A stretch of 64,000 nt of DNA from Pseudomonas sp. B21-048 (lineage in GTDB: Bacteria; Pseudomonadota; Gammaproteobacteria; Pseudomonadales; Pseudomonadaceae). This document shows positions 1-64,000 of the stretch, one piece after another. Position numbers and translations under genes: made by a program. Position 1 is the first letter of the stretch. Every line of letters begins with the position of its first letter. Where the stretch lies: positions 2,914,001 through 2,978,000 of the forward strand of contig NZ_CP087168.1 of NCBI RefSeq assembly GCF_024748615.1. The letters are read 5' to 3'. The notes beneath the pieces were generated by a model. The model was not told the origin of the DNA and searched no databases. It saw only the letters and a list, made by a program, of their open reading frames with translations.

Positions 1-84
1 CTATATGTTGCCGAGTTGGTCGATACGATTGAATCAGGTATTTCTGCTGTCGTGAGCTATACCGAATACAACTCAATCGTGTAA
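1..84 (+). CDS. 3' end of a truncated unknown gene
   Basis: Frame 1 is open from the window edge and stops with TAA at 82-84. The last 27 residues end SYTEYNSIV. Too little is present for any functional call. It is included because it is open to the window edge and lies just upstream of two small plus-strand genes. Confidence 0.45.
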   Translation, partial: LYVAELVDTIESGISAVVSYTEYNSIV

Positions 85-152
85 TGCCTTGACCTGCCCC
101 TCCCCAACTCATAATGTTCAGAAGTAAAAAATATTCGTCTCTCTAGGATTTT

Positions 153-431
153 ATGGCTATTTTTTTGGTAATCCCATCCACCCCTTTTACTGAAGGCGTC
201 AAAGCTAGCATTGAAACTCAAGCTGGCGCTGATACCATAAAATTCCTCGAGCTACCTCGAGGGGAGTTCTTTGTGAGCTTCAGGGGGACCAGTGTGGAGC
301 TTAGCGATCTTCTGACAATCACACCGGGAGGGGAATCCAGCGTCCCTCCGTGCATTGTCGTATCAGTGGGGAGCTACTACGGTCGAGCCAACTCTAATGT
401 CTGGGAGTGGGTTCAAACCCATTCGGTGTAG
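153..431 (+). CDS. Small hypothetical phage-region protein
   Basis: A 92-residue protein starting MAIFLVIPSTP. An AGGA ribosome site lies just upstream of the ATG (CTCTAGGATTTTATG). No signal peptide, membrane segment or known motif is evident. The stop at 429-431 is two bases before the start of the next gene, so the two are probably co-translated. I do not recognise the family. Confidence 0.55.
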   Translation: MAIFLVIPSTPFTEGVKASIETQAGADTIKFLELPRGEFFVSFRGTSVELSDLLTITPGGESSVPPCIVVSVGSYYGRANSNVWEWVQTHSV

Positions 432-433
432 TC

Positions 434-814
434 ATGGAAAATAGAAACGACGGGCAGGTAACCCCTTCACCCATCATCTCGACGCCACCGCCCTCTGAGC
501 CCACATGGACTATGCAGGCGATCAACCGCCTCGACCTCAATATTGTCAGCCTGACGCATGCCGTAGAAACACTGGTCAAGCAGGCAGATGCAGCTGAGAA
601 AAAAAGCGATGAGGCTGCCAAATCCCTAGTGAAAATCGAGAGGACCATATACGCAGCGGGTGCGATAGTGGCTCTCTTAGTAGTGGTTGGCGGCTTCATT
701 GTGAATAAGGCTGTTGATTTCGGAATGACCATGGCTAAAGATGCCTTGAAGGCTCAGGCCCAAGTCGTGGCGCCGCCTATGCCAGTAGACCCCCCGTTCC
801 AAAAAAGAAAGTAG
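434..814 (+). CDS. Coiled-coil, single-membrane-span small protein
   Basis: A 126-residue protein starting MENRNDGQ. The first 30 residues are Pro/Thr/Ser-rich. Residues around 35-75 (LVKQADAAEKKSDEAAKSL) look like an amphipathic coiled coil. One hydrophobic span follows (YAAGAIVALLVVVGGFIV), then a short Lys-rich tail. An in-frame ATG at 407 exists but overlaps the preceding gene; 434 sits directly after that gene's stop and is preferred. The layout resembles small phage membrane-anchored accessory proteins (XhlA-like), but no family can be assigned. A terminator follows at 854-878, making this the last gene of its transcript. Confidence 0.6.
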   Translation: MENRNDGQVTPSPIISTPPPSEPTWTMQAINRLDLNIVSLTHAVETLVKQADAAEKKSDEAAKSLVKIERTIYAAGAIVALLVVVGGFIVNKAVDFGMTMAKDALKAQAQVVAPPMPVDPPFQKRK

Positions 815-853
815 TAAGAGGCAAGACACCTCCTACCGAAAATGTATGCCCGC

Positions 854-878
854 AGCCCGCCAATGAGCGGGCTTTTTT
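854..878 (+). terminator. Rho-independent terminator
   Basis: Perfect 7-bp stem AGCCCGC (854-860) / GCGGGCT (867-873) with a 6-base loop, followed by a T run to 878. It closes the transcript of the two small genes at 153-814. Confidence 0.9.
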
Positions 879-918
879 GTGCCTGAAATTCCGCCTCCCC
901 TTACCCCTACGACAACAA

Positions 919-994
919 AGAGCTAAACAAAATATGCGCAAGCTAAATTTTTAGCATAAAGCTATTGACGCAATGTTTAGCTCAGAGCTAAATT
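919..994 (+). promoter_or_regulatory. Promoter with clustered operator palindromes
   Basis: A perfect 17-bp palindrome, TTTAGCTCAGAGCTAAA, lies at 976-992. Further half-sites AGCTAAA occur at 921-927 and 941-947, and TTTAGCA at 950-956 faces the latter as an inverted pair. A TTGACG hexamer (966-971) sits 17 bases before TAAATT (989-994), so a sigma70-type promoter would be covered by the palindrome. This is the layout of a repressor-controlled phage promoter. The regulator is not encoded in the window. Confidence 0.6.
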
Positions 995-1102
995 ATGTTC
1001 AAGCCATCAAGCAATACCAGCCCAGCAGCGAAAGCCGCGCCGTTCTTTAGCGATACAGCTTCACCTTGCCGGATCACCACCGGCCCAGATTTAAAGGCAG
1101 CG

Positions 1103-1237
1103 ATGAACCGGCCTCAACGGTTCAGAGGGTTGGCAACTGACCCGGGCGTGCAGCGTAAAACGCCAAGAACAGTTATTCAGCGGGAGAACAAGCCGAAAGG
1201 CCCGCGGCTGGAAGAACAATTTGAGACAGGCCGGTGA
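1103..1237 (+). CDS. Possible small protein in phage leader
   Basis: A 44-residue basic protein starting MNRPQRFRG. An ATG at 995 is in frame but falls immediately after the predicted -10 element, so it would lie upstream of the transcript start. ATG 1103 has AAAGG about 5 bases upstream and is preferred. The product is rich in Arg, Lys, Gln and Pro with no recognisable domain. The region may instead act as a structured untranslated leader. Confidence 0.35.
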   Translation: MNRPQRFRGLATDPGVQRKTPRTVIQRENKPKGPRLEEQFETGR

Positions 1238-1275
1238 CCGACGCCAGTAGCGGGTCACGGCGGAAAGCATCACTG

Positions 1276-1299
1276 AGCAGCCTTCTCGCGAGGGCTGCT
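1276..1299 (+). other. Hairpin in leader before a small gene
   Basis: AGCAGCC (1276-1282) pairs with GGCTGCT (1293-1299) over a 10-base loop. No long T run follows, so it is not a clear terminator. It lies 27 bases before the ATG at 1326 and may influence translation or attenuation. Confidence 0.45.
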
Positions 1300-1325
1300 T
1301 GGGATGACAACCGAGGGATATAGAT

Positions 1326-1514
1326 ATGAAATCTGGAAAAGAAATGGTGGTGGGACCTGCAGAACAGCAGGGAGCAACAGCCGACTATGGAGGCTCTAAA
1401 AAAGTCTCACCAGGTGCATCTATAAGAAACTTCGATAGTGGTCCGGCCGTTCCAAGTCGAGATTGGCGCTACCATCAACATATTGATCCTAACCTCAAAG
1501 AACCGGATCGTTAA
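1326..1514 (+). CDS. Small hypothetical protein
   Basis: A 62-residue protein starting MKSGKEMVVG with GAGGGA about 6 bases before the ATG. It is polar, Gly/Pro-rich and without predicted membrane segments. Its 3' end overlaps the 3' end of the minus-strand DUF2441-like gene by 20 bases, a tail-to-tail arrangement. I do not recognise it. Confidence 0.45.
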   Translation: MKSGKEMVVGPAEQQGATADYGGSKKVSPGASIRNFDSGPAVPSRDWRYHQHIDPNLKEPDR

Positions 1515-2016
1515 CAAATCCTATCTGGCGCTCCAGGCGTATCGGGCTGTCGGTCAAGATTTCCGCTGCAACACCCCAAGCTCCATTCGCCCCTATGCGC
1601 ACCTGAGGGGGATTGGCCCAATAGTCCTTGGCCTGCCCCTCATGCAACTCTATGAAAGATATCTGTTGTTGAAGGGTGTGATCTTGAAACATAGAAAAAT
1701 CACCCCGATGAATCTTCGCGTCCTGATTGACGATCGATGCCTCATAAATAACGCCAGACGTATAGATGTAATGCCCAAACCTCCGGACATCCTCATAACT
1801 TTCGAAAAGGAAGCACGCCTCAAATCGAGACACTTTTTCAGGGTGGTATTGATTTCTGACACTCTCGAAAATCAGCTCTCTGGCCAAGTTAAGAAAATGA
1901 CCTTCCGGACCTCTCGGACCAACTGAGTAAGCCTTCAAGTTTCGACCGAAATTTCCTGGCAGTACAACAGTTCCTTCTCCAAGCATGTTGGGAGCAATAT
2001 GAAAATACTTTGTCAT
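1495..2016 (-). CDS. DUF2441-like protein
   Basis: A 173-residue protein starting MTKYFHIAPNML. An upstream in-frame start at 2055 would add 13 residues, but GAGAA precedes the chosen ATG at good spacing. The N-terminal YFHIAPN, the central FLNLARELIFESVR and the SRFEACFLFESYEDVRRF block recall the DUF2441 family, which has been discussed as having an ADP-ribosyltransferase-like fold; I recall this rather than being able to check it. The gene lies opposite to its plus-strand neighbours, so it is probably an independently expressed moron. The assignment is tentative. Confidence 0.55.
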   Translation of the reverse strand: MTKYFHIAPNMLGEGTVVLPGNFGRNLKAYSVGPRGPEGHFLNLARELIFESVRNQYHPEKVSRFEACFLFESYEDVRRFGHYIYTSGVIYEASIVNQDAKIHRGDFSMFQDHTLQQQISFIELHEGQAKDYWANPPQVRIGANGAWGVAAEILTDSPIRLERQIGFVNDPVL

Positions 2017-2505
2017 AGGTTGTTCTCGCAGTCGTAGGGACCGCGAGACTACCACGGCCCGGCGTGGCTAAACATCCGGGACCAATTACTACCAGAAAAG
2101 CCAGCGTCACGTCAGCATGACGAGCACTGCCTGATCACCTCGAAAGAGGCCGCATCGGAATGTCGGCGGGTCATGAAAAAAGCATCTCCAGAGCAATCGG
2201 ATTGTGGCGAATACCCGGACGTCGATTGCAGAAAATGGTGTGGACCGACATTCCAATGCTGCTTCGATAGGTGGCCACTGCCTGCCCAGTGAGCGAGCAA
2301 TAGGAGCTACCGCCATGAAGTAGCCGAACGATTCACTTGCGTGGCGCGGCAAGCCTGAAGGCTGCGCCCAACACCTATCCAGGCAGCGGACAGTAGGCCG
2401 TCGATGTCACCGCGCATCGGCCGGAACTCCGGTAGGCCACTCCAGCGCAGTCGACAATTTGATGCTGCAAACCTAGGCCGTCGCCAGTAGCGGGCCTGGA
2501 TTCCT
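2017..2505. other. Gene-poor stretch
   Basis: Only short, overlapping open frames without convincing ribosome sites are present on either strand. I see no tRNA, clear terminator or repeat. It may hold the promoter for the minus-strand gene ending at 1495. Confidence 0.5.
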
Positions 2506-2964
2506 CTATGGCAGATTTGCCCCTTCATCAACAGGCGATTCTTTGGCTGCCTCCGGTGCCAAGTAGCCTTTGTACGACTTGTGCACCGCATCAGAATATT
2601 GCAAAAGCAAGTAAGCGAGAGACAGAAATGCGCTTACGAACTGAAGCCGCTCCCAGTCATCCCAGTGCGCAGTTATGCCCCATATTGAGAGCCCCATAAC
2701 GCCCAAATACAGGAGATTTGCGCATAGTGCCGCAAGTAGGAATTTTCTTTTACGGGCGAACCACTTACTTGAACGATTTGATAGCCATGGAATTCCGGTA
2801 ATTGCTAACAGCAGCTCGAAAAGCTTCCCCGGAATTGTCCTCAGGAAGGCAAAGATCTTTTTCACACAATTCCATATGGCTCCCAACCTTTGCTCTCCGA
2901 AAGTGCGGTTCTCAAAACTGATTCTCGTGGAGCGTAATTCTACCAGAGCGCCTGCTCTCTTCAT
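2506..2964 (-). CDS. Two-span membrane protein of unknown function
   Basis: A 152-residue protein if started at ATG 2964, which has a purine-rich GGGGAGGA directly upstream; the frame is open to 3057 and a shorter GTG start near VKKIFAF is also possible. Two hydrophobic segments are visible (FLLAALCANLLYLGVMGLSI and FVSAFLSLAYLLLQY) with a Trp/Asp-rich linker, and a charged C-terminal tail (KESPVDEGANLP). It is on the minus strand, opposite to the phage early genes that start just beyond it. Possible roles such as superinfection exclusion are speculation. Confidence 0.5.
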   Translation of the reverse strand: MKRAGALVELRSTRISFENRTFGEQRLGAIWNCVKKIFAFLRTIPGKLFELLLAITGIPWLSNRSSKWFARKRKFLLAALCANLLYLGVMGLSIWGITAHWDDWERLQFVSAFLSLAYLLLQYSDAVHKSYKGYLAPEAAKESPVDEGANLP

Positions 2965-3078
2965 TCCTCCCCGACACAACCCGAATGCACTCCCCCTCCG
3001 CGCCCAACGGCAACCAGCGGAACGGATGAGTGCAGCCGAGTTTTGTTGGATCAACACCCCGCCACTCTGGAGGCGACC

Positions 3079-3495
3079 GTGAACGCACTACTCAAATGCC
3101 AGCTTCGCCACGACAACGCGGAGCCTGAAGACGATTCGAGTTATCAGGAGGCCGCGACCCGCTGGATCGAGAACAACGCCGAGCAGCTGGTGTTGGGTTG
3201 TGACGTTCTGTTCCTGCGCCGTCACGGGCATTGGCAGGGGGTAACTCAAGCGCAGTTCATTGCCAAGATTCAGGAGCACCTGGTGCAGCGGCAGATCGAC
3301 GGCGCCGATGACGGAGACTGGTTTGCGCAGCTGGTAGCAGCTGCGTACGCCGGCGGTAGCGTCAAAACCTTTGCCGAGAACTTGCTCGGCCAGAGCAACC
3401 ACGTCAGCGGCAAGATTTTCGAGATCGCCGAGGCGTTGCTTGAGCCATATGCCCATGACGGACTAATCGCCGATGCCGAGGATGACGAGTCGTGA
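3079..3495 (+). CDS. Hypothetical phage protein
   Basis: A 138-residue acidic protein. The start is taken as GTG 3079 because GGAGG (3069-3073) lies 5 bases upstream; the frame is open further to 3043 but without such a site. There is no membrane segment. The C-terminus (EALLEPYAHDGLIADAEDDES) is strongly acidic. It is the first of four genes linked by 4-base stop/start overlaps, so they are surely co-translated. No family recognised. Confidence 0.6.
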   Translation: MNALLKCQLRHDNAEPEDDSSYQEAATRWIENNAEQLVLGCDVLFLRRHGHWQGVTQAQFIAKIQEHLVQRQIDGADDGDWFAQLVAAAYAGGSVKTFAENLLGQSNHVSGKIFEIAEALLEPYAHDGLIADAEDDES

Positions 3496-3683
3496 GCCCG
3501 TACATCTTGATCGATGAGGCGCTGGATAGCCTTGAGCATCCAGACAGCCCTCCTAGCAACAGCCTTCTGGTCCAGCAGATCATCACCAACCTGATGACCG
3601 ATCAACTGATCACCCTCGAAGAGTTCAGCCACTACTGCAAGCGCCTGCTTAAACACTGCCGGCAGCGCAAGGAGTTGTCATGA
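3492..3683 (+). CDS. Small hypothetical phage protein
   Basis: A 63-residue protein starting at GTG 3492, which overlaps the previous stop as GTGA. It is helical and slightly basic at the C-terminus (YCKRLLKHCRQRKELS). Translational coupling to both neighbours supports it as real. No family recognised. Confidence 0.55.
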   Translation: MSPYILIDEALDSLEHPDSPPSNSLLVQQIITNLMTDQLITLEEFSHYCKRLLKHCRQRKELS

Positions 3684-3874
3684 GTACTGCACTGGTTAAA
3701 ACGCTCATCGACGAGCAGCTCGACGAGATCGAATCGAAGCTGATCTTGCTGGGTTTCGGTCTTCCCTTTAACGAGGTGATTGGCAAGCCCCGCGAATCCT
3801 TGGTCGCCAGCTTGCCGTGCCGTTTGGCGGCGACCATGAAGGGCGGCCGGATCGCGGTGCGGGTGAGGCAATGA
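3680..3874 (+). CDS. Small hypothetical phage protein
   Basis: A 64-residue protein starting MSTALVKTLIDEQL, coupled to the preceding gene by an ATGA overlap. The N-terminal half is an acidic amphipathic helix and the C-terminus is basic (MKGGRIAVRVRQ). It is followed by another ATGA overlap. No family recognised. Confidence 0.5.
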   Translation: MSTALVKTLIDEQLDEIESKLILLGFGLPFNEVIGKPRESLVASLPCRLAATMKGGRIAVRVRQ

Positions 3875-3987
3875 CCTCCTACCAGCGCGCCAAGCGCTTC
3901 TGGTTCTGGCGCGGCTCAGCCATCGCCCTCACCGTTTTTGCCTTCCTGATGCTACTTAGCGCTCTCGCTGACCGCATAACTCAATAG
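3871..3987 (+). CDS. 38-residue single-span membrane microprotein
   Basis: The frame reads MTSYQRAKRFWFWRG, then a hydrophobic span (IALTVFAFLMLLSALA), then DRITQ. It starts by ATGA overlap with the gene before it and is preceded by GGTGAGG. A positively charged aromatic N-terminus followed by a single span fits a small inner-membrane protein with the N-terminus inside. Translational coupling and composition support it despite its size. Confidence 0.5.
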   Translation: MTSYQRAKRFWFWRGSAIALTVFAFLMLLSALADRITQ

Positions 3988-4029
3988 CCCACAACTTCAT
4001 CGCTGCGTGCATCGCGGCAAGGATTCCCC

Positions 4030-5184
4030 GTGTCCGCTACTACTGAATTGGCCGTTGCGCCGCCGCAAGAAACCGCCCTCGCCGTCTTCACTGCTGAGAA
4101 AGGCCTTGAGCCTTGGTTGCAGCAGATCCGGACCGAGATCGACGGCTTCACGCCGGACATCAGCACCCGCAAGGGTCGTGATGCGATCGCCTCCATGGCG
4201 TACAAGGTCGCCCGCTCCAAGACGGCGCTGGATGATGTCGGCAAGAAGCTGGTAGCTGATCTGAAGGAAGTGCCGAAAAAGATCGACGCCGAGCGCAAGC
4301 GCGTTCGGGACACTTTGGAGGCCTGGCAGGAAGAAGTGCGCCGGCCTCTGAACGAGTGGCAGGCTGCCGAGGACGCACGGATCGACAGGCACAACTCAGC
4401 GATCGAGAAAATCAGGCTGACGGCCATCGACCTGGACGGAATCACCGCCGAAGACCTAGCTGATCGAGTCGCACAGCTTGAGGCAATCGCCTTGGGCGAA
4501 GGATGGGAAGAGTTTGAGGCGGAAGCCGCGCGCGGCAAGGATAAAGCCCTTGTCATCTTGCGCGCCGCCCTCACCGCCCGCCGGCAATACGAAGCCGATC
4601 AGGCAGCGCTTGCCCGCCGCCGCGCTGAAGATGAACTGCGCGAACAGCAAGAGCGTGAGGCCCGAATTGCCCGGGAAGCTGAAGAGCGAGCGCTGCGTGA
4701 AGCCGAGCAACGTGCCCAGGCAGAACGAGAAGCCGCCGCCCGCCGTGAGCAGGAGTTGATCGACAGCGCAGCCAACGCCAAGCGCGCAGCTGAGAAGGCC
4801 GCTGCAGACGCTGAAGCAGCAGCCGAACTTCAGCGTCGCCAGCTCAAGCTTCAAGCCGAACAGGCACAACTGGCTGCCGAACAGGCCGAAGCCAGCCGTC
4901 TGGCGGCGGAACAGCGCGCCGAGCAGGCTCGCGTTGCTACCGAACAGCGTGCAATACAGGCCGCCGAAGACGCCCGCCTCGCCGAGATCAAGCGCCAGAA
5001 CGATGCCGCCGACGAGAACATTCGCCAAGCCGCTTTGCGCGAAGCTGATATCGAGCACAAGAAGGCCATCAACCGGAAAGCGCTTGAAGCGTTCGTAATC
5101 GGCGGCATGACCGAGGAATGCGCGAAGCAGGCAATCACCCTGATCGCGCAACGCAAAATCCCCGCCATTTCCATCCAGTACTGA
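4030..5184 (+). CDS. Phage coiled-coil protein upstream of recombination genes
   Basis: A 384-residue protein starting at GTG 4030 behind AAGGA. Residues 1-190 are a mixed-charge domain; residues about 190-350 are an Ala/Glu/Arg/Gln-rich uninterrupted heptad-like helix (EAEQRAQAEREAAARREQ and similar). The short C-terminal segment (LEAFVIGGMTEECAKQAITL) is globular-looking. Proteins of this type sit immediately upstream of ERF/YqaJ genes in related Pseudomonas prophages. A structural or scaffolding role in recombination is inferred from position only. Confidence 0.65.
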   Translation: MSATTELAVAPPQETALAVFTAEKGLEPWLQQIRTEIDGFTPDISTRKGRDAIASMAYKVARSKTALDDVGKKLVADLKEVPKKIDAERKRVRDTLEAWQEEVRRPLNEWQAAEDARIDRHNSAIEKIRLTAIDLDGITAEDLADRVAQLEAIALGEGWEEFEAEAARGKDKALVILRAALTARRQYEADQAALARRRAEDELREQQEREARIAREAEERALREAEQRAQAEREAAARREQELIDSAANAKRAAEKAAADAEAAAELQRRQLKLQAEQAQLAAEQAEASRLAAEQRAEQARVATEQRAIQAAEDARLAEIKRQNDAADENIRQAALREADIEHKKAINRKALEAFVIGGMTEECAKQAITLIAQRKIPAISIQY

Positions 5185-5191
5185 GGTCGCC

Positions 5192-5974
5192 ATGAGCAAT
5201 CTTGCAGTGACAGACAAGGCCGAGCTTTTGCCGGCCGTGCAAACCGAGTCCGCGACGATCATGTCGATCATCCAGCAGGTGGCGATGTCGCCGGACGCTG
5301 ACATCGACAAGATGGAACGCCTGATGGCGATGCACGAACGTTTCCAGGCGCAGCAGGCAAAACAGCAGTACGACGACGCCTTGGCCCAGTTACAGGAAGA
5401 AATGCCCGTGATCGGCGAGCGCGGCGGCATCAAGGACAAAAGCGGCCGCATCCAGAGCACCTACGCACTCTGGGAAGACGTCAACGAGATGATCAAACCG
5501 GTAATGGCCAAGTATGGCTTTGCCATCACCTTCCGTACGCCACGCAACGAGCGAGGCATCGAGGTCGAAGGCGTGCTGAGCCACCGCGCCGGGCATCGCG
5601 AAGTGACATCGATCGTTTTGCCAGTCGATGCATCCGGCAGCAAGAACGGCGTGCAGGCAGTCGCCTCCAGCGTCAGTTACGGCAAGCGGTACACCGCGGG
5701 CCTGCTGCTGAATATCACCACGACCGGTGAAGACGACGACGGTAACGGGCCGGGCGCGCAAGTAACGCCCCGAGTCACGTCCGCCCAGGCTGCGCAGATC
5801 GCCATGCTGCTGGAAAAGTGCAGCGACAAAGCGAAAGCCGCATTTGCCGGAATCCACGGCACACCGACCGCTGTCGAAAAAGCGGTGTTCGACCAGGTGC
5901 TCGCAATGCTCACCAAGTCAGCAACTCAAAACAGCAAAACCACCGAGGGGAAAGACGATGCGAATCATCAGTAA
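5192..5974 (+). CDS. ERF-family single-strand annealing protein
   Basis: A 260-residue protein. The core, with AQLQEEMPVIGERGGIKDKS, YALWEDVNEMIKPVMAKYGF, AITFRTPRN and SSVSYGKRYTAGLLLNI, is characteristic of the ERF recombinase family. These proteins bind single-stranded DNA and promote strand annealing during phage recombination. The gene starts seven bases after the coiled-coil gene and overlaps the exonuclease gene by 17 bases, giving the classic annealing protein-exonuclease pair. The Asp/Gly-rich linker after residue 180 leads into a variable C-terminal domain. Confidence 0.88.
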   Translation: MSNLAVTDKAELLPAVQTESATIMSIIQQVAMSPDADIDKMERLMAMHERFQAQQAKQQYDDALAQLQEEMPVIGERGGIKDKSGRIQSTYALWEDVNEMIKPVMAKYGFAITFRTPRNERGIEVEGVLSHRAGHREVTSIVLPVDASGSKNGVQAVASSVSYGKRYTAGLLLNITTTGEDDDGNGPGAQVTPRVTSAQAAQIAMLLEKCSDKAKAAFAGIHGTPTAVEKAVFDQVLAMLTKSATQNSKTTEGKDDANHQ

Positions 5975-6575
5975 TGTGGAGCAAGGCACTCAAGAATGGT
6001 TGGATCTTCGCCTGGGCATCGTCACCTGCTCGGAGCTGGATAGCCTGCTGGTAAACGGCAAAGGCGAAGCCGGTTTCGGCGCCGGCGCATTCACTTACAT
6101 GAACACGCTGATCGGTGAGCGCATCACCGGCGAGGCTGCCGACCCGTTCCAAGGCAACCGGCATACCGAACGCGGTCATGAGTACGAAGGCGTGGCTCGT
6201 GGCCTGTATCAATCTCAGGTGGACGTCATAACCAACCAGGTCGGGATCATCCTGAACCATGGGATCGGCTACTCGCCAGACTCACTGATCGGCGAAGACG
6301 GGCTCTGCGAGATCAAAACCAAACTGCCGAAGTTTCAGGTCGAAGTGATCCTCTCCGGCGAGATCCCGAAGGAACACGTTGCGCAGTGCCAGGGTGGCTT
6401 GTGGGTATCGGATCGCGAGTGGATCGACTTCGTCAGCTACTGGCCAGGCATGAAGCTGTTCGTGAAGCGCGCCTACCGCGACGAAGTGATGATTCGCAAG
6501 ATGAGCGAGCGGGTCAAAACCTTCTACGAAATCCTCGACGAGCGCATGAATCGCGTGCTCGGCATCGCCGCTTAA
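5958..6575 (+). CDS. YqaJ-type viral recombinase / lambda-exonuclease-like nuclease
   Basis: A 205-residue protein starting MRIISNVEQGTQEW. The start at 5958 has GAGGGG upstream; the longer open frame back to 5844 lies within the ERF gene. The GTQEWLDLRLGIVTCSELDS motif, the RGHEYEG segment and the catalytic-type SPDSLIGEDGLCEIKTKLP match the PD-(D/E)XK core of YqaJ/lambda exonuclease. It resects double-stranded ends to create substrate for the neighbouring ERF protein. WISDREWIDFVSYWP-type residues follow (here WVSDREWIDFVSYWP), as in the family. Confidence 0.88.
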   Translation: MRIISNVEQGTQEWLDLRLGIVTCSELDSLLVNGKGEAGFGAGAFTYMNTLIGERITGEAADPFQGNRHTERGHEYEGVARGLYQSQVDVITNQVGIILNHGIGYSPDSLIGEDGLCEIKTKLPKFQVEVILSGEIPKEHVAQCQGGLWVSDREWIDFVSYWPGMKLFVKRAYRDEVMIRKMSERVKTFYEILDERMNRVLGIAA

Positions 6576-6584
6576 GGAAACCCC

Positions 6585-7064
6585 ATGCCAACACTTACCG
6601 ACGTCGGCCGCATTGGCCGTGACGCTGAACTGCGCTACACCCCCGGCGGTGACGCCGTGATCAATCTGGCACTGGCCTGCGACTACGGTCGCAAGGTCGA
6701 CGGCAAGCGCCCGACCCAATGGGTTGACGCCACTCTTTGGGGTAAGCAGGCCCAGGCCATGGCGCCTTACCTGCTCAAAGGGCAACAGGTCCACTTCACC
6801 ATGGACGACGCCCATATCGAAACCTACGCCAAAACTGGTGGCGGTGAAGGCTTCAAGCTGACAGGCAAGGTTATCGTGATCAAGTTCGTGGGCTCTCCCC
6901 CTCAAGCGGCCAGTCAACCGGCACAGCAGGCCAGGCCGCAGCAATCCCGGCAGCAGGCCGCGGCCCGTCCAGCACAAAATCAACAAGGCACAAACGGGCC
7001 GGACTTCGACAGCTTTGACGACGACATCCCCTTCGCGCCCCTCCATCATCTGAACGGTGCCTGA
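6585..7064 (+). CDS. ssb: Single-stranded DNA-binding protein
   Basis: A 159-residue protein. Residues 1-105 form the OB fold (VGRIGRDAELRYTPGGDAV, NLALACDYGRK, WVDATLWGKQAQAMAPYL). A Gln/Pro/Ala-rich linker follows, then the acidic tip DSFDDDIPF. The tip is unusual because 11 more residues (APLHHLNGA region) follow it, whereas host SSB ends at the DDDIPF. It completes the recombination block ERF-YqaJ-SSB. The following gene starts within or just after its stop. Confidence 0.9.
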   Translation: MPTLTDVGRIGRDAELRYTPGGDAVINLALACDYGRKVDGKRPTQWVDATLWGKQAQAMAPYLLKGQQVHFTMDDAHIETYAKTGGGEGFKLTGKVIVIKFVGSPPQAASQPAQQARPQQSRQQAAARPAQNQQGTNGPDFDSFDDDIPFAPLHHLNGA

Positions 7065-7065
7065 C

Positions 7066-7440
7066 ATGGACACACTCATCCCGCTTGGCTACGAACGCCA
7101 GGCACCCATCGAGGCCGCAACTGCGGCCTTCCTTGCATCTGGCGGTCTGGTACGCCAGTGCGGGCTCAGCGAAACCCAGCCCAAGCCGATCAGCATGTGG
7201 AACTCGGCCATCACTCGCCGCAAAGATGGGAGCCGCGAGTTCATCCAGAAGGAAGGCGAACTGGCGAAGATGATTCGCGGCGCTGCCTCCATCGTCACCG
7301 AGTTCGGCACGGCCCGGCGAACGCCGATCGAGGTACGCAACAAGCTGCGCGCCCTGGGCGAAAAGCTGACGACACCGCAGGTCGAGCAGATCGCCGCGCG
7401 ACACAGCATCGAACTTGCGCAAGGCGGGAAACTGACTTGA
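7066..7440 (+). CDS. Hypothetical phage protein
   Basis: A 124-residue basic protein starting MDTLIPLGYERQ at ATG 7066, directly after the ssb stop; a GTG at 7057 is also possible. FLASGGLVRQCGLSE and TRRKDGSREFIQKEGELAK suggest a small helical DNA-associated protein, but no defined family motif is seen. The position directly after ssb fits phage replication or recombination accessory functions. Confidence 0.55.
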   Translation: MDTLIPLGYERQAPIEAATAAFLASGGLVRQCGLSETQPKPISMWNSAITRRKDGSREFIQKEGELAKMIRGAASIVTEFGTARRTPIEVRNKLRALGEKLTTPQVEQIAARHSIELAQGGKLT

Positions 7441-7515
7441 GACGACTCCGCATCCAGCAACGCAAACGACAGACATGGCTGGATATACCGGCCCACGGAA
7501 TTGAAGAGGCAGGCC

Positions 7516-7836
7516 ATGGCCAAGAGCAACGCGGATATTCAGAAGGACAAGCGCGCCAAGGAGAAAGCCTTGCTGGACAGGATCGGCGCCGAGAAACGCA
7601 CGCTGATTGTGTCGAAAGCGCTCGCTGATGCACTTCAGGTGCTCGGCGAGCGCCATTACTTTGAGGAATGGCAGGAGACGGTGTCGACCCTCATCCTGAA
7701 CTTGGCTGCGGCGCCCGCCGTTGAGTCCGTACGCTTCGCTAGCATGTCGCGACCCAAAATTGATATTTCTGAAAAGTGGTCGCGACAGCTTGAAAGCTTT
7801 GCCAAACGTGAAGAGTTTCTACGAATTGACGATTAA
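7516..7836 (+). CDS. Small basic phage protein, possibly DNA-binding
   Basis: A 106-residue protein starting MAKSNADIQKDKRAK, with GAGG seven bases upstream of ATG 7516. The first 25 residues are strongly Lys/Arg-rich; the middle (TLIVSKALADALQVLGERH) looks like a short helix pair and could be a ribbon-helix-helix-like or plasmid-copy-repressor-like fold. This is a guess from pattern only. It is the last plus-strand gene before an AT-rich minus-strand gene. Confidence 0.55.
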   Translation: MAKSNADIQKDKRAKEKALLDRIGAEKRTLIVSKALADALQVLGERHYFEEWQETVSTLILNLAAAPAVESVRFASMSRPKIDISEKWSRQLESFAKREEFLRIDD

Positions 7837-7875
7837 TGATATATGCCTCGGCAGGGTTGAACCGATATATCTGCG

Positions 7876-8529
7876 TTAATCTGGCATGTCGTCGGCATGT
7901 AATGAGGCAATGTAAATTTTTACTTCTTGTATAGAATTAAACTCCTCAAAAGACAATTTCAAGGAACACTTCAAAAGTTTTTCTAATTCGTTTTTATATA
8001 GAACTGTGGATTCCGCTATCTTTTTCATTGCCCCTATGATCTCAGGCGTTTCACCTAGTGCACTAAGAGCACTCATCCTGTTTAGGGCATCAGCTTGGGA
8101 GTGTTGAAAATAAGTGATTCGCTGTTCGAAAACTCGAATAATTGAATTTTTGAAATCAGCAATTTTAGCGCTATTCAATTCTGCCTTAGCGAGTAAAAGC
8201 TGTTCAGCTTGAGCATCATACGATTTTTTCTGCAAAGAAATGACACTCTCAGAGTCCGCCTTTTGCGACATCAAGGTGTGATGTTGAAGCTTCAAAGTTT
8301 TCAGCAGGGCTATGAGGGTGACAATCGAAATAGCCGGACCAAATACCCCTCCAAAAAAAGAACCTAACGCTGACCAGTCACCAGATTGCGACGATAAGGC
8401 GCCATTAAATGTTTTCAAATACAAGCCAACGCTAACCACAAATACAACACCTAACAACGAAATCCCAATTATCAACGAACTGTTGATCAAACGGTTTGAC
8501 CTCGCCAGAGCGCCTTCAAAATTTTCCAT
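7876..8529 (-). CDS. Membrane-anchored coiled-coil protein, putAbiC-like architecture
   Basis: A 217-residue protein if started at ATG 8529 (MENFEGALARSN); the frame is open to a TTG at 8589. Two membrane spans (SLIIGISLLGVVFVVSVGLY and SFFGGVFGPAISIVTLIALL) flank a short SQSGDW loop, followed by a coiled coil and a long helical cytoplasmic domain. The GDWSALGSFFGGVFGP motif and the helix after it recall proteins labelled putative phage abortive infection (putAbiC). Its AT-rich coding is unlike the GC-rich neighbours, and it lies on the opposite strand. Start codons of this gene and the methyltransferase are only 25 bases apart, divergently. Confidence 0.6.
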   Translation of the reverse strand: MENFEGALARSNRLINSSLIIGISLLGVVFVVSVGLYLKTFNGALSSQSGDWSALGSFFGGVFGPAISIVTLIALLKTLKLQHHTLMSQKADSESVISLQKKSYDAQAEQLLLAKAELNSAKIADFKNSIIRVFEQRITYFQHSQADALNRMSALSALGETPEIIGAMKKIAESTVLYKNELEKLLKCSLKLSFEEFNSIQEVKIYIASLHADDMPD

Positions 8530-8554
8530 ATTCAGTCCGAAGAGAGTTGAATGT

Positions 8555-10597
8555 ATGAACCGCCACGACTTAAGAATAACCGATTTCAAAACTCAATACG
8601 GACTCGGATTCAGCACTCAGGACGATGAGATCGTTGTCGACTTCTTCTGTGGTGGCGGCGGCGCCGGTACCGGGCTGGAGATGGGCCTTGGCCGCGCAGT
8701 GAATATCGCGAAGAACCACAGCCCTCAAGCGATCAGCATGCACACCGTCAATCACCCGGGTGCCGTGCACTACACCACCGACGTGTTCGAGGGCGATCCG
8801 GACACAGAGTGCGGCGGCAAGGCCGTGGGCTGGTTCCACATGTCTCCGGACTGCACGCATCACAGTCAGGCCGCCGGCGGCCAGCCACGCAAGCGTGAGA
8901 TTCGCAACTTGTCGTGGATCGGCCTGAAGTGGGCCGGCAAGAAGAAGCCCCGCGTCATCAGCCTGGAGAACGTGAAACAGATCCTCCAGTGGGGGCCGCT
9001 GATTGCTAAGCGCTGCAAGGCAACTGGCCGCGTAATGAAGCTGGGCGGCTCCATTGCCGAGCCGGGCGAAGTCGTCCCGGTCCACCAGCAGTTCCTGGTG
9101 CCTGACCCGAAGCGGCGCGGCCAGACATGGGCGACCTTTGTCGCCGAGCTGCAGCACCTGGGCTATGTCGTCGAGTGGCGTGTCATTAAGGCCTGCGACT
9201 TCGGCGCACCGACCAGCCGCGAACGCCTGTTCATGATCGCCCGGTGCGACGGCGAACCGATTGTCTGGCCGGCGCCAACCCATGCCAAACACCCGGTGAA
9301 GGGACAGCAGAAGTGGCGCACCGCCGCCGAGTGCATAGACTGGACCATCCCGAGCAAAAGCATCTTCGACCGGCCAAAGCCACTGGCACCAGCCACCCTA
9401 CGGCGAATCGCTAAGGGCATGAAGAAATTCGTCATCGATTCCGCTGACCCGTTTATCGTGCCGATCGCGAACTGGTCCGGTGAAAGTGTTCAGTCAGCGC
9501 ACGACCCTCTACGCACAGTGACATCTTGGCCACGCGGCGGCTCGTTCGCCATGGCCAGCCCGATCATCGCGCCAGCAACGCACCAGGGCAGCGACCGCAT
9601 CAATGACCCACACGCACCGCTGCCGACGGTGACATGCGCCAACCGCGGCGAACTGACGTTGATCAGCCCGGTGCTGGTCGGTGCCGGTGGACCTGAATAC
9701 TCAGGCAAGCCGGTCGCAATCGATCAGCCGGCCGGGACCCTGATGACCCAGAACCATCGCGCGATCGCCGCGGCGCACTTGGTGAAGTTCCGATTTGCTG
9801 ATGAGAGCAAGGCGCTCGATGAACCATTGCCGACCATCACCAGCGGTGGCAACTACCAGCGCCCGGCCGGTGCTGCCCACGCAATGGGAATCTCGACGGT
9901 GTTCATGGCCCAGATGAATGGTGGCTTCAACACCACCGACGCCAAGAGTATCGAAGACCCGATGACGACGGTGACCAACACCGGCAGCCAGCAGCAGTTG
10001 GTGACAGCCAACCTGGTGCACCTGCGCGGCAACTGCGATGCGCGGGACACTGCCGATCCACTGCACACCATCAGCGCCGGCGGCACCCACCATGGACTGG
10101 TCACCGCATTCATGGAGCGTCAGTTCGGCGCCAGCGTTGGCCAGGCGGTGGATGAGCCTGCACCAACCATCACGGCAGGCGGTGGCGGAAAGAGCTCATT
10201 GGTTGAGTTCCAGCTTTCGCCAGAGGTTGAAGCCGATGCACTGCGCGTCGCGGCATTCCTGATCAGCTACTACGGCACCGAGAACATGAGCGCCGCCGAC
10301 GCACCAGCGCCAACGATCACTACCAAGGATCGACTCGGCCTGGTCACCGTCACCATCAAGGGCACGCCGTACGTGATCGTCGACATCTGCCTGCGGATGC
10401 TGCAACCGGCCGAGCTGTACAAGGCTCAAGGCTTCCCCGCCGACTACATCATCAGCCACGGAGCCGACGGCAAACCGTTCACCAAGACTCAGCAAGTCCA
10501 CATGTGCGGGAACAGCGTCAGCCCACCGCCTATGGCTGCACTGGCAAGGGCCAATGACCCATGGCGAATAGCGGAACACCAAGCAGTAGCTGCGTGA
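8555..10597 (+). CDS. Large C5-cytosine DNA methyltransferase with internal repeats
   Basis: A 680-residue protein; ATG 8555 has GAGAG upstream. Motif I is VVDFFCGGGGAGTG (28-40), motif IV contains SPDCTHHS (catalytic Cys100) in place of the usual PCQ, motif VI is ENV (138-140) and motif VIII contains TSRERLF (220-226). Between motif VIII and motif IX lies a 280-residue region with about eight repeats of the form D-x-P-x-x-T-(I/V)-T (around residues 317, 351, 390, 422, 468, 501, 533 and 582). Motif IX/X are RMLQPAELYKAQGFP and GNSVSPPPM. It transfers methyl groups to cytosine C5 and probably protects phage DNA. Typical members are 330-450 residues, so the extra length lies in the target-recognition region. 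Confidence 0.88.
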   Translation: MNRHDLRITDFKTQYGLGFSTQDDEIVVDFFCGGGGAGTGLEMGLGRAVNIAKNHSPQAISMHTVNHPGAVHYTTDVFEGDPDTECGGKAVGWFHMSPDCTHHSQAAGGQPRKREIRNLSWIGLKWAGKKKPRVISLENVKQILQWGPLIAKRCKATGRVMKLGGSIAEPGEVVPVHQQFLVPDPKRRGQTWATFVAELQHLGYVVEWRVIKACDFGAPTSRERLFMIARCDGEPIVWPAPTHAKHPVKGQQKWRTAAECIDWTIPSKSIFDRPKPLAPATLRRIAKGMKKFVIDSADPFIVPIANWSGESVQSAHDPLRTVTSWPRGGSFAMASPIIAPATHQGSDRINDPHAPLPTVTCANRGELTLISPVLVGAGGPEYSGKPVAIDQPAGTLMTQNHRAIAAAHLVKFRFADESKALDEPLPTITSGGNYQRPAGAAHAMGISTVFMAQMNGGFNTTDAKSIEDPMTTVTNTGSQQQLVTANLVHLRGNCDARDTADPLHTISAGGTHHGLVTAFMERQFGASVGQAVDEPAPTITAGGGGKSSLVEFQLSPEVEADALRVAAFLISYYGTENMSAADAPAPTITTKDRLGLVTVTIKGTPYVIVDICLRMLQPAELYKAQGFPADYIISHGADGKPFTKTQQVHMCGNSVSPPPMAALARANDPWRIAEHQAVAA

Positions 10598-10599
10598 AA

Positions 10600-10782
10600 C
10601 TACGGACGAGAGAGTTCCTCAAGGATTGAGGCCCGCTTGTTCTTTATGAGCCTTACAGCATCGCTTATCCCGTCATACCCCATCACATTCGATTTTGCGA
10701 GTTTCTCGGCTTTTAGCGCGGCAGCTAATGCGAGTACTTCTGCAGTCAAAATCATCTCCAAAACTGCCTTTTGATCAGACAT
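10600..10782 (-). CDS. Small helical hypothetical protein
   Basis: A 60-residue protein starting MSDQKAVLEMILTAE, with AAGGAG five to six bases before the ATG. It is Ala/Leu/Lys-rich and helical, with no membrane segment. Its stop lies 3 bases after the stop of the methyltransferase on the other strand. The strong ribosome site supports a real gene. Function unknown. Confidence 0.5.
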   Translation of the reverse strand: MSDQKAVLEMILTAEVLALAAALKAEKLAKSNVMGYDGISDAVRLIKNKRASILEELSRP

Positions 10783-10831
10783 TAACACTCCTTATTGATT
10801 AGCGGCCGAGCATAGACCGCAAGGACCTCCC

Positions 10832-11419
10832 ATGCCCACAGAAAACAAAATCGCTGAACCGGCACCGAGCCTGGCGACCGGCCACAACCTCGACGCCGCG
10901 ACCTGGGCCGACTTTGTCCAGCGCCTCCGCTATCACTGCAACGGCGCCGGCGTTAAGTGGCACCACACCGCAGCGGCGCTGTTCACCGTGCAAACCAAGC
11001 GTATCGATTACGGCTTCGAGATTGACTACGCCGAAGGGCGGGTTGTTTGCCTGGAAGATCGGTCGTGGTTCAGCCCGAAGGACTACTGGGACGACCTGGA
11101 CGACGAGGAGCGCGCAGAAATCGACGAAGCCTTGATGGCCGACCGCGAGTGCGCATTCATGGATCTGGATGAGGACGATCAGTGGGAATACCTCGCCGAG
11201 TGCGATAGCCACACCGTCACCGGCTGGAACAAGCGCTGGGAGATCGTGAACAGCCACTTCACCAAGGACGCCGCCGAGGCATTCATCCGCCGGAAAAAGC
11301 ACGACTACGGCGAGATGCGCGTCTACGTCGAATCGCAGTATTACGCCTGGGAGTTCGAAGCCATCAAAGCAGCGATCCTCGATGGCACGCTGACCTACAC
11401 GCCGAAGGAGATTGCATGA
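10832..11419 (+). CDS. Hypothetical phage protein
   Basis: A 195-residue acidic protein starting MPTENKIAEPAPS behind AAGGA. ATWADFVQRLRYHCNG and TKRIDYGFEIDYAEG suggest a compact alpha/beta fold; there is no signal peptide or membrane span. The gene's first 21 bases and part of its upstream sequence are shared with the gene at 13587. It overlaps the next gene by 4 bases (ATGA). No family recognised. Confidence 0.6.
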   Translation: MPTENKIAEPAPSLATGHNLDAATWADFVQRLRYHCNGAGVKWHHTAAALFTVQTKRIDYGFEIDYAEGRVVCLEDRSWFSPKDYWDDLDDEERAEIDEALMADRECAFMDLDEDDQWEYLAECDSHTVTGWNKRWEIVNSHFTKDAAEAFIRRKKHDYGEMRVYVESQYYAWEFEAIKAAILDGTLTYTPKEIA

Positions 11420-12054
11420 CCACTCAAAACGTAATCGCTGAGCCGCTGAAGGTTGAGCGGTCCACCGTCACGAAGCTGGTTATCACCGGCGCCCCGCGAC
11501 TTGACCCGATCACCGTGTTCCTCGAGGACTTCGGTCGTCGTGACTGTCCTACCGAATCCAACCCGAACTACCAGACTGCTCAGGGCAAGATCACCATCAA
11601 CTGCTGGGACAACAGCTGGAACGCTTACTGGGGTGGCATGGGGCCGCGCACTGTTGCTGAGTTCGTTGCCGACTGCGACTGGCACTATGTTTTGAACTGC
11701 CTGGACAGAGGGATCAGCGATACACAGTTCACCGGTGATGCGCTCGAGGCATTGGCCCGCAAGTGCATCCTTGAACGGCGGCGCGGCCGCAACAAGTCAG
11801 ATTGGGAGGAAGGCAGCCTCGATGCGGAAGACGCGCGCCGCCTGTTCAATCGAGTCGACGAACTTCGCAACATCGAATCCACCAACGAGTGCTGGCATCA
11901 AAGCGAGCTGCTCACCGAGTTGTTCGGCGAAGAGTGGCACTACCCCGTCGGTGACCACGCCAAAGAGGAAAATCACAAGTTCACATACCTGCGCCGAGTC
12001 GTCGAAGCGGTGCAGACAGCTTTGCGCCAGGAACAGCAGCAGGTGGCAGCATGA
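11416..12054 (+). CDS. Hypothetical phage protein, paralogue A
   Basis: A 212-residue protein. From residue 12 it is closely similar to the product of 13587-14189: both carry VERSTVTKLVITGA, LDPITVFLED, a WD-x-SW-x-AYWGGM block, and an ALARK-x2-(I/L) segment. It differs by an insertion (RRDCPTESNPNYQTAQ) near residue 45. The ATGA overlap couples it to the gene before. The function is unknown; in this class of phage such proteins are usually annotated as hypothetical. Confidence 0.65.
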   Translation: MTTQNVIAEPLKVERSTVTKLVITGAPRLDPITVFLEDFGRRDCPTESNPNYQTAQGKITINCWDNSWNAYWGGMGPRTVAEFVADCDWHYVLNCLDRGISDTQFTGDALEALARKCILERRRGRNKSDWEEGSLDAEDARRLFNRVDELRNIESTNECWHQSELLTELFGEEWHYPVGDHAKEENHKFTYLRRVVEAVQTALRQEQQQVAA

Positions 12055-12065
12055 CCCACCCTCAC

Positions 12066-12251
12066 CTATTGCGCTGATGGTTCTGTAAATCGGTCGATCT
12101 CTTTCCGGTAGGTTGCAAGATCAATTATCTGACGCAAGCAAATGACGACTTCCAGTTTCTGCTTGTCGTCGGGAATCCCTATTCGTTTGAGCATCATTTG
12201 AGCGTCTTCTTCGATTGCCGCGAGTGCATCGATATCGCTTTGCAGTCTCAT
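12066..12251 (-). CDS. Small hypothetical protein
   Basis: A 61-residue acidic helical protein starting MRLQSDIDALAAIEED; GGAGGGAGG lies six bases upstream of ATG 12251, so the longer frame to 12296 is rejected. KQKLEVVICLRQIIDLATYRK is a likely amphipathic helix. It is on the minus strand between plus-strand phage genes. No family recognised. Confidence 0.5.
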   Translation of the reverse strand: MRLQSDIDALAAIEEDAQMMLKRIGIPDDKQKLEVVICLRQIIDLATYRKEIDRFTEPSAQ

Positions 12252-12345
12252 GTCGGCCTCCCTCCAGGCTGAGTTCGACCTAAATAAATACCCCACTTCA
12301 ACGAATCACGCCAGCCGGCGAGGCAATCGGCTGTCTGGAGCAGTT

Positions 12346-13215
12346 ATGAATCCCTACCTGATCACAGGGCCCGCCCAGATCGGCATCAGCGGTGGTCGTA
12401 CCAGCGGGCACATGGTCTACAAAATTCTCGAAGCCCACGGCGGGTCTCTGCCACCAGACGTGCACCTGTTCTTCCAGAACACCGGCAAGGAGCGCGAAGA
12501 AACGCTGATCTTCATCGATCAGATTGCCAAGCGCTGGAACGTGAACATCGTTTGGATGGAGTGGTGTCGCGTGTACGGCCAGCCGGACGACGTGGCCTGG
12601 TACCGGCTGGTGAATTTCGAAACCGCCAGCCGTAATGGCGAACCGTTCACCTTGATGCTCGAGTACTACGCCGCGTACAGGAAGGCCGAAAAGAACCTCC
12701 CGCCGGTGCTGCCGAACTTCTCAAACAACATGTGCACCGCCTACTTGAAGGTGAAGATCGGCGAGAAACACATGCGCGCCCTGGGCTACACAGAGTGGGA
12801 TTGCGTCGTCGGCATCCGCTACGACGAGCCGAAGCGCTATCACCGCATGATGGCCGCCAATGATCGAGGAGGCACCCGCTGGGACAATCTTTGCCCCTCC
12901 TATACCGCGGGTATCACAAAGGAAAACGTAGCCGAATTCTGGAAGGCTCAGCCATTCGATCTTGATATGGATTCCGACTTCGGCAACTGCGACCTGTGCT
13001 GGAAGAAGAACGAAGGAAAGCTGATCAAGACCATCATAAAAGACCCGTCGCGGGTTATCTGGTGGTCAGGAACTGAAGAGCGATTCGGCCAGGTCTTCCG
13101 GCAGGATCGAGCTAACTACAAGACGATGGGCTGGTCTGCCGAGCAACGATCCCGGCAGACCGACTTCGATTTCGACTATCTCGCCGAAGACATTGACTGT
13201 TTCTGTGGCGATTGA
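12346..13215 (+). CDS. Phage PAPS-reductase-like PP-loop protein
   Basis: A 289-residue protein with GGAG before ATG 12346. The PP-loop GISGGRTSGHM (residues 13-23) is the ATP-pyrophosphatase motif of the adenine-nucleotide alpha-hydrolase superfamily. NTGKEREETL follows, as in PAPS reductase-like enzymes. Cysteines cluster in NNMCTAYLK, a CDLC pair and a C-terminal CFC, suggesting metal or Fe-S binding. Members act in sulfate activation, tRNA thiolation or DNA phosphorothioation (DndC). A phage copy between DNA methyltransferases suggests nucleic-acid modification, but no partner of the Dnd type is present. Confidence 0.75.
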   Translation: MNPYLITGPAQIGISGGRTSGHMVYKILEAHGGSLPPDVHLFFQNTGKEREETLIFIDQIAKRWNVNIVWMEWCRVYGQPDDVAWYRLVNFETASRNGEPFTLMLEYYAAYRKAEKNLPPVLPNFSNNMCTAYLKVKIGEKHMRALGYTEWDCVVGIRYDEPKRYHRMMAANDRGGTRWDNLCPSYTAGITKENVAEFWKAQPFDLDMDSDFGNCDLCWKKNEGKLIKTIIKDPSRVIWWSGTEERFGQVFRQDRANYKTMGWSAEQRSRQTDFDFDYLAEDIDCFCGD

Positions 13216-13218
13216 TCT

Positions 13219-13488
13219 TTAGTAAGTCACCCACATCAAAACCACTTGGCAGATAGCTGCAGCAGCGGCACAGCCTGCCGCCAGCTTGTTCCATTTGGTT
13301 TGTTCTTCTGCGGTTTGGAGTATGTCGACCGTGCCTTTCTTTGTGCTCCTGGTTAACAAAACGCCAGTCCAACTATCGGCGCTCTCATCGTGGAAAATCT
13401 CGACAGTTGCCGATTTAAACCAAAGGTAACAGGAGCCCAGCGAGAACAACGCTACAAGAACCGTGAAGATGAATTTAGCGGAAACCAT
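13219..13488 (-). CDS. Two-span small membrane protein
   Basis: An 89-residue protein starting at ATG 13488 (MVSAKFIFTVLVALF) with GAGAG upstream; ATG 13515 would add nine residues. An N-terminal span or signal anchor (FIFTVLVALFSLGSCYLWF) and a C-terminal span (AAGCAAAAAICQVVLMWV) flank a polar loop. It is on the minus strand and its stop abuts the PP-loop gene. Unknown function; candidate moron. Confidence 0.5.
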   Translation of the reverse strand: MVSAKFIFTVLVALFSLGSCYLWFKSATVEIFHDESADSWTGVLLTRSTKKGTVDILQTAEEQTKWNKLAAGCAAAAAICQVVLMWVTY

Positions 13489-13586
13489 TTGTCGCTCTCT
13501 GAGGTTTAGATCCATTACCGCTGATTAAACCACAACACCAGCTCTCACCCTCCACCGCCCGGGCATGACCCGGCATAGGACGCCCC

Positions 13587-14189
13587 ATGCCCACAGAAAA
13601 CAAACCGGCCCAGCCGCTGCAGGTTGAGCGCTCGACAGTCACGAAGTTGGTGATCACCGGCGCGTCGAATCTCGACCCGATCACCGTCTTCCTCGAAGAC
13701 CTGGCACCGTGCAAAGGCAAGATCACCGTCAGTTGCTGGGACAAGAGCTGGCACGCCTACTGGGGCGGCATGTGGGATGGTCACACCATCGCGCAATTCT
13801 TCTGCCGCCTCGATGAGGCCTACATCATCGGATACTTCCAGCAGGGCCTGAGGTCGAAGCGGTTCTGCAATGACTCTCTGCTGGCCTTGGCACGTAAGTC
13901 GGTTATTTCCAGGCGCCGGATGACGAAGGGCTACTGGGAGTTTGGCGACAGCCTGAACCTCGAAGATGCCCGCGACCTCTACGACCAGATTGACGAGTTG
14001 CGGGATATCGAGTCGATCATGGCGGCGCACTGCCGGAACGAACTGTTGACCGACCTGTTAGGCCCCGAGTGGTGGCATCTGGTAGACGAGAAGGCCGTAG
14101 AGCCCAACCCAGATTGGCATTACCTGTGCCGCATCATTGCAGCGGTGCAACAGGCCCTCGGCCATGGACAGCAGAAAATGGCCGCATGA
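13587..14189 (+). CDS. Hypothetical phage protein, paralogue B
   Basis: A 200-residue protein starting MPTENKPAQPLQVERS. Its body is a clear paralogue of the product of 11416-12054, including the AYWGGM block and a conserved DLYDQIDELRDIES / RLFNRVDELRNIES segment. Its first six residues match instead those of the 10832 gene, so the reading frame looks like a recombinant between the two. Short upstream bases also match. The gene after it overlaps by ATGA. Function unknown. Confidence 0.65.
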   Translation: MPTENKPAQPLQVERSTVTKLVITGASNLDPITVFLEDLAPCKGKITVSCWDKSWHAYWGGMWDGHTIAQFFCRLDEAYIIGYFQQGLRSKRFCNDSLLALARKSVISRRRMTKGYWEFGDSLNLEDARDLYDQIDELRDIESIMAAHCRNELLTDLLGPEWWHLVDEKAVEPNPDWHYLCRIIAAVQQALGHGQQKMAA

Positions 14190-14281
14190 AGCGCATTTAT
14201 CTCAGCGGGCCAATGACCCGGCATACCGATCTGAACTTCCCAGGCTTTCACTCAATTACTACCCATTGCCTACTCAGTTAG
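14186..14281 (+). pseudogene. Truncated DUF4406-like gene
   Basis: The frame begins MKRIYLSGPMTRHTDLNFPG, a close match to the N-terminus of phage DUF4406 proteins (nucleoside 2-deoxyribosyltransferase-like), which are usually about 90-140 residues. After FHS the reading frame loses similarity and stops at residue 31. The following sequence turns AT-rich abruptly at about 14255. It therefore looks like a gene cut by insertion or deletion. The start overlaps the preceding stop by ATGA, as expected for an intact operon gene. Confidence 0.6.
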
Positions 14282-14362
14282 CGACGGCCGCTTCACATAG
14301 TGGCTCGGCATTCTCACTATGTATCGTGAGTTTAAAAATAGCGTGTCAAACCATACAAAACC

Positions 14363-14725
14363 TTAAACCTTATTATTACGTCTTAGCGAATAAAACATAT
14401 TAAATCTCCCAACCAATATATACTGCAACATTATTATCAAGGAAAACGGAATCATCATATAGTACAGCACTTCAAGAAGCCTCACATTCAAAAGCACAAA
14501 TCTCGGCGACTCACCCTCAGCGTAGTTCCTAAGAATTATGCCATATACTTTATCCACCTCCGGATTTTGGGTTTTATAAGTTCCTACTGGCATTGCAGCG
14601 TTTACGCGATCATAAAAGTCTCGCTCATCCGCGTCTGTAAATATCAATAAAGACTCAAAAAGCACAAACAATACCGCATAGAAATAAAACGCGAAAAACA
14701 CAACCCTTAATAAACGAAGTTTCAT
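14363..14725 (-). CDS. AT-rich two-span membrane protein
   Basis: A 120-residue protein starting MKLRLLRVVFFAFYFY with GGAG seven bases upstream. An N-terminal aromatic-rich span (VVFFAFYFYAVLFVLF) and a C-terminal span (VLYYMMIPFSLIIMLQYILV) are separated by a polar loop of about 60 residues containing PVGTYKTQNPEVD. Coding is much richer in A+T than the neighbours. It sits in the block that replaces the DUF4406 gene body and is likely acquired cargo. Confidence 0.55.
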   Translation of the reverse strand: MKLRLLRVVFFAFYFYAVLFVLFESLLIFTDADERDFYDRVNAAMPVGTYKTQNPEVDKVYGIILRNYAEGESPRFVLLNVRLLEVLYYMMIPFSLIIMLQYILVGRFNMFYSLRRNNKV

Positions 14726-15086
14726 ACCTCATCTCCAAGCCCAGCACAAGACTAGGCGCCCACAACACAACATTTAACAACACTCTTTAAGGCTTTTATT
14801 TTACCGGGAATCTTTCGTATCGAGCGCGAAAACCACCCATAAAAAACATGCCCCCCCCTACAGACCGAGATCAATACACCCAATTCTGTAGAAGTCCTAA
14901 CAATGCTAGTCAATACCACCATTTTGTCCAATTGCTGCCTCTAGCCGAAAGCTATTTTGGGGCACCGTAATCCCCCTAAAGAGGCAACTGCTTCCTGGAT
15001 TAGAGATCCGACCAGAAGCAAAACGTCTCACCAGCCCCATTCGTCATCTATTCAAAGTCAGCCGCTATAGCGGCAAAGGAACAGTC
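14726..15086. other. AT-rich to mixed intergenic stretch
   Basis: No supported gene. The left part probably carries the promoter of the minus-strand membrane protein; a run of eight C at about 14853-14860 is notable. Base composition returns to GC-rich near 15000. The ribosome site AAAGGA for the next plus-strand gene lies at its right end. Confidence 0.45.
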
Positions 15087-15413
15087 ATGTCTGAAGAAAC
15101 TGTTTTGATCCAGCCAGTCCCTGTTGTCCGCGATGCAGACGGCATGTTCTGGCACCCGGACCTTCCGCCCTTTGAAGAAGGCGACGAAGAAAAGAGCAAG
15201 CAGTGGATCGCCAGCCAAGGCCTGACCGTGGGGATGGTCAGCCTGGAGTACGCCGATGAGGCGATCGCCAATCGCTACTTCGAAGCCGGCGAGCCTGATT
15301 GCAGTTACTGGGAGCCGGCCAAGCCAGAAGGCGAAGGCTGGTTCTGCTTGTCGATCAACGATACCGATGACGGCCCGGTTTGCTGGTGGGCTCGCCGCGA
15401 GGTGACGTCATGA
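15087..15413 (+). CDS. Hypothetical phage protein
   Basis: A 108-residue acidic protein starting MSEETVLIQPVPVVRD, with AAAGGA before the ATG. DADGMFWHPDLPPFEEGDEE and ANRYFEAGEPDCSYWEP are Trp/Tyr/Asp-rich; GEGWFCLSINDTDDGPVCWW follows. Several aromatic and acidic residues suggest a small globular protein, perhaps a DNA mimic, but that is speculation. It overlaps the next gene by ATGA. Confidence 0.55.
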   Translation: MSEETVLIQPVPVVRDADGMFWHPDLPPFEEGDEEKSKQWIASQGLTVGMVSLEYADEAIANRYFEAGEPDCSYWEPAKPEGEGWFCLSINDTDDGPVCWWARREVTS

Positions 15414-15814
15414 GCCGCAGCGGATACAGCGATGACTGTGGCGGATGGGATCTGATCTGCTGGAGAGGTGCCGTCAAGTCCGCGCTCAGAGGGAAGCGAG
15501 GTCAAGCCTTCCTGATTGAGCTGCGCGATGCACTGGACGCCATGCCGGGCAAGCGCCTGATCGCCGACTCCCTGCAGGCTGAAGGTGAGTTCTGCACCAT
15601 CGGCGTAGTTGGGGCGAAGCGCGGCGTGGATATGGCGTCGCTCGATCCGGATGACCGAGAGGCCGTAGGTGAGGCGTTTGGTATCAGCCCCGCCATGGCT
15701 TCAGAAATCGTTTTCATGAACGACGAAGGTAGCTGGCAGGCTGAAACACCGGAGCAGCGCTGGCAGCGCATGCGCAAATGGGTCGAATCAAACATAGCGC
15801 AGGTGAAGCCATGA
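15410..15814 (+). CDS. Conserved-looking phage hypothetical protein
   Basis: A 134-residue protein starting MSRSGYSDDCGGWDL; start chosen by ATGA overlap with the previous stop. RGAVKSALRGKRGQAFLIEL and ADSLQAEGEFCTIGVVGAKR recall a hypothetical protein common in Pseudomonas and Xanthomonas phages. The C-terminal half (TPEQRWQRMRKWVESNI) is helical. No biochemical role is known to me. Confidence 0.65.
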   Translation: MSRSGYSDDCGGWDLICWRGAVKSALRGKRGQAFLIELRDALDAMPGKRLIADSLQAEGEFCTIGVVGAKRGVDMASLDPDDREAVGEAFGISPAMASEIVFMNDEGSWQAETPEQRWQRMRKWVESNIAQVKP

Positions 15815-15870
15815 TCCTCCCCGCCCTCGCCTACATGGCCTGGCTCATCTACACGGGGCCACGGCGATGA
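15811..15870 (+). CDS. Possible 19-residue microprotein linking two genes
   Basis: The frame MILPALAYMAWLIYTGPRR starts by ATGA overlap with the gene before and ends by ATGA overlap with the methyltransferase gene after. AGGTGAAG precedes the start. It is hydrophobic with a basic tail, like a tiny membrane peptide. It may be real or may only serve to carry ribosomes to the next start. Confidence 0.35.
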   Translation: MILPALAYMAWLIYTGPRR

Positions 15871-16964
15871 CAGAACACCGCATTCTGGTTGGTGATTGCA
15901 TCGACATGATGCGGACCCTGCCAGATCAATCAGTTCAAATGTGTGTAACCAGTCCGCCCTACTTCGGGTTGCGGGATTATGGCGTCGACGGTCAAATCGG
16001 CCTCGAGCAAACACCGGCCGAATTCATCGAGCGCCTGGTCGAAGTGTTCCGCGAAGTGCGTCGAGTACTCCGCGACGACGGCACAGCCTGGGTGAACATG
16101 GGTGACAGCTACGCAGTGCGCTCAACCGGAAATTTGACGTTCCGCCGCGATAGAGCTGCCATCTCGCCAGATCGCGTACCTCTGACTGAAGGGATCAAGG
16201 TCAAGGACATGATGGGAATGCCGTGGCGGCTGGCTTTCGCCCTGCAGGACGATGGCTGGTATCTGCGTCAGGACATCATCTGGCACAAGCCGAACCCGAT
16301 GCCTGAGAGTGTCCGGGACCGCTGCACCAAGGCGCACGAATACATTTTCTTGCTCAGCAAGTCGCCGAAGTACTACTACGACCAATCAGCAATCCTCGAG
16401 CCCTGCTCACCCAACACCCATAACCGACTCTCGCAAGACGTTCTCGCGCAGATCGGCAGCGATCGTGCCAACGGTGGAGCCAAGAGCAACGGCAACATGA
16501 AGGCTGTGGCCAGGAAGCCGAACGGCGTCGGCTGGGGGCATGGTACGGATGACAAAGAGCGTTGCCGCGGCAGGATCAAGGACAACGAATCGATGAACTC
16601 CGCCCTGGCGGTGATGCCTAGCGAACGAAACAAGCGAACCGTTTGGACGGTACCGACGCACAGTTTCAAGGGCGCCCACTTCGCCACCTTTCCACCTGAC
16701 CTGATCCGGCCATGCATTTTGGCCGGCGCTCCACGCGGCGGCGTGGTACTGGACCCATTCGGCGGTGCCGGTACCACAGCAGTGGTCGCCATGCAGGAAG
16801 GTCGAAAGTCAATCCTGTGCGAGCTCAATCAGGACTATGCCGCAATGGCTGAACGCCGGATTGCTGCGGCCTGGCTCGACGGCGCGGCACAGATGGATGT
16901 CTTTCGAGACTCGAACCAAGCACCCTCTCCTAACCCCTACCCCAACTCAACAGCCTGCCGGTGA
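15867..16964 (+). CDS. N4-cytosine/N6-adenine DNA methyltransferase (SPPY type)
   Basis: A 365-residue protein. The catalytic motif TSPPYFGLRDYG lies at residues 28-39, and the AdoMet-binding FGGAGTTAV motif at about 298-306 is near the C-terminus, so the order is that of beta-class amino-methyltransferases. SPPY is more common in N4-cytosine enzymes but also occurs in N6-adenine ones. There is no restriction endonuclease beside it, so it is probably an orphan protective or regulatory methyltransferase of the phage. It is coupled upstream by ATGA and its stop overlaps the next frame. Confidence 0.88.
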   Translation: MTEHRILVGDCIDMMRTLPDQSVQMCVTSPPYFGLRDYGVDGQIGLEQTPAEFIERLVEVFREVRRVLRDDGTAWVNMGDSYAVRSTGNLTFRRDRAAISPDRVPLTEGIKVKDMMGMPWRLAFALQDDGWYLRQDIIWHKPNPMPESVRDRCTKAHEYIFLLSKSPKYYYDQSAILEPCSPNTHNRLSQDVLAQIGSDRANGGAKSNGNMKAVARKPNGVGWGHGTDDKERCRGRIKDNESMNSALAVMPSERNKRTVWTVPTHSFKGAHFATFPPDLIRPCILAGAPRGGVVLDPFGGAGTTAVVAMQEGRKSILCELNQDYAAMAERRIAAAWLDGAAQMDVFRDSNQAPSPNPYPNSTACR

Positions 16965-16984
16965 ACGGCGGGCGAGGAATTTCT

Positions 16985-17482
16985 ATGGCCGCAATTCTTG
17001 AACGCTTCCACCAGGTCGCGAACGACGCTCTGGTCAAGATCAGCGAGCAACTCTGGCCTGGCGCCAAGATCGCGCTGGTTATCTACACCCACGGCAAGCC
17101 AGGGGAAGACATCGTCCTCAAGGATCAAGGCTTGGTTGACGACGAGGTTGTCAGCACACTGCGCCGGCGCGGCCTGAGCATCGATGGCGACAACGCCTAC
17201 AAGCGCGACTTGCTTGATTCGGCGGTGGGAGCGATGGCTTTCGGCGTGCAAAACCGCAACCCGCCGCCGGCCGGGCACTGGGGCCAGCGCTTTTGGGATA
17301 TCGGCCGAGAAGAACGTGCGTCGTGCGAAGAGCTGGTCGCGGCATTGAAACTCACCCGCGAGAACCTGCGCGCCTGCCAAGCAACCATCCACCTGTGCGG
17401 TGGTTTCGACCCAGCCTATGTGAACGATGCCCAGGCAGCAATGAAGATTGCAGACGCCGCACTCTCCAAGTTCGCCAACTAA
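16985..17482 (+). CDS. Hypothetical phage protein
   Basis: A 165-residue protein starting MAAILERFHQVANDA at 16985, where GAGGA lies about 6 bases upstream; a start at 16961 is possible but has no site. KIALVIYTHGKPGEDIVL and DDEVVSTLRRRGLSIDGDN suggest an alpha/beta domain, then a helical C-terminal half ending in a CEELVAALKLTRENL region. No family recognised. Similar small proteins sit before DUF4224/integrase genes. Confidence 0.55.
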   Translation: MAAILERFHQVANDALVKISEQLWPGAKIALVIYTHGKPGEDIVLKDQGLVDDEVVSTLRRRGLSIDGDNAYKRDLLDSAVGAMAFGVQNRNPPPAGHWGQRFWDIGREERASCEELVAALKLTRENLRACQATIHLCGGFDPAYVNDAQAAMKIADAALSKFAN

Positions 17483-17518
17483 CCACCTTCTGCCGCCACG
17501 CGCGGCATGGAACAGCTC

Positions 17519-17725
17519 ATGAGCATTCAATTTTTATCGCACCAGGAGGTTTGCGAGCTGACCGGCGCGCGGACCAAGGCAGGACAGATCCTCAACCTGA
17601 AGAAGAATGGCGTCAGACACACCATCAAGGTGAATGGTTGGCCAAGTGTCACGGCCATGGCCGTGACGGCGGTCGGTATGTTTGAAGCAGAAAAAACCGA
17701 ATGGAAACCACGCAAGGCTAGCTGA
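17519..17725 (+). CDS. DUF4224 family protein
   Basis: A 68-residue protein starting MSIQFLSHQEVCELTGART. The FLSHQEVCELTGARTKAGQI opening followed by NGVRHTIKVNGWPSV matches DUF4224, a short winged-helix-like or excisionase-like family typically encoded directly upstream of phage integrases. It may help directionality of integration. Its stop is two bases before the integrase start, so they are co-transcribed. Start ATG 17519 is preferred over 17507 on family length. Confidence 0.75.
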   Translation: MSIQFLSHQEVCELTGARTKAGQILNLKKNGVRHTIKVNGWPSVTAMAVTAVGMFEAEKTEWKPRKAS

Positions 17726-17727
17726 AA

Positions 17728-18759
17728 ATGGGACGACGACCGAGTAAATCCGGCTCAATAGCACGGCTGCGAGAGCGCAAGAAAGCCAGCGGCCGGGTTT
17801 TCTACTACTACGAGATGGGCGGCAAGGACCGCAAAGAAATCGCGCTGGGCAGCGACTACGGCCTGGCAATCATGGAATACGCCAAGCTTGAGCGGGACCG
17901 CACCGCGACTGCGCTGGTCGCCAAGGTGATCACGTTCCGGTACGTGGCCGAAAAGTACATGGTCGACGTCGTGCCAACGAAAAAACCCGCCACACAGAAG
18001 GACAACGTCAGAGAGCTGAAAAACCTGATGTCTTTTTTTGACGACCCGCCGGCACCGCTCGAAACAATCCAACCCCTGCATGTCCGCCAGTATTTGACCT
18101 GGCGCAAGGCTGCACCTGTAAGGGCCAACCGCGAGAAGGCGTTGCTCAGTGCAATCTGGAACTTTGCGAGGGACGTTGGCTATACAGCCTTGGCCAACCC
18201 GTGTGCCGGGATCAAGGGCAACAAGGAAACCGGCCGGGACGTCTACATCGAGGACGCGCTGTTCCAGCGTGTATACGAGAAAGCAGATGCTGGTCTGCGA
18301 GATGCGATGGACCTTGCCTATCTAACCGGTCAGCGCGTGACCGATACCAGATTACTGGACGAACGGGACGTCCGAGACGACCAAATCTGGGTGCTTCAAG
18401 GCAAGACTGATGCAAAACGTCGGATTGAGATAAGTGGCGAACTGAAGGTTTTGATTGATCGAATCATGTCCCGAAAAAAAGAACATAAAGTCCGCTCGAC
18501 ACGGCTGATCGTTTCGGAGGATGGCACACCAATGACAGTGGCGATGTTGCGGGGAAGGTTTGATCTGGCCAGGGAGGCGGCGGGAGTCCCGAAGTCCGAG
18601 TTTCAAATGCGTGATTTACGCGCTAAAGCCGGTACGGACAAGGCTGAATCGAGTGGCGACATCATGCAGGCCAGAGATCAACTTGGGCATACTACCGTTG
18701 TCATGACCGAGCAATACATCCGCAATCGCAAAGGCAAGAAAGTCTCGCCTACCAAGTGA
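17728..18759 (+). CDS. int: Phage tyrosine integrase
   Basis: A 343-residue protein. Residues 1-60 form an arm-binding region with basic RRPSKSGSIARLRERKK; residues about 67-150 a SAM-like core-binding domain; 170-343 the catalytic domain. Catalytic candidates are Arg203 (TGQRVTDTR), Lys226/230, Arg298 in RDLR, His321 in LGHTT and Tyr330 in EQYIR. The usual first His of HxxR is Arg (RDLRAKAGT), a variant seen in this integrase type. It probably recombines the element into the adjacent tRNA-Leu. Confidence 0.92.
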   Translation: MGRRPSKSGSIARLRERKKASGRVFYYYEMGGKDRKEIALGSDYGLAIMEYAKLERDRTATALVAKVITFRYVAEKYMVDVVPTKKPATQKDNVRELKNLMSFFDDPPAPLETIQPLHVRQYLTWRKAAPVRANREKALLSAIWNFARDVGYTALANPCAGIKGNKETGRDVYIEDALFQRVYEKADAGLRDAMDLAYLTGQRVTDTRLLDERDVRDDQIWVLQGKTDAKRRIEISGELKVLIDRIMSRKKEHKVRSTRLIVSEDGTPMTVAMLRGRFDLAREAAGVPKSEFQMRDLRAKAGTDKAESSGDIMQARDQLGHTTVVMTEQYIRNRKGKKVSPTK

Positions 18760-18789
18760 ATTGCGACCCAAAGCCAGAATTGCGACCCA
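18758..18789 (+). repeat. Tandem direct repeat next to integrase
   Basis: GAATTGCGACCCA occurs at 18758-18770 and again at 18777-18789, a 19-base period. The first copy covers the integrase stop. Two phased copies beside the integrase and attachment site suggest integrase arm-type or excisionase binding sites. This is inference from location. Confidence 0.55.
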
Positions 18790-18797
18790 GAAACAAA

Positions 18798-18833
18798 CAA
18801 GGGTTTGCATCAGCTTTCGCCCGCAAACCCTTG
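18798..18833 (-). terminator. Terminator after tRNA-Leu (possibly bidirectional)
   Basis: CAAGGGTTTGC (18798-18808) pairs perfectly with GCAAACCCTTG (18823-18833), an 11-bp stem. On the minus strand it lies just after tRNA-Leu and is followed by a T-containing tail; on the plus strand it follows the integrase and is followed by ATTTTAG. It may serve both. Confidence 0.8.
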
Positions 18834-18841
18834 ATTTTAGA

Positions 18842-18928
18842 TGGTGCCCGAAGCCGGAATCGAACCGGCACGCCCTTACGAGCGGGGGATTTTAAGTCCC
18901 ATGCGTCTACCAGTTTCGCCATTCGGGC
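18842..18928 (-). tRNA. tRNA-Leu (anticodon TAA), prophage attachment site
   Basis: Read on the minus strand the gene begins GCCCGAATGGCGAAACTGG and ends with the CCA encoded at 18842-18844. The acceptor stem GCCCGAA/TTCGGGC pairs perfectly, the anticodon loop is CTTAAAA (anticodon TAA), a long variable arm is present, and the T loop is GGTTCGATTCC. Length is 87 bases including CCA. The 3' end faces the integrase, the normal arrangement for phage integration into a tRNA gene. Confidence 0.95.
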
Positions 18929-19080
18929 GGTAGCGCGGTAAAGCAGTCTGAAGCCTGACCAATAACAACCTGGCCGTTCTGACGCTTGTGCAACAGAGGG
19001 GGAAATATATACATCCCGCCCCGGTGAAGCAAGTTCGCAAAGATCCTTTTCAAGACTAAATCTTGCAGGACTGCGAAAAT

Positions 19081-19114
19081 AAAAAAGCTCCGTAGATCAT
19101 TGATCTACGGAGCT
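19081..19114 (-). terminator. Terminator after tRNA-Cys
   Basis: AGCTCCGTAGATCA (19086-19099) and TGATCTACGGAGCT (19101-19114) form a 14-base perfect inverted repeat. On the minus strand it is followed by six T (19081-19086). It separates tRNA-Cys from tRNA-Leu. Confidence 0.9.
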
Positions 19115-19123
19115 CGTTTAAAG

Positions 19124-19197
19124 TGGAGGCCGAAGTCGGAATCGAACCGGCGTAGGTGGATTTGCAATCCACTGCATAACCATTTTGCTATTCGGCC
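19124..19197 (-). tRNA. tRNA-Cys (anticodon GCA)
   Basis: On the minus strand it starts GGCCGAATAGCAAAATGG and ends with encoded CCA. The acceptor stem GGCCGAA/TTCGGCC is perfect, the anticodon loop is TTGCAAA (anticodon GCA), and the T loop is GGTTCGATTCC. Length is 74 bases. Confidence 0.95.
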
Positions 19198-19383
19198 TCA
19201 AACATCTGATGTCAGTAGCACAACATCAAACGTGTAAACTCGTATCTGGAAACAAGATTCTAATCTAGCTTCCAACCCTTTGAAATCTAAGGGGTTTTCG
19301 TGTTCCCGAAGCAGGAATGGACGCAATTCTGGACTGGTTCGAAAGGCATGTCAAGAACTGGAGGAAAATAATTCAAGGTCATT

Positions 19384-19731
19384 CCGTCAATGACCTGCCG
19401 TCACCGCACGTTGCAACCGCTGCCGATACTCGCTGGGTGTCTCGTGCATTTCATGACGGAAGTGCCGCCCGTGGCACTGACCGATCTCTTCCAGCAGTCG
19501 GGCCGCTTTCTTGCGGGTAACGCCGTGAAATTCAAGGCCCTGCGCCGCACCTTCAAGCAGTACGGTCCACCGGGTGTTTCGAGCAATGGCTTCAACAAGA
19601 CGGCGGCCCTGTTCAACAGCGCAAAGTGCGCGATCTGGGTCGATGCCAGTGTCGCGGGCTCTTTCATCACCGACAACCCAAAGCAAAGTGGCTGACAACG
19701 TCGGCTTCGTCGCGGCACCCACGCAAACCAC
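19384..19731 (-). pseudogene. Decayed regulator-like remnant
   Basis: A minus-strand frame ends HGRHFRHEMHETPSEYRQRL, which resembles the C-terminal helix of AraC-type regulators (PSEYRQRL). The upstream part does not form a normal helix-turn-helix and a second frame (about 19401-19793) carries hydrophobic segments that could be its shifted continuation. It has no ribosome site and no known full-length domain. The annotation is tentative; the stretch may also be non-coding. Confidence 0.3.
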
Positions 19732-19879
19732 CGAACGCGAGATGAAACGCGCTGGTTATCTGCGAAGCACCCGACTTGAAGCCCGTAGCGCACAGGCCAT
19801 GTCTACTGCACGGTAGACATGGCCTTCTTACGTCGCCCTGCATATCAAAATGCTGTCCTCCAGAGGGTCCGCCACTGCC

Positions 19880-21493
19880 TCAAAGACGAAACCGATCCAC
19901 CGATTGCGAAAGCTGGCCCGCCAAAGTGGACAGCTCATCAGTGGTCGAGGCGGTCTGGTGGATGACCTTGCTGTTGCCTTCGGACATGCCGGCAATCATT
20001 TCCACCTGATGGGCGATTTCGTTGCTGGCCAGGCTCTGTTCACCGATCGTACGGCTGATGTCATTGACCAGCTCAGTGGTGCTGAGGGTGGCCTGGAGGA
20101 TGTCTCGGATGGCGCGCTCGACGTCGGCGGTCACCGCCATGCCTTTGTCGACCTGCGCAACGCCCGCCTCCATGCTGCTGACCGCCTCACGGGTGCTTTG
20201 CTGGATGCGCGCGACCATCGCGGCGATTTCCTGGGTGGAGGCGCTGGTGCGGCCCGCCAGGCTGCGCACCTCATCGGCCACCACGGCAAAACCACGGCCC
20301 TGCTCACCGGCGCGAGCAGCCTCGATGGCAGCGTTGAGCGCCAGCAGGTTGGTTTGATCGGCGATGCCCTTGATCACCTGAATGATACTGAAAATCCCCT
20401 CGGACTCCTTGTCCAGGGTGCGGATCACCTGGGCCGACTGCTGCGCCGAACGCGCAATACCGTCCATGTCGCTGACCACCTGATGGATCACGCGACCGCC
20501 ATTCTTGGCCAGTTCCTCGGCCTGATTGGCCATGTTCAATGCTCGCTCGGCATGCCGGGTGATTTCCTCGATGCTCGCGGTCATCTCGCTGGCCGCCGCA
20601 GCCATGGTGCTGGCGGCGACGCTTTGTTGCTGGCTGCTGCCCGCGACCTGATGGCAGCCGCTGCTCAATTGCTGGCTCATGCCACTGACGCCATGGGCGT
20701 TGCTGCGAACCACCTCGATCATGCCGCGCAAGTCGCGCTGCATGGTCGCCAGGCTCCGAATCAAGGTGCTGGCTTCGTCCTTGCGAGTGGGCGCGACAAT
20801 AGGTTCGCTCAAGTTGCCATGGGCGATGCTCTCGGCAATACGACTGGCGATCTGCAACGGCCCCATGATGCTCAGGATGACCCAGCGCCCCTGAGCGAGC
20901 AGCAGCAACAAACTGGCGATCAGTACGGTGCCGAGCGTGAAATTGGCACTGCTGATGGCTTGCTGAGTGCCGGCGCTGGTCTGCCGGGTGTTGGTTTCGA
21001 TCAGTTCACTGAGGGCGGCCATCTGGCCTTCCAGCTGGCTGAACGCGGTATTAAACGTGCCCAGTTGCTGTTGTGCAGTATCCGGATTATCCAGCGCCAG
21101 CACGACAATGTGTTCGGCAGCACCGATGTATGAATCCAGGCTGGGCTTGATCTTGTCCAGCGTTGCCTTGAGGGTGTCGTTGACCGGCAACTTGAGGTTG
21201 TCACCGAGCATTTCCCGAAAATGCCCCGCATGCTCATCGAGGGAGCTGCGCACTTGCGCTTTGCTACTGTCGCTTTTACCCAGCCCGACCAGCATTGCCG
21301 ACAGCACATCCGCACGTAGCGCATCGTGCATCATGTCGGCTTCGAGGTGGTTGCGCAGCGCGGTCATGCTGACGTCGTTATCACTCACCGCTTCAGCCAT
21401 CCGGGCATTACCCAGATAGCTGACCAGACTCACGATCAGAGCGGTGAGCAAACTGGTGCCGATCAACAAAAACAAACGCAACTTTATGGACAT
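19880..21493 (-). CDS. Methyl-accepting chemotaxis protein
   Basis: A 537-residue inner-membrane receptor; ATG 21493 ([12 protein letters not shown]) has AGGGGA upstream and gives the usual N-terminal span. Span 1 is at about 7-30, a four-helix-bundle periplasmic ligand domain occupies about 31-185, span 2 is at about 190-210, then a HAMP domain and the signalling domain with the hairpin tip [20 protein letters not shown]. Glu/Gln-rich adaptation helices flank it. It transmits ligand signals to CheA. The ligand cannot be told from sequence; helical-bundle sensors in Pseudomonas often bind organic acids, amino acids or amines. Confidence 0.92.
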
Positions 21494-21661
21494 TTGATGA
21501 TTCCCCTGACGGCATCTGCATGCTCGGCTGACGTGCTTTGCTCCTGGGTTTATCGACTGTTGCAACCAGTTACTTAGGCCTATATCCAATCAAACCGTTT
21601 TTAAGCGACCTGCGGTATGCCTTATCGCGTTTTGATCTTGTGATTCGGCAACGCAAAGTGC

Positions 21662-22102
21662 TCAGTGCCCGCGAATGTAGTGCTCCAGTTGCCGAATCAA
21701 ATCGGCCTGCTCGACGATGGCTTCCTTGACCAGATCGCCAATCGACAACAGCCCGATCAGTTCGCCGCTCTCCAGCACGGGCAGATGGCGCAAATGACTG
21801 TCGGTCATGACCGCCATGCAGCGCTCGATGCTCTGCTGACTGTCGGCGGTCACCACCGGCGCGCTCATGATTTCGCGCACCGACGTACCGACCGAAGATC
21901 GCCCCTGTAGAACCACCTTGCGCGCATAGTCGCGCTCGCTGATGACGCCGACCACCTGCCCGTCTTCGATGACGGGCAACGCACCTACGTTTTTCTCGGC
22001 CATCATTTTCAGGGCGTCGAGGACCATCTGGTCCGGTGCGATGCTGTGCACCTGCTGGTTTTGCACAACTTTCAGTTTGAGCAACTGTGCGGCTGTCTTC
22101 AT
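21662..22102 (-). CDS. Two-CBS-domain protein
   Basis: A 146-residue protein starting MKTAAQLLKLK; GGAGAA precedes ATG 22102. CBS 1 is at about 15-70 (VLDALKMMAEKNVGALPVIE), CBS 2 at about 80-135 (IERCMAVMTDSHLRHLPVLE with GELIGLLSIGDLVKE). Such stand-alone Bateman modules bind adenine nucleotides and act as regulators, but the target is unknown. It lies 32 bases downstream of nirD on the same strand and could be co-transcribed. Confidence 0.88.
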   Translation of the reverse strand: MKTAAQLLKLKVVQNQQVHSIAPDQMVLDALKMMAEKNVGALPVIEDGQVVGVISERDYARKVVLQGRSSVGTSVREIMSAPVVTADSQQSIERCMAVMTDSHLRHLPVLESGELIGLLSIGDLVKEAIVEQADLIRQLEHYIRGH

Positions 22103-22133
22103 CAACGTTCTCCGATACGGTTCAGGGCGGCAG

Positions 22134-22520
22134 TCAAGCCGCCGCGACTTCCACGATGCCGGCATTCAGGCGCACCGGCCAGACCCGCAAGCGCTGCTCC
22201 GGATACTCCAGGCAACTGCCGTCTTCAAGACGGAAATGCTGTTTGTAGATCGGCGACGCCACCACCAGATCGCCCTTGAGACTGCCGATCAATCCACGGC
22301 CGATGACGTTCGCGCCGGATTGCGGATCATGGTTGTCGATGGCGTAGAGGGTGCGACCCTCAGCCTGCGGCAGGTAGAACAGCGCCACCTGCGCGCCGTC
22401 GAGCCAGACGACGACGCCGGAGTTGCTGACCAGATCCTGTTGGCTGCACACCGCCTGCCAGGCCTGAGCATTGGCCGCGGTTGCAGGGGCTTCGACACGC
22501 TGGGTAGTGGACTGGCTCAT
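22134..22520 (-). CDS. nirD: Nitrite reductase (NADH) small subunit
   Basis: A 128-residue Rieske-like protein starting MSQSTTQRVEA. The start is fixed by an ATGA overlap with the nirB stop. AVCSQQDLVSNSGVVVWLDG, YAIDNHDPQSGANVIGRG and ASPIYKQHFRLEDGSCLEYP are typical of NirD, which lacks the Cys/His iron-sulfur ligands of true Rieske proteins. It partners NirB in cytoplasmic assimilatory reduction of nitrite to ammonium. Confidence 0.93.
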   Translation of the reverse strand: MSQSTTQRVEAPATAANAQAWQAVCSQQDLVSNSGVVVWLDGAQVALFYLPQAEGRTLYAIDNHDPQSGANVIGRGLIGSLKGDLVVASPIYKQHFRLEDGSCLEYPEQRLRVWPVRLNAGIVEVAAA

Positions 22521-25081
22521 CAGGCATTCTCCTCGGTGACAGGGATAAGGTTGAGTTCGGCGGCCATGATCGGCCGGCGTTGACCGCGTTCCTGAACAAA
22601 ATGGATGTCCGGGTCCGGGCGTTGATCGTTGACGAAGGTGCGGAAGCGCTTGAGTTTTTCCGGGTCTTTGAGGGCATTCGCCCATTCGCATTCGTAGCGA
22701 TTGACCACCCGTTGCATCTGCGATTCGAGTTCCGCGCCGAGGCCCAGGCTGTCGTTGATGACCACGTCCTTGAGGTAATCCAGGCCGCCCTCCAGGCTTT
22801 CGCGCCAGACCGAGGTGCGCTGCAATTTGTCGGCGGTGCGGATGTAGAACATCAGGAAGCGGTCGATGTAACGGATCAGGGTTTCATCGTCCAGGTCGGT
22901 GGCGAACAGCTCGGCGTGGCGCGGGCGCATGCCGCCGTTACCGGCTACATAGAGGTTCCAGCCGTTTTCGGTGGCGATCACGCCCACGTCCTTGCTCTGC
23001 GCTTCGGCGCACTCGCGGGTGCAGCCAGAGACCGCGAATTTGAGCTTGTGCGGCGAGCGCAGGCCTTTGTAGCGGTCCTCGAGGGTCAGGGCCATTTTCA
23101 CGCTGTCCTGCACGCCATAACGGCACCAGGTGCTGCCGACGCACGACTTCACCGTGCGGGTCGATTTGCCGTAGGCGTGCCCGGTTTCGAAACCGGCCTC
23201 AATCAGCTCGGACCAGATGTCCGGCAACTGATGCAGCTGCGCGCCGAACAAGTCGATGCGCTGACCGCCGGTGATTTTGGTGTAGAGGTCGTATTTCTTC
23301 GCCACCACGCCGATTGCGATCAGCTTGTCGGCGGTGATCTCGCCCCCGGCGATGCGCGGCACCACCGAATAGGTGCCGTTTTTCTGCATGTTGGCCATGA
23401 AGGTGTCGTTGGTGTCCTGCAACGGTACCAGCGAGACGTCCATGATCGGCTGGTTCCAGCACGAGGCGAGAATCGAACCCACCGCCGGTTTGCACACGTC
23501 GCAACCGGTGTGGCCGCGGCCGTGCTTGGCCAGCAGTTCTTCGAAGGTGATCACCCCCTCTACCCGCACCAGCGCATAAAGTTCCTGACGGGTGTAGGCG
23601 AAGTGTTCGCACAGGCTTTTGTCGACACTGACGCCGCGAGCAATCAATTCATGCTCGAACACTTGCTTGAGCAGCCCTGCGCATCCACCGCAACCGGTGC
23701 AAGCCTTGGTCTGCGACTTGAGCAGGCCGAGGTCGGTGCAGCCACCGTCGATGGCCGAGCAGATCGAGCCCTTGGTGACGTTATGGCACGAGCACACGGT
23801 CGCTGACTCGGGCAACGCGCCCGGGCCCAGGGTTGGTGCGCCGGAGGACGATGGCAGAATCAGGCTGGCCGGTTCCGACGGCAAGGCAATGCCGTTCTGC
23901 ATGTATTGCAGCAGGGTGTCGTAATAGCTGTTGTCGCCGACCAGCACCGCGCCGAGCACGCGCTTGCTGTCAGCATCCACCACCAGGCGGCGGTAGCTGG
24001 CTGTCGCTTCATCGATGAACTGATAGCTGCGCGCACCCGGCGTCTGGGCGTGAGCATCGCCGATGGAACCGACATCGACGCCGAGCAGTTTGAGCTTGGT
24101 CGACATGTCGGCGCCCTGGAACGGCTCGGTGGCTTGATTGCACAGCAGCGACGCGACGCCACGGGCCATCTGGTAACCGGGGGCGACCAGACCGAAGAGG
24201 CTGCCATTCCAGGCGGCGCACTCGCCGATGGCATAGATGTTCGGGTCGCTGGTCAGGCATTGATCGTCGATCACCACGCCGCCACGTGGACCGATGTCCA
24301 GCGCACATTGGCGGGCCAGCGCGTCTTGCGCGCGGATGCCGGCGGAGAACACGATCAGGTCGGCTTCGAGGAATTCGTCATTGGCAAAATTCATCCGGTA
24401 GCGGTACTGCTCGCCAGCACTGATCGACTGCGTGCCACGGGACAGATGAACACCCACGCCGAGTCGCTCGATTTGCGCTTTCAGCGCCAAGCCACCCTGC
24501 TCGTCCAGCTGCACCGGCATCAGGCGGGGGGCAAATTCCACCACATGCGCTTCCAGGCCCAGGCTTTTCAGAGCGTTGGCCGCTTCCAGGCCGAGCAGGC
24601 CACCGCCGACCACCACACCACGCCGGGCATTGGCTGCCGCGGCACGAATCGCGTCGAGGTCTTCGAGGGTGCGATAGACCAGGCGCGAGTCACCTTCCGC
24701 ACCTTCAATAGGCGGCACGAAAGGATAAGAGCCGGTGGCCAGAACCAGTTTGTCGTACGAGACGCAACCTTGTGCGGTGATCACCTGACGGCGGTTGCGG
24801 TCGATTTCCAGCACCGGCACGCCCAGATGCAAGGTGACGCCCGGCGTCTGGTACAGAGAGGCTTCGCCCAGGGCCAGCGACTCGGCATCGCGCCCGCCGA
24901 AATACTCGGACAGATGCACCCGGTCGTAGGCGCGCATCGGCTCTTCGCTGAAGACATGCAGGCGGTAATGGTCGAGGGCGCCGCGCTCGATGAGCTGCTC
25001 GACACAATGGTGGCCGACCATGCCATTGCCGATCACGATCAGTGTTTGCAGTTTGTTCAACGCGGCAACATTGGAATTCAT
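22520..25081 (-). CDS. nirB: Nitrite reductase (NADH) large subunit
   Basis: An 853-residue enzyme; ATG 25081 (MNSNVAALNKLQTLIVIGNG) is chosen because the dinucleotide-binding fold starts at once. Domains in order: FAD/NADH oxidoreductase (GNGMVG near 19 and GGGLLGLE near 160), BFD-like [2Fe-2S] domain with CSCHNVTKG and CTGCGGC, then ferredoxin-like and siroheme-[4Fe-4S] domains with CVGSTWCRYG and CTRECAEAQSKD. It uses NADH to reduce nitrite to ammonium for nitrogen assimilation. A terminator stem about 50 bases before the start suggests control by transcription antitermination. Confidence 0.95.
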   Translation of the reverse strand: MNSNVAALNKLQTLIVIGNGMVGHHCVEQLIERGALDHYRLHVFSEEPMRAYDRVHLSEYFGGRDAESLALGEASLYQTPGVTLHLGVPVLEIDRNRRQVITAQGCVSYDKLVLATGSYPFVPPIEGAEGDSRLVYRTLEDLDAIRAAAANARRGVVVGGGLLGLEAANALKSLGLEAHVVEFAPRLMPVQLDEQGGLALKAQIERLGVGVHLSRGTQSISAGEQYRYRMNFANDEFLEADLIVFSAGIRAQDALARQCALDIGPRGGVVIDDQCLTSDPNIYAIGECAAWNGSLFGLVAPGYQMARGVASLLCNQATEPFQGADMSTKLKLLGVDVGSIGDAHAQTPGARSYQFIDEATASYRRLVVDADSKRVLGAVLVGDNSYYDTLLQYMQNGIALPSEPASLILPSSSGAPTLGPGALPESATVCSCHNVTKGSICSAIDGGCTDLGLLKSQTKACTGCGGCAGLLKQVFEHELIARGVSVDKSLCEHFAYTRQELYALVRVEGVITFEELLAKHGRGHTGCDVCKPAVGSILASCWNQPIMDVSLVPLQDTNDTFMANMQKNGTYSVVPRIAGGEITADKLIAIGVVAKKYDLYTKITGGQRIDLFGAQLHQLPDIWSELIEAGFETGHAYGKSTRTVKSCVGSTWCRYGVQDSVKMALTLEDRYKGLRSPHKLKFAVSGCTRECAEAQSKDVGVIATENGWNLYVAGNGGMRPRHAELFATDLDDETLIRYIDRFLMFYIRTADKLQRTSVWRESLEGGLDYLKDVVINDSLGLGAELESQMQRVVNRYECEWANALKDPEKLKRFRTFVNDQRPDPDIHFVQERGQRRPIMAAELNLIPVTEENA

Positions 25082-25111
25082 AGTAAGCACCCAGCCAAAG
25101 CCAATCACGGT

Positions 25112-25156
25112 TAAAAAAAGCAAAAAAAACGCCTGAAACCTCTCGGTTTCAGGCGT
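25112..25156 (-). terminator. Terminator hairpin in the nirB leader
   Basis: On the minus strand a 10-bp stem GCCTGAAACC/GGTTTCAGGC with a 4-base loop is followed by T8 and then T7 runs (25112-25128). It lies 48-75 bases upstream of nirB and points towards it. It either ends an upstream transcript or acts as an attenuator of nirBD. Confidence 0.85.
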
Positions 25157-25233
25157 CTTTGCCTGTTCTTCGCGGTGTTCGACCTGGCGCCTTCGCCGGA
25201 TCCACCGATGTTGCCCACGACCTGCTCGGCCGG

Positions 25234-25277
25234 TCGATCTTCGTTGATCGAGTGGGCTGCCCATCTGTTTTCGATGG
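25234..25277 (-). promoter_or_regulatory. Candidate ANTAR-type antiterminator hairpins
   Basis: On the minus strand a 6-bp stem TCGATC/GATCGA encloses the hexaloop AACGAA (25234-25251), with A at loop position 1 and G at position 4, the pattern known for ANTAR-protein RNA targets. A second hairpin CCATC/GATGG (25261-25277) with a 7-base loop lies just before it. Both precede the terminator stem upstream of nirB. NasT-type proteins control nirB/nas operons this way in Pseudomonas and Azotobacter. The second loop does not fit the consensus well. Confidence 0.45.
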
Positions 25278-25724
25278 ACCTGAGGGGATCAATGCAGCCT
25301 TTGTGCCAGCCGGTGGGTCGATACTTCATCCGCGTTGCAAAACTTGCGATTGAACAATCGGGAAACAGGCTGGCGACCCAGAACAGACGTGTTTTGACAG
25401 GATTTCAGACGTGGTTGCGCGGATCATTGGCAACAGAGGAGTGGGTACTGACAGAGGGGAAAACTCAGGGAACCGATCGCGGCAGGTGCACGTTTTTATG
25501 GCATCGCGCTTTATAAAAGTGCATGTAGCGGTTTTTTCGAGGCTTTCACCGCTTGTAGGACGTGCGCGTCAGATCATTCAACATTGATTAAAGGATCCTG
25601 TTTAAGCGTCCTCAAGGTTACTTCCTGCAAGCTACAAGATCTTGCGCCGCTGCCTACGCTTACGCCAGAATCCGCCGGCTTGTGCGCCTTGGGGTTGCTC
25701 GGTAACTTGATTCGTGTCACTGCC

Positions 25725-25939
25725 CATCAGTGATCGGGTTTAGCAGCCTGGGGTTACAAGCAAGGTGCACAAGCTCTTGTCAGTCAGGCATTACCATGCC
25801 TGCACTTGATGGTGGTTGTGCGCAGGGCGCCTTCGGGCGCGCCGGCTTTGCTAGCTTCCCCGGTCTGCTAACCTGCGTACAGCTGCCTCCCTCTCGTTTA
25901 GCAGCAGAAGGGTTGGCACCCAATCAGAGAAGCCAGCTT
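25725..25939 (+). ncRNA. Structured leader of the DUF6124 gene
   Basis: The 215 bases before the DUF6124 start hold several stems: CAGGCAT/ATGCCTG with a 4-base loop (25785-25802), GCGCC-TTCG-GGCGC with a stable UUCG-type loop (25827-25840), and a direct repeat TTTAGCAGC at 25739-25747 and 25897-25905 with the inverted TGCTAA in between (25866-25871). Similar leaders are, from memory, repeated before DUF3077/DUF6124 genes in fluorescent pseudomonads. The frame is open through it but the composition is not protein-like. The function is unknown. Confidence 0.5.
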
Positions 25940-26299
25940 ATGTTCAAGGTTACGCCAAACCCACCGGACACCGATCCGATATCCCCCTACGAACCCGGTT
26001 CAAAAAAACTCAACGAGGCCGCCGAACGCGCCCTCGATTATCACCTCAACTCGATTGCCGACATCAAAGCCACCGCGCGTAAACCCAGCAAGCTATTTGC
26101 CGTGGACCCGGAAGCGACTAGCGAAACCCTGGCGATTTTTCTGGTCGAGACGCTGGCCTCGGTCGATGTGATGGTCCATCAGTTGGTCGATCATCTGGAG
26201 GGTGAGTCGCGTCACGCCCTGCTGGGTATTTCGAACAGCATCATGGTCGCGGAGATCACGGCGAACCGGGTGCTGGATCACATTAATACGCCTGAGTAA
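25940..26299 (+). CDS. DUF6124 family protein
   Basis: A 119-residue protein starting MFKVTPNPPDTDPISPYEP, an opening typical of this Pseudomonas-specific family. LNEAAERALDYHL and FAVDPEATSETLAIFLVETL follow, with a C-terminal helix ending in NRVLDHINTPE. The open frame extends back to 25730 but the family start is at 25940. Function is unknown; members are small acidic cytoplasmic proteins. A long structured leader precedes it. Confidence 0.72.
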   Translation: MFKVTPNPPDTDPISPYEPGSKKLNEAAERALDYHLNSIADIKATARKPSKLFAVDPEATSETLAIFLVETLASVDVMVHQLVDHLEGESRHALLGISNSIMVAEITANRVLDHINTPE

Positions 26300-26347
26300 T
26301 GGTGAGTGAGTCACTGACGCAGGGTTGTGCAGCGGTTCCTTTTTTGG

Positions 26348-26384
26348 GGCCGCTGCGCGGCCCAGCGAGAGCAAGCTCCCTCGC
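26348..26384. repeat. REP-like palindromes
   Basis: GGCCGCTGCGCGGCC (26348-26362) and GCGAGAGCAAGCTCCCTCGC (26365-26384) are adjacent palindromes with the GCGAG...GCAAGCT...CTCGC core common in Pseudomonas REP elements. They lie in an intergenic region. Confidence 0.6.
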
Positions 26385-26548
26385 CACAGGTTTCTCGGTG
26401 CTTGCTCTGGCCGCGACCTTTTGGCGCATGCCGACTGGCCATCGATTGGGCGCCACAGGGCAACAGTTTGTTAACATCCGTGCGCTTTTTTTCGTCTGAT
26501 TGATCAGCCACTGTAGATTCCCGGTCGCTACACAGGATGCTTTTTTCC

Positions 26549-27154
26549 ATGAGTACGTTGTATACCCGTCGCACGGTCCTGCAAGGCATGAGCCTGTTGA
26601 GCCTTGGCCTGCTCGCCGGCTGCGATGACAGCAGCAAGCTGTCGTTCAAGTACGGCAAGGATCTGAGCGACAAGATCATGGGGCGTACCTTCAAGCTCAA
26701 GGACACGCAGGGCGAAACCCGGATGCTGGGCAGCTACCGTGGCCTGATGCCGATGATCTTCTTCGGCTTCACCCAGTGCCCGGCGGTCTGCCCGACGACG
26801 CTGGCCCGTGCGGCACAGGCGAAAAAACTGATGGGCCGCGATGGCGAGCGCCTGCAAGTGATCTTCATCACCCTGGACCCCGAACGCGATACGCCGCCAA
26901 TGCTCGACGCCTACGTCAAAGCCTTCGATCCAAGTTTCGAGGCGCTGTACGGCACGCTGGAAGAAACCGCCGCCACCGCCAAGGAGTTCGGCGTGTTTTA
27001 TGAAAAGGTCCCGAGCGGTTCGACCTATACGCTCTCCCATACCGCGACCAGCTTCATTTTCGACTCCCGAGGCAATTTGCGCCTGGGGCTGTCCGCATCC
27101 CTTAACGCTCAAGAGTGTGCAGAAGACCTGCTCACCGTCATGGAGGTCTGCTGA
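26549..27154 (+). CDS. SCO1/SenC copper chaperone lipoprotein
   Basis: A 201-residue protein starting MSTLYTRRTVLQGMS. A signal peptide ends in the lipobox LLAGC, so it is probably a periplasm-facing lipoprotein. The thioredoxin-like fold carries the copper motif CPAVCP and the distal His in TLSHTATS. SCO proteins deliver or reduce copper for the CuA centre of cytochrome oxidase. It overlaps the PCu(A)C chaperone gene by one base, giving a matched copper-delivery pair. Confidence 0.9.
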   Translation: MSTLYTRRTVLQGMSLLSLGLLAGCDDSSKLSFKYGKDLSDKIMGRTFKLKDTQGETRMLGSYRGLMPMIFFGFTQCPAVCPTTLARAAQAKKLMGRDGERLQVIFITLDPERDTPPMLDAYVKAFDPSFEALYGTLEETAATAKEFGVFYEKVPSGSTYTLSHTATSFIFDSRGNLRLGLSASLNAQECAEDLLTVMEVC

Positions 27155-27627
27155 TGACTTCGTTCTGCACAAAACGTATCAAACAACTGACCCTGGGCCT
27201 TTCCCTGATCGGCATGGCCTGGCAGGTGTCCGCTCAAACCCAAGTGAATGATGCCTGGGTCCGCGCAACGGTGGCCGGCCAGCATTCGACCGGTGCCTTC
27301 ATGACCCTGCAGGCCAACAGCGACAGCAAACTGCTCAGCGTGCAGTCGCCGGTAGCGAACACCGTGCAAGTTCACCAATCCAGCATGAAAGACGACGTGA
27401 TGAGCATGAGCCAGGTCGAATCCGTCGCGCTGCCAGCCGGTAAACCGGTGAGTTTTGATCCTCATGGCTACCACATCATGCTGATGGACCTGACGGCCCA
27501 GGTTAAGGAAGGCGATAAAGTGCCCCTGACCCTGACCGTGGAAAACGCCAAAGGTGAAAAAGAGACGATCAAGGTTGACGCCGAGGCGCGGGCGCTCGGC
27601 ATGCAGGACCACAGCAAGATGCATTGA
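27154..27627 (+). CDS. PCu(A)C periplasmic copper chaperone
   Basis: A 157-residue protein starting MTSFCTKRIKQLTLG with a signal peptide ending near VSAQTQ. The DUF461/PCu(A)C motif is visible: VHQSSMKDDVMSM and DPHGYHIMLM provide the His and Met ligands for Cu(I). It hands copper to SCO or the oxidase CuA site. The start overlaps the SCO1 stop (TGATG). A further His/Met-rich tail (MQDHSKMH) may bind copper. Confidence 0.9.
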   Translation: MTSFCTKRIKQLTLGLSLIGMAWQVSAQTQVNDAWVRATVAGQHSTGAFMTLQANSDSKLLSVQSPVANTVQVHQSSMKDDVMSMSQVESVALPAGKPVSFDPHGYHIMLMDLTAQVKEGDKVPLTLTVENAKGEKETIKVDAEARALGMQDHSKMH

Positions 27628-27631
27628 GAGC

Positions 27632-27654
27632 GTTGCTGAGGAATTGTCAGCAAC
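27632..27654 (+). terminator. Possible terminator hairpin
   Basis: GTTGCTGA (27632-27639) pairs perfectly with TCAGCAAC (27647-27654) over a 7-base loop. It lies directly after the PCu(A)C gene. The downstream T run is weak, so intrinsic termination is uncertain. Confidence 0.5.
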
Positions 27655-27765
27655 ACTTCGTAAATAACGAACTGTCGGTGAAGAATAATCGATTTTTCTT
27701 CACTGCAATCTCCCCGCTAGCATGACTCTGTCGGCTCCAGAACAAGTCCAGACAGGGAGAACGAC

Positions 27766-28749
27766 ATGCAACCCCTGAACATCGGCGAACTCTGGATGTG
27801 GGTCGCCTTCATCCTCTTCGTCATCGCCATGCTGGCTATGGATCTGTTTGTCTTCGGCGGGCGCAAGGCACATCGGGTATCGGTGCGCGAGGCGTCGTGC
27901 TGGGTGTTTGCCTGGTGGGCGCTGGCGCTGGCCTTCGCGGGATTGCTCTGGTGGTACTTGAATGGCGAGTTCGGGCCCGAGATCGCCCAGCGCAAAACCT
28001 TCGAGTTCCTCACGGGCTATTTGATCGAGCAGTCACTGTCGATCGACAACATGTTCGTGTTCGTGATGATTTTCGGCTACTTCGCCGTACCGCCGGAGTT
28101 GCAGCGCCGGATGTTGCTATACGGCGTGCTCGGGGCAATCGTGATGCGTGGGGCGATGATTTTCGCCGGCGTGTGGCTGGTGTCGCAGTTCGCGTGGCTG
28201 CTGTATGCGTTCGGTGTGTTCCTGATCATCACCGGGTTCAAGATGCTGGTATTCGCCCATCAGCGGCCTGACCTCGATAACAACCCCATATTGCGTTGGA
28301 TACACGGCCATCTGCGCGTCACCGACGGGTTTCATGGCGAGCGTTTTTTTGTGGTCAAAAACAGTCGGCACTGGGCGACGCCGATGTTTCTGGTGCTGGT
28401 GCTGATCGAGGCCAGCGACCTGATGTTTGCGGTCGACAGCATCCCGGCGATCTTCGCCGTCACCACCGATCCGTTCATTGTGTTCACGTCGAACATCTTC
28501 GCGATCATGGGCCTGCGGGCGCTGTACTTCCTGCTGGCCAACATGGCTGACCGCTTCCACCTGCTCAAATACGGTGTGGCGTTCGTGCTGGTGTTCATCG
28601 GCACCAAGATGACGCTGATGCCATGGCTTCACATGCCGGTTGAATGGTCGCTGGTCGTTGTCTGCGGGATCATTCTGACTTCGGTGCTGTTGAGCCTGAT
28701 CATGAATCGGAAAGAATCGTCTGAGAAAGATCGAATGCGATCCCTGTAG
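27766..28749 (+). CDS. TerC family membrane protein
   Basis: A 327-residue multi-span protein behind GGGAG. SLSIDNMFVFVMIFGYFAVP and IEASDLMFAVDSIPAIFAVT are the paired acidic-residue motifs of the TerC family. About eight to nine hydrophobic segments are visible. Members are proposed to transport metal ions (Mn2+ in several bacteria) or assist membrane-protein metalation; the name comes from tellurite resistance. A REPIN overlaps its stop. Confidence 0.88.
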   Translation: MQPLNIGELWMWVAFILFVIAMLAMDLFVFGGRKAHRVSVREASCWVFAWWALALAFAGLLWWYLNGEFGPEIAQRKTFEFLTGYLIEQSLSIDNMFVFVMIFGYFAVPPELQRRMLLYGVLGAIVMRGAMIFAGVWLVSQFAWLLYAFGVFLIITGFKMLVFAHQRPDLDNNPILRWIHGHLRVTDGFHGERFFVVKNSRHWATPMFLVLVLIEASDLMFAVDSIPAIFAVTTDPFIVFTSNIFAIMGLRALYFLLANMADRFHLLKYGVAFVLVFIGTKMTLMPWLHMPVEWSLVVVCGIILTSVLLSLIMNRKESSEKDRMRSL

Positions 28750-28825
28750 AGCTGCCGCAGATTGCGATCTTTTTGGCGATCACGAAGATCAAGATCAAAA
28801 GATCGCAGCCAGCGGCAGCTCCTAC
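28746..28825. repeat. REPIN (paired REP palindrome)
   Basis: The left arm GTAGAGCTGCCGCAGATTGC and following bases (28746-28774) and the right arm ending GCGGCAGCTCCTAC (28797-28825) form an imperfect inverted repeat. The GAGCTGCCG...GCGATCTTTT motif is the widespread REPIN type of fluorescent pseudomonads. Confidence 0.75.
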
Positions 28826-28905
28826 CATGGCCCGCGGTATCCTGCCCATCTGCTGTGGGTGGTACACGATGGGCATCGACTGGTAATCTGCAGCCTGCTC
28901 TTTCA

Positions 28906-29850
28906 ATGACGACGGTGACGCATTTGATCAGCAGTACCCCAGCACTGGCCCGCGATATCGACGGCAAAGCCATCTCCGCCCAGGTTCTCGACGAGGTCCG
29001 GGAAGAGGTACTGGCCCTGGCCGGCCAGCAGATCTATCCCGCCCTGGCGGTTCTGTTGGTGGGCGACGACCCGGCCAGCCACGTTTATGTGCGCAACAAA
29101 CTGCTGCGCGCCAAGGAAGTCGGCATCCGCTCCCTTGAACACCGCCTGCCGGAAACCGCCAGCCAGGCCCAGGTCCTGGAACTGATTGCGCAACTCAACG
29201 CCGACCCCACGGTGAACGGCATTCTGGTTCAACTGCCCTTGCCGGACACTATCGATGAACAGGCGGTGATTCAGGCCATCGACCCGATCAAGGACGTGGA
29301 CGGTTTTCATCGGGAAAACGTCGGTGGGCTGGTGCAAGGCATGGAGGTATTGACCCCGTGCACGCCCAGCGGCTGCATGCGTCTGTTGTACGAGACCTGC
29401 GGTGATGACCTCAGCGGCTTGCACGCGGTGGTGATCGGCCGTTCGAACATTGTCGGCAAACCGATGGCGACCTTGCTGTTGCAGGCGGACTGCTCGGTCA
29501 GCGTGGTGCACTCGCGCAGCGTCGATGCCCCGGCGTTGTGCCGGTTGGCGGATATCGTGGTCGCTGCAGTGGGTCGACCAGGGTTGATCGACGCCAGTTG
29601 GCTCAAGCCCGGTGCGGTGGTGATCGATGTCGGCATCAACCGCATCGCCAGTGAGTCCGGCGACCGTTTGGTAGGTGATGTCGATTACGCCAGCGCCCGC
29701 ACCGTCGCCCGCGCGATCACCCCGGTGCCTGGTGGTGTCGGGCCGATGACCATTGCCTATCTGCTGAAAAACACCCTGATCGCCAGCCAGTTGCAACGCG
29801 CGGCGCAGGCCCGTGGGCAGCAGCCAGTGGACGACCTGGCGTTGAACTGA
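28906..29850 (+). CDS. folD: Bifunctional methylenetetrahydrofolate dehydrogenase/cyclohydrolase
   Basis: A 314-residue enzyme. [31 protein letters not shown] (catalytic Lys region), [34 protein letters not shown] (NADP site) and [16 protein letters not shown] are FolD signatures. It interconverts methylene-, methenyl- and formyl-tetrahydrofolate. The chosen start lacks a good ribosome site and the protein is about 30 residues longer than standard FolD at the N-terminus. Pseudomonas commonly has another folD, so this may be a second copy. Confidence 0.92.
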
Positions 29851-29886
29851 GCACATGTACGAAAAGCGGGTTACTCGAAAACGCGG

Positions 29887-30405
29887 TTATTTCCCGGCGT
29901 GCAGCACCTGCGCTTGCGGCATCGCCGAAGAGTGGTGGTTGAGAATTTTCCACTGACCGCCTACTTGCTCGTAAACAAAGGTGTAACGCGCCTGCACCTG
30001 ACGGGTCTTGCCATCGGCTTCGGTCAGGAAAAAGGTGTAGACGCCGCTGTCCATGGCCACGTTGGCGCCCAATGGACGGATCTCACGGTAGTTGATCTGC
30101 CCCACCGGTTTGAGCGCCATGAAGTGATCGAAGTAGTCCTTGATCTGCGCCGGCGTGGTGCGCACCCGATTGGAAACCGTCGGTTGCAGCACAGCGTTCG
30201 GCGCGTACAGGTCAACCACGCTCTGAACATTGCCGCTCTTCAACGCGCTATTCCAATGGTCGAACAGTGCGGCGATTTCGCGATCCTTCGCGTTAGCAGG
30301 CTGTTCGGCCACGCTGCTGTAAACGTAAGGCACTGCCTCCAACGCCTGGGCCAACGGGGCGGTCAGAGCGAGCAACAGAACGATGGCTGAGGTCTTGAAT
30401 TTCAT
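29887..30405 (-). CDS. Exported SnoaL-like (NTF2-fold) protein
   Basis: A 172-residue protein starting MKFKTSAIVLLLALTAP with a signal peptide ending near AQALEA. The mature part has DREIAALFDHWNSALKSGNV, VVDLYAPNAVLQPTVSN, SGVYTFFLTEADGKTRQ and ARYTFVYEQVGGQWKILNHH, matching the SgcJ/EcaC or calcium/calmodulin-kinase-II-association type of NTF2 fold. It is probably periplasmic; ligand unknown. It converges with folD. Confidence 0.82.
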   Translation of the reverse strand: MKFKTSAIVLLLALTAPLAQALEAVPYVYSSVAEQPANAKDREIAALFDHWNSALKSGNVQSVVDLYAPNAVLQPTVSNRVRTTPAQIKDYFDHFMALKPVGQINYREIRPLGANVAMDSGVYTFFLTEADGKTRQVQARYTFVYEQVGGQWKILNHHSSAMPQAQVLHAGK

Positions 30406-30530
30406 TGCGCTATTCCAATGATGGTCGATGGCCACACTGTGCCGCTCGAAACGCTCTCTGCCATCGGCCAACCGGAGTCATTTGCCTATGCCATTCGGCA
30501 GATAGCGCCCTGCCCCATTAACACGGTTTA

Positions 30531-31760
30531 ATGACGCCCCAGCCCGAACGGGCGTGCCGGCGCCAGACCCCACCCATGCAAACGCCTGATCATGACCCCG
30601 GTAGCGCCCTGGCCATTCGCACCCAGTATCGGCAATCGCAGAGTCGTGCCGCGCGGCTGCGACTGCTGGTGGATACCGGCCAGGAACTGACGCAACTGCC
30701 CCCCGAGGCCATGCGCGAACGCGTGCTGCAACGGGCCTGCGCCTTCCTCGCGATGGACCACGCCCTGCTGCTGGAATGGGACGTGGATGCGCAAGTCAGA
30801 ACCACCGCCAGCCATGGCAGCCGCGATCGTTTAAGCAGCCTCGAGCGACTCGCCAATACCGCGATGCGCATCCCGCAATGGCAGGAACAGGCGAGCGAGG
30901 TCCTGCCCAATGTGCTGCGGGTGCCCTTGCGCGGGGGCGATGGCGTGGCCTTCGGTGCGTTGGTGCTGGCCAACAGCGTCAGCATCAGTGCACCGGACAC
31001 CGAGGACATCGAATCCCTGCAATTGCTCGCCACCCTGCTGGCGGCGCACCTGGAAAACCAGCGTCTGCTGGATGCACTGGTCGCGCGCGAGCGCACCATG
31101 TCCGATCTGGTGCATCGGCTGTTCAGGGCCCAGGAAGACGAACGCAAACGCATGGCTTACGACCTGCACGACGGCCTGACGCAAACCCTCGCCGGCCTGC
31201 ATCAGCGCCTGCAAGGTTTTGCCGGCCGCTGCCCGCCACTGCCCGACGAACTCGGCGCGGACTTACAGACGATTCTTGCATTGGCCCAACATTGCGTGGG
31301 TGAAGGCCGGCAATTGATCAGCGGCCTGCGCCCGACGGTACTCGACGATTTTGGCTTGCTGAAGGCAGTCGACAAAGAGGCCGATCGCCTGCGCGACGCC
31401 GGGATCAAAGTGAACTGGAGCACGCGTTGCGAAGCACGTTTTCCCAGCCAGGTTGAAATTGCCCTGTTCCGGATTGCCCAGGAAGGCATCAACAACATTC
31501 TCAAACATGCACAGGCCAGCCACGTCATCCTGGCGCTGGAACTGCACGAAGGGCAAGCCTCGCTGCGGGTAGACGATAACGGCAACGGTTTTACCATGGA
31601 GCAACGCCTCGACACCTGCGGCGCCCGGCACCTGGGGCTCGCGGCGATGCAGGAACGCGCGAACCTGCTGGGCGGTGATTTCACCTGCGTCAGCCACGCG
31701 CACGGCGGAACGCAACTGCGTGCCACCGTGCCCTCCGACCTCAATGGAACAGCTCAATGA
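30531..31760 (+). CDS. GAF-domain sensor histidine kinase (NarX/HisKA_3 type)
   Basis: A 409-residue cytoplasmic kinase if started at 30531; neither this ATG nor the one at 30576 has a clear ribosome site. A GAF domain covers about residues 50-180, the dimerisation helix has the phospho-accepting His213 (RMAYDLHDGLTQ), and the ATPase domain carries DDNGNGF and HLGLAAMQERA. HisKA_3 kinases pair with LuxR-type regulators, and the next gene is one. Its signal is unknown. Start of a four-gene overlapping chain. Confidence 0.9.
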   Translation: MTPQPERACRRQTPPMQTPDHDPGSALAIRTQYRQSQSRAARLRLLVDTGQELTQLPPEAMRERVLQRACAFLAMDHALLLEWDVDAQVRTTASHGSRDRLSSLERLANTAMRIPQWQEQASEVLPNVLRVPLRGGDGVAFGALVLANSVSISAPDTEDIESLQLLATLLAAHLENQRLLDALVARERTMSDLVHRLFRAQEDERKRMAYDLHDGLTQTLAGLHQRLQGFAGRCPPLPDELGADLQTILALAQHCVGEGRQLISGLRPTVLDDFGLLKAVDKEADRLRDAGIKVNWSTRCEARFPSQVEIALFRIAQEGINNILKHAQASHVILALELHEGQASLRVDDNGNGFTMEQRLDTCGARHLGLAAMQERANLLGGDFTCVSHAHGGTQLRATVPSDLNGTAQ

Positions 31761-32410
31761 CTGAAGTTTTACGTCTGGTTCTGGCGGACGATCATGAGGT
31801 CACCCGAACCGGCTTCGTCGCGCTGCTGGCGGGCCATCCGCAATTCGAAGTGGTCGGCCAGGCCCGCGATGGCCAGGAAGCGGTGGACGTGTGCGAACGC
31901 CTGCGGCCCGACATCGTCATCCTCGACATTCGCATGCCCGTGCTCAATGGGTTGGGCGCGGCGCGAATGCTTCAGCAACGCCTGCCGGCCCTGAAAGTGG
32001 TGATATTCACCATGGACGACAGCCCGGATCACCTGGAAGCGGCAATGAATGCCGGTGCCGTGGGTTATCTGCTCAAAGACGCCAGCCGCGATGAAGTGAT
32101 CAACGCCCTGCAACGCGTCGCCGCGGGTGAGGAAGCCCTCAACAGTGCGGTCAGCGCCCGTCTGCTACGGCGCATGACCGAGCGCAACACCAGTGGCGCC
32201 GCGCCTGCCGAAACCCTGACCGCCCGCGAACGCCAGGTCCTCGGGCTGGTGGCCGGCGGTTGCAGCAATCGTGAAATCGGCGAAGAACTCGGCATCACGA
32301 CGGGCACGGCCAAGGCCCACGTGGAACGGGTTATCGGTAAACTCGGCGCCGCCGACCGAACCCAGGCCGCCGTCCGTGGCATCGCCCTGGGTCTGGTGAC
32401 CCAGGCATGA
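31757..32410 (+). CDS. LuxR/NarL-type response regulator
   Basis: A 217-residue protein. The receiver domain has the acidic pocket LADDHEVTRTG and phospho-accepting Asp57 (VILDIRMP), and the C-terminal helix-turn-helix is TARERQVLGLVAGGCSNREI...TAKAHVERVIGKL. It is coupled by ATGA to the upstream kinase and by ATGA to the downstream hybrid kinase. It probably binds DNA after phosphorylation by the NarX-like kinase. Target genes are not apparent. Confidence 0.92.
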   Translation: MTEVLRLVLADDHEVTRTGFVALLAGHPQFEVVGQARDGQEAVDVCERLRPDIVILDIRMPVLNGLGAARMLQQRLPALKVVIFTMDDSPDHLEAAMNAGAVGYLLKDASRDEVINALQRVAAGEEALNSAVSARLLRRMTERNTSGAAPAETLTARERQVLGLVAGGCSNREIGEELGITTGTAKAHVERVIGKLGAADRTQAAVRGIALGLVTQA

Positions 32411-34734
32411 AGGTTTCAAACGCTCGACGCTGGGCCGATCTGCCGTTACGTGGCAAAGCCCTCGTGGTGATTTCCCTGCCGCTGGTGATCCTGTTGCTCT
32501 CGCTGGTGCTGATCTATACCACCGAGCGTCAGACCGCACGCGCGGAAGAGGATGTACGCCGCGTGCTGCTGGTGCAAGGCGACATTCAGGCCGTGCACAC
32601 CCTGCTCGCGGAGGCCGCCGCCAGCGTGCGCGGCTATCTGCTGACCCGCCGCGAGGATTTCCTGCCGGGTTATCGGCAAGCCAAACCCTTGATCGAATCG
32701 GCCCTGCGCCGGCTCGACAGCAACGTTCGTGATGAACGGGTGCGCAAACATCTGGAGGTGATTACTCCGTTGATCGAAACCAAGGTCGAGGGCCTGGTTG
32801 AACTGCTCGATGAACGCAACGCCACACCCGAGTCCATCACCACGATCCTGATCAACAACAAGCACGTCCTGGACGAATTACGCGAACGCATCAGCGCCAT
32901 GCGCACGCTTGAAGACACGCTGCTGGCCGAGCGCACCGCAGCGGCCGCCTCCACTCGACAGCGTTTGTTGTTCTCCACCCTGCTGGCCGCCGCTTGCGGA
33001 CTGTTTGGCGCCATTGTGGCGGTGCTGTTCCTGTCCAAGGGCATCGTCGCCCGGGTCAAGCAGGTCCAGGGCAACGCACAACGGCTGGCACTCGGTCAGC
33101 CATTACTGCCGCAACCGCCGGAGAACGATGAGATTGGTCAATTGGGCACACGTCTGGTCGAGGCCGGACTGTTGTTGGCCGAACGTGAACGGGCCTTGCG
33201 CGACAACGAAGAGCGCTTGCGGCTGATCATCGACGGGGTGAAGGACTACGGTATTTTCGCCCTCGACACACAGGGCTTCGTCACCAGTTGGAATGCGGGC
33301 GCCGAACGGATCAAGGGCTACACGGAACAGGAAATCGTCGGCCAGCATTTCTCGGTGTTTTATCTGTCGCAAGAATGCCCGCAACATCCCGACATGGCGC
33401 TGCGCGAGGCCACTCGCGACGGTCACTACATGGAAGAGGCCTGGCGTTGCCGCAAGGATGGCAGCCGCTTCTGGGCCAGCGTGGTGATTACTGCGCAATA
33501 CGACAGCAGTGGTGCCCTGCGCGGTTTTTCCAAGATCACCCGCGACATCACCGATCGCCGTGCCGCCGAGATCGCGCTGAGCACCGCACGGGAAGAAGCC
33601 GAACGCGCCAGCCGCGCCAAAAGTGAATTCCTGTCGCGCATGAGCCACGAATTGCGTACCCCGCTCAATTCCATTCTAGGCTTCGCGCAACTGCTGGACA
33701 TGGACTCGCCCAAAGGGCAGCGGGTGCAGATCGGGCACATCCTGCGCGCCGGACAACACCTGCTGACCCTGATCAACGAAGTGCTGGACATCGCCAAGAT
33801 CGAGGCCGGGCGCCTGCCACTCAACGTGGAGGCAGTGCCCTTGGCGCTGGTTCTGCAAGAAGCCCTGACACTGGTGTCCCCCATGGCCTGCGACGCCGGC
33901 ATCGAGCTGGTTGAGCTGCCGACGCTGGCGGCCGACAGCGGAATCGTCGCCGATCGGCAACGCCTGGTGCAGGTGCTGCTGAACTTGTTATCCAATGCCA
34001 TCAAATACAACCGGCCCCAAGGCCAGGTGCATATCGAAATCAGGATTATTCAACAGCGAATTGCCGTGTCGGTCTGCGATACCGGCAAAGGCATCGCGGC
34101 CGATCGGCTGGAGCAACTGTTCAAGCCGTTCGAGCGCCTGGAGACCGATCCGAACGTGGAAGGCACCGGTCTTGGCCTGGCCTTGAGCAAAAGCCTGCTG
34201 GAAATGATGAACGGCAGCCTGACCGTCAAAAGCCAGCCCGGCGCAGGTTCCAGTTTCACCCTGGAGCTGCCCTTCGTGCGCCTGCTGTCAGTCACCGAGC
34301 CACCTGCTGCACGAATCAGCCACCCAACAATTACGACCACCCTCACCGCCCACGATTACCAAGGCAAAGTGCTGTGCATCGAAGACAATCTTTCGAGCCT
34401 GGCCCTGATCGAAACCCTGCTGCAGCGACGACCGCACATCCAATTGCTCTCAAGCATGCAGGGGCAAATGGGCCTGGACCTGGCCCGTCAACATGCGCCG
34501 CAGCTGATTCTGCTGGACGTGGCACTGCCGGATCTTGATGGTTTCAAGGTTCTGCAACGCTTGCGCCAGTCTTCCATCACCCGTGCCACTCCAGTGCTGA
34601 TGATCACCGCCGATGCCAGCGATCTCACTCATCTGGCGTTGCTGGAAGCGGGAGCGACGGCGGTGCTGACCAAGCCGATTCACATTCCTTCATTCCTCGC
34701 CCGCCTTGACCAGCATCTACCGGAGCCCGTGTGA
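32407..34734 (+). CDS. CHASE3-PAS hybrid histidine kinase
   Basis: A 775-residue inner-membrane protein. Span 1 lies near 15-38, a CHASE3-like helical extracytoplasmic domain spans about 40-180, span 2 near 188-208, then a PAS domain at about 275-385 (IIDGVKDYGIFALDTQG). The HisKA box holds His414 (RMSHELRTPLNS); ATPase motifs are LLNLLSNAIKYN and GTGLGLALSKSLLE. The C-terminal receiver has Asp704 (LILLDVALPDLDG). Coupled to both neighbours by 4-base overlaps. Hybrid kinases of this layout relay phosphate to the next receiver gene. Confidence 0.92.
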   Translation: MKVSNARRWADLPLRGKALVVISLPLVILLLSLVLIYTTERQTARAEEDVRRVLLVQGDIQAVHTLLAEAAASVRGYLLTRREDFLPGYRQAKPLIESALRRLDSNVRDERVRKHLEVITPLIETKVEGLVELLDERNATPESITTILINNKHVLDELRERISAMRTLEDTLLAERTAAAASTRQRLLFSTLLAAACGLFGAIVAVLFLSKGIVARVKQVQGNAQRLALGQPLLPQPPENDEIGQLGTRLVEAGLLLAERERALRDNEERLRLIIDGVKDYGIFALDTQGFVTSWNAGAERIKGYTEQEIVGQHFSVFYLSQECPQHPDMALREATRDGHYMEEAWRCRKDGSRFWASVVITAQYDSSGALRGFSKITRDITDRRAAEIALSTAREEAERASRAKSEFLSRMSHELRTPLNSILGFAQLLDMDSPKGQRVQIGHILRAGQHLLTLINEVLDIAKIEAGRLPLNVEAVPLALVLQEALTLVSPMACDAGIELVELPTLAADSGIVADRQRLVQVLLNLLSNAIKYNRPQGQVHIEIRIIQQRIAVSVCDTGKGIAADRLEQLFKPFERLETDPNVEGTGLGLALSKSLLEMMNGSLTVKSQPGAGSSFTLELPFVRLLSVTEPPAARISHPTITTTLTAHDYQGKVLCIEDNLSSLALIETLLQRRPHIQLLSSMQGQMGLDLARQHAPQLILLDVALPDLDGFKVLQRLRQSSITRATPVLMITADASDLTHLALLEAGATAVLTKPIHIPSFLARLDQHLPEPV

Positions 34735-35195
34735 ACACCGACCTGCGCATTCTGATCATCGACGACCAACGGCCCAACCTCGATTTGATGGAGCAGCTGC
34801 TGATTCGCGAAGGACTGACCAACGTGCTGAGCAGCACTCAGCCGCTGCGAACCCTGGACCTGTTCAACAGCTTCGAGCCTGACCTGGTGATTCTTGACCT
34901 GCACATGCCTGACTTCGACGGCTTTGCAGTGCTGGAACAACTCAACCGGCGCATCCCGACGGGCGAATACCTGCCGATCCTCGTGCTCACCGCCGACGCC
35001 ACCCGCGAGACCCGACTGCGCGCACTGGCCCTGGGCGCCAAAGACTTCATCAGCAAGCCACTGGACGCCCTGGAAACCATGCTGCGCGTCTGGAACCTGC
35101 TTGAAACCCGCGCGCTGTATAAAGCCTTACGCACTTTGGTCCCGGCAGACCGGATCGATTTGTTGCGCCGGTTAAAGCCGCACCCAGTTAGCTGA
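34731..35195 (+). CDS. Stand-alone response regulator
   Basis: A 154-residue receiver-domain protein starting at GTG 34731, overlapping the kinase stop. Acidic pocket IIDDQ, phospho-accepting Asp56 (LVILDLHMPDFDG) and conserved Lys in DFISKPLDA are present. A short helical C-terminal extension lacks an output domain. It probably receives phosphate from the hybrid kinase and signals by protein contact. Its 3' end overlaps the convergent phaG gene by 24 bases. Confidence 0.88.
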   Translation: MNTDLRILIIDDQRPNLDLMEQLLIREGLTNVLSSTQPLRTLDLFNSFEPDLVILDLHMPDFDGFAVLEQLNRRIPTGEYLPILVLTADATRETRLRALALGAKDFISKPLDALETMLRVWNLLETRALYKALRTLVPADRIDLLRRLKPHPVS

Positions 35196-36089
35196 CCGAA
35201 GGGGCGGGATCACTGACGCTTTGCTACCGAAAGTCAGGTCACGCGGCTGGCTCGGTATTTTGGCTGTCGGCTGCAGAAAGCCCAGCAAGGCCTGCTGGGT
35301 ATCATGCCAGGCTGTCGGGTGCTCCATATCGAGGAAGTGCCCGGTGTCCTTGATGGTATGAAATTGAGCCTGACGGGTATGAGTCGCAAAAAGACGGGCA
35401 TCTTCCACCGACGTGTATTCATCCCACTCGCCATTGATGAACAACAGCGGGACGTCGATGGCATCGGCACAGGAAACGTAGCAGTGCGTGTCCTGGGTCA
35501 GCACCTCATTGACGTGAAAATGCATCTGCCGATATTCGTGTTCGTCCAGGCTACTGACATGGCGTTCATTGAAACGCTTGAACAGCGACGGCAGGTGCTT
35601 GCCGATGGTGCCGTTGATCAAGCGCCCGACATTGCTCCGATCGCAGGCCTGAAGAAAATGCCGGCCGCTCTCCAGATAATCGCGCATCGGCGTGTTGATC
35701 CGCGCGGCAAACGAACTGATCACGGCCTTTTCGATGAGTCGCGGCCGCTGCGCCAGGGCCAGCAAGGTCGCCGCACCGCCCCAGGAAAAGGACAACACAT
35801 GCTGCGCGCGAAAGTGCTCGATCAACTCGAGCAGGATGGCGGCCTCGTCTTCCTTGCGGATCGGCTGATCGTGCAGGTTGTGTTGTTTCGATTGACCGGC
35901 ATAGGGCTGATCGTAGAGGACCACATTGAAGCGTGGCCGCAGATAGCGCACCGTTTGAGCAAAAGATGCTGTCGTTGCCAGCGAGCCGTTGACCAGAATA
36001 ATGGTCTTGTCAGCGGCCGCGTTGAGATAATGCTCGGTATAAACCTTGTACTTCTCACCAATCTCGACGATCGCAGTTTTCAGCGTCAT
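35172..36089 (-). CDS. phaG: PhaG-type 3-hydroxyacyl-ACP thioesterase/transacylase
   Basis: A 305-residue alpha/beta hydrolase starting MTLKTAIVEIGEKYKVYTEH; AAGGAAGAG precedes ATG 36089. It closely matches PhaG/RhlA across NGSLATTASFAQTVRYL, VLYDQPYAGQSKQHN, the nucleophile Ser102 in SFSWGGAATLLALA, the GEWDEYTSVEDAR block and TGHFLDMEH. PhaG links fatty-acid synthesis to polyhydroxyalkanoate (mcl-PHA) monomer supply; RhlA makes hydroxyalkanoyloxyalkanoates. The sequence looks closer to PhaG. Cytoplasmic. It converges with the response regulator. Confidence 0.85.
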   Translation of the reverse strand: MTLKTAIVEIGEKYKVYTEHYLNAAADKTIILVNGSLATTASFAQTVRYLRPRFNVVLYDQPYAGQSKQHNLHDQPIRKEDEAAILLELIEHFRAQHVLSFSWGGAATLLALAQRPRLIEKAVISSFAARINTPMRDYLESGRHFLQACDRSNVGRLINGTIGKHLPSLFKRFNERHVSSLDEHEYRQMHFHVNEVLTQDTHCYVSCADAIDVPLLFINGEWDEYTSVEDARLFATHTRQAQFHTIKDTGHFLDMEHPTAWHDTQQALLGFLQPTAKIPSQPRDLTFGSKASVIPPLRSANWVRL

Positions 36090-36394
36090 GTCATTCTCTT
36101 CCTTGAACAAATTGGACCAGGCACACAGCTTGATTGACTATCCGGCTTCCTCCGGGCAAGCCTGACAGCACAAACCAGCGACAACGGTACAAGGGCGCTG
36201 AGATGAACACCATGACCAATAAGTCACAAACCGACCGGTGGCTCACAGTTAAGCAGGGATTTTCCCGTGTGCAAGCACGCAAGCTTAAAAATGACTGCCT
36301 GACGCTTCGCCACCATCCGCCTATGCTTGATCATTGGCCCCACCCTCATCAGTTCCAGAGCTCTCCCCCCTCACATCAAATGAGGAGTTGAAAG

Positions 36395-37072
36395 ATGTCG
36401 CTGACGCTCTACTACCATCCGCTGGCGTCGTTCTGCCACAAAGTACTCATCGCGCTCTATGAAAACGGCACCGAATTCGAGAGAAGAATCATCGATCTCG
36501 GGGACGCTGCCGACCGCGCAGAACTTCAGGCATTGTGGCCAATCGGAAAGTTCCCAATAATTCACGACCATGCCCGGCAGCGGAATCTGCCGGAATCCAG
36601 TATCATCATCGAGTACCTTGATCGACTGCATCCAGGCAAGCACAGACTGGTTCCAGACGATTGGGACAGCGCGCTGGAGGTCCGGTTATGGGATCGTTTC
36701 TTCGACCATTATGTACAAGTGCCGATGCAACAGATTGTCAGTGATCGGCTACACGCGACCAACGGTGATTTGACCCGAGAGCGGTCTACGCTGGAGACCG
36801 CGTACGGCATGCTCGATCGCCGGATGGCGTCGAGGATCTGGGTGGCCAGCCCGGAGTTCAGCATGGCCGATTGCGCCGCTGCCCCAGCACTTTTCTATGC
36901 CAGCACACTCGTGCCGTTCCCCGACGACTACGGCCACTTGAGCGCCTATTTCGACAGGTTGGTACAAAGGCCGTCATTTCAGCGGGTGATTGACGAAGCC
37001 AGGCCCTGGTTTTCGCTCTACCCGTTTGCGGAGGCCATTGAGCAGCGGTTTCTTGCCCCCGATAAAATATGA
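36395..37072 (+). CDS. Glutathione S-transferase family protein
   Basis: A 225-residue protein with GAGGAG before the ATG. N-terminal thioredoxin-like domain (LTLYYHPLASFCHKVLIALYE, GKFPIIHDH, PESSIIIEYLDRLHPG) and helical C-terminal domain (RMASRIWVASPEFSMADCAAAPALF) define the family. A SFC near the N-terminus could supply the catalytic residue. The substrate is unknown. Confidence 0.9.
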   Translation: MSLTLYYHPLASFCHKVLIALYENGTEFERRIIDLGDAADRAELQALWPIGKFPIIHDHARQRNLPESSIIIEYLDRLHPGKHRLVPDDWDSALEVRLWDRFFDHYVQVPMQQIVSDRLHATNGDLTRERSTLETAYGMLDRRMASRIWVASPEFSMADCAAAPALFYASTLVPFPDDYGHLSAYFDRLVQRPSFQRVIDEARPWFSLYPFAEAIEQRFLAPDKI

Positions 37073-37185
37073 TCCGCTTCTATAGCCTTCGCCTCTGATA
37101 CCCGTCGGCTCCAGGCGCGAAGGGGCAGCTGTCGCGTGTTCGGAGCGTACACCTTCGTGCCCAAATACCACCGGCAGCCAAGCCC

Positions 37186-37515
37186 CTACCGTCGCGCCAA
37201 CTCATGCCGGATGCATTGCTCGTAATATGTTTGCTTGATGCCGGCAGGCTTGAGGCGCGAAGAACTGTTATAGGTTTGCTCCGTGATCCCCATGGCCGTC
37301 ATGCGCATCCACGGCCGGGGGAATTTTCGCGACTGCAGTTTCTTGCGTGCCCCGTAAAGCGTGAATCCAGAAAGCTTCGACGCTTGCGCGTCTGCGGCTA
37401 TGTCCGAGCCCCAGCTGCAGACGAAACGACTGTTCTTGCTCAGATCCTTTGCCTGAACCTCAAGCGAAAGAGTCACCAGGACAAACGTTGCAGCCATCCA
37501 TACCAAAGTCCGCAT
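37186..37515 (-). CDS. Small secreted hypothetical protein
   Basis: A 109-residue protein starting MRTLVWMAATFVLVTLSLEV with a signal peptide cleaved near VQAKD. The mature part is basic, with two Cys that could form a disulfide (FVCSWG and EQCIRH). No family recognised. It lies alone between the transferase and homospermidine synthase genes. Confidence 0.6.
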   Translation of the reverse strand: MRTLVWMAATFVLVTLSLEVQAKDLSKNSRFVCSWGSDIAADAQASKLSGFTLYGARKKLQSRKFPRPWMRMTAMGITEQTYNSSSRLKPAGIKQTYYEQCIRHELARR

Positions 37516-37755
37516 ATCGCCAATGCCTAACCTTCTGAAAAGAAAGCAAGTTTGACAACCAAACGGACATCGGGGGGCCAGCAGTTCGCCTCATTCCCAT
37601 GAGTTTTTTTCGGTCTCTATGGGTGCAACAGATCCATCTTGAGGATGTCCGAAACTTTTTTGAGTTTTAAGTGACCGTTGCAGTCTCTAGTTGAGAGCGT
37701 CGTGGTTATCGACAGGTCATCTGGCGAACGCGCAGTCAGGCGGTGGAGGCAATCG

Positions 37756-39180
37756 ATGTCCGACCTTGAGCATGTCATTCAGCCCTTTAATGCGAGGCTG
37801 GTGATGATCGGCTTTGGCTGCATAGGAAAAGGCGTACTGCCGCTGCTATTGCGCCATATTGAGCTTGAACCGCAGCGAATGCTGATCCTCAGCCCTGATG
37901 AAGATGGACGCTTGCTCGCGCAGCAATTGGGCGTCACCCACCGAACCGAGCAACTGGACCAGGACAATTACGAGGCGTTGCTGGACCCTCTTTTGAGCGC
38001 TGGCGACTTCCTGCTCAATCTCTCGGTGGGGGTCTGCAGCCTGTCCCTGATTCAGTTCGCCCATCGTAAAGGCGTGCTGTATCTGGACACCTGTATCGAG
38101 CCGTGGGAAGGCGGTTATACCGACCCCGAAAAATCCCTTTCCGAACGATCCAACTATGCATTAAGAGAGGCGGCGCTTGAACTTCGGGTTAACAGTGCGC
38201 AAGGTCTACCCACGGCCATCTTGACCCATGGTGCCAATCCGGGGCTGGTCTCGCACCTGGTCAAGCAGGCATTGGTCAACCTCGCCGAGGATTTGGGCGA
38301 TACGACGCCCCTGCCCGTCACTCGCGAAGAATGGGCGCGGCTGGCCAGCCGGCTGAACATCCGCTGCATCCACATTGCCGAGCGCGATTCGCAGTATTCA
38401 TCGCAACACAAAATCGCCGATGAGTTCGTCAATACCTGGTCCGTGGACGGTTTCATCAGCGAGGGCAGCCAACCGGCGGAGTTGGGTTGGGGCAGCCATG
38501 AGAAAGTGCTTCCCGAGGATGGCTATTTCCATGCCTTCGGGTGTCAGGCCGGGATCTACCTGCAACGCCCCGGTGCCTCCACGCCGGTTCGTACCTGGAC
38601 ACCCTCGACGGGGCCAACCCACGGGTTGCTCGTGACTCACAACGAAGCCCTGTCGATTGCCGATTACCTGACCCTCGGCCAGGGAAGGCAGCCGATCTAC
38701 CGGCCGACCGTCCACTACGCCTATCGACCCTGTGACGATGCGTTGCTCTCGGTGCATGAACTTGCCGAGCGCAACTGGAAGCCCCAAATGGGCGAGCGCC
38801 TGCTCGATGACGACATCCAGGACGGCGATGATGAACTCGGCGTTCTGCTGATGGGGCATGCCAGAAACAGTTATTGGTACGGCTCACGCTTATCGATCCA
38901 GCAAGCCCGAGCGCTGTGCCCCTGTAACAGCGCTACTAGCCTGCAAGTGACGGCGGGAGTGCTGGCCGGCGTGATCTGGGCCATTCGCAATCCTCAACGC
39001 GGCATCCTCGAGCCGGATGAATTGCCCTTCAGGGAGATTTTGCAGATTTGCATGCCCTACCTCGGGAATGTAGAAGGCATTTATTCCGACTGGACGCCCC
39101 TTACCGGACGTCACTCGCTGATGCCCGAGCAGACCGATGAATCCGATCCGTGGCAATTCGTGAACGTCAGGATTACTTGA
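37756..39180 (+). CDS. hss: Homospermidine synthase
   Basis: A 474-residue enzyme; GGAGG lies six bases before ATG 37756, so the longer frame to 37678 is not used. The N-terminal NAD-binding fold has IGFGCIGKGVLPLLLRH, then SVGVCSLSLIQFAHRKGVLY, CIEPWEGGYTDP, THGANPGLVSHLVKQAL and PTGP-type THGLLVTHNEALSI. It uses NAD+ to condense putrescine units into sym-homospermidine, or related polyamine exchange. Length fits the bacterial family. Cytoplasmic. Confidence 0.92.
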   Translation: MSDLEHVIQPFNARLVMIGFGCIGKGVLPLLLRHIELEPQRMLILSPDEDGRLLAQQLGVTHRTEQLDQDNYEALLDPLLSAGDFLLNLSVGVCSLSLIQFAHRKGVLYLDTCIEPWEGGYTDPEKSLSERSNYALREAALELRVNSAQGLPTAILTHGANPGLVSHLVKQALVNLAEDLGDTTPLPVTREEWARLASRLNIRCIHIAERDSQYSSQHKIADEFVNTWSVDGFISEGSQPAELGWGSHEKVLPEDGYFHAFGCQAGIYLQRPGASTPVRTWTPSTGPTHGLLVTHNEALSIADYLTLGQGRQPIYRPTVHYAYRPCDDALLSVHELAERNWKPQMGERLLDDDIQDGDDELGVLLMGHARNSYWYGSRLSIQQARALCPCNSATSLQVTAGVLAGVIWAIRNPQRGILEPDELPFREILQICMPYLGNVEGIYSDWTPLTGRHSLMPEQTDESDPWQFVNVRIT

Positions 39181-39216
39181 AGGCCTGACGTGGTTTATTC
39201 CACGCCAGGCAACGGC

Positions 39217-39921
39217 TCAAATACCGGAACCGTTCTGAAATGAGTCGCCCGAACCGGACTCTCTCTGCCAGGCCCGGTGCAGAAGATCGATGACTTCTTC
39301 GTCGGATGTCTGCGAAAAATCCGTGTACCAATGGCCGATCGAAATCAGCCAATCGGGGATCAGCGGGCAAATCAGCTCGTCCACTTCGTCGCGCAACGCC
39401 TCGGCCGTCTCAAGCGGTGCCACCGGCACGGCAACGACGGTGCGCGACGGCGCTTGCAGGCGCACGGCCTGTATCGCCGCCATCATCGTAGCCCCTGTCG
39501 CCAGGCCGTCATCGATCAGAATGACCACCTGATCCTTGAGCGCCAGAGGTGCGCGGGATGCCCGGTATGCTCGCTCGCGACGCGACAATTCCTGCGTTTC
39601 CTTTGCAACCACGCCATCGAGCGTGCGCTGATCAATACCGTTAGCCCGTAGCGCATCGTCATTGACGATTTTTATGCCGCCGCTGGCGATGGCGCCCATG
39701 GCGAACTCCTGATGGAATGGCACCCCCAGTTTACGCACCAGCATCAGGTCCAGGCGCACCTCCAGGGCCGTGGCCACTTCATAGGCAACCGGAACGCCGC
39801 CACGGGGTAAGGCAAGGACGATGACGTCAGCTCTTTTAGCGTATTTAAGCAACGGCTCCACCAGGCCTCGGCCGGCATCCACCCGGTCATGCAAGATGGT
39901 TTGTAATGAAGGACTGGTCAT
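39217..39921 (-). CDS. Phosphoribosyltransferase-domain protein
   Basis: A 234-residue protein starting MTSPSLQTILHDRVDAG; GGGAGG lies 7 bases before ATG 39921. Residues about 95-160 hold the PRPP-binding loop VILIDDGLATGATMMAAI typical of the type I fold. ALPRGGVPVAYEVATALEV is also characteristic. It is of the stand-alone type seen near stress genes. The base substrate is unknown. It lies upstream-to-tail with a universal stress protein gene on the same strand. Confidence 0.85.
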   Translation of the reverse strand: MTSPSLQTILHDRVDAGRGLVEPLLKYAKRADVIVLALPRGGVPVAYEVATALEVRLDLMLVRKLGVPFHQEFAMGAIASGGIKIVNDDALRANGIDQRTLDGVVAKETQELSRRERAYRASRAPLALKDQVVILIDDGLATGATMMAAIQAVRLQAPSRTVVAVPVAPLETAEALRDEVDELICPLIPDWLISIGHWYTDFSQTSDEEVIDLLHRAWQRESGSGDSFQNGSGI

Positions 39922-40002
39922 TTGAAAACCTCCCTGGGGCGGGAGCCCCAAAAACGGGCGTTCGTTTGACGGCGGCCATCATTCCAATCCGGGCGTGCGC
40001 CC

Positions 40003-40890
40003 CTAGACCGCCAGAATGCTGCAAGGCACCTGATACAGAATATGTTCGGTTGTGCTGCCTAGCAGCCGCTCCAGGCCACGGTATTGAGCTCTGCCCATCA
40101 CGATCACATCCACTTGATGCTCATGGGTGAATTCGCTCAGTACCGAGACCGGGTGCCCCATGATGAAATGCCGACAGTCAGCGGTCACACCGAACCGAGC
40201 GGCCAACTGGAGAAAAGACTTTTCCAGGTCGCTACGCAACTCCCGGGTAAGCTCCGCGAGCGTCAGACCGCCGTCCATATCCGCCAGAAAAGCGGCCGAA
40301 ATGTCACACGCGTACAGCAGATGCAGCTCGGCATTGCACTGCAGCGCAAGGCTCGACGCCTGCAAGATGATCCGGTCATTCAGCTCATTGTTCGAGGGCT
40401 CGGTGTCTGACACGTCAACCGCGGCCACCACCTTCTGCGGCAAGGCATGGCACTCACCCCCCACCAGATAAACCGGGACCGGACAATGGCGCAACAAACG
40501 CCAATCCAGCGGCGTGAAGAACGCGCGCTTGAGCATGGGCTCATGCTGCACTTGCTTGATCAACAGATCGGGCTGCATTTGCGTGACGTGGTCAAGAATG
40601 TCCTGGCGCAGGTTGTCGGCCCAGGCGACTTCGGTTGTCACCTCGATCCCCCGGCCTTGCATCTTTACCGCCTGCTCATCGAGCCAGTCGCGATGCTCCT
40701 GCAGGTAGCTCGCTCGAGCCATTTTGCGGTCGCCTTCTTCGAGCAGCGACAGAATGTCCAACGACGGAATCAGCGCTGCAATGTGCAAACTCGCCCCGCT
40801 GGCCTTGGCCACGGCAGCGGCATGGTTTATCGCAGGCGAATGACGCAGCAGCGGGTTGATGATCAGTAATAACCTTTGATACTGGCTCAT
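40003..40890 (-). CDS. Tandem universal stress protein
   Basis: A 295-residue protein starting MSQYQRLLLIINPLLRHSP; GGAG precedes ATG 40890. Two UspA-like domains (about 1-150 and 155-295) are seen; the second ends GRAQYRGLERLLGSTTEHILYQVPCSILAV with the ATP-binding style G-x2-G-x9-G(S/T). It resembles the UspE type. A perfect Anr/FNR box lies 87 bases upstream, so low-oxygen induction is likely. The function is stress survival. Confidence 0.9.
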   Translation of the reverse strand: MSQYQRLLLIINPLLRHSPAINHAAAVAKASGASLHIAALIPSLDILSLLEEGDRKMARASYLQEHRDWLDEQAVKMQGRGIEVTTEVAWADNLRQDILDHVTQMQPDLLIKQVQHEPMLKRAFFTPLDWRLLRHCPVPVYLVGGECHALPQKVVAAVDVSDTEPSNNELNDRIILQASSLALQCNAELHLLYACDISAAFLADMDGGLTLAELTRELRSDLEKSFLQLAARFGVTADCRHFIMGHPVSVLSEFTHEHQVDVIVMGRAQYRGLERLLGSTTEHILYQVPCSILAV

Positions 40891-40976
40891 GATCTGACTC
40901 CAGACAGGTAGATCCTCGACGCCGGCTCGAGAATCCAGCATCAGGCCCCGACTCCGCCACTAAAGCCTCTTAAGCG

Positions 40977-40990
40977 TTGATTTATATCAA
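40977..40990 (-). promoter_or_regulatory. Anr/FNR box
   Basis: TTGATTTATATCAA is a perfect TTGAT-N4-ATCAA palindrome, the binding site of Anr/Dnr/FNR regulators. It lies 87 bases before the universal stress protein start, a normal distance for activation. Confidence 0.85.
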
Positions 40991-41033
40991 ATCCTTGAAT
41001 AAGGCATTGCAGGGGCCACTTGAAAAGAATAGT

Positions 41034-41300
41034 TCACAACGGTGCTGTGCATTGTGTGCAGGGCTCATCCGCGATGGCCGCTCGCCTGAAAATCGGCGAT
41101 CTGCTGCCACATCGCGATACCTCCGGATCGTCCGCCGGGTAATCGACGATCTGCCGGCTGAGAAAACAGTCCTCCGGGGCAATATTGCCCTCGATGTCGA
41201 CGAAGCTCAGTATCCGGTCCGGGCGCATCAGTGCAGTCAGTCCGCCCATGGAATGGCCGACCAGACGCCCGGCGAATGCGGCCTGCTGCACGATGTCGGC
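41034..41300 (-). pseudogene. Alpha/beta-hydrolase remnant
   Basis: A minus-strand frame contains RLVGHSMGGLTALM (the GxSxG nucleophile elbow) and RPDRILSFVDIEGNIAPEDC, typical of an alpha/beta hydrolase. The frame lacks the N-terminal fold, and its upstream part runs into a REP palindrome at 41321-41360 rather than the expected sequence. It is therefore a truncated gene. The C-terminal half loses similarity after YPADDPEV. Confidence 0.6.
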
Positions 41301-41320
41301 ATAGTCTTCCCGTTCACTAT

Positions 41321-41360
41321 GGCGAGCGAACTTGCTCGCGCCGGGCTGCGTAGCGGCCGG
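41321..41360. repeat. REP element inside the hydrolase remnant
   Basis: GCGAGC-GAACTT-GCTCGC forms a 6-bp hairpin (41322-41339), followed by GCCGGGCTGCGTAGCGGCC. This is a Pseudomonas REP core. It lies where the hydrolase coding sequence should continue. Confidence 0.65.
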
Positions 41361-41444
41361 CTCTGCAAGCTGTTGCGTCAATGAATGATGGGCGCAGGTG
41401 GGGACGCGCAACATCGTCGACGTGCTCGATGCCCAGCGGACGGC

Positions 41445-41465
41445 GGGGGGCGGGGGGCGGGGGGC
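41445..41465 (+). repeat. G-rich tandem repeat (GGGGGGC)x3
   Basis: Three perfect units of six G and one C run from 41445 to 41465, flanked by GGC on the left. The plus strand could form a G-quadruplex, needing a fourth G tract from the GG/GGGG neighbours. It lies in the intergenic region upstream of the ebo cluster. Confidence 0.8.
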
Positions 41466-41663
41466 GCGTTGAAAAGATCAAATTGCCATCAGGCGAGCTT
41501 GCAAAAACACCGCGACCGTCTAAGTTCAAGACTATCTTCACAAGCGCAATCAACCGTACCTAACCAGCCCCTCAGGCGAGAGAGTCTATTGACCTGAAAA
41601 AAACTAGACGCTGCTTTTAATTGCTGACACGGAATCAGTCATAAAAATCAAGAGGGATGCTTG

Positions 41664-43550
41664 ATGAAGCGCAGCCGTGGGTATCGTGCGCTCTCGAAAA
41701 GAGGGCCAGCCGGACATTTCTGGATTTCATTGCTTTGCTTCTCGGGCCTGGTGATCGCCAGCTTTCTGTTGTTCGAACAACAGATCCAGGACTTCCTGAC
41801 CCATCTCAATCTGTACCTGCCCACTACCCCCTCCCAGAAACTCAACTTGGCAATGTTGCTGATCGCCCTGCTGGCGCTGGACGTGGTGCTGCCGGTGCCT
41901 TCGAGCATGGTCGCGCTGTTGGCCGTGGCCATGCTGGGCAGTCTCGGCGGCTATCTGGTGATTTTCATTGGCCTGTGCCTGGGTGCGGGGCTGGGTTATG
42001 CGCTAGGGGCCGGCTATTTTCGTCTGCTGTCCGGCCGCTTGGGCCTGCATCAACGCCAACCGGGACAGCTGGCATATCGGCTGAGCACGCTGTCGTTGAT
42101 CTGCCTGCGTGGCGTACCGGTATTGGCGGAAACCTCGGTGGTAGCCGCCGGCATGCAACGTTATCCATTGCGCGCGTTTCTACTGGTCACCACCCTGGCC
42201 AATGCCGGCCTGGCACTGGCCTATAGCGCCATCGGCACCTTCCTCGTCGAGCAGAACGCGTTGCTGGTGACCCTTCTCGCCAGCATGGTGTTGCCCGGGC
42301 TGTTTATCGCCGGGTACAGCCTGCTCAAGACCTTGCGCAGGCACGACGTGGAGCAACCACTGCATGGCCGATTCGAGGTCAGTTATGACTACCCGGTGGT
42401 GTTTACCGATCACCTGTTCGAGTTGTCCAACCCCTGCCTGCACCGCCAGCTCACTGCACGACTCACCCCACAGCACATAGGCCCTGTGACGGTGCTGGTG
42501 TTCGCTGATGAACACCTGTTGCACAGCGCCCCACAACTGCTGGAACAGATCGATGCCTACTTTGCCGCCCATGCGGCGGAGCTGCATTTGCAAGCCGCGC
42601 CGATTGCGGTTCCGGCCGGCGAACTGAGCAAGGATTCACACGTGTTGCAGCAGCTGTACAGCGACATGTTGCAACATGGGCTGGACCGGCATTGTTATGT
42701 TCTGGCCCTGGGGGGTGGCGCGGTGCTGGATGCGGTGGGCTACGCCTGCGCCACCTTCCATCGCGGCATTCGCCTGATCCGTATTCCGAGCACGGTACTG
42801 GGCCAGAACGACGCCGGCATCGGTGTAAAAAACGGCATCAATGCTTTCGGCCAGAAGAACTTGCTGGGGGCCTTCTACCCGGCCACCGCGGTGATCAACG
42901 ACTTCCAGCTGCTGACCAGCCTAACCCGTCGCGACCAGATCGCCGGGTTGGCCGAGGCGGTCAAGGTGGCACTGATCAAGGACCAGGCGTTTTTCCAATG
43001 GATGGAGCAACAGGTCGACGCCCTCGCCCACTTCGATCACTCGGCCAGCCGCTATGCCATTCGCCGCTGCGCCGAACTGCACCTGGCGCACATCACCGGT
43101 GCCGGTGATCCCTTCGAACGCGGTAACGGACGGCCACTGGATTATGGGCACTGGGCCGCGCACAAACTGGAAAACCTCAGCCAGCACCGACTGCGCCATG
43201 GTGAAGCCGTGGCGGTGGGCATGGCCCTGGATGGACTCTATGCCAATGCCATGGGACTGTTGAGCGATGCCGACACCGAACGGGTTCTGAACCTGCTGCT
43301 CAAACTCGGTTTCTGCCTGAACCCACCAGAACTGTCCTTGAAAGATGCACAGGGACGCTCGATGGCTCTGCTCGGACTGGAGGAATTCCGCCAGCACTTG
43401 GGCGGGCAACTCTCCATCCCCATGCTCAGCCGGATCGGCGAGTCGGTGGACCTGCATGAGATCGATGCCGCAAGGATGGAGCAGGCGCTGCAGCGACTGT
43501 CCACTTACAGCGGCCCGGCGCTCACCTTGAGCGAGGGTTGCGCGCAATGA
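41664..43550 (+). CDS. eboD: EboD: VTT/DedA-like membrane domain fused to dehydroquinate-synthase-like enzyme
   Basis: A 628-residue protein. Start ATG 41664 follows GAGGG. Residues about 20-220 have several membrane spans including VVLPVPSSMVALLAVAMLGS, matching the DedA/VTT family. Residues about 240-628 are a 3-dehydroquinate-synthase-like enzyme with the NAD motif LGGGAVLDAVGYACATFHRG near residue 350 and the metal ligand region SLTRRDQIAGLAEAVKVALI plus HxxxH-type residues. In other organisms EboD is a separate soluble protein of the ebo cluster. The fusion would tether the enzyme to the inner membrane. ATGA overlap with eboC. Natural substrate unknown. Confidence 0.85.
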   Translation: MKRSRGYRALSKRGPAGHFWISLLCFSGLVIASFLLFEQQIQDFLTHLNLYLPTTPSQKLNLAMLLIALLALDVVLPVPSSMVALLAVAMLGSLGGYLVIFIGLCLGAGLGYALGAGYFRLLSGRLGLHQRQPGQLAYRLSTLSLICLRGVPVLAETSVVAAGMQRYPLRAFLLVTTLANAGLALAYSAIGTFLVEQNALLVTLLASMVLPGLFIAGYSLLKTLRRHDVEQPLHGRFEVSYDYPVVFTDHLFELSNPCLHRQLTARLTPQHIGPVTVLVFADEHLLHSAPQLLEQIDAYFAAHAAELHLQAAPIAVPAGELSKDSHVLQQLYSDMLQHGLDRHCYVLALGGGAVLDAVGYACATFHRGIRLIRIPSTVLGQNDAGIGVKNGINAFGQKNLLGAFYPATAVINDFQLLTSLTRRDQIAGLAEAVKVALIKDQAFFQWMEQQVDALAHFDHSASRYAIRRCAELHLAHITGAGDPFERGNGRPLDYGHWAAHKLENLSQHRLRHGEAVAVGMALDGLYANAMGLLSDADTERVLNLLLKLGFCLNPPELSLKDAQGRSMALLGLEEFRQHLGGQLSIPMLSRIGESVDLHEIDAARMEQALQRLSTYSGPALTLSEGCAQ

Positions 43551-44437
43551 GCCAGACACCGCTGAACCTGAAGACCTGGATGACCCTGGGCCGGGTGTCC
43601 AACCTGCCCACTGTGTGGACCAACACCTTGGCCGCCGCCCTGCTGGCCAGTAGCGCCGGTGCCCTGGCGCCGCCGTCGTCCCTGGTGTGGATTCTGCTGC
43701 TGGCCGCACTGTCGTCGCTGTATCTGGCCGGCATGTTGTTGAACGACCTGCTCGACGCCGACTGGGACCAACAGCACCATAATCCCCGCCCTATCACTTT
43801 GGGTCTGGTCAGTCGACAGCAAGTGGGCCTGGCCACTGGGCTGTTGCTGGTGCTGGCCGCAGCTTCGGTACTGGGCCTGAGCCGACTGATCGACCAGCCG
43901 CTCTGGCTGCTGGGCAGCGCCACTCTGCTGGTGGGCTGCATCCTCGGCTACAACCTGCTGCACAAGAAATACGCCCACAGCGTCTGGCTGATGGGCGCCT
44001 GCCGCTCGGCCCTCTACCTCACGGCGGCGGCCAGCCTGGCGGTGCCACCGGAGCCGATCTGGCTCTGCGCCATTTTGCTAGGCGTCTACATCAGCGGCCT
44101 GACCTACCTGGCCCGTCAGGAACACCGCAATCAATTGCTCAGTCGCCTCCCCCTGATCCTGATGCTGAGCCCGTTGGCCCTGGCGATCTATGCCGACAAC
44201 GTCTGGTTTTGGCCGGTGTTGCTGCTCTGGCTTGGCTGGCTGGGCTGGCACTACTGGCGCCACCTGGCCAACCCACGGCAACGCCAGGTCCGCGCCTTTA
44301 TCGGCGCTGGCCTGGCGGCCCTGCCGTTGTTCGACGCGCTGGTGCTGGCCGTGGCCAACCAGCCATTGGGCAGCTTGTTATGTGTTCTGGTGTTTTTCCT
44401 GCTTCCACACTTCCAGCGCTGGATCAAACCGACATGA
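43547..44437 (+). CDS. eboC: EboC: UbiA-family prenyltransferase-like protein
   Basis: A 296-residue protein with about nine hydrophobic spans. The aspartate-rich motif NDLLDADWDQQHHNPRP near residue 65 matches the prenyl-diphosphate-binding motif of UbiA proteins. ebo clusters carry such a member. The start overlaps eboD by ATGA and its stop overlaps eboA. It probably transfers a prenyl group to an unknown acceptor in the membrane. Confidence 0.88.
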   Translation: MSQTPLNLKTWMTLGRVSNLPTVWTNTLAAALLASSAGALAPPSSLVWILLLAALSSLYLAGMLLNDLLDADWDQQHHNPRPITLGLVSRQQVGLATGLLLVLAAASVLGLSRLIDQPLWLLGSATLLVGCILGYNLLHKKYAHSVWLMGACRSALYLTAAASLAVPPEPIWLCAILLGVYISGLTYLARQEHRNQLLSRLPLILMLSPLALAIYADNVWFWPVLLLWLGWLGWHYWRHLANPRQRQVRAFIGAGLAALPLFDALVLAVANQPLGSLLCVLVFFLLPHFQRWIKPT

Positions 44438-45201
44438 ACATGGACGTCACAGCGCCGCCATCGGCGGCCCTCGAAATGCGCCACGACTGCCTCGCCGAAC
44501 AACGCCAGGCCTTTACCCAACAGCTCGATGACACCGAGCTGCAGTGGTGGCGTCAGGCACAGGAGCGGCTTGCCCAACGCCCGGACGCCAACACGGCGGC
44601 GCTCTTGAGCAGCCAGTGCAAGCGCAGCCTCAAGGAGCATGCGCTGCCCGACAATTGCGGCTGGAGCACTGTCCAACTGGCGCGGGCGTTGCTGCTGGCT
44701 GAGGTCCTGGAGCAACAACCCCTCGCCGGGCAGTTGCCCTTGCTGCGCCAGCTGTTTCTGTGGGGCGACGATCAGGAAAAGATCGCCACCTTGAAGGCCC
44801 TCGACTGGCTCGATAGCCGTGGGCTCTGCGTCGAGTTGGCGCTGCAGGCCGGGCGTACCAGCAACAGCCAGGTGTTTGCCGCCCTCGCCCTGGACACCCT
44901 CTACCCGTCGCGTCATTACAGCGAACGGGCCTTCCATCAACTGGTGCTGAAGGCACTGGGCATGGGGCTCGACGTACGACGCCTGCATGGCCTTACGCAA
45001 CGACAAAGCGTCACCCTCAACCAGCTGGCCCTCGACCTGCTGGACGAACAGCTCGCTGCCGAACGAACGGTGTCCGCCGGGCTACCCCGGGTGATTGCCT
45101 TCGACCTGCTCAGCCCGGCGCAACACCAGCGCCTGGTCGGCCTGAGTCAGCAGCAACGCTTGCCGCCGGAATGGCGAGAACACCTGACCGCACCTCTCTG
45201 A
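44434..45201 (+). CDS. eboA: EboA-like protein
   Basis: A 255-residue soluble alpha-helical protein starting MNMDVTAPPSAALEM by ATGA overlap with eboC. It consists of helical repeats rich in Leu/Gln (LARALLLAEVLEQQPL, LPLLRQLFLWGDDQEKIATL), as in the EboA family. EboA has no known catalytic activity. Position between eboC and eboB and helical character support the call; its sequence is not strongly diagnostic by eye. Confidence 0.7.
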   Translation: MNMDVTAPPSAALEMRHDCLAEQRQAFTQQLDDTELQWWRQAQERLAQRPDANTAALLSSQCKRSLKEHALPDNCGWSTVQLARALLLAEVLEQQPLAGQLPLLRQLFLWGDDQEKIATLKALDWLDSRGLCVELALQAGRTSNSQVFAALALDTLYPSRHYSERAFHQLVLKALGMGLDVRRLHGLTQRQSVTLNQLALDLLDEQLAAERTVSAGLPRVIAFDLLSPAQHQRLVGLSQQQRLPPEWREHLTAPL

Positions 45202-45242
45202 ACTGATGCTCAACGGCTCCCTCCCCTTGACGAGGATTCACC

Positions 45243-46127
45243 ATGCTCAAGTACTTCGACCCGCATATTCATATGGTCAGCCGCACCACCGATGACTACC
45301 AGAACATGGCGGCCGCCGGCATCACCGGAGTGATCGAGCCGGCCTTCTGGCAGGGCCAGGCCAGGACCAGTGTCGGCAGTTTCATCGACTACTTCGACAC
45401 CCTGTTGGGCTGGGAGCGCTTTCGCGCCAGCATGTTCGGCATCCATCACTTCTGCACCATCGGCCTCAACCCCAAGGAGGCCAATGACCTCTCGGTGGCC
45501 AATGAAGTGCTGGAGATATTGCCGCGCTACCTGGTGAAAGACGGCGTCGTGGCGGTGGGCGAAATCGGCTACGACGACATCACCCCCGAGGAGGATCGCT
45601 TTCTCGCCGCTCAGCTGGAACTGGCCAAACAGTTCAACTTGCCGGTGCTGGTGCACACCCCGCACCGCGACAAGATCGGTGGCACCAAACGCACCCTGGC
45701 GGTGATTCGCGAAGTGGGCATTGCCGAGCACCTGGTGATCATCGACCACCTCAACGAACTGACCCTGCCGCTGGTGCTGGACAGCGACTGCTGGCGCGGC
45801 CATTCCATCTACCCCAACACCAAAATGTCGGAACAGCGCATGGTCGCCCTGTTGAAGGAGTACGGCACCGAAAAAATGGTGGTCAACAGCGCCGCCGACT
45901 GGGGGATCAGCGACCCGCTCAAGGTGCCCAAAACGGGCGAGGCGATGCTGGCTGCCGGATTCACCGAAGCCCAGGTCGAACAGGTGCTGTTCCACAACCC
46001 GGTGGACTTTTTTGCCCAAAGCGGCCAACTGGACAAAGCCCTGGTCAGCACCCCACTGCCCATAGATCAGCGTCGGCAGTGGCAGGAAAACTCCGCCCTG
46101 CGGGGCCAGGAACCGGTGATCAAATGA
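45243..46127 (+). CDS. eboB: EboB: TatD-family metal-dependent hydrolase
   Basis: A 294-residue TIM-barrel protein with GAGG before the ATG. The metal-binding N-terminal motif is DPHIHM; later EIGYDDI, VHTPHRD and VVNSAADWG carry further ligands. It is the TatD-like hydrolase of ebo clusters. Substrate unknown; in the scytonemin cluster the ebo genes are needed to deliver a precursor to the periplasm. Coupled downstream by ATGA to eboE. Confidence 0.88.
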   Translation: MLKYFDPHIHMVSRTTDDYQNMAAAGITGVIEPAFWQGQARTSVGSFIDYFDTLLGWERFRASMFGIHHFCTIGLNPKEANDLSVANEVLEILPRYLVKDGVVAVGEIGYDDITPEEDRFLAAQLELAKQFNLPVLVHTPHRDKIGGTKRTLAVIREVGIAEHLVIIDHLNELTLPLVLDSDCWRGHSIYPNTKMSEQRMVALLKEYGTEKMVVNSAADWGISDPLKVPKTGEAMLAAGFTEAQVEQVLFHNPVDFFAQSGQLDKALVSTPLPIDQRRQWQENSALRGQEPVIK

Positions 46128-47356
46128 GTGCCGGCACGGGTTGGGCTGCCGCGCAGGTCGGTTATTGCAGCAATGTGCACCCGACCCGTGACCTGGCTGG
46201 GCTACGGTCCTCCATCGAACAGCATTTTCAGGGCGTGCGAACCCTGCGCGGGTTGAACGAGCAGGACAGTGGACTGTGGATCAGCGCCCTCGCCGCGTCC
46301 GAATTACAACGGGCGTCAGCTCGCGCGGAGTTCCTGAGCCTGCTGCAACGCAGCGGCCTGCGCCTGACCTCGCTTAACGGCTTTCCCTATGGCCAATTTC
46401 ATCAGGGCGCGGTGAAAGCCGAGGTGTATTTGCCCAGTTGGGCCGATCCGGAACGGCTGGCATACAGCCTGAATCTGGCGCGGATCCTCGCGGACGCCCT
46501 GCCGCCGGACTGTCGCCAGGGGGTAATTTCCACTGTGCCGCTGGGCTATGCCGCCAGCTGGAACCCAGCCTTACAGCAGCGTGCCGAGCATCTACTGCGC
46601 CAGCTCACGGCCGCACTGGCCAGGCTGCATCTGGAGACGGGCAAGAAGATCGTGTTCTGCCTGGAGATGGAGCCCGACTGCGTGCTGGAAAACACCGAGC
46701 AGACCATCGCCTTCTTCCACCGCTACCAAGCCACGGACCCGCACCATGAATACTTGGCGCTGTGTTTTGATGTCTGCCACCAGGCAGTGATGTTCGAAGA
46801 CTGCTATCAATCGCTGAAAAGGTTGCGTCAGGCCCGGGTGCCCGTCGGCAAGATCCAGCTGTCCAACGCCTTGATTTGTCGCCTGCCCCCTGATGACGAC
46901 AACCGGCGCGAACACGTCCTCAAGACCTTGAGCGACTTTGCCGAAACCACCTACCTGCATCAAGTGAAAGCCCGCGATGCGCAGGAGCGCTTATTGGCCT
47001 GGGCGGACCTTCCCGCCGCGCTCATCGATTGCGCGAAGCGCCCGGGACACTACCCCGAACTGAGGATTCATTTCCACATTCCACTGTTCAGCGAACACTT
47101 GCTGCTGCCCGAACTCAGCGGCAGTCAGATTGCCCTGTCGCAGACTTTCGATTTCCTGGCAGACCATGGGGATTTTCGTCCTGTACTGGAAGTGGAAACC
47201 TACAGTTGGGGTGTCTTGCCCGTCCCACTGCGGCCCACGACCGAGCACGCCCAACTCCACGGGATCGCCGCTGAACTGCACTGGGTCGAAGATCAACTGC
47301 GGCAGCGGCGATTGCTGCAACCCCAAACACGGGAGGCATACGCCGATGCCTTCTGA
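46124..47356 (+). CDS. eboE: EboE: xylose-isomerase-like TIM-barrel protein
   Basis: A 410-residue protein starting MSAGTGWAAAQVGYCSNVHP. The start overlaps eboB by ATGA. FCLEMEPDCVLENTEQTI and LCFDVCHQAVMFED provide Glu, Asp and His ligands of the sugar-isomerase-like TIM barrel, followed by KIQLSNALICRLPPDDD and LRIHFHIPLFSEHL. It is the EboE family member; the substrate is not known. It overlaps eboF by 11 bases. Confidence 0.87.
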   Translation: MSAGTGWAAAQVGYCSNVHPTRDLAGLRSSIEQHFQGVRTLRGLNEQDSGLWISALAASELQRASARAEFLSLLQRSGLRLTSLNGFPYGQFHQGAVKAEVYLPSWADPERLAYSLNLARILADALPPDCRQGVISTVPLGYAASWNPALQQRAEHLLRQLTAALARLHLETGKKIVFCLEMEPDCVLENTEQTIAFFHRYQATDPHHEYLALCFDVCHQAVMFEDCYQSLKRLRQARVPVGKIQLSNALICRLPPDDDNRREHVLKTLSDFAETTYLHQVKARDAQERLLAWADLPAALIDCAKRPGHYPELRIHFHIPLFSEHLLLPELSGSQIALSQTFDFLADHGDFRPVLEVETYSWGVLPVPLRPTTEHAQLHGIAAELHWVEDQLRQRRLLQPQTREAYADAF

Positions 47357-48791
47357 TCAACCGCGCCAACCGCTGCTACTGATCAACGTGGTAGGACTGA
47401 CACCGGCGCTTCTGGGGGCGGCGACGCCTCACATCAATGCCCTGTTGAAAACGGCAAAAATGGCCAGCCTGCATCCGGTGTTTCCAGCCGTCACGTCTAC
47501 GGTGCAGGCCTCGATCCTCACCGGTCTGCCGCCGTCGGAACACGGCATCGTCGGCAATGGCTGGTATTTTCGCGACCAGGCTGAAGTGCGTTTCTGGCTG
47601 CAACCCAACGCATTGATCCAGGGAGAAAAGGTCTGGCAGCAACTCAAGTGTGAGATCCCGGGGTTTCGCTGCAGCCAGCTGTTCTGGTGGTACAACATGT
47701 ATGCGGACGTGGACGCCGCCATCACCCCACGCCCTCACTACCCGGCCGACGGCCGCAAAATGTTCGGTCTGTATTCATCACCGGCCTCGTTGCACGAGCG
47801 CATCGAGCAGCAGATTGGCGAATTCCCGTTTCCGAGTTTCTGGGGCCCGGCGGCCGGCATCGCGTCGAGCCGCTGGATCGTCGACTGCGCCATCGCCGAA
47901 TTCCAGCTCGACCGACCCGACCTGCAATTGGTCTACCTGCCCCATCTGGATTACAGCCTGCAGCGCCTGGGCCCCGATCATCCATCGATTGCCGTCGAGG
48001 TGCGGGCCATCGACAGTGAAGTGGGTCGTCTGCTGGACTTTGCCCAGGAACAAGGCGCAGCGGTGATGCTGCTGTCCGAATACGGGATCGAAGCGGTACA
48101 GCAATCGGTCTCCATCAACCGGCTGTTACGCTCGGAAGGGTTGCTGCAGGTGCGCCAATCGCTGACCTGGGAGTTGCTCGACCCCGGCGCCAGCGCGGCC
48201 TTTGCCGTGGCCGATCATCAGATCGCGCATGTCTACGTGAAGCAGGCGCAAGACGTCCCGCGCGTCAAAGCACTGTTGCAGCGCCAGCCCGGCATCGAGC
48301 AGGTGCTGGATAAAACCGAACAACGGGCCTGGCAGCTGGATCATCCCCGCAGTGGCGAGCTGGTGACCGTAGCGGCACCGGGTTACTGGTTCGATTACTA
48401 CTACTGGCTTGACGATCGCCAGGCACCCGACTTCGCCCGCACCGTGGACATCCATCGCAAGCCCGGCTACGACCCGCTGGAGCTGTTCATCGACCCGGCC
48501 ATTCGTTTCCCCAAGCTGAAAGTGGCGCGCCGTCTGCTGCAGAAGAAGCTCGGTTTTCGCTACTACATGGACCTGATTCCGCTGGACACCGGATTGATCC
48601 GCGGCAGCCATGGCCGCCTGCCCACCAGCGAGCAGACCGGCCCACTGCTCATCACCAATTGCGATCTGCCGTTGCCGCAGCACCTTGCGGCCACGGCGGT
48701 GAAACAACTGCTCCTGCAGCATTTCCTGGGGCACCCACACACCGACCTGGCCAATGCCAAGGAGCTTCCATGCGGCGCGCCATTTCTATAA
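47346..48791 (+). CDS. eboF: EboF: alkaline-phosphatase-superfamily phosphodiesterase
   Basis: A 481-residue protein with the nucleotide pyrophosphatase/phosphodiesterase core. VVGLTPALLGAATPHINALL provides an opening loop, PAVTSTVQASILTGLPPSEH holds the catalytic Thr, and VYLPHLDYSLQRLGPDH and LLSEYG carry metal ligands. The canonical first metal Asp after VVGL is not obvious (VGLTPALLG), so activity may be altered. Overlaps eboE at the start and the next gene by 22 bases at the end. No signal peptide. Confidence 0.86.
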   Translation: MPSDQPRQPLLLINVVGLTPALLGAATPHINALLKTAKMASLHPVFPAVTSTVQASILTGLPPSEHGIVGNGWYFRDQAEVRFWLQPNALIQGEKVWQQLKCEIPGFRCSQLFWWYNMYADVDAAITPRPHYPADGRKMFGLYSSPASLHERIEQQIGEFPFPSFWGPAAGIASSRWIVDCAIAEFQLDRPDLQLVYLPHLDYSLQRLGPDHPSIAVEVRAIDSEVGRLLDFAQEQGAAVMLLSEYGIEAVQQSVSINRLLRSEGLLQVRQSLTWELLDPGASAAFAVADHQIAHVYVKQAQDVPRVKALLQRQPGIEQVLDKTEQRAWQLDHPRSGELVTVAAPGYWFDYYYWLDDRQAPDFARTVDIHRKPGYDPLELFIDPAIRFPKLKVARRLLQKKLGFRYYMDLIPLDTGLIRGSHGRLPTSEQTGPLLITNCDLPLPQHLAATAVKQLLLQHFLGHPHTDLANAKELPCGAPFL

Positions 48792-49909
48792 CAGTTCTGA
48801 GTACCCTGGCCGGTTTGGCTCAGGCTCAGAGCCCGAACACCTTCGACTGCAGCAACTTTCTGCAGTTTGGAGGAGACATCAACAAGACCCGGACGGCGTT
48901 TGTCCAGAGTCCCGAAACCCTGGCCTGGAACTGGTTCGTCTGTTTGAACCAGCCTGCCGCCGCGGGGAGCCCCAACCGCGAGTGGGAATCCATGAAGCCC
49001 TCCGACCAGGTCTTCCTGATCAATGGCGCCAAACCCGCCCCTTATGGCACGCCCGTGCCGCCCCCGGACGCGGTGCTGACGCAAGCCAAGGCGCAAGGAA
49101 TGGACCTGTCCCGAATCTTCCATAGCCTCAATGCCACGCAACAGGTGGATGGCATGATTCTGGAAATGGGCGGTGCGGTGCCGGCAGCAGAAACAGGCAA
49201 ACCCGTGCGCTTTCAGCTGCTGATGGGCGAAGGCACTTTCGATTACGTCGTTCAACGCCAGGTCTACAACATGAATGGTCAGGCCGCCTTGACCAGCAAC
49301 CTGGAGTTCCCGTCCATCGCCTGGGAATTGAAGTCCGCCTGGCTGTGGATCGGCTCCGACGCGATCTACAAACAGACACTGGAACACGACGGTTACTACA
49401 TCGCCCAGGCCTATTACCTGCAAGACGGCAAATACCAGGTCGGCTACGCAGCGCTGAGCGGCTTGCACATCATCAACAAACTGAATCCCGGCTGGGTCTG
49501 GACCACTTTCGAAAACATTAACAACAGCAAGTACACCGTCACCAACGCCATCCCGCCCACCCCGATGACCAACAGTACCGGGCCGATAGCCGCTGCCAAG
49601 CCCGTCAACAGCCAATTCCAGGCCCAATATCCCGGGTTGTCGCAGTACGAACTGATCGCCGTCCAGTCCAGGACCAACCCGACCTTGCTGGCCAACTCTC
49701 AGCTGGAGTCAGCCTTCCAGAGCCAGTCGTCCTGCTTTGCCTGCCACGACACCGCCGCGTATTCGGCGCAAAAGGGCTATTTCAACTTCGCCATGAAAGA
49801 ACAGGGCGGCATCGTCTACCCCACCGCCCCTCTGCCGGACTCGGCCTTTGCCGGTTACAACAAACTGGACTTTGTCTGGTCGCTTAAACGCGCCCAGTGG
49901 CAACGCTAA
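48770..49909 (+). CDS. Exported single-CxxCH protein, module copy 1
   Basis: A 379-residue protein with AAGGAG before ATG 48770 and a signal peptide MRRAISITVLSTLAGLAQAQ. One heme c-type motif, CFACH, occurs near the C-terminus (QSQSSCFACHDTAAY). It shares with the 52379 product WNWFVCLNQP/WQMFIALNWP, GLHIINKLNPGWVWTTFE/GLHIITKANGYPQWIWSTFE and the C-terminal SSC-x2-CH block. It is a periplasmic protein likely binding heme. It overlaps eboF, so it is part of the same transcript. Function unknown. Confidence 0.8.
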   Translation: MRRAISITVLSTLAGLAQAQSPNTFDCSNFLQFGGDINKTRTAFVQSPETLAWNWFVCLNQPAAAGSPNREWESMKPSDQVFLINGAKPAPYGTPVPPPDAVLTQAKAQGMDLSRIFHSLNATQQVDGMILEMGGAVPAAETGKPVRFQLLMGEGTFDYVVQRQVYNMNGQAALTSNLEFPSIAWELKSAWLWIGSDAIYKQTLEHDGYYIAQAYYLQDGKYQVGYAALSGLHIINKLNPGWVWTTFENINNSKYTVTNAIPPTPMTNSTGPIAAAKPVNSQFQAQYPGLSQYELIAVQSRTNPTLLANSQLESAFQSQSSCFACHDTAAYSAQKGYFNFAMKEQGGIVYPTAPLPDSAFAGYNKLDFVWSLKRAQWQR

Positions 49910-49919
49910 GGAGCATGAC

Positions 49920-52310
49920 ATGAGCGTATTGAACTTCCCCCGCATCTACCTCAACGGCCATATGTTCTGGAACCCGCCGACGGCCAACAACAACGATGTG
50001 CTGCCGCTCTACGACGCGGTCAAGATGCAGATGAACTGGCGGTTTCTCGCTGAATACGGCATCGATCCCGAGAATGCCGCCAGCACCTTGATGCCCTGGA
50101 CCATCGCGCCTTTGCCGCTAAGCGACGTACCGGCCTATGCCCAGCAAGTACCGGGCAATGCCAATCCGGGTAACTACCCGATGATTCCCGCCGAATGGGA
50201 CCTGTTCGGTGACAACGCCTGCGGCACTGTCAGCTATGACCAGACCCGCTCCGTGATCATTGGCGGCGAGCTTCCTGGCGGTGGTTACGTCGACCAGGAC
50301 GCGCTGATCGACAAGGGTTATCAACTGTTCGGCAGCCCCCTTGGCAGCACGAATCCCACCCCCGCCCGTTTCGTCGACGTCAGCCCCTGGCAGAACACCT
50401 TCACCGCGTTGTACTTCGACAAGCTGGTGCTGGGTGACGATCAGTGCGGCGTGACGCTCAAGCGTCAACACCGGATGCTCGATCGTTTCCTGAACTTCAA
50501 CTGGGGGGCGTTGGGTGGCCTGATCTATGTCACCACGACCTGGCAGACCTGCTTTCCCAAAGAGAACCTGCAGTGGGTGATCGGCAACTCGCAACTGCTG
50601 AAAAACCTCCAGGAACAGATGGAGCAACAACACGCCAAGGGGCTGATGTTCAGGTTCTCCACCTACCTGACCTGCTACGACAAAAATGGCATTTTCAACA
50701 ACTACCCTCCCATCAACACCCACTCCACAGACCCGCAAATACAGGCCAACGTGCAGGCGATGTATCAAAAAGGCCTGGATAACGTTGCCGATATTTTCTT
50801 CAACCCGGCCTACAGCCGCACCGCCGGCACCCTGGGTTTGTGGTTTGAGGATGAGTTCCCGACCGCGCCGGCGGGACGACGCCTGGCCCCCGCCTCCGCC
50901 ATCAGCATCTACCAAAAAACGCCGGGCGATACCCACCTTCCTCCGGGTGTGGAAATACAACTGGGAGTGATCTCGACCCAGCTCCAACCCGACAGCGATA
51001 CCCTGTCGCTGGATCTCTCGACTGCCTTCCCGTTCTATCCGCTCGACAGCAAGGCGGATATTCCAGTGGCGGAAAAATTTCAGGCAGGCGATTACGTGCT
51101 GGGGATAAACGACGCAGGCCAGTTCAGCCCCTTGGCCAGTTTCGGCTTCGAACAGTATCGACAGGCAGCCTTCGACAAACGCTCCGGCATCCTGGACTTG
51201 ACGCTCAGCCCCGGAGCCCGGAAAAAGCTGCAAACCGGATCGCTTGAATTGCAACTGCAAGGCACGACTCCGGTGCAAGCCGCCACCCAGCAAATGTGGA
51301 CCGCCGAGGTTGTCGAAAGCGCCAGCTTCATCGATGTCGGCGACAGCAGAACCCTGCAGATCATGGTGCAATACGACGGCCTTCCGGCTCCGGCCGGCAC
51401 CGTGCTCTGGGTGGCGGAGTACGACAACGCCTTCATGCTGAGTACCAGCAACTACTACCTGGCGTTCAGCAACAAAGCCGACTTCACGCTGTTCTACGAC
51501 TATCCGTTGAACCGCCAAAGCAACAAATCCAATCTGCCGCAATTTATCGATACCCCCAGCGAACACAGCCAGGCAAGCACGGGCAGTGGCCGCCGGCTCA
51601 TGGCGTTGCACGCCGAGGCTCCCTTCGAGGTGCCGATCCCGGTCACCTATCAACAATACCTGTCGACACCCGCCTCGGTCTCCCTGGCCCCCAGCCTGGG
51701 CTTCAGCAATCCCATCGCCATGGAAGGAAAACTGCAGGATCTGCAGAACAGCACCGTGAACTATTGCGTGACGCAGATACAGACTGACGCCAAGGGCATC
51801 GCGCAATTGACCGTCAAAGGTCGGGCCCCTGGCTTTCCGACCCTGCGCTTCTTCGTGCAGGAGGGTGAACAGCCTCCCGAAATCCCTTTCAGTTTCAACT
51901 ACACCGACGCCTATACCGACTTCCTGGCGCCTTTGCGTGTGCTGCCGCTGGAACCGAAACTGCAGGTGGACTTTGTCAATGAGTGGAACAAGATCTACTC
52001 GAAAACCGAGGCCCGGGTCCTGATCTGGGAAAGCTTCATCTATCCACGCATCCTGCAGCCCTTCTATTACCTGTACCCGATCATGAGCAAATACATGCCA
52101 CTCAATTCCCTGGAGCGAATCGAAGGCGCCATCGACCAACTGATTGTGTTGATCAGCAAGGAGTACCAAGAGGAAAGCACCCTCGCCATGCCCATCACCC
52201 GCGACATGTCACAAAGCCGACGCGCTGTGCTGGAGCTCTGGGCACAGTCGCTGGTGAAACGCAATTACCCACCCGTCCCGCTCAACATGAGCGATTACGA
52301 ACAAGGCTAA
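49920..52310 (+). CDS. Large protein of unknown function, module copy 1
   Basis: A 796-residue protein with AAGGAG ending 6 bases before ATG 49920; starts MSVLNFPRIYLNGHMFWNPP and has no signal peptide. It is beta-rich and Asn/Thr/Ser/Gly-rich in the middle. Its N-terminus and C-terminus match the 53699 product: IWESFIYPRILQPFYYLYP, IMSKYMPLN and TLAMPITRDMSQSRRAVLEL correspond to ITWERMYPNVLRFHYLAFPA, MSRYIPLN and TLFMPVVRSMSPCQRALLRA. The middle is unrelated by eye. No catalytic motif recognised. It probably acts with the preceding CxxCH protein. Confidence 0.75.
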   Translation: MSVLNFPRIYLNGHMFWNPPTANNNDVLPLYDAVKMQMNWRFLAEYGIDPENAASTLMPWTIAPLPLSDVPAYAQQVPGNANPGNYPMIPAEWDLFGDNACGTVSYDQTRSVIIGGELPGGGYVDQDALIDKGYQLFGSPLGSTNPTPARFVDVSPWQNTFTALYFDKLVLGDDQCGVTLKRQHRMLDRFLNFNWGALGGLIYVTTTWQTCFPKENLQWVIGNSQLLKNLQEQMEQQHAKGLMFRFSTYLTCYDKNGIFNNYPPINTHSTDPQIQANVQAMYQKGLDNVADIFFNPAYSRTAGTLGLWFEDEFPTAPAGRRLAPASAISIYQKTPGDTHLPPGVEIQLGVISTQLQPDSDTLSLDLSTAFPFYPLDSKADIPVAEKFQAGDYVLGINDAGQFSPLASFGFEQYRQAAFDKRSGILDLTLSPGARKKLQTGSLELQLQGTTPVQAATQQMWTAEVVESASFIDVGDSRTLQIMVQYDGLPAPAGTVLWVAEYDNAFMLSTSNYYLAFSNKADFTLFYDYPLNRQSNKSNLPQFIDTPSEHSQASTGSGRRLMALHAEAPFEVPIPVTYQQYLSTPASVSLAPSLGFSNPIAMEGKLQDLQNSTVNYCVTQIQTDAKGIAQLTVKGRAPGFPTLRFFVQEGEQPPEIPFSFNYTDAYTDFLAPLRVLPLEPKLQVDFVNEWNKIYSKTEARVLIWESFIYPRILQPFYYLYPIMSKYMPLNSLERIEGAIDQLIVLISKEYQEESTLAMPITRDMSQSRRAVLELWAQSLVKRNYPPVPLNMSDYEQG

Positions 52311-52378
52311 AACAACAACGCTTCACTCAGGACCACCGGGTGACGAGCCTGTCACCCGGCACTTCACAGGAGTGTCAT

Positions 52379-53695
52379 ATGAAAGCCAGCATCTTGAACC
52401 GATTGTTGCTGCTAACCCTGCTGCTCGGCCTGGCCAGCCTGCCGGCCCAAGCCCTGGAGCAGCCCCTGGACCAGGCCATGCCGTCGACGCAGGCCACCAG
52501 CCTGAACTGCCAGCCTCCCGGCACCGCGCCGGCCGCCTCGGCCAGTCAGGACCAGTTCGATCAGTACAGCTGGCAGATGTTCATCGCCTTGAACTGGCCC
52601 GCACAGAACGGGCAGCGAGGTGATCCCGACTGTAGCAAACAGCCTGGGGATCCCGGCTACACCGTCTGGCAGACCTACAAGACCGTGGAGGAAATCTTTC
52701 TGCCGCAAGGGGCCAACCCTGGTCCGTGGAATACCCCGCAGACCGCAAAAAGCCTGGGCATCATCAACATCGCCGCGCTGAAGAACAGCAGTCAGGTGAA
52801 TGCCGTCGACCAGGCCGTCGGCGGCTGGCTGATCGACCAGGCCGGCAACCCGACCTACTACGACATCTCAGCCAACGAGACCTCTTACAACTACATTGTC
52901 GCCAACAACTTCTATAACGCCGATGTCGTGTCCAGAGCCAGCAACATCAACTTCCCCAACGGGGTCATCGAGGTCAAATCGAGCTGGCGCATCCTCACGA
53001 CCTCTGACAATGCCAGTCACTACCTGACCATGCTCGCGCGCGTGGCCAAGTTCGACGACCAAGGCCAGCGCATCGGTGTCACCGAGGCGTACCTGGGCCT
53101 GGTGGGCCTGCACATCATTACCAAGGCGAACGGTTACCCACAGTGGATCTGGTCCACGTTCGAGCAGATCGACAACGTTCCGCCCAAGGCGCTGGTGAAC
53201 GGCAAATGGGTCGACCAGCCGACATCCGGCACGGCCTATTCCTACTTCAACCCCGCCGCCCCCGCCGTCAGCCTTAACCAGTCCCCCTGCGACTGGCAGA
53301 CTCAGGGCGCACATCTGGTCTGCGTGCCCAAACCCGGCACCACGTTCCAGACCCCGAACCCGCTGAACCGGTACACCCCGATCGCCGAGGTCACCAACGG
53401 AGTCAACAATCAATACCGCACCGATCCGGACCTGCAAAGAAGCGTACTGAAGTACTACCAGCTCATCACCACCCAACGCCCGCTGATGCCGGACAACCCC
53501 AGTAACCCACTGGGCCAGCCGACACCGGCCCTGTCGGCCAACGTGACCATGGAGAGCTACATCCAGCCCAACAGCAGTTGCATGAATTGCCACTCCATGG
53601 CGACACCGGTCAAGAGCCCCTACAAGGCCGATTTTTCCTACCTGTTCAAATTCGCCAATGCGCCCGTCGGCAAAACCACCAAGGACGAGGAATAG
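52379..53695 (+). CDS. Exported single-CxxCH protein, module copy 2
   Basis: A 438-residue protein with CAGGAG before ATG 52379 and a signal peptide MKASILNRLLLLTLLLGLAS cleaved near AQALEQ. The heme c-type motif CMNCH is near the C-terminus (NSSCMNCHSMATP). It is a paralogue of the 48770 product by shared blocks in the N-terminal and GLHII regions. It carries extra sequence between the two. Probably periplasmic, possibly heme-binding. Starts 68 bases after the preceding gene. Confidence 0.8.
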   Translation: MKASILNRLLLLTLLLGLASLPAQALEQPLDQAMPSTQATSLNCQPPGTAPAASASQDQFDQYSWQMFIALNWPAQNGQRGDPDCSKQPGDPGYTVWQTYKTVEEIFLPQGANPGPWNTPQTAKSLGIINIAALKNSSQVNAVDQAVGGWLIDQAGNPTYYDISANETSYNYIVANNFYNADVVSRASNINFPNGVIEVKSSWRILTTSDNASHYLTMLARVAKFDDQGQRIGVTEAYLGLVGLHIITKANGYPQWIWSTFEQIDNVPPKALVNGKWVDQPTSGTAYSYFNPAAPAVSLNQSPCDWQTQGAHLVCVPKPGTTFQTPNPLNRYTPIAEVTNGVNNQYRTDPDLQRSVLKYYQLITTQRPLMPDNPSNPLGQPTPALSANVTMESYIQPNSSCMNCHSMATPVKSPYKADFSYLFKFANAPVGKTTKDEE

Positions 53696-53698
53696 ATC

Positions 53699-55510
53699 AT
53701 GAGCATTCTCAATGGACCACGACTGAATTTCTGGGGCGGCATACGCACGGACGTCAGCCTGCCGAACAACTCCCCCACCATCCCATACGACGGCAATGAC
53801 GAATGGCCGCTCTTCGACCTGACCACCTCGACCCTGGCACCGGGCGCCCAGTCTTACACCGATGATCAGTTGAACAACATGATCAACGCGCCCGACGGCG
53901 ACTACTACACCGCCGGCGGCTGGAATCACTACGGGCAGCACGTCGTCGACATGCAGAACGCCTTGATCAGTTCGCAGGGTAGTCCGGGCAGCATCAACAC
54001 CACCGGCGATATGGTGGGCCAGCCGGTCTATCTGCTCGGTTCGGTGGACCCGGTGACCGGACAGGGGCCCGTTTCCGGCCCGATGATGGTAGACCTGGAC
54101 CCCACCTCCTCAACGACCACCCAGATTTTCGTCGGCGGTCTGCAAATTGGCGGTAACAGCGACATCCAATTGCTGATTCGCAGTAATACCGTGTGCAGCA
54201 GTTTCGACGTGGCGGGACGTGTGCTGTTGCCCGCGAAAATGGATGCGCCGGGATCTTTCCACGCCAGCGGTACGTTTCAACTGACCTTCCCTTTGAGCAG
54301 CATCGTCAGCTGGAACCAGAACAGCAGTGGCCTGCGCTCGATCATCAACGCGCCGGGTGCGACAGGCATCGTCCTGCGTTTCGTCATGTTCGAAATGTGC
54401 CCCATGATGACCACCGAACAACTGGATGCCGACTACGCCGCCGGCAGGTACACGCCCAACCCGAGCATCGGCAGGGTCATCGGTACACTGGCCCCGGCCT
54501 TCGCCGACGAGCCGCTGAACTGCCAGGCGGGCCGGCAACTGGTCAACCAGAGTACGGGCAATGCCGGTTATGCAGAGTTGGGCGAAAACAACGGTTACCT
54601 GAGCATCGACATGGTGAACGTCATTCCGAAGGAAACCTTCAGGGCCGTCAGGGACGACATCACCAGCCCTATCGGACCCAACGCGAACTACGGCCCCGTC
54701 ACCTTCAGTGCAGGCACCACCGAACTGACCACCCTGGAGCCGACCAGCCGCTTTTTACTCGACTACTACGTGTATGGCGGCATCGTCGACCTGCCTCTGA
54801 CCGCCAATAAACTGCAGGCGGTGCGGACCACTGCGCTGGCCATCAACGCACCCAACAAGGTCGCCGGGACCTCGCTTCAAGCCACCGAATCGACCTATCG
54901 AATCTATGCCGATCAGCGCAATGTCTACCTGGAGGACTACCCCAATGGCCTGTCGATCACTTTGCAGGTGAGGTATCTGGGCGGCCCGGTCCCCAGCGCT
55001 ACCGAAATCGACCTGCAGGCCGCTGCGCCTGCTGCGTACGATCAACCGCAATACTGGGACTTCCTCGATTTTCCTTCCTCGCTGACCGTCAACACCGGCC
55101 AGCTCGAAATCAGTGTCCCCGTCACCGTCAAACCGGGTAGCGCCGCCCAAGCGGGTTTTGTCGCCCTGACCTGTACGGCCAATGGCCTTCCGAGCAGTGG
55201 CTACTTCACCAGCTTTCGCAAATACGCACAGACCGACTTCGGCATCCCCGCGGGCACCACCATTACCTGGGAGCGGATGTACCCGAACGTCTTGCGTTTT
55301 CACTACCTGGCCTTCCCCGCCATGTCGCGCTACATCCCGCTCAATCAGCCCGACGCGGTCAAGGGCGCCAAGAACCCCATCCTCGCCCGCACCTCGGACG
55401 CCTACAAAGGCACCACCCTGTTCATGCCCGTGGTGCGCTCGATGTCGCCCTGCCAGCGGGCGCTGCTCCGGGCCTACCTCACTGGTGAACCGTGGCAGCC
55501 GCCGCAGTAA
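53699..55510 (+). CDS. Large protein of unknown function, module copy 2
   Basis: A 603-residue protein starting MSILNGPRLNFWGGIRTDVS, 3 bases after the preceding gene. It lacks a signal peptide and is rich in Asn, Thr, Gly and Pro with a beta-strand-like pattern. N- and C-terminal segments match the 49920 product, but about 190 central residues are absent. The pairing of a CxxCH protein gene followed by this family occurs twice in a row. No known domain recognised. Confidence 0.75.
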   Translation: MSILNGPRLNFWGGIRTDVSLPNNSPTIPYDGNDEWPLFDLTTSTLAPGAQSYTDDQLNNMINAPDGDYYTAGGWNHYGQHVVDMQNALISSQGSPGSINTTGDMVGQPVYLLGSVDPVTGQGPVSGPMMVDLDPTSSTTTQIFVGGLQIGGNSDIQLLIRSNTVCSSFDVAGRVLLPAKMDAPGSFHASGTFQLTFPLSSIVSWNQNSSGLRSIINAPGATGIVLRFVMFEMCPMMTTEQLDADYAAGRYTPNPSIGRVIGTLAPAFADEPLNCQAGRQLVNQSTGNAGYAELGENNGYLSIDMVNVIPKETFRAVRDDITSPIGPNANYGPVTFSAGTTELTTLEPTSRFLLDYYVYGGIVDLPLTANKLQAVRTTALAINAPNKVAGTSLQATESTYRIYADQRNVYLEDYPNGLSITLQVRYLGGPVPSATEIDLQAAAPAAYDQPQYWDFLDFPSSLTVNTGQLEISVPVTVKPGSAAQAGFVALTCTANGLPSSGYFTSFRKYAQTDFGIPAGTTITWERMYPNVLRFHYLAFPAMSRYIPLNQPDAVKGAKNPILARTSDAYKGTTLFMPVVRSMSPCQRALLRAYLTGEPWQPPQ

Positions 55511-55540
55511 TCGTGCCCCTTGTCCATGGAGAGAGACCCT

Positions 55541-56596
55541 ATGTCCATTCCCGTTCATATTCCGGCACAACCGACTGAAACGTTGTGCCCGAGCACCATC
55601 ATCGCCGAGGGCCTGCTGAACCCTCGGGGCCTTTGTATCCAGGCCGATGGCAGCCTGCTGCTGACTGAAGCCGGTTCAGGCCTGCCGGACCAGCCCTTCA
55701 GCGGCCGCATCAGCCGACTGCGACCGGATCCGCACAGACCCGGCGCCTACCTGCCCCGCGAAACACTGGTGCAAGGTTTTCGCGCCATGAACATGCAGAC
55801 CCGCATGCTGCGCGATGAAATCATGGGCTTGTCGGACATCGCCTGCGGTGACGGGCGCTGCCTGGTCAGCCAGACCGATTACGTCGAGGGCTCCAAACTG
55901 CTGGACCTGCAATACACCCCGCCCGAGCCGGTGTTTCACAGCCGTGGCAATCTGAATACGCTGTGTTACCACCCGACTCGCCGCAGTTGGCTGGCGGTCA
56001 AACCCGATACCAATCAGTTGGTGGAATTCAGCAGCGAACACGGTGAGCGCGTGCTGGTCCAGTTGCCCGAACTGGATCAAGGCCAGGAAGCCGTTCCCGT
56101 GACCCTGGTGTACGAACCGGCGACCGACGCCGTGCTGATCAGTCTGTTCTCTGGAGAATTACATGGCGACCCGACGCGCAAGGGCATCGACTTTGCCGAC
56201 AAGGCAGGCCAGGTGATTCGGGTCTCGCCCGCCAGCGGGCAGATCGAGCCCCTGATTCGCGGCCTGCAACTGCCCACCGGACTGGCACTGTGTCCGAAGG
56301 GCAACGTGCTGGTCCTGGAACTCTGCGACCGCCTGCAGCAACCCTTGCCGCCGGACTGGAACGGCGAACCGCTGCATGGCGGCTTTACCCGTTTCAGCGG
56401 GCGGCTACTGAGCTGCAACCTGCAAACCGCCCAGGTCGCCGTGCTCGCCCGAGGCCTGGATACCCCGTCCAACCTGTGCCTGTTGCCGGATGCGGCACTG
56501 GTGAGCGAAGGCATGGGATTAATCGGCCGGCCACTGCCCACGCCAGACAACAACGTTGTCCCGTTGAGCGGCAGACTGCGACGGGTGCAGCTCTGA
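55541..56596 (+). CDS. Beta-propeller-like protein (SMP-30/NHL type)
   Basis: A 351-residue protein, start ATG 55541 behind GGAGAGAG. Repeats such as GLCIQADGSLLLTEAG, GLALCPKGNVLVLELCDRLQ and NLCLLPDAALVSEG resemble gluconolactonase/NHL-type propellers, with DIACGDGRCLVSQTDYV in between. No signal peptide is obvious. It is the last plus-strand gene before a REPIN, 31 bases after the module copy 2 gene, so likely the end of the ebo-linked operon. Confidence 0.7.
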   Translation: MSIPVHIPAQPTETLCPSTIIAEGLLNPRGLCIQADGSLLLTEAGSGLPDQPFSGRISRLRPDPHRPGAYLPRETLVQGFRAMNMQTRMLRDEIMGLSDIACGDGRCLVSQTDYVEGSKLLDLQYTPPEPVFHSRGNLNTLCYHPTRRSWLAVKPDTNQLVEFSSEHGERVLVQLPELDQGQEAVPVTLVYEPATDAVLISLFSGELHGDPTRKGIDFADKAGQVIRVSPASGQIEPLIRGLQLPTGLALCPKGNVLVLELCDRLQQPLPPDWNGEPLHGGFTRFSGRLLSCNLQTAQVAVLARGLDTPSNLCLLPDAALVSEGMGLIGRPLPTPDNNVVPLSGRLRRVQL

Positions 56597-56627
56597 GAAA
56601 CACAACATGGCGCAGTCCACCTGGGGC

Positions 56628-56703
56628 CGGGCTTGCTCGCGAATTCGGTGTGTGTCATTCAGCTTTGATGTTGACTGATACACCGTTATCGCGAGCAAGC
56701 CCG
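56628..56703. repeat. REPIN (paired REP palindrome)
   Basis: CGGGCTTGCTCGCGAATTCG (56628-56647) and its near-complement ending GCGAGCAAGCCCG (56691-56703) form the outer arms; CACCGTTATCGCGAGC lies on the right. The GCTTGCTCGCGA core is the classic REP of fluorescent pseudomonads. It lies between the convergent propeller gene and TonB receptor gene. Confidence 0.85.
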
Positions 56704-56857
56704 CGTGATGAACAGTGCAATGGCGAAATCAAAAAAGCCGATGACGATACGTTGTGCCATGCCTCGGCGGTCGCCACCGACGCGTTCGCCTTACATGCCC
56801 CGGTCTTGAGACTCCTGCGCACTCACGCCATGCACCCGTGCCCCAGGAATTTCCTCT

Positions 56858-58987
56858 CTACAAGGTGTATGAAATTCCCGCCTGCACGGTTCTCGGCGCG
56901 CCCGGATAGGCGTAGACATTGCCAAAGGCGCCTTCGTCGTAGTGGCTGTCGAACAGGTTCTTCAGGTCAAGGTTCAGCCGCAGGTGCTCGTTGACTTTGT
57001 AATAGCTGAGCAGGTCGACCACCGTGTAGCTGTCCATGGAGAAGGCAGTGGCCGCGGTCTGGCCGGCGCGCTCGTCGACGTACTTGGCGCCAAGCCCCAG
57101 GCCCAGCCCTTTGAGGTCGCCGTCCTGAAACTCATAGACGTTCAGCAGGCTGAAACTGTTGCGCGGAATGTTCACCAGGCGCGTGCCTGACTTCAGCACG
57201 TTGTCCTGGGTGACTTCAGCATCCACATAGGCGTAGCCACCGATCATGCGCCACTGCGGCGTGAGGTTGCCGGCCACATTCAGATCTAAGCCACGGCTAC
57301 GAACTTCGCCCGCCGCCACGCTGAAGGTCGAGTCCACCGGGTCTGTCGTCAGGACGTTGCGTTTTTCGATCTGATACACCGCGGCATCCACGCTCAACTG
57401 GCGATCGAAGGCCTCCCACTTGACACCCACCTCGTAGGATTTGCCTTCTTCAGGTTTGAAGCCGCCACCGGTTCGACTGGCACCGCTGTTGGGCTTGAAG
57501 GACCGTGCCGTATCGGCATAAATCGCCACGGTCGGGGTCACGTCGTAGATCAACCCCAGGCGCGGGGTGACTGCGTTGTCGCTGTTGGTCCAGCTTGTAC
57601 CGTTGACGAGGTAACTGTCGTAATCCTGTTCGAAGCGTTCGAAACGTACGCCTGCCAAGGCTTTCAAGCGCTCGGTCAGGGTCACCTGGTCTTGCACGAA
57701 AGCGGCGTAGGTCTTGAGGTTTTCCTGATCGTGGGTGGTGGTGCGAGTCAGCGCCGGACGCGGCTGGCCGTAGACCGGATCAAAAATATCGATGGGGTAG
57801 GCACCCACCGCCCCACTGGAGCGACGGATGATCGACTTGTAGTCGTAATCCTCATATTCGATGCCCGTCAGCAACGTGTGGTCGAATCCGGCCGTGGAAA
57901 AATGCCCGGTCAGGTTCAACTGCACATCCCGGTCGCGCCACTCCAGCTTGCGGTAGTTGAAGTTGCGTCCCAGCGTGCGGCCGTCGGCAGCGACACCGTT
58001 GCCTTCGATGGCATTGCCTTGCATGCTGCCGTCGAGCCACTGGCCGCCGCCGCCCAAGGTCCAGTCGTCGTTCAGGAAATGCTCGAAACGCACCTGCGCC
58101 ATGTTGTTGTCGTTGTGCAGCTTGCCGATATCCTTTTCACCGAAAAAAGTATCTCGCGACGCGACGCCTGTCTGATTGCGATAGCGGGTCACACCCCGAT
58201 CGAGCGGCGCGTTGTTGCGCATGAAATCGCCTTCGAAGGTGATACGGGTGGTGTCGTTGACCTGCCAACCGAGCACCGGCGCCACACCATAACGCTCGTT
58301 TTCGACGTGATCACGGAAGGTATCGCCACCCTCGCCTATCACGTTCAGCCGATAGGCCAGGCGCCCTTCGTCATCCAGCGGCCCTGAGGCATCCAGCGTG
58401 CCGCGACGCATGCCTTGATCGTTGAGCTGACTGCCCAAGGTGACCGTGCGCTCGGCCAGGGGTTGTTTGGATACCACGTTGAAGGTGCCGCCCGGGTCGC
58501 CACGGCCATACAGCGTGGTGGCCGGCCCGCGCAGGACCTCCAGGCGCTCGATGGTATTGGCATCAGGCATGTTCGGATAACCACGGTTGATCGGGAAACC
58601 GTTGCGGTAGAACTCACCGGTGGTAAAGCCACGCACGGTGAAAGTGGTCAGGCCCTGGCCGCCGAAATTGTTCGCACGGCCCACGCCACCGGCGTAATCG
58701 AGAGCATCTTGCAACCGGGTGGCACCGAGGTCTTCCACGACATCCTTGGTGACAACGCTGATGGATTGTGGGGTTTCATGAATCGGCGTGTCGGTGCGCG
58801 TCGCACTGGCCGAACGGGTTGCTCGATACCCCTGAACCGGCCCTTGGGCCGGTTCATCGTATGTGCCGTTGATGTCGATCGCTTGCAATTCCAATGACGC
58901 AGGACCGGTCGATGCTTGTTCACCCCAGGCAGCCTGGGAGATGGCTTGGATCACACACAGAGAAACGAGAGTTCGACGCATCAACAT
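56858..58987 (-). CDS. TonB-dependent siderophore receptor
   Basis: A 709-residue outer-membrane receptor; the ATG at 58987 has AAGG five bases upstream, and signal peptide MRRTLVSLCVIQAISQAAWG follows. The TonB box region is DTPIHETPQSISVVTKDVVE, the plug domain follows to about residue 170, then a 22-strand beta-barrel ending VQAGISYTL with a C-terminal aromatic-type Leu. The family imports ferric siderophores; the ligand is unknown. A Fur-like regulator gene lies upstream on the other strand. Confidence 0.9.
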   Translation of the reverse strand: MLMRRTLVSLCVIQAISQAAWGEQASTGPASLELQAIDINGTYDEPAQGPVQGYRATRSASATRTDTPIHETPQSISVVTKDVVEDLGATRLQDALDYAGGVGRANNFGGQGLTTFTVRGFTTGEFYRNGFPINRGYPNMPDANTIERLEVLRGPATTLYGRGDPGGTFNVVSKQPLAERTVTLGSQLNDQGMRRGTLDASGPLDDEGRLAYRLNVIGEGGDTFRDHVENERYGVAPVLGWQVNDTTRITFEGDFMRNNAPLDRGVTRYRNQTGVASRDTFFGEKDIGKLHNDNNMAQVRFEHFLNDDWTLGGGGQWLDGSMQGNAIEGNGVAADGRTLGRNFNYRKLEWRDRDVQLNLTGHFSTAGFDHTLLTGIEYEDYDYKSIIRRSSGAVGAYPIDIFDPVYGQPRPALTRTTTHDQENLKTYAAFVQDQVTLTERLKALAGVRFERFEQDYDSYLVNGTSWTNSDNAVTPRLGLIYDVTPTVAIYADTARSFKPNSGASRTGGGFKPEEGKSYEVGVKWEAFDRQLSVDAAVYQIEKRNVLTTDPVDSTFSVAAGEVRSRGLDLNVAGNLTPQWRMIGGYAYVDAEVTQDNVLKSGTRLVNIPRNSFSLLNVYEFQDGDLKGLGLGLGAKYVDERAGQTAATAFSMDSYTVVDLLSYYKVNEHLRLNLDLKNLFDSHYDEGAFGNVYAYPGAPRTVQAGISYTL

Positions 58988-59036
58988 ACAAACCTTAGAA
59001 GATACCGGGACATCAGGAGTCCGGCGGGAATTTATA

Positions 59037-59050
59037 TGAATAGTATCAAT
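59037..59050 (-). promoter_or_regulatory. Possible Fur-type box
   Basis: TGAATAGTATCA, part of TATATGAATAGTATCAATT, is an imperfect TGA...TCA palindrome with A+T-rich centre, located about 50 bases before the receptor start. It resembles a degenerate Fur box. The match is partial. Confidence 0.35.
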
Positions 59051-59300
59051 TCCCATTTCCAGTTGATACTTTTTCCAAACTTGTCCGGCGAATGTCAGCG
59101 ATCACCTGCTCTGGCTGGCTGCTTGCGTTTGCCGCAAGGCACGGCCCCAGAAATCGTTCCCGCACCCAGATCACGGCCCACTGACGCAATGGCGACGAAT
59201 TTTCTACATAGCGGTCTTCATTATTTGCCTGCTCGTTCGTCGTATTGACTGAGAGCACCCATCACATTTTCCTGATCAGGCTCTGTAAAGGAGTTTTTGC

Positions 59301-59696
59301 ATGTACAACCCGCAACTGCCAACGGACGGTAGCCATGCGCCAAAGGGCACCCCTGCGGGTTCCGGCGCTTTCAATCAACAGGCCGAACGTCACGGCAACG
59401 AACGGATCAGGTTTCTACTCAAGAGTTTTGGCCTGCGAACCAGTCTGATTCGCCTGAAAGTCATCGATGCCTTGCTGACAGCCGCCGAAAGCGACCGCAG
59501 CCTGGGGGTTCGCGGCGTACACAGCCACTTGCTGGACCTGGACATTCCTCTGTCCTTTCTCAGTGTCAGGGAAGTGTTGAAACGCTTGTGCGTTGAAGGC
59601 GTGATCGCCCTCAATCCGGACAAAACCTACTGCCTGCATCCACACGCCACCGCTGTTCTATATAGCGAGCAACCCGAGGCGTCGCTCAAGGCTTGA
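59301..59696 (+). CDS. Fur-like N-terminal winged-helix protein lacking the metal domain
   Basis: A 131-residue protein with AAGGAG before the ATG. Residues about 45-125 (RTSLIRLKVIDALLTAAESD, VREVLKRLCVEGVIALNPDK) match the winged-helix half of Fur family proteins. The C-terminal dimerisation half with the HHHDH and Cys ligands is absent. In some Pseudomonas annotations such proteins are named Fe2+/Zn2+ uptake regulation protein. Divergent from the receptor gene, so it may regulate it. Confidence 0.7.
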   Translation: MYNPQLPTDGSHAPKGTPAGSGAFNQQAERHGNERIRFLLKSFGLRTSLIRLKVIDALLTAAESDRSLGVRGVHSHLLDLDIPLSFLSVREVLKRLCVEGVIALNPDKTYCLHPHATAVLYSEQPEASLKA

Positions 59697-59874
59697 CCTT
59701 GCGACGCATCACCCCGTTGATCACCACCACGACCACCGCCACCCCAATGGCGATGTACTGGAACAGTTTCTCTGTGATGATCCCTGCGTTTTGCAGCCAG
59801 GACAGGCCGAACATGATCCCCAGTACCACCAGGGAAATCAGAATCGAGTATTTCAAACGTTGCGACTGGGTCAT
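59686..59874 (-). CDS. Small two-span membrane protein
   Basis: A 62-residue protein starting MTQSQRLKYSILISLVVLG, with CAGGAA before ATG 59874. Two spans (YSILISLVVLGIMFGLSWL and LFQYIAIGVAVVVVVINGV) and a basic tail (MRRKVKP). Family unknown; typical small inner-membrane protein. Its stop overlaps the Fur-like gene's stop tail-to-tail by 11 bases. Confidence 0.65.
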   Translation of the reverse strand: MTQSQRLKYSILISLVVLGIMFGLSWLQNAGIITEKLFQYIAIGVAVVVVVINGVMRRKVKP

Positions 59875-60032
59875 TGCGGGTTCCTGAACCAAAAAAATGT
59901 ATCCGGTTTGTATCCGATGGCGTGCCAAACCCTTACCGTTTTGCGGGAATGAGGGGCTGCGAACGGGGTCTCATGTTACAGCCGATGAAGAGTTTTGACT
60001 TCATTGCGGCGATAACCCATGAGGATTTCGAA

Positions 60033-60194
60033 ATGTTCCGTCGAATCACACTGCTGATTCCCTTGCTTGCTCTCTTGCCCCTGAGTGGCTGCATCGTTTT
60101 CCCCCAGGGTGGCTGGCATGACGATCACCATTATGACCATGGCGCACCGGACCATTATCAGCATCGAACATTAAATAGTTTTTTGGCTGGATAA
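60033..60194 (+). CDS. His-rich small lipoprotein
   Basis: A 53-residue protein starting MFRRITLLIPLLALLPLSGC, GAGGA upstream; the Cys20 in LSGC is a good lipobox. The mature part is HDDHHYDHGAPDHYQH-rich, with eight His and several Asp, fit for binding divalent metals. Likely anchored in the outer or inner membrane facing the periplasm. The gene is followed by a terminator. Confidence 0.65.
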   Translation: MFRRITLLIPLLALLPLSGCIVFPQGGWHDDHHYDHGAPDHYQHRTLNSFLAG

Positions 60195-60249
60195 ATAACC
60201 GACTTATTCACCCCAACACAAAAAACTTATCCTACAACCCCCCGTACAA

Positions 60250-60275
60250 ATGCCTGCTTTATAGCGGGCATTTTT
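60250..60275 (+). terminator. Rho-independent terminator
   Basis: ATGCCTGC (60250-60257) pairs with GCGGGCAT (60264-60271), one G-T pair included, and is followed by TTTTT. It lies 56 bases after the lipoprotein gene. Confidence 0.85.
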
Positions 60276-60456
60276 CGTGTAGGACAATTCTTATTCCGCT
60301 GGGATTTTATTTACCTTCCCCCTAGAAACTCCAGTCAGACACACAATGAAAAAGCGCTGAAGCTTTTTGCCTCAAATAAGCACGTGAAATTCCTCAGGGG
60401 CCATGTCTATTCTTGCTCTGCCGCCTTATCCAATTTTCGGCACCAACAGGAACATC

Positions 60457-61698
60457 ATGCACAAACCTTTAATAGATATAAATTCGCCTCGACTACTTGG
60501 GTTTTGCCTTGCAATCACTCTTTTCGAACTGCTGACTTATATGGCCAGCGATATGATCATGCCGGCCATGTTGGCCGTAACCCATCAACTGAATGCCAGT
60601 GCGAGTCATGTTCCCTACGCCTTCAATCTTTATTTGGTCGGGGGCATTCTTTTGCAATGGCTTATCGGTCCGCTGTCCGATCATTTTGGTCGTCGCAGGA
60701 TGCTGCTCATCGGCTGTGCGCTATTCGCTCTAGCCTGTGTTGCGGCGTTTTACGTGCAGAGCATCTTTGTCTTCAATGGTTTGCGCCTGATTCAGGGCAT
60801 GGGATTGGGATTTGTCATCGCGGTCAGTTATCCAGCCCTGCAAGAAGTCTTCTGTGAAGCCGACGCAGTAAAGATCATGGCATTGCTGGGCAACGTGGCG
60901 CTGCTCTCCCCACTGCTGGGCCCCTTGCTCGGCAGTCTGATGCTGGAGTGGCTCTCCTGGCGTGAGCTGTTTCTACTGTTAGGTGTCGGCGGCACGATGG
61001 TCTGGTTGGGGCTTTATTGGTACATGCCGGAAACCGTGGGCGCCTTGCGTCAGGACGGTCAACGCCTGGCTGCCGTGCCCTTTGAATGGGGCGGCACGGT
61101 GCGCCGCTACGCTGCTTTGCTCACCAACATGCAGTTCCTGCGCGCTACCGTCGCCTTGGGACTGATGAGTCTGCCGTTGATTGCCTGGATCGGGCTGGCG
61201 CCGCTCTTGCTGATCCAGAACCAGGGACTTTCCACCTTGCAGTACGGCCTGTGGCAGATCCCGGTATTTGCGGCAGTCATTCTCGGTAATCTGATACTCA
61301 ACCGATTGATTGCCAACACTGAACTGCCGCAACTGATTCGATACGCGCTCTGGCCGTTTTGCGGTGGGCTTATCGCGTTGGCCGCCATCACTTTGACCGG
61401 TGCTTCGACGCTCCTGTTGGTCAGTTGCCTGTCGCTTTACGCCATCGGCCTTGGCATGAGCAACGCCGCGCTGTACCGGCTCGCGCTGTTTTCCAGCGAT
61501 GACAGTAAAGGGTTGGTCTCAGCCGCGATCGGCATGATCTCCATCGCTGTCATGGGTGGTGGGGGCTCGATTATCGCTGCCCTGGGTGCCGGTGACAGCC
61601 TTGAGGCTTTCGCTCTGATGGCCTGTCTCATGGGGCTATTGTGCCTGGCGCCCTTGAGATTGTTTCTGCGTCGTTCTCACATCCCGCTTGCGATCTGA
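60457..61698 (+). CDS. MdfA-like major facilitator exporter
   Basis: A 413-residue protein, CAGGAA before ATG 60457; the frame is open to 60403. About 12 spans are visible. FELLTYMASDMIMPAM corresponds to the MdfA region carrying the essential Glu and Asp in helix 1, and LIGPLSDHFGRRRM is the helix 2-3 loop motif. The Bcr/MdfA class exports cationic or neutral drugs and metabolites using the proton gradient. It is followed after 21 bases by LuxE and LuxC-like genes, so it may export their product. Confidence 0.85.
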   Translation: MHKPLIDINSPRLLGFCLAITLFELLTYMASDMIMPAMLAVTHQLNASASHVPYAFNLYLVGGILLQWLIGPLSDHFGRRRMLLIGCALFALACVAAFYVQSIFVFNGLRLIQGMGLGFVIAVSYPALQEVFCEADAVKIMALLGNVALLSPLLGPLLGSLMLEWLSWRELFLLLGVGGTMVWLGLYWYMPETVGALRQDGQRLAAVPFEWGGTVRRYAALLTNMQFLRATVALGLMSLPLIAWIGLAPLLLIQNQGLSTLQYGLWQIPVFAAVILGNLILNRLIANTELPQLIRYALWPFCGGLIALAAITLTGASTLLLVSCLSLYAIGLGMSNAALYRLALFSSDDSKGLVSAAIGMISIAVMGGGGSIIAALGAGDSLEAFALMACLMGLLCLAPLRLFLRRSHIPLAI

Positions 61699-61719
61699 TA
61701 CCAACCAGTAGGTTTTTTG

Positions 61720-62850
61720 ATGATTCAACTACCCCATACCGATGCGCTTTGTGCGTTAACGCAACCCTATTGCCTGGATTCCGTGCCGGACGGCCTGTTC
61801 GACCAGGCCATGAGCGAAATCAGCCTGTTTCATTGTCATCACACGCCCGGCTACGAACGCTGGTTGAACGCTAATGATCTTGACGCCAACGCCCTCGAGA
61901 CACTGGATGACTGGTCAAGGCTGCCGCCGATTTTCGCCAATTACTTCAAACGTCATTTGGTGTTCGGTCCCACAGGCGAAGGCGCGTTGGAACTGACATC
62001 ATCCGGCACCAGCGGCCAAAAGAGTCGCATGCGCTACGACCATCGCAGCATGGCCGCGGCACAAGGCATGGTGAACCACATTTTCCGGCATTACGGCTGG
62101 GATACACCGGACAGCCCCTGCAATTATCTGCTCCTGAGCTATGAGCCGGAGGTGGCCATCACCTTGGGCACTGCCTATACCGATCAGTTTCTTTGCAGCT
62201 ACGCCCCTGTCAATCGTGTCGCTTATGGCTTGCGCCTTACCGGCAAAGGTCACGAGTTCGATCTTTTTGGTGTGATTCGAGCCTTGCAAGAGTTTGCCGA
62301 GGAAGGATTGCCCGCTCGCATTCTCGGTTTTCCGGCGTTCCTTTCCCATGCCCTTCAGTGCATGGAAGACACCTGCGTGGCCGATTTGCAGTTGCCTGCC
62401 CAGTCATTGGTGTTTCTGGGTGGGGGCTGGAAAACCCACGCGGCACAGGAAATTCCCCTGCATCAGTTGTATGCCCGAATCAATCGGCAATTGGGTATCG
62501 ACCTGCCCCGATGCCGGGACGGCTATGGCGCCGTAGAGCATGCAGTGCCTTATATCCAGTGCGCCCACCATCATTTTCATGTACCGATCTATTCGAAGGT
62601 TTTCGTGCGTAACCCATCCGATTTCACTGTTCAGCCATACGGCCAGCGCGGCTTGCTGGAATTCGTCTCGCCGTACATTTCGTCGAGCCCTGCCCATGCC
62701 GTGGTCATGGGCGATCTGGCAACACTACATCGGGGCGCCAGTTGCGGATGCGGTCTGCCAACCGATTGGTTCGAGCTGCATGGCCGTGCCGGCACCAGCG
62801 CCAGTCGCAGCTGTGCCATGGCCGCTTCCGAACTGATCGGAGGCGCTTGA
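61720..62850 (+). CDS. LuxE-like acyl-protein synthetase
   Basis: A 376-residue protein; ATG 61720 is chosen, with a preceding in-frame TTG at 61717. LTSSGTSGQKSRMRYD is the adenylation loop of LuxE, followed by YLLLSYEPEV and PSDFTVQPYGQRGLLEFVSP. In Vibrio LuxE activates a fatty acid with ATP and passes it to LuxC. No luxAB-type luciferase genes are in the window. The cluster therefore probably makes an acyl aldehyde or alcohol for some other metabolite. Confidence 0.88.
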   Translation: MIQLPHTDALCALTQPYCLDSVPDGLFDQAMSEISLFHCHHTPGYERWLNANDLDANALETLDDWSRLPPIFANYFKRHLVFGPTGEGALELTSSGTSGQKSRMRYDHRSMAAAQGMVNHIFRHYGWDTPDSPCNYLLLSYEPEVAITLGTAYTDQFLCSYAPVNRVAYGLRLTGKGHEFDLFGVIRALQEFAEEGLPARILGFPAFLSHALQCMEDTCVADLQLPAQSLVFLGGGWKTHAAQEIPLHQLYARINRQLGIDLPRCRDGYGAVEHAVPYIQCAHHHFHVPIYSKVFVRNPSDFTVQPYGQRGLLEFVSPYISSSPAHAVVMGDLATLHRGASCGCGLPTDWFELHGRAGTSASRSCAMAASELIGGA

Positions 62851-62851
62851 T

Positions 62852-64000
62852 ATGTATCTGATCAATGGCCAGTTGCGTGATGACGTCACCCCGGAAAGCG
62901 CCCTCAAACTCCTTCAGAAACCATTGTCTCGGCTGCTTTCTTCACCGATCGATAGTGAGACCGTTATCGAGTCTGCCGCTCGCTTTGCCACGAAGTTGCA
63001 ATCTCGTGACCTGGGTCTGTCCCTCGACGACGAGCAATGCCAGGGGCTGATCGATTTTTGCCAGCGCAGCAACCTGGACACAAAACTTGAGCGAGAGCTG
63101 GGCCTGCAACCGCGTTCGCTGCGACGTATCGACTATCGACAGCCATGTTTCGAGAGCTGGCATCCATTAGGGTTGGTGGTGCATATCACCCCCGGCAATG
63201 CGCCGTTACTGGCGTTCTGCGCAATACTCGAAAGTCTGCTGGCCGGCAATATCAACTGGTTGCGTCCCAGTGCCAGTGATCAGGGGTTGACCGCGCAGTT
63301 GCTCGCCGCCTTTGTGCAATGCGACAGCAGCGGCAGACTGGCCGAATTCGTAGCAGTTCTACCGGTTGGCACCTCACAGATCGCTCAACTTTGCGCCACG
63401 GCAGACGGCGTATCGGCCTGGGGTGGTGAAGCCGCGCTCAAGGCGATTCGTCAGCAGATTCCTTCGGGGTGCCGCTGGATCGATTGGGGGCACAAGATCA
63501 GCTTCGCCTATCTGTCACCTGAAGCGGCGGATCCTGCAGCGCTCGATGCCTTGGTAGATGAAGTTTGTCGCCTGGATCAACAAGCGTGCTCCAGCCCTCA
63601 ATGGGTGTTGGTGGACAGCAACGATCCGGCGGTCCTGCACGACCTCGGAGAGCGTCTGGCCGAAGCCTTCAAACGTCGCGCCCAACAGTGGCCAGCGCTG
63701 GTACCGACAGACCAGGAAGCTTCGGAAATCACCACACGCACTGCCATGGCGCAGCTTGATCAGTGCTTTACCCATCAGACCGGTCAGGTGTGGACCGGCC
63801 CCGGATGGCGTGTCATCTGGGAACATCATCAGACGCTCGCGCCATCGCCGCTCTTTCGCACAGTGCTGCTCAAGCCAGTCCCACAGCACCTGCTCGCCGA
63901 ATCACTGTTGCCCTGGCGCACCGTCCTGCAAAGCTGCGCGCTGATAGCCCCCCCTGCAGAAACGCCCGAGTTAGTTCGTACATTGGTCAACGCTGGCGTC
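62852..64000 (+). CDS. LuxC-like acyl-CoA/acyl-protein reductase, truncated by window end
   Basis: The frame runs open from ATG 62852 (GGAGG upstream) to base 64000, 383 codons, with no stop. The N-terminal half includes WHPLGLVVHITPGNAPLLAF and a catalytic-type Cys246 in QQACSSPQW, matching LuxC. LuxC reduces the acyl group to aldehyde with NADPH. The start is one base after the LuxE stop, so the two are coupled. Full length would be about 450-480 residues. Confidence 0.87.
   Translation, partial: MYLINGQLRDDVTPESALKLLQKPLSRLLSSPIDSETVIESAARFATKLQSRDLGLSLDDEQCQGLIDFCQRSNLDTKLERELGLQPRSLRRIDYRQPCFESWHPLGLVVHITPGNAPLLAFCAILESLLAGNINWLRPSASDQGLTAQLLAAFVQCDSSGRLAEFVAVLPVGTSQIAQLCATADGVSAWGGEAALKAIRQQIPSGCRWIDWGHKISFAYLSPEAADPAALDALVDEVCRLDQQACSSPQWVLVDSNDPAVLHDLGERLAEAFKRRAQQWPALVPTDQEASEITTRTAMAQLDQCFTHQTGQVWTGPGWRVIWEHHQTLAPSPLFRTVLLKPVPQHLLAESLLPWRTVLQSCALIAPPAETPELVRTLVNAGV

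Follow-up and report, generated by a model that had tools for sequence, protein, structure and literature searches.

In Pseudomonas fluorescens NZI7, the EDB (edible) cluster is described as necessary for repelling Caenorhabditis elegans and as consisting of a full ebo cluster together with non-ebo ORFs carrying signal peptides, ebo clusters as such being known from many phyla (PMC6282210). The scytonemin cluster (scyABCDEF plus ebo) is presented as having a tryptophan-derived product, a proposed cytoplasmic coupling, ebo-dependent export and a periplasmic late step, and components that include an NHL-repeat protein as well as a late protein present in duplicate (PMC6282210, PMC4870267). In the violacein cluster, VioB (iminophenyl-pyruvate dimer synthase, TIGR04492) is described as coupling tryptophan-derived imines, dimerizing indole-3-pyruvate imine with heme b (PMC9705886). 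In silico analysis of a 64,000-nucleotide stretch of the Pseudomonas sp. B21-048 genome (NZ_CP087168.1, positions 2,914,001 to 2,978,000; hereafter the window) indicated that the genes eboA-F form one operon, which continues downstream of eboF in the order C1-B1-C2-B2-P, all on the plus strand (Table 1). The locus resembles the EDB cluster as a full Pseudomonas ebo cluster with additional signal-peptide ORFs, a likeness drawn from the description of NZI7; the window lacks one gene, X, discussed below. We propose, at a probability of about 0.55, that the module C1-B1-C2-B2-P makes up the enzymatic half of a biosynthetic cluster of EDB type, acting in two compartments and organized like scytonemin biosynthesis, which it resembles at the level of organization.

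Table 1. Features of the ebo operon and the attached module, in window coordinates.
Feature	Position	Strand	Description
eboD	41661..43550	+	dehydroquinate-synthase-like domain plus extra N-terminal region; NCBIfam NF004852, residues 223-628, 628 bits
eboC	43538..44437	+	UbiA-like prenyltransferase homologue; PF01040, 44.7 bits; NF035940 (EboC), 84 bits, under its cut-off
eboA	44434..45201	+	EboA domain; NF035938, 135 bits, above cut-off
eboB	45243..46127	+	TatD-like metal-dependent hydrolase; PF01026, 46.9 bits
eboE	46127..47356	+	TIM-barrel protein; NF035939, 402.6 bits, above cut-off
eboF	47343..48791	+	type I phosphodiesterase/nucleotide pyrophosphatase; PF01663, 211 bits
C1	48770..49909	+	379 aa; predicted exported P460/c'-beta-like cytochrome, single CxxCH
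C1 Lys188 codon	49331..49333	+	aligns with P460 heme-cross-linking lysine (hhalign, heme motif removed); codon checked
C1 CxxCH heme motif	49733..49747	+	residues 322-326; codons checked
B1	49920..52310	+	796 aa; stand-alone homologue of VioB N-terminal half, by profile comparison
C2	52379..53695	+	438 aa; second predicted exported P460/c'-beta-like cytochrome, single CxxCH
Chimeric C2 signal-peptide start	52379..52426	+	left part from gene X, right part from C2 (BLASTN)
Deletion breakpoint	about 52424-52426	+	BLASTN against L063, L017 and L064
C2 Lys200 codon	52976..52978	+	equivalent of C1 Lys188 by alignment; codon checked
C2 CxxCH heme motif	53579..53593	+	residues 401-405; alignment, codons checked
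B2	53699..55510	+	603 aa; second stand-alone homologue of VioB N-terminal half, by profile comparison
P	55541..56596	+	NHL/strictosidine-synthase-like (beta-propeller type) protein

The four open frames C1, B1, C2 and B2 of the original prediction were recovered as described there, and so was the 22-bp overlap said to tie C1 to eboF; an overlap of 22 or 31 bp occurs in all 16 fetched relatives. Spacing within the pairs is also tight, with 4-12 bp between C1 and B1 in 16/16 fetched relatives and 3 bp between C2 and B2 in 11/11, and scans for promoters and terminators gave results no better than shuffles. Family matches of P are weak (PF03088, E 0.007; PF01436, E 0.009; both under cut-off in a scan from 55520). 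A mapping of module and ebo co-occurrence, as suggested with the original prediction, linked the two throughout: in a sample of 149 Pseudomonas genomes, eboE was found in 17, B1 in the same 17 and neither in the other 132, and in 54/54 close public loci C1-B1 lies directly 3' of eboF, so that no ebo cluster without a linked module was seen within Pseudomonas. Across these 54 loci the gene order D-C-A-B-E-F is conserved with eboD first; 52 have all six ebo genes, the exceptions being one cut by a contig end (L071) and one without an eboC match (L104), and P is the last module gene in 51, the remaining three stopping at a contig edge before P. Given that 17/17 eboE-positive Pseudomonas genomes carry the module, NZI7 very probably has it as well. 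The module is not a general companion of ebo, as it was not found beside the ebo cluster of G332, the sole ebo cluster examined outside Pseudomonas and the close loci.

The second pair varies among relatives. X, a gene with a hydrophobic start, sits between B1 and C2 in readable relatives that have C2-B2, and the set X-C2-B2 is full in 40 of the 54 close loci, absent from 11 and unreadable in three; X-C2-B2 is thus an optional cassette. BLASTN showed that the window lacks about 0.93 kb present in three relatives (L063, L017 and L064), and these alignments indicate that X was lost by a deletion of that size which joined two signal peptides. Relocation of X within the genome was rejected since a search, run without its own positive control, found no match there.

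By comparison of their proteins the two C-B pairs are ancient paralogues. C1 and C2 are homologous, with E 2e-22 at 24% identity, and both contain the predicted GLHII...W(V/I)W(T/S)TFE block. In B1 and B2 a block of 75 residues at the C-terminus is shared (36%, E 2e-12), with weak N-terminal matches. The original prediction of a duplicated pair therefore stands as to two homologous pairs, and recent tandem copying is excluded by the C1/C2 identity together with the deep conservation of both copies. Likewise, the large proteins had been said to share both ends and differ in the middle; the shared C-terminal block holds, but a profile-profile alignment over 571 columns (98.8%) covers nearly the whole length, and the middle therefore appears divergent rather than unrelated.

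The large proteins had been thought to contain no recognizable domain. The results showed that both match VioB in TIGR04492 (B1, E 3.5e-7, 28.4 bits; B2, E 6.1e-6, 24.3 bits), far under the whole-protein cut-off of 1250 bits, and that hhalign to VioB-type N-terminal halves reaches 99.8% for B1 and 99.2% for B2, with 20 shuffles reaching at most 1.0%. The homology is near full-length, including MS(V/I)LNxPR at the start and MPxxRxMS at the end. At E up to 1 neither B1 nor B2 had a Pfam match, the ferritin-like half (PF12902) included. Profile evidence thus identifies B1 and B2 as relatives of the VioB N-terminal half, which they have in common; unlike VioB they lack the PF12902 half, and each has an exported heme protein as its partner. 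A TIGR04492 scan of 398 genomes, at a threshold too strict to recover B1 from the genome of the window itself, returned B1 of G083 and partial matches in only two proteins (L014, L015), which look like the ferritin-like half. Among the scanned operon proteins no family match pointed to VioA, C, D or E. Neither C1 and B1 nor the two family profiles found anything useful among PDB sequences, and an NCBIfam match of B2 to glutaredoxin (E 0.078) was rejected as chance.

VioB chemistry normally takes place in a two-half protein, and the ferritin-like half is absent here in cis and, in 16/17 ebo-positive genomes, also in trans. This would suit B proteins that are non-catalytic carriers or scaffolds, handing a hydrophobic indole intermediate to the Ebo machinery while the periplasmic C proteins and Ebo enzymes do the catalysis, and the tie to ebo fits such a hand-over. 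We consider this improbable, given that many B1 residues are invariant down to 56% identity, seemingly more than a carrier needs, and that the VioB N-terminal half may be the catalytic one. The original prediction had also allowed for a toxic effector system attached to ebo, in which the B proteins would be toxins and the C proteins accessory. The B proteins are large and occur in two diverged copies, and residues 459-675 of the predicted B1 model (pLDDT 77.8) form an Ig/macroglobulin-like domain that is also known from adhesins, invasin and intimin among them; the whole-model Foldseek comparison reflects mainly residues 343-747, chiefly this part. However, Ig-like folds are common and the adhesin-type match is limited to this one domain, searches of B1 and B2 against Pfam and NCBIfam returned no domain of toxin, adhesin or secretion type, and neither protein has a hydrophobic signal-like start by hydropathy, as had been noted. 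Moreover, VioB is a biosynthetic enzyme, and across the module proteins these databases returned no toxin-like family, bar sub-threshold chance matches, the homologies being to biosynthetic and heme enzymes. A toxin system is thus very unlikely, and of the predicted "enzymatic or toxic" role it is the enzymatic part, tied to EDB, that fits.

The C proteins each have, as predicted, a hydrophobic signal-like N-terminus and exactly one CxxCH, located near the C-terminus, whose two cysteines and histidine are present in 42/42 C-family sequences. An AlphaFold2 model of C1 (pLDDT 85.6) gave a moderate fold score against P460/c'-beta, and its best 16 structural matches were all cytochrome P460 or c'-beta. 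With the heme motif removed, hhalign of C to P460 scored 26.5 against shuffles of up to 15.5 (probability 8.6-14.5%); the whole-profile score is barely above shuffles retaining CxxCH, and only the heme-motif-free part stands out. A lysine occupies the position aligned to the P460 cross-link lysine in 42/42 sequences, and C2 contains FPNGVIEVKSSW, which resembles the P460 motif FPdGtxxvK. Sequence similarity of the C family to P460 is short and local. PF16694 had no match in 27 members at E up to 1, none reaching its gathering threshold, and with a plain P460 HMM C could not be told apart from shuffled sequences. A P460 relative at L158 has its frame on the minus strand. Cytochrome P460 itself is a hydroxylamine-oxidizing protein with a heme-lysine cross-link. 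The predicted beta-sheet fold of C1 and C2 is closest, at a moderate score, to cytochrome P460/c'-beta (PF16694), with which they share the C-terminal CxxCH, the lysine position and, in C2, the FPxGx4K-like motif, whereas they are two to three times longer, PF16694-negative, encoded in a biosynthetic operon and marked by an invariant His233. An NCBIfam match of C1 to OXA-type (E 0.026) was rejected as chance.

Foldseek ranked two c'-beta proteins (7ead, 7zqz) highest; these appear to bind NO and CO but not to convert them (PMC6427953). C1 and C2 might accordingly do no more than bind gas or transfer electrons, as cytochromes of c'-beta-like or ordinary c-type with a protective or electron-supplying role, while the chemistry is done by B, EboB, EboE, EboF or others. 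C relatives also occur in 18/398 genomes of the phylum, in 20/20 examined loci without module or ebo, and one of them (L119) adjoins a GMC oxidoreductase, as an electron-accepting cytochrome would. In c'-beta proteins, however, Phe, Met or another residue is described as standing in place of the cross-linking lysine (PMC11928373), unlike in the C family, where lysine is kept at the aligned position in 42/42 sequences, and we regard a purely gas- or electron-handling role as rather unlikely.

Under the preferred reading, an enzymatic role in two compartments, the signal-less B proteins would act in the cytoplasm, binding tryptophan-derived (indole-3-pyruvate-type) intermediates and coupling or rearranging them, Ebo proteins would carry the intermediate to the periplasm, as scytonemin suggests, and the exported C proteins, with their predicted c-type heme, P460-like fold and conserved lysine position, would oxidize it there, perhaps assisted by exported X and propeller-like P. 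C1-B1-P would form the core, and X-C2-B2 would be an optional addition yielding a variant product. In one genus ebo is tightly tied to two enzyme pairs, and the members of each pair receive identities open to experiment: a half-enzyme of VioB type, and a heme protein resembling P460 with one named suspected cross-linking lysine. These identities would explain where the EDB nematode repellent is made. More tentatively, and short of even odds, C proteins with lysine-cross-linked heme, as a large new P460 branch in natural-product biosynthesis instead of nitrogen metabolism, and free-standing VioB N-terminal halves could together constitute a new two-compartment indole-modifying machinery, which would carry the P460 fold over to secondary metabolism. 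EDB expression in E. coli reportedly gave simple indoles. Because c-type hemes require periplasmic maturation, these may on this bolder reading be shunt products, and the actual EDB metabolite may have escaped notice.

Around the distant C relatives, no common partner emerged among the 20 of 47 candidate neighbours scanned (12/20 loci considered). Besides the GMC oxidoreductase at L119, these neighbours include one tyrosinase-domain protein, the rest being mixed or family-less.

The source genome of the window consists of one contig of 5.7 Mb, its nearest relatives are Pseudomonas, and a full ebo cluster (the metabolite-export genes eboA-F) lies at 41661 to 48791 of the window in the order D-C-A-B-E-F. 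The original prediction placed two tandem pairs behind eboF, each an exported single-CxxCH protein (C1, C2) followed by a large protein (B1, B2), and both the pairs and the coordinates claimed for the four genes proved correct. C1 and C2, putatively P460/c'-beta-like by predicted fold, are homologues (24%, E 2e-22), and B1 and B2 share a strong C-terminal block, have weaker N-terminal matches and aligned over 571 columns (98.8%) in a profile-profile comparison. Together with P, an NHL/strictosidine-synthase-like protein, these genes are referred to here as the module. The predicted eboF/C1 reading-frame overlap was confirmed at 22 bp in the window and was 22 or 31 bp in 16/16 relatives, where C1-B1 spacing was 4-12 bp and C2-B2 spacing 3 bp (11/11 relatives); this overlap and the short gaps form the pattern expected of one translationally coupled operon.

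Genes of the module in the window
Gene	Coordinates	Strand and position
C1	48770-49909	same strand as ebo, directly behind ebo cluster
B1	49920-52310	same strand as ebo
C2	52379-53695	same strand as ebo
B2	53699-55510	same strand as ebo
P	55541-56596	same strand as ebo

A G-rich repeat run was observed at 41442-41467, about 200 bp upstream of eboD, and AGAGGGATG at 41651-41659, just before the eboD start, may be a GGA motif through which an RsmA-type protein acts. GacS control has been reported for EDB, the nematode-repellent cluster of Pseudomonas fluorescens NZI7 (PMC4406715, excerpt). Past the module, a large reverse-strand gene at 56858-59056 resembled a TonB-dependent siderophore receptor, as judged from sequence only.

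Linkage of the module to ebo was assessed in genomes and in individual loci. B1 was present in 17/149 genomes of the genus and the eboE family in the identical 17, which leaves 132 with neither (the same number was drawn in both scans, whose match-free genomes are named in part). Named genome contigs were scanned with two B1-derived peptide patterns, which favour B1-like starts and so under-sample distant relatives, yielding 56 loci (54 close, 2 distant). In all 54 close loci eboF was followed by C1 and B1, and all six ebo genes were visible in 52, the exceptions being L071, truncated by its contig end, and L104, which gave no eboC match. Since the close loci include Azomonas, Rheinheimera, a Paucimonas MAG and a contig labelled Pantoea, the data suggest, setting aside mislabelled records, that ebo and the module move as a unit. 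The clusters of the contig labelled Pantoea sp. Cy-639 (L084) and of the Paucimonas MAG (L080) are closely related to Pseudomonas versions, for which mislabelling, contamination or horizontal transfer are alternative explanations. In the phylum, eboE was found in 3/398 genomes, one of them (G332) outside Pseudomonas, and no module gene was detected within the 19.5 kb read around its ebo cluster; thus, ebo without the module exists outside Pseudomonas.

No Pfam family matched B1 or B2, and the NCBIfam model of the violacein-pathway protein VioB (TIGR04492) matched them with E values of 3.5e-7 and 6.1e-6, far under its cut-off. This weak match is explained by the two distant relatives. In a Richelia MAG (L118), a 1110-aa protein that begins MSVLNFPR, as B1 does, reached 906 bits against the VioB model (cut-off 1250), and its residues 701-936 match the ferritin-like domain PF12902. 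In an alphaproteobacterial MAG (L116:1-4107), both VioB halves occur as adjacent genes, one PF12902-type and one B-type, with an X-like fragment alongside (X being the gene found between B1 and C2 in relatives), a split VioB arrangement; no full ebo cluster was found in its 13.5 kb. The B1 and B2 profiles aligned almost end to end with VioB-type N-halves, at 99.8% and 99.2%, and none of 20 shuffles exceeded 1.0%, which identifies B1 and B2 as free-standing VioB N-terminal halves. PF12902 was detected in 1/17 ebo-positive and 0/17 ebo-negative genomes; hence, the missing half is not supplied elsewhere in the genome in most strains. The B1 structure model (pLDDT 77.8) contained an Ig/macroglobulin-like domain at 459-675 and a helical C-terminus. 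At L118:4429-9665 of the cyanobacterial Richelia MAG (UBA3308) the VioB-type gene is followed by a flavin monooxygenase-like gene, the latter recognised by eye, and the two may form a bisindole pathway. At L015:2-2451, a GMC-type oxidoreductase-like frame (by eye) directly precedes a gene matching the VioB C-half.

The X protein (about 306 aa, with a hydrophobic signal-like start) is encoded between B1 and C2 in most relatives, and X, C2 and B2 co-vary, with all three in 40/54 loci, none in 11 and a contig edge reached in 3. In a tree built from B1 with 54 rows (the window plus 53 loci, without L106, whose B1 frame is broken), the cassette state changed at least five times, with the three contig-edge loci uncounted and the window scored as cassette-bearing. 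C2 and B2 without X occur in the window alone and in none of the 51 readable loci, because of a deletion of about 0.93 kb relative to the closest relatives, with its breakpoint at about 52424-52426. Window positions 52379-52426 encode a chimeric C2 signal peptide, in which X-matching first codons (MKASILNRLLLLTLL) precede C2's own (GLASLPAQA). A search of the window's genome for X at another site, which had no positive control of its own, gave no hit.

Hydrophobic export-type starts were present on C1, C2 and X and absent from B1 and B2 by a hydropathy measure. Attachment of c-type heme takes place in the periplasm. We propose a pathway in which the B proteins would act in the cytoplasm on tryptophan-derived intermediates, the Ebo proteins would carry their product outward, and its oxidation in the periplasm would fall to the P460-like C proteins, both catalytic roles being putative. 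Ebo proteins are implicated in the transfer of scytonemin precursors to the periplasm, and the NZI7 EDB cluster has, besides a complete set of ebo genes, other ORFs that encode signal peptides (both PMC6282210, partial text). VioB uses heme b to couple tryptophan-derived imines (PMC9705886, partial text), and, according to a review, the EDB cluster in E. coli yields indole compounds from tryptophan, two of which moderately repelled Caenorhabditis elegans (PMC9655573). The module also resembles the scytonemin cluster in organisation: the NHL-repeat protein ScyF would correspond to P (a weak match) and the duplicated late protein ScyD/ScyE to C1/C2 (PMC4870267, excerpt). The model predicts that shunt products would build up in E. 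coli when its cytochrome c maturation is inactive.

The homology of B to VioB and the linkage to ebo support the predicted enzymatic extension of ebo; the toxic effector proposed alongside it found no support. The module is best placed within a biosynthetic cluster of the ebo/EDB kind, and two protein assignments are new (VioB-like B, P460-like C); no description of it as either was found in the openly licensed literature, which was covered in small part, so this carries little weight. Against the pathway, the VioB half absent from the B proteins may be the essential one, and the Pfam and NCBIfam scans of cluster proteins revealed no tryptophan oxidase. The EDB products are not known to be coupled indoles. 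Relatives of C occur in many other contexts: in 20/20 loci with such a relative (12-19 kb each), neither ebo genes nor B, X or P were detected nearby. At one locus (L119:5700-9704), a C-type P460-like cytochrome adjoins a GMC oxidoreductase and a small gene, resembling a dehydrogenase with its cytochrome partner; this genome is G332, whose module-less ebo cluster lies about 670 kb away.
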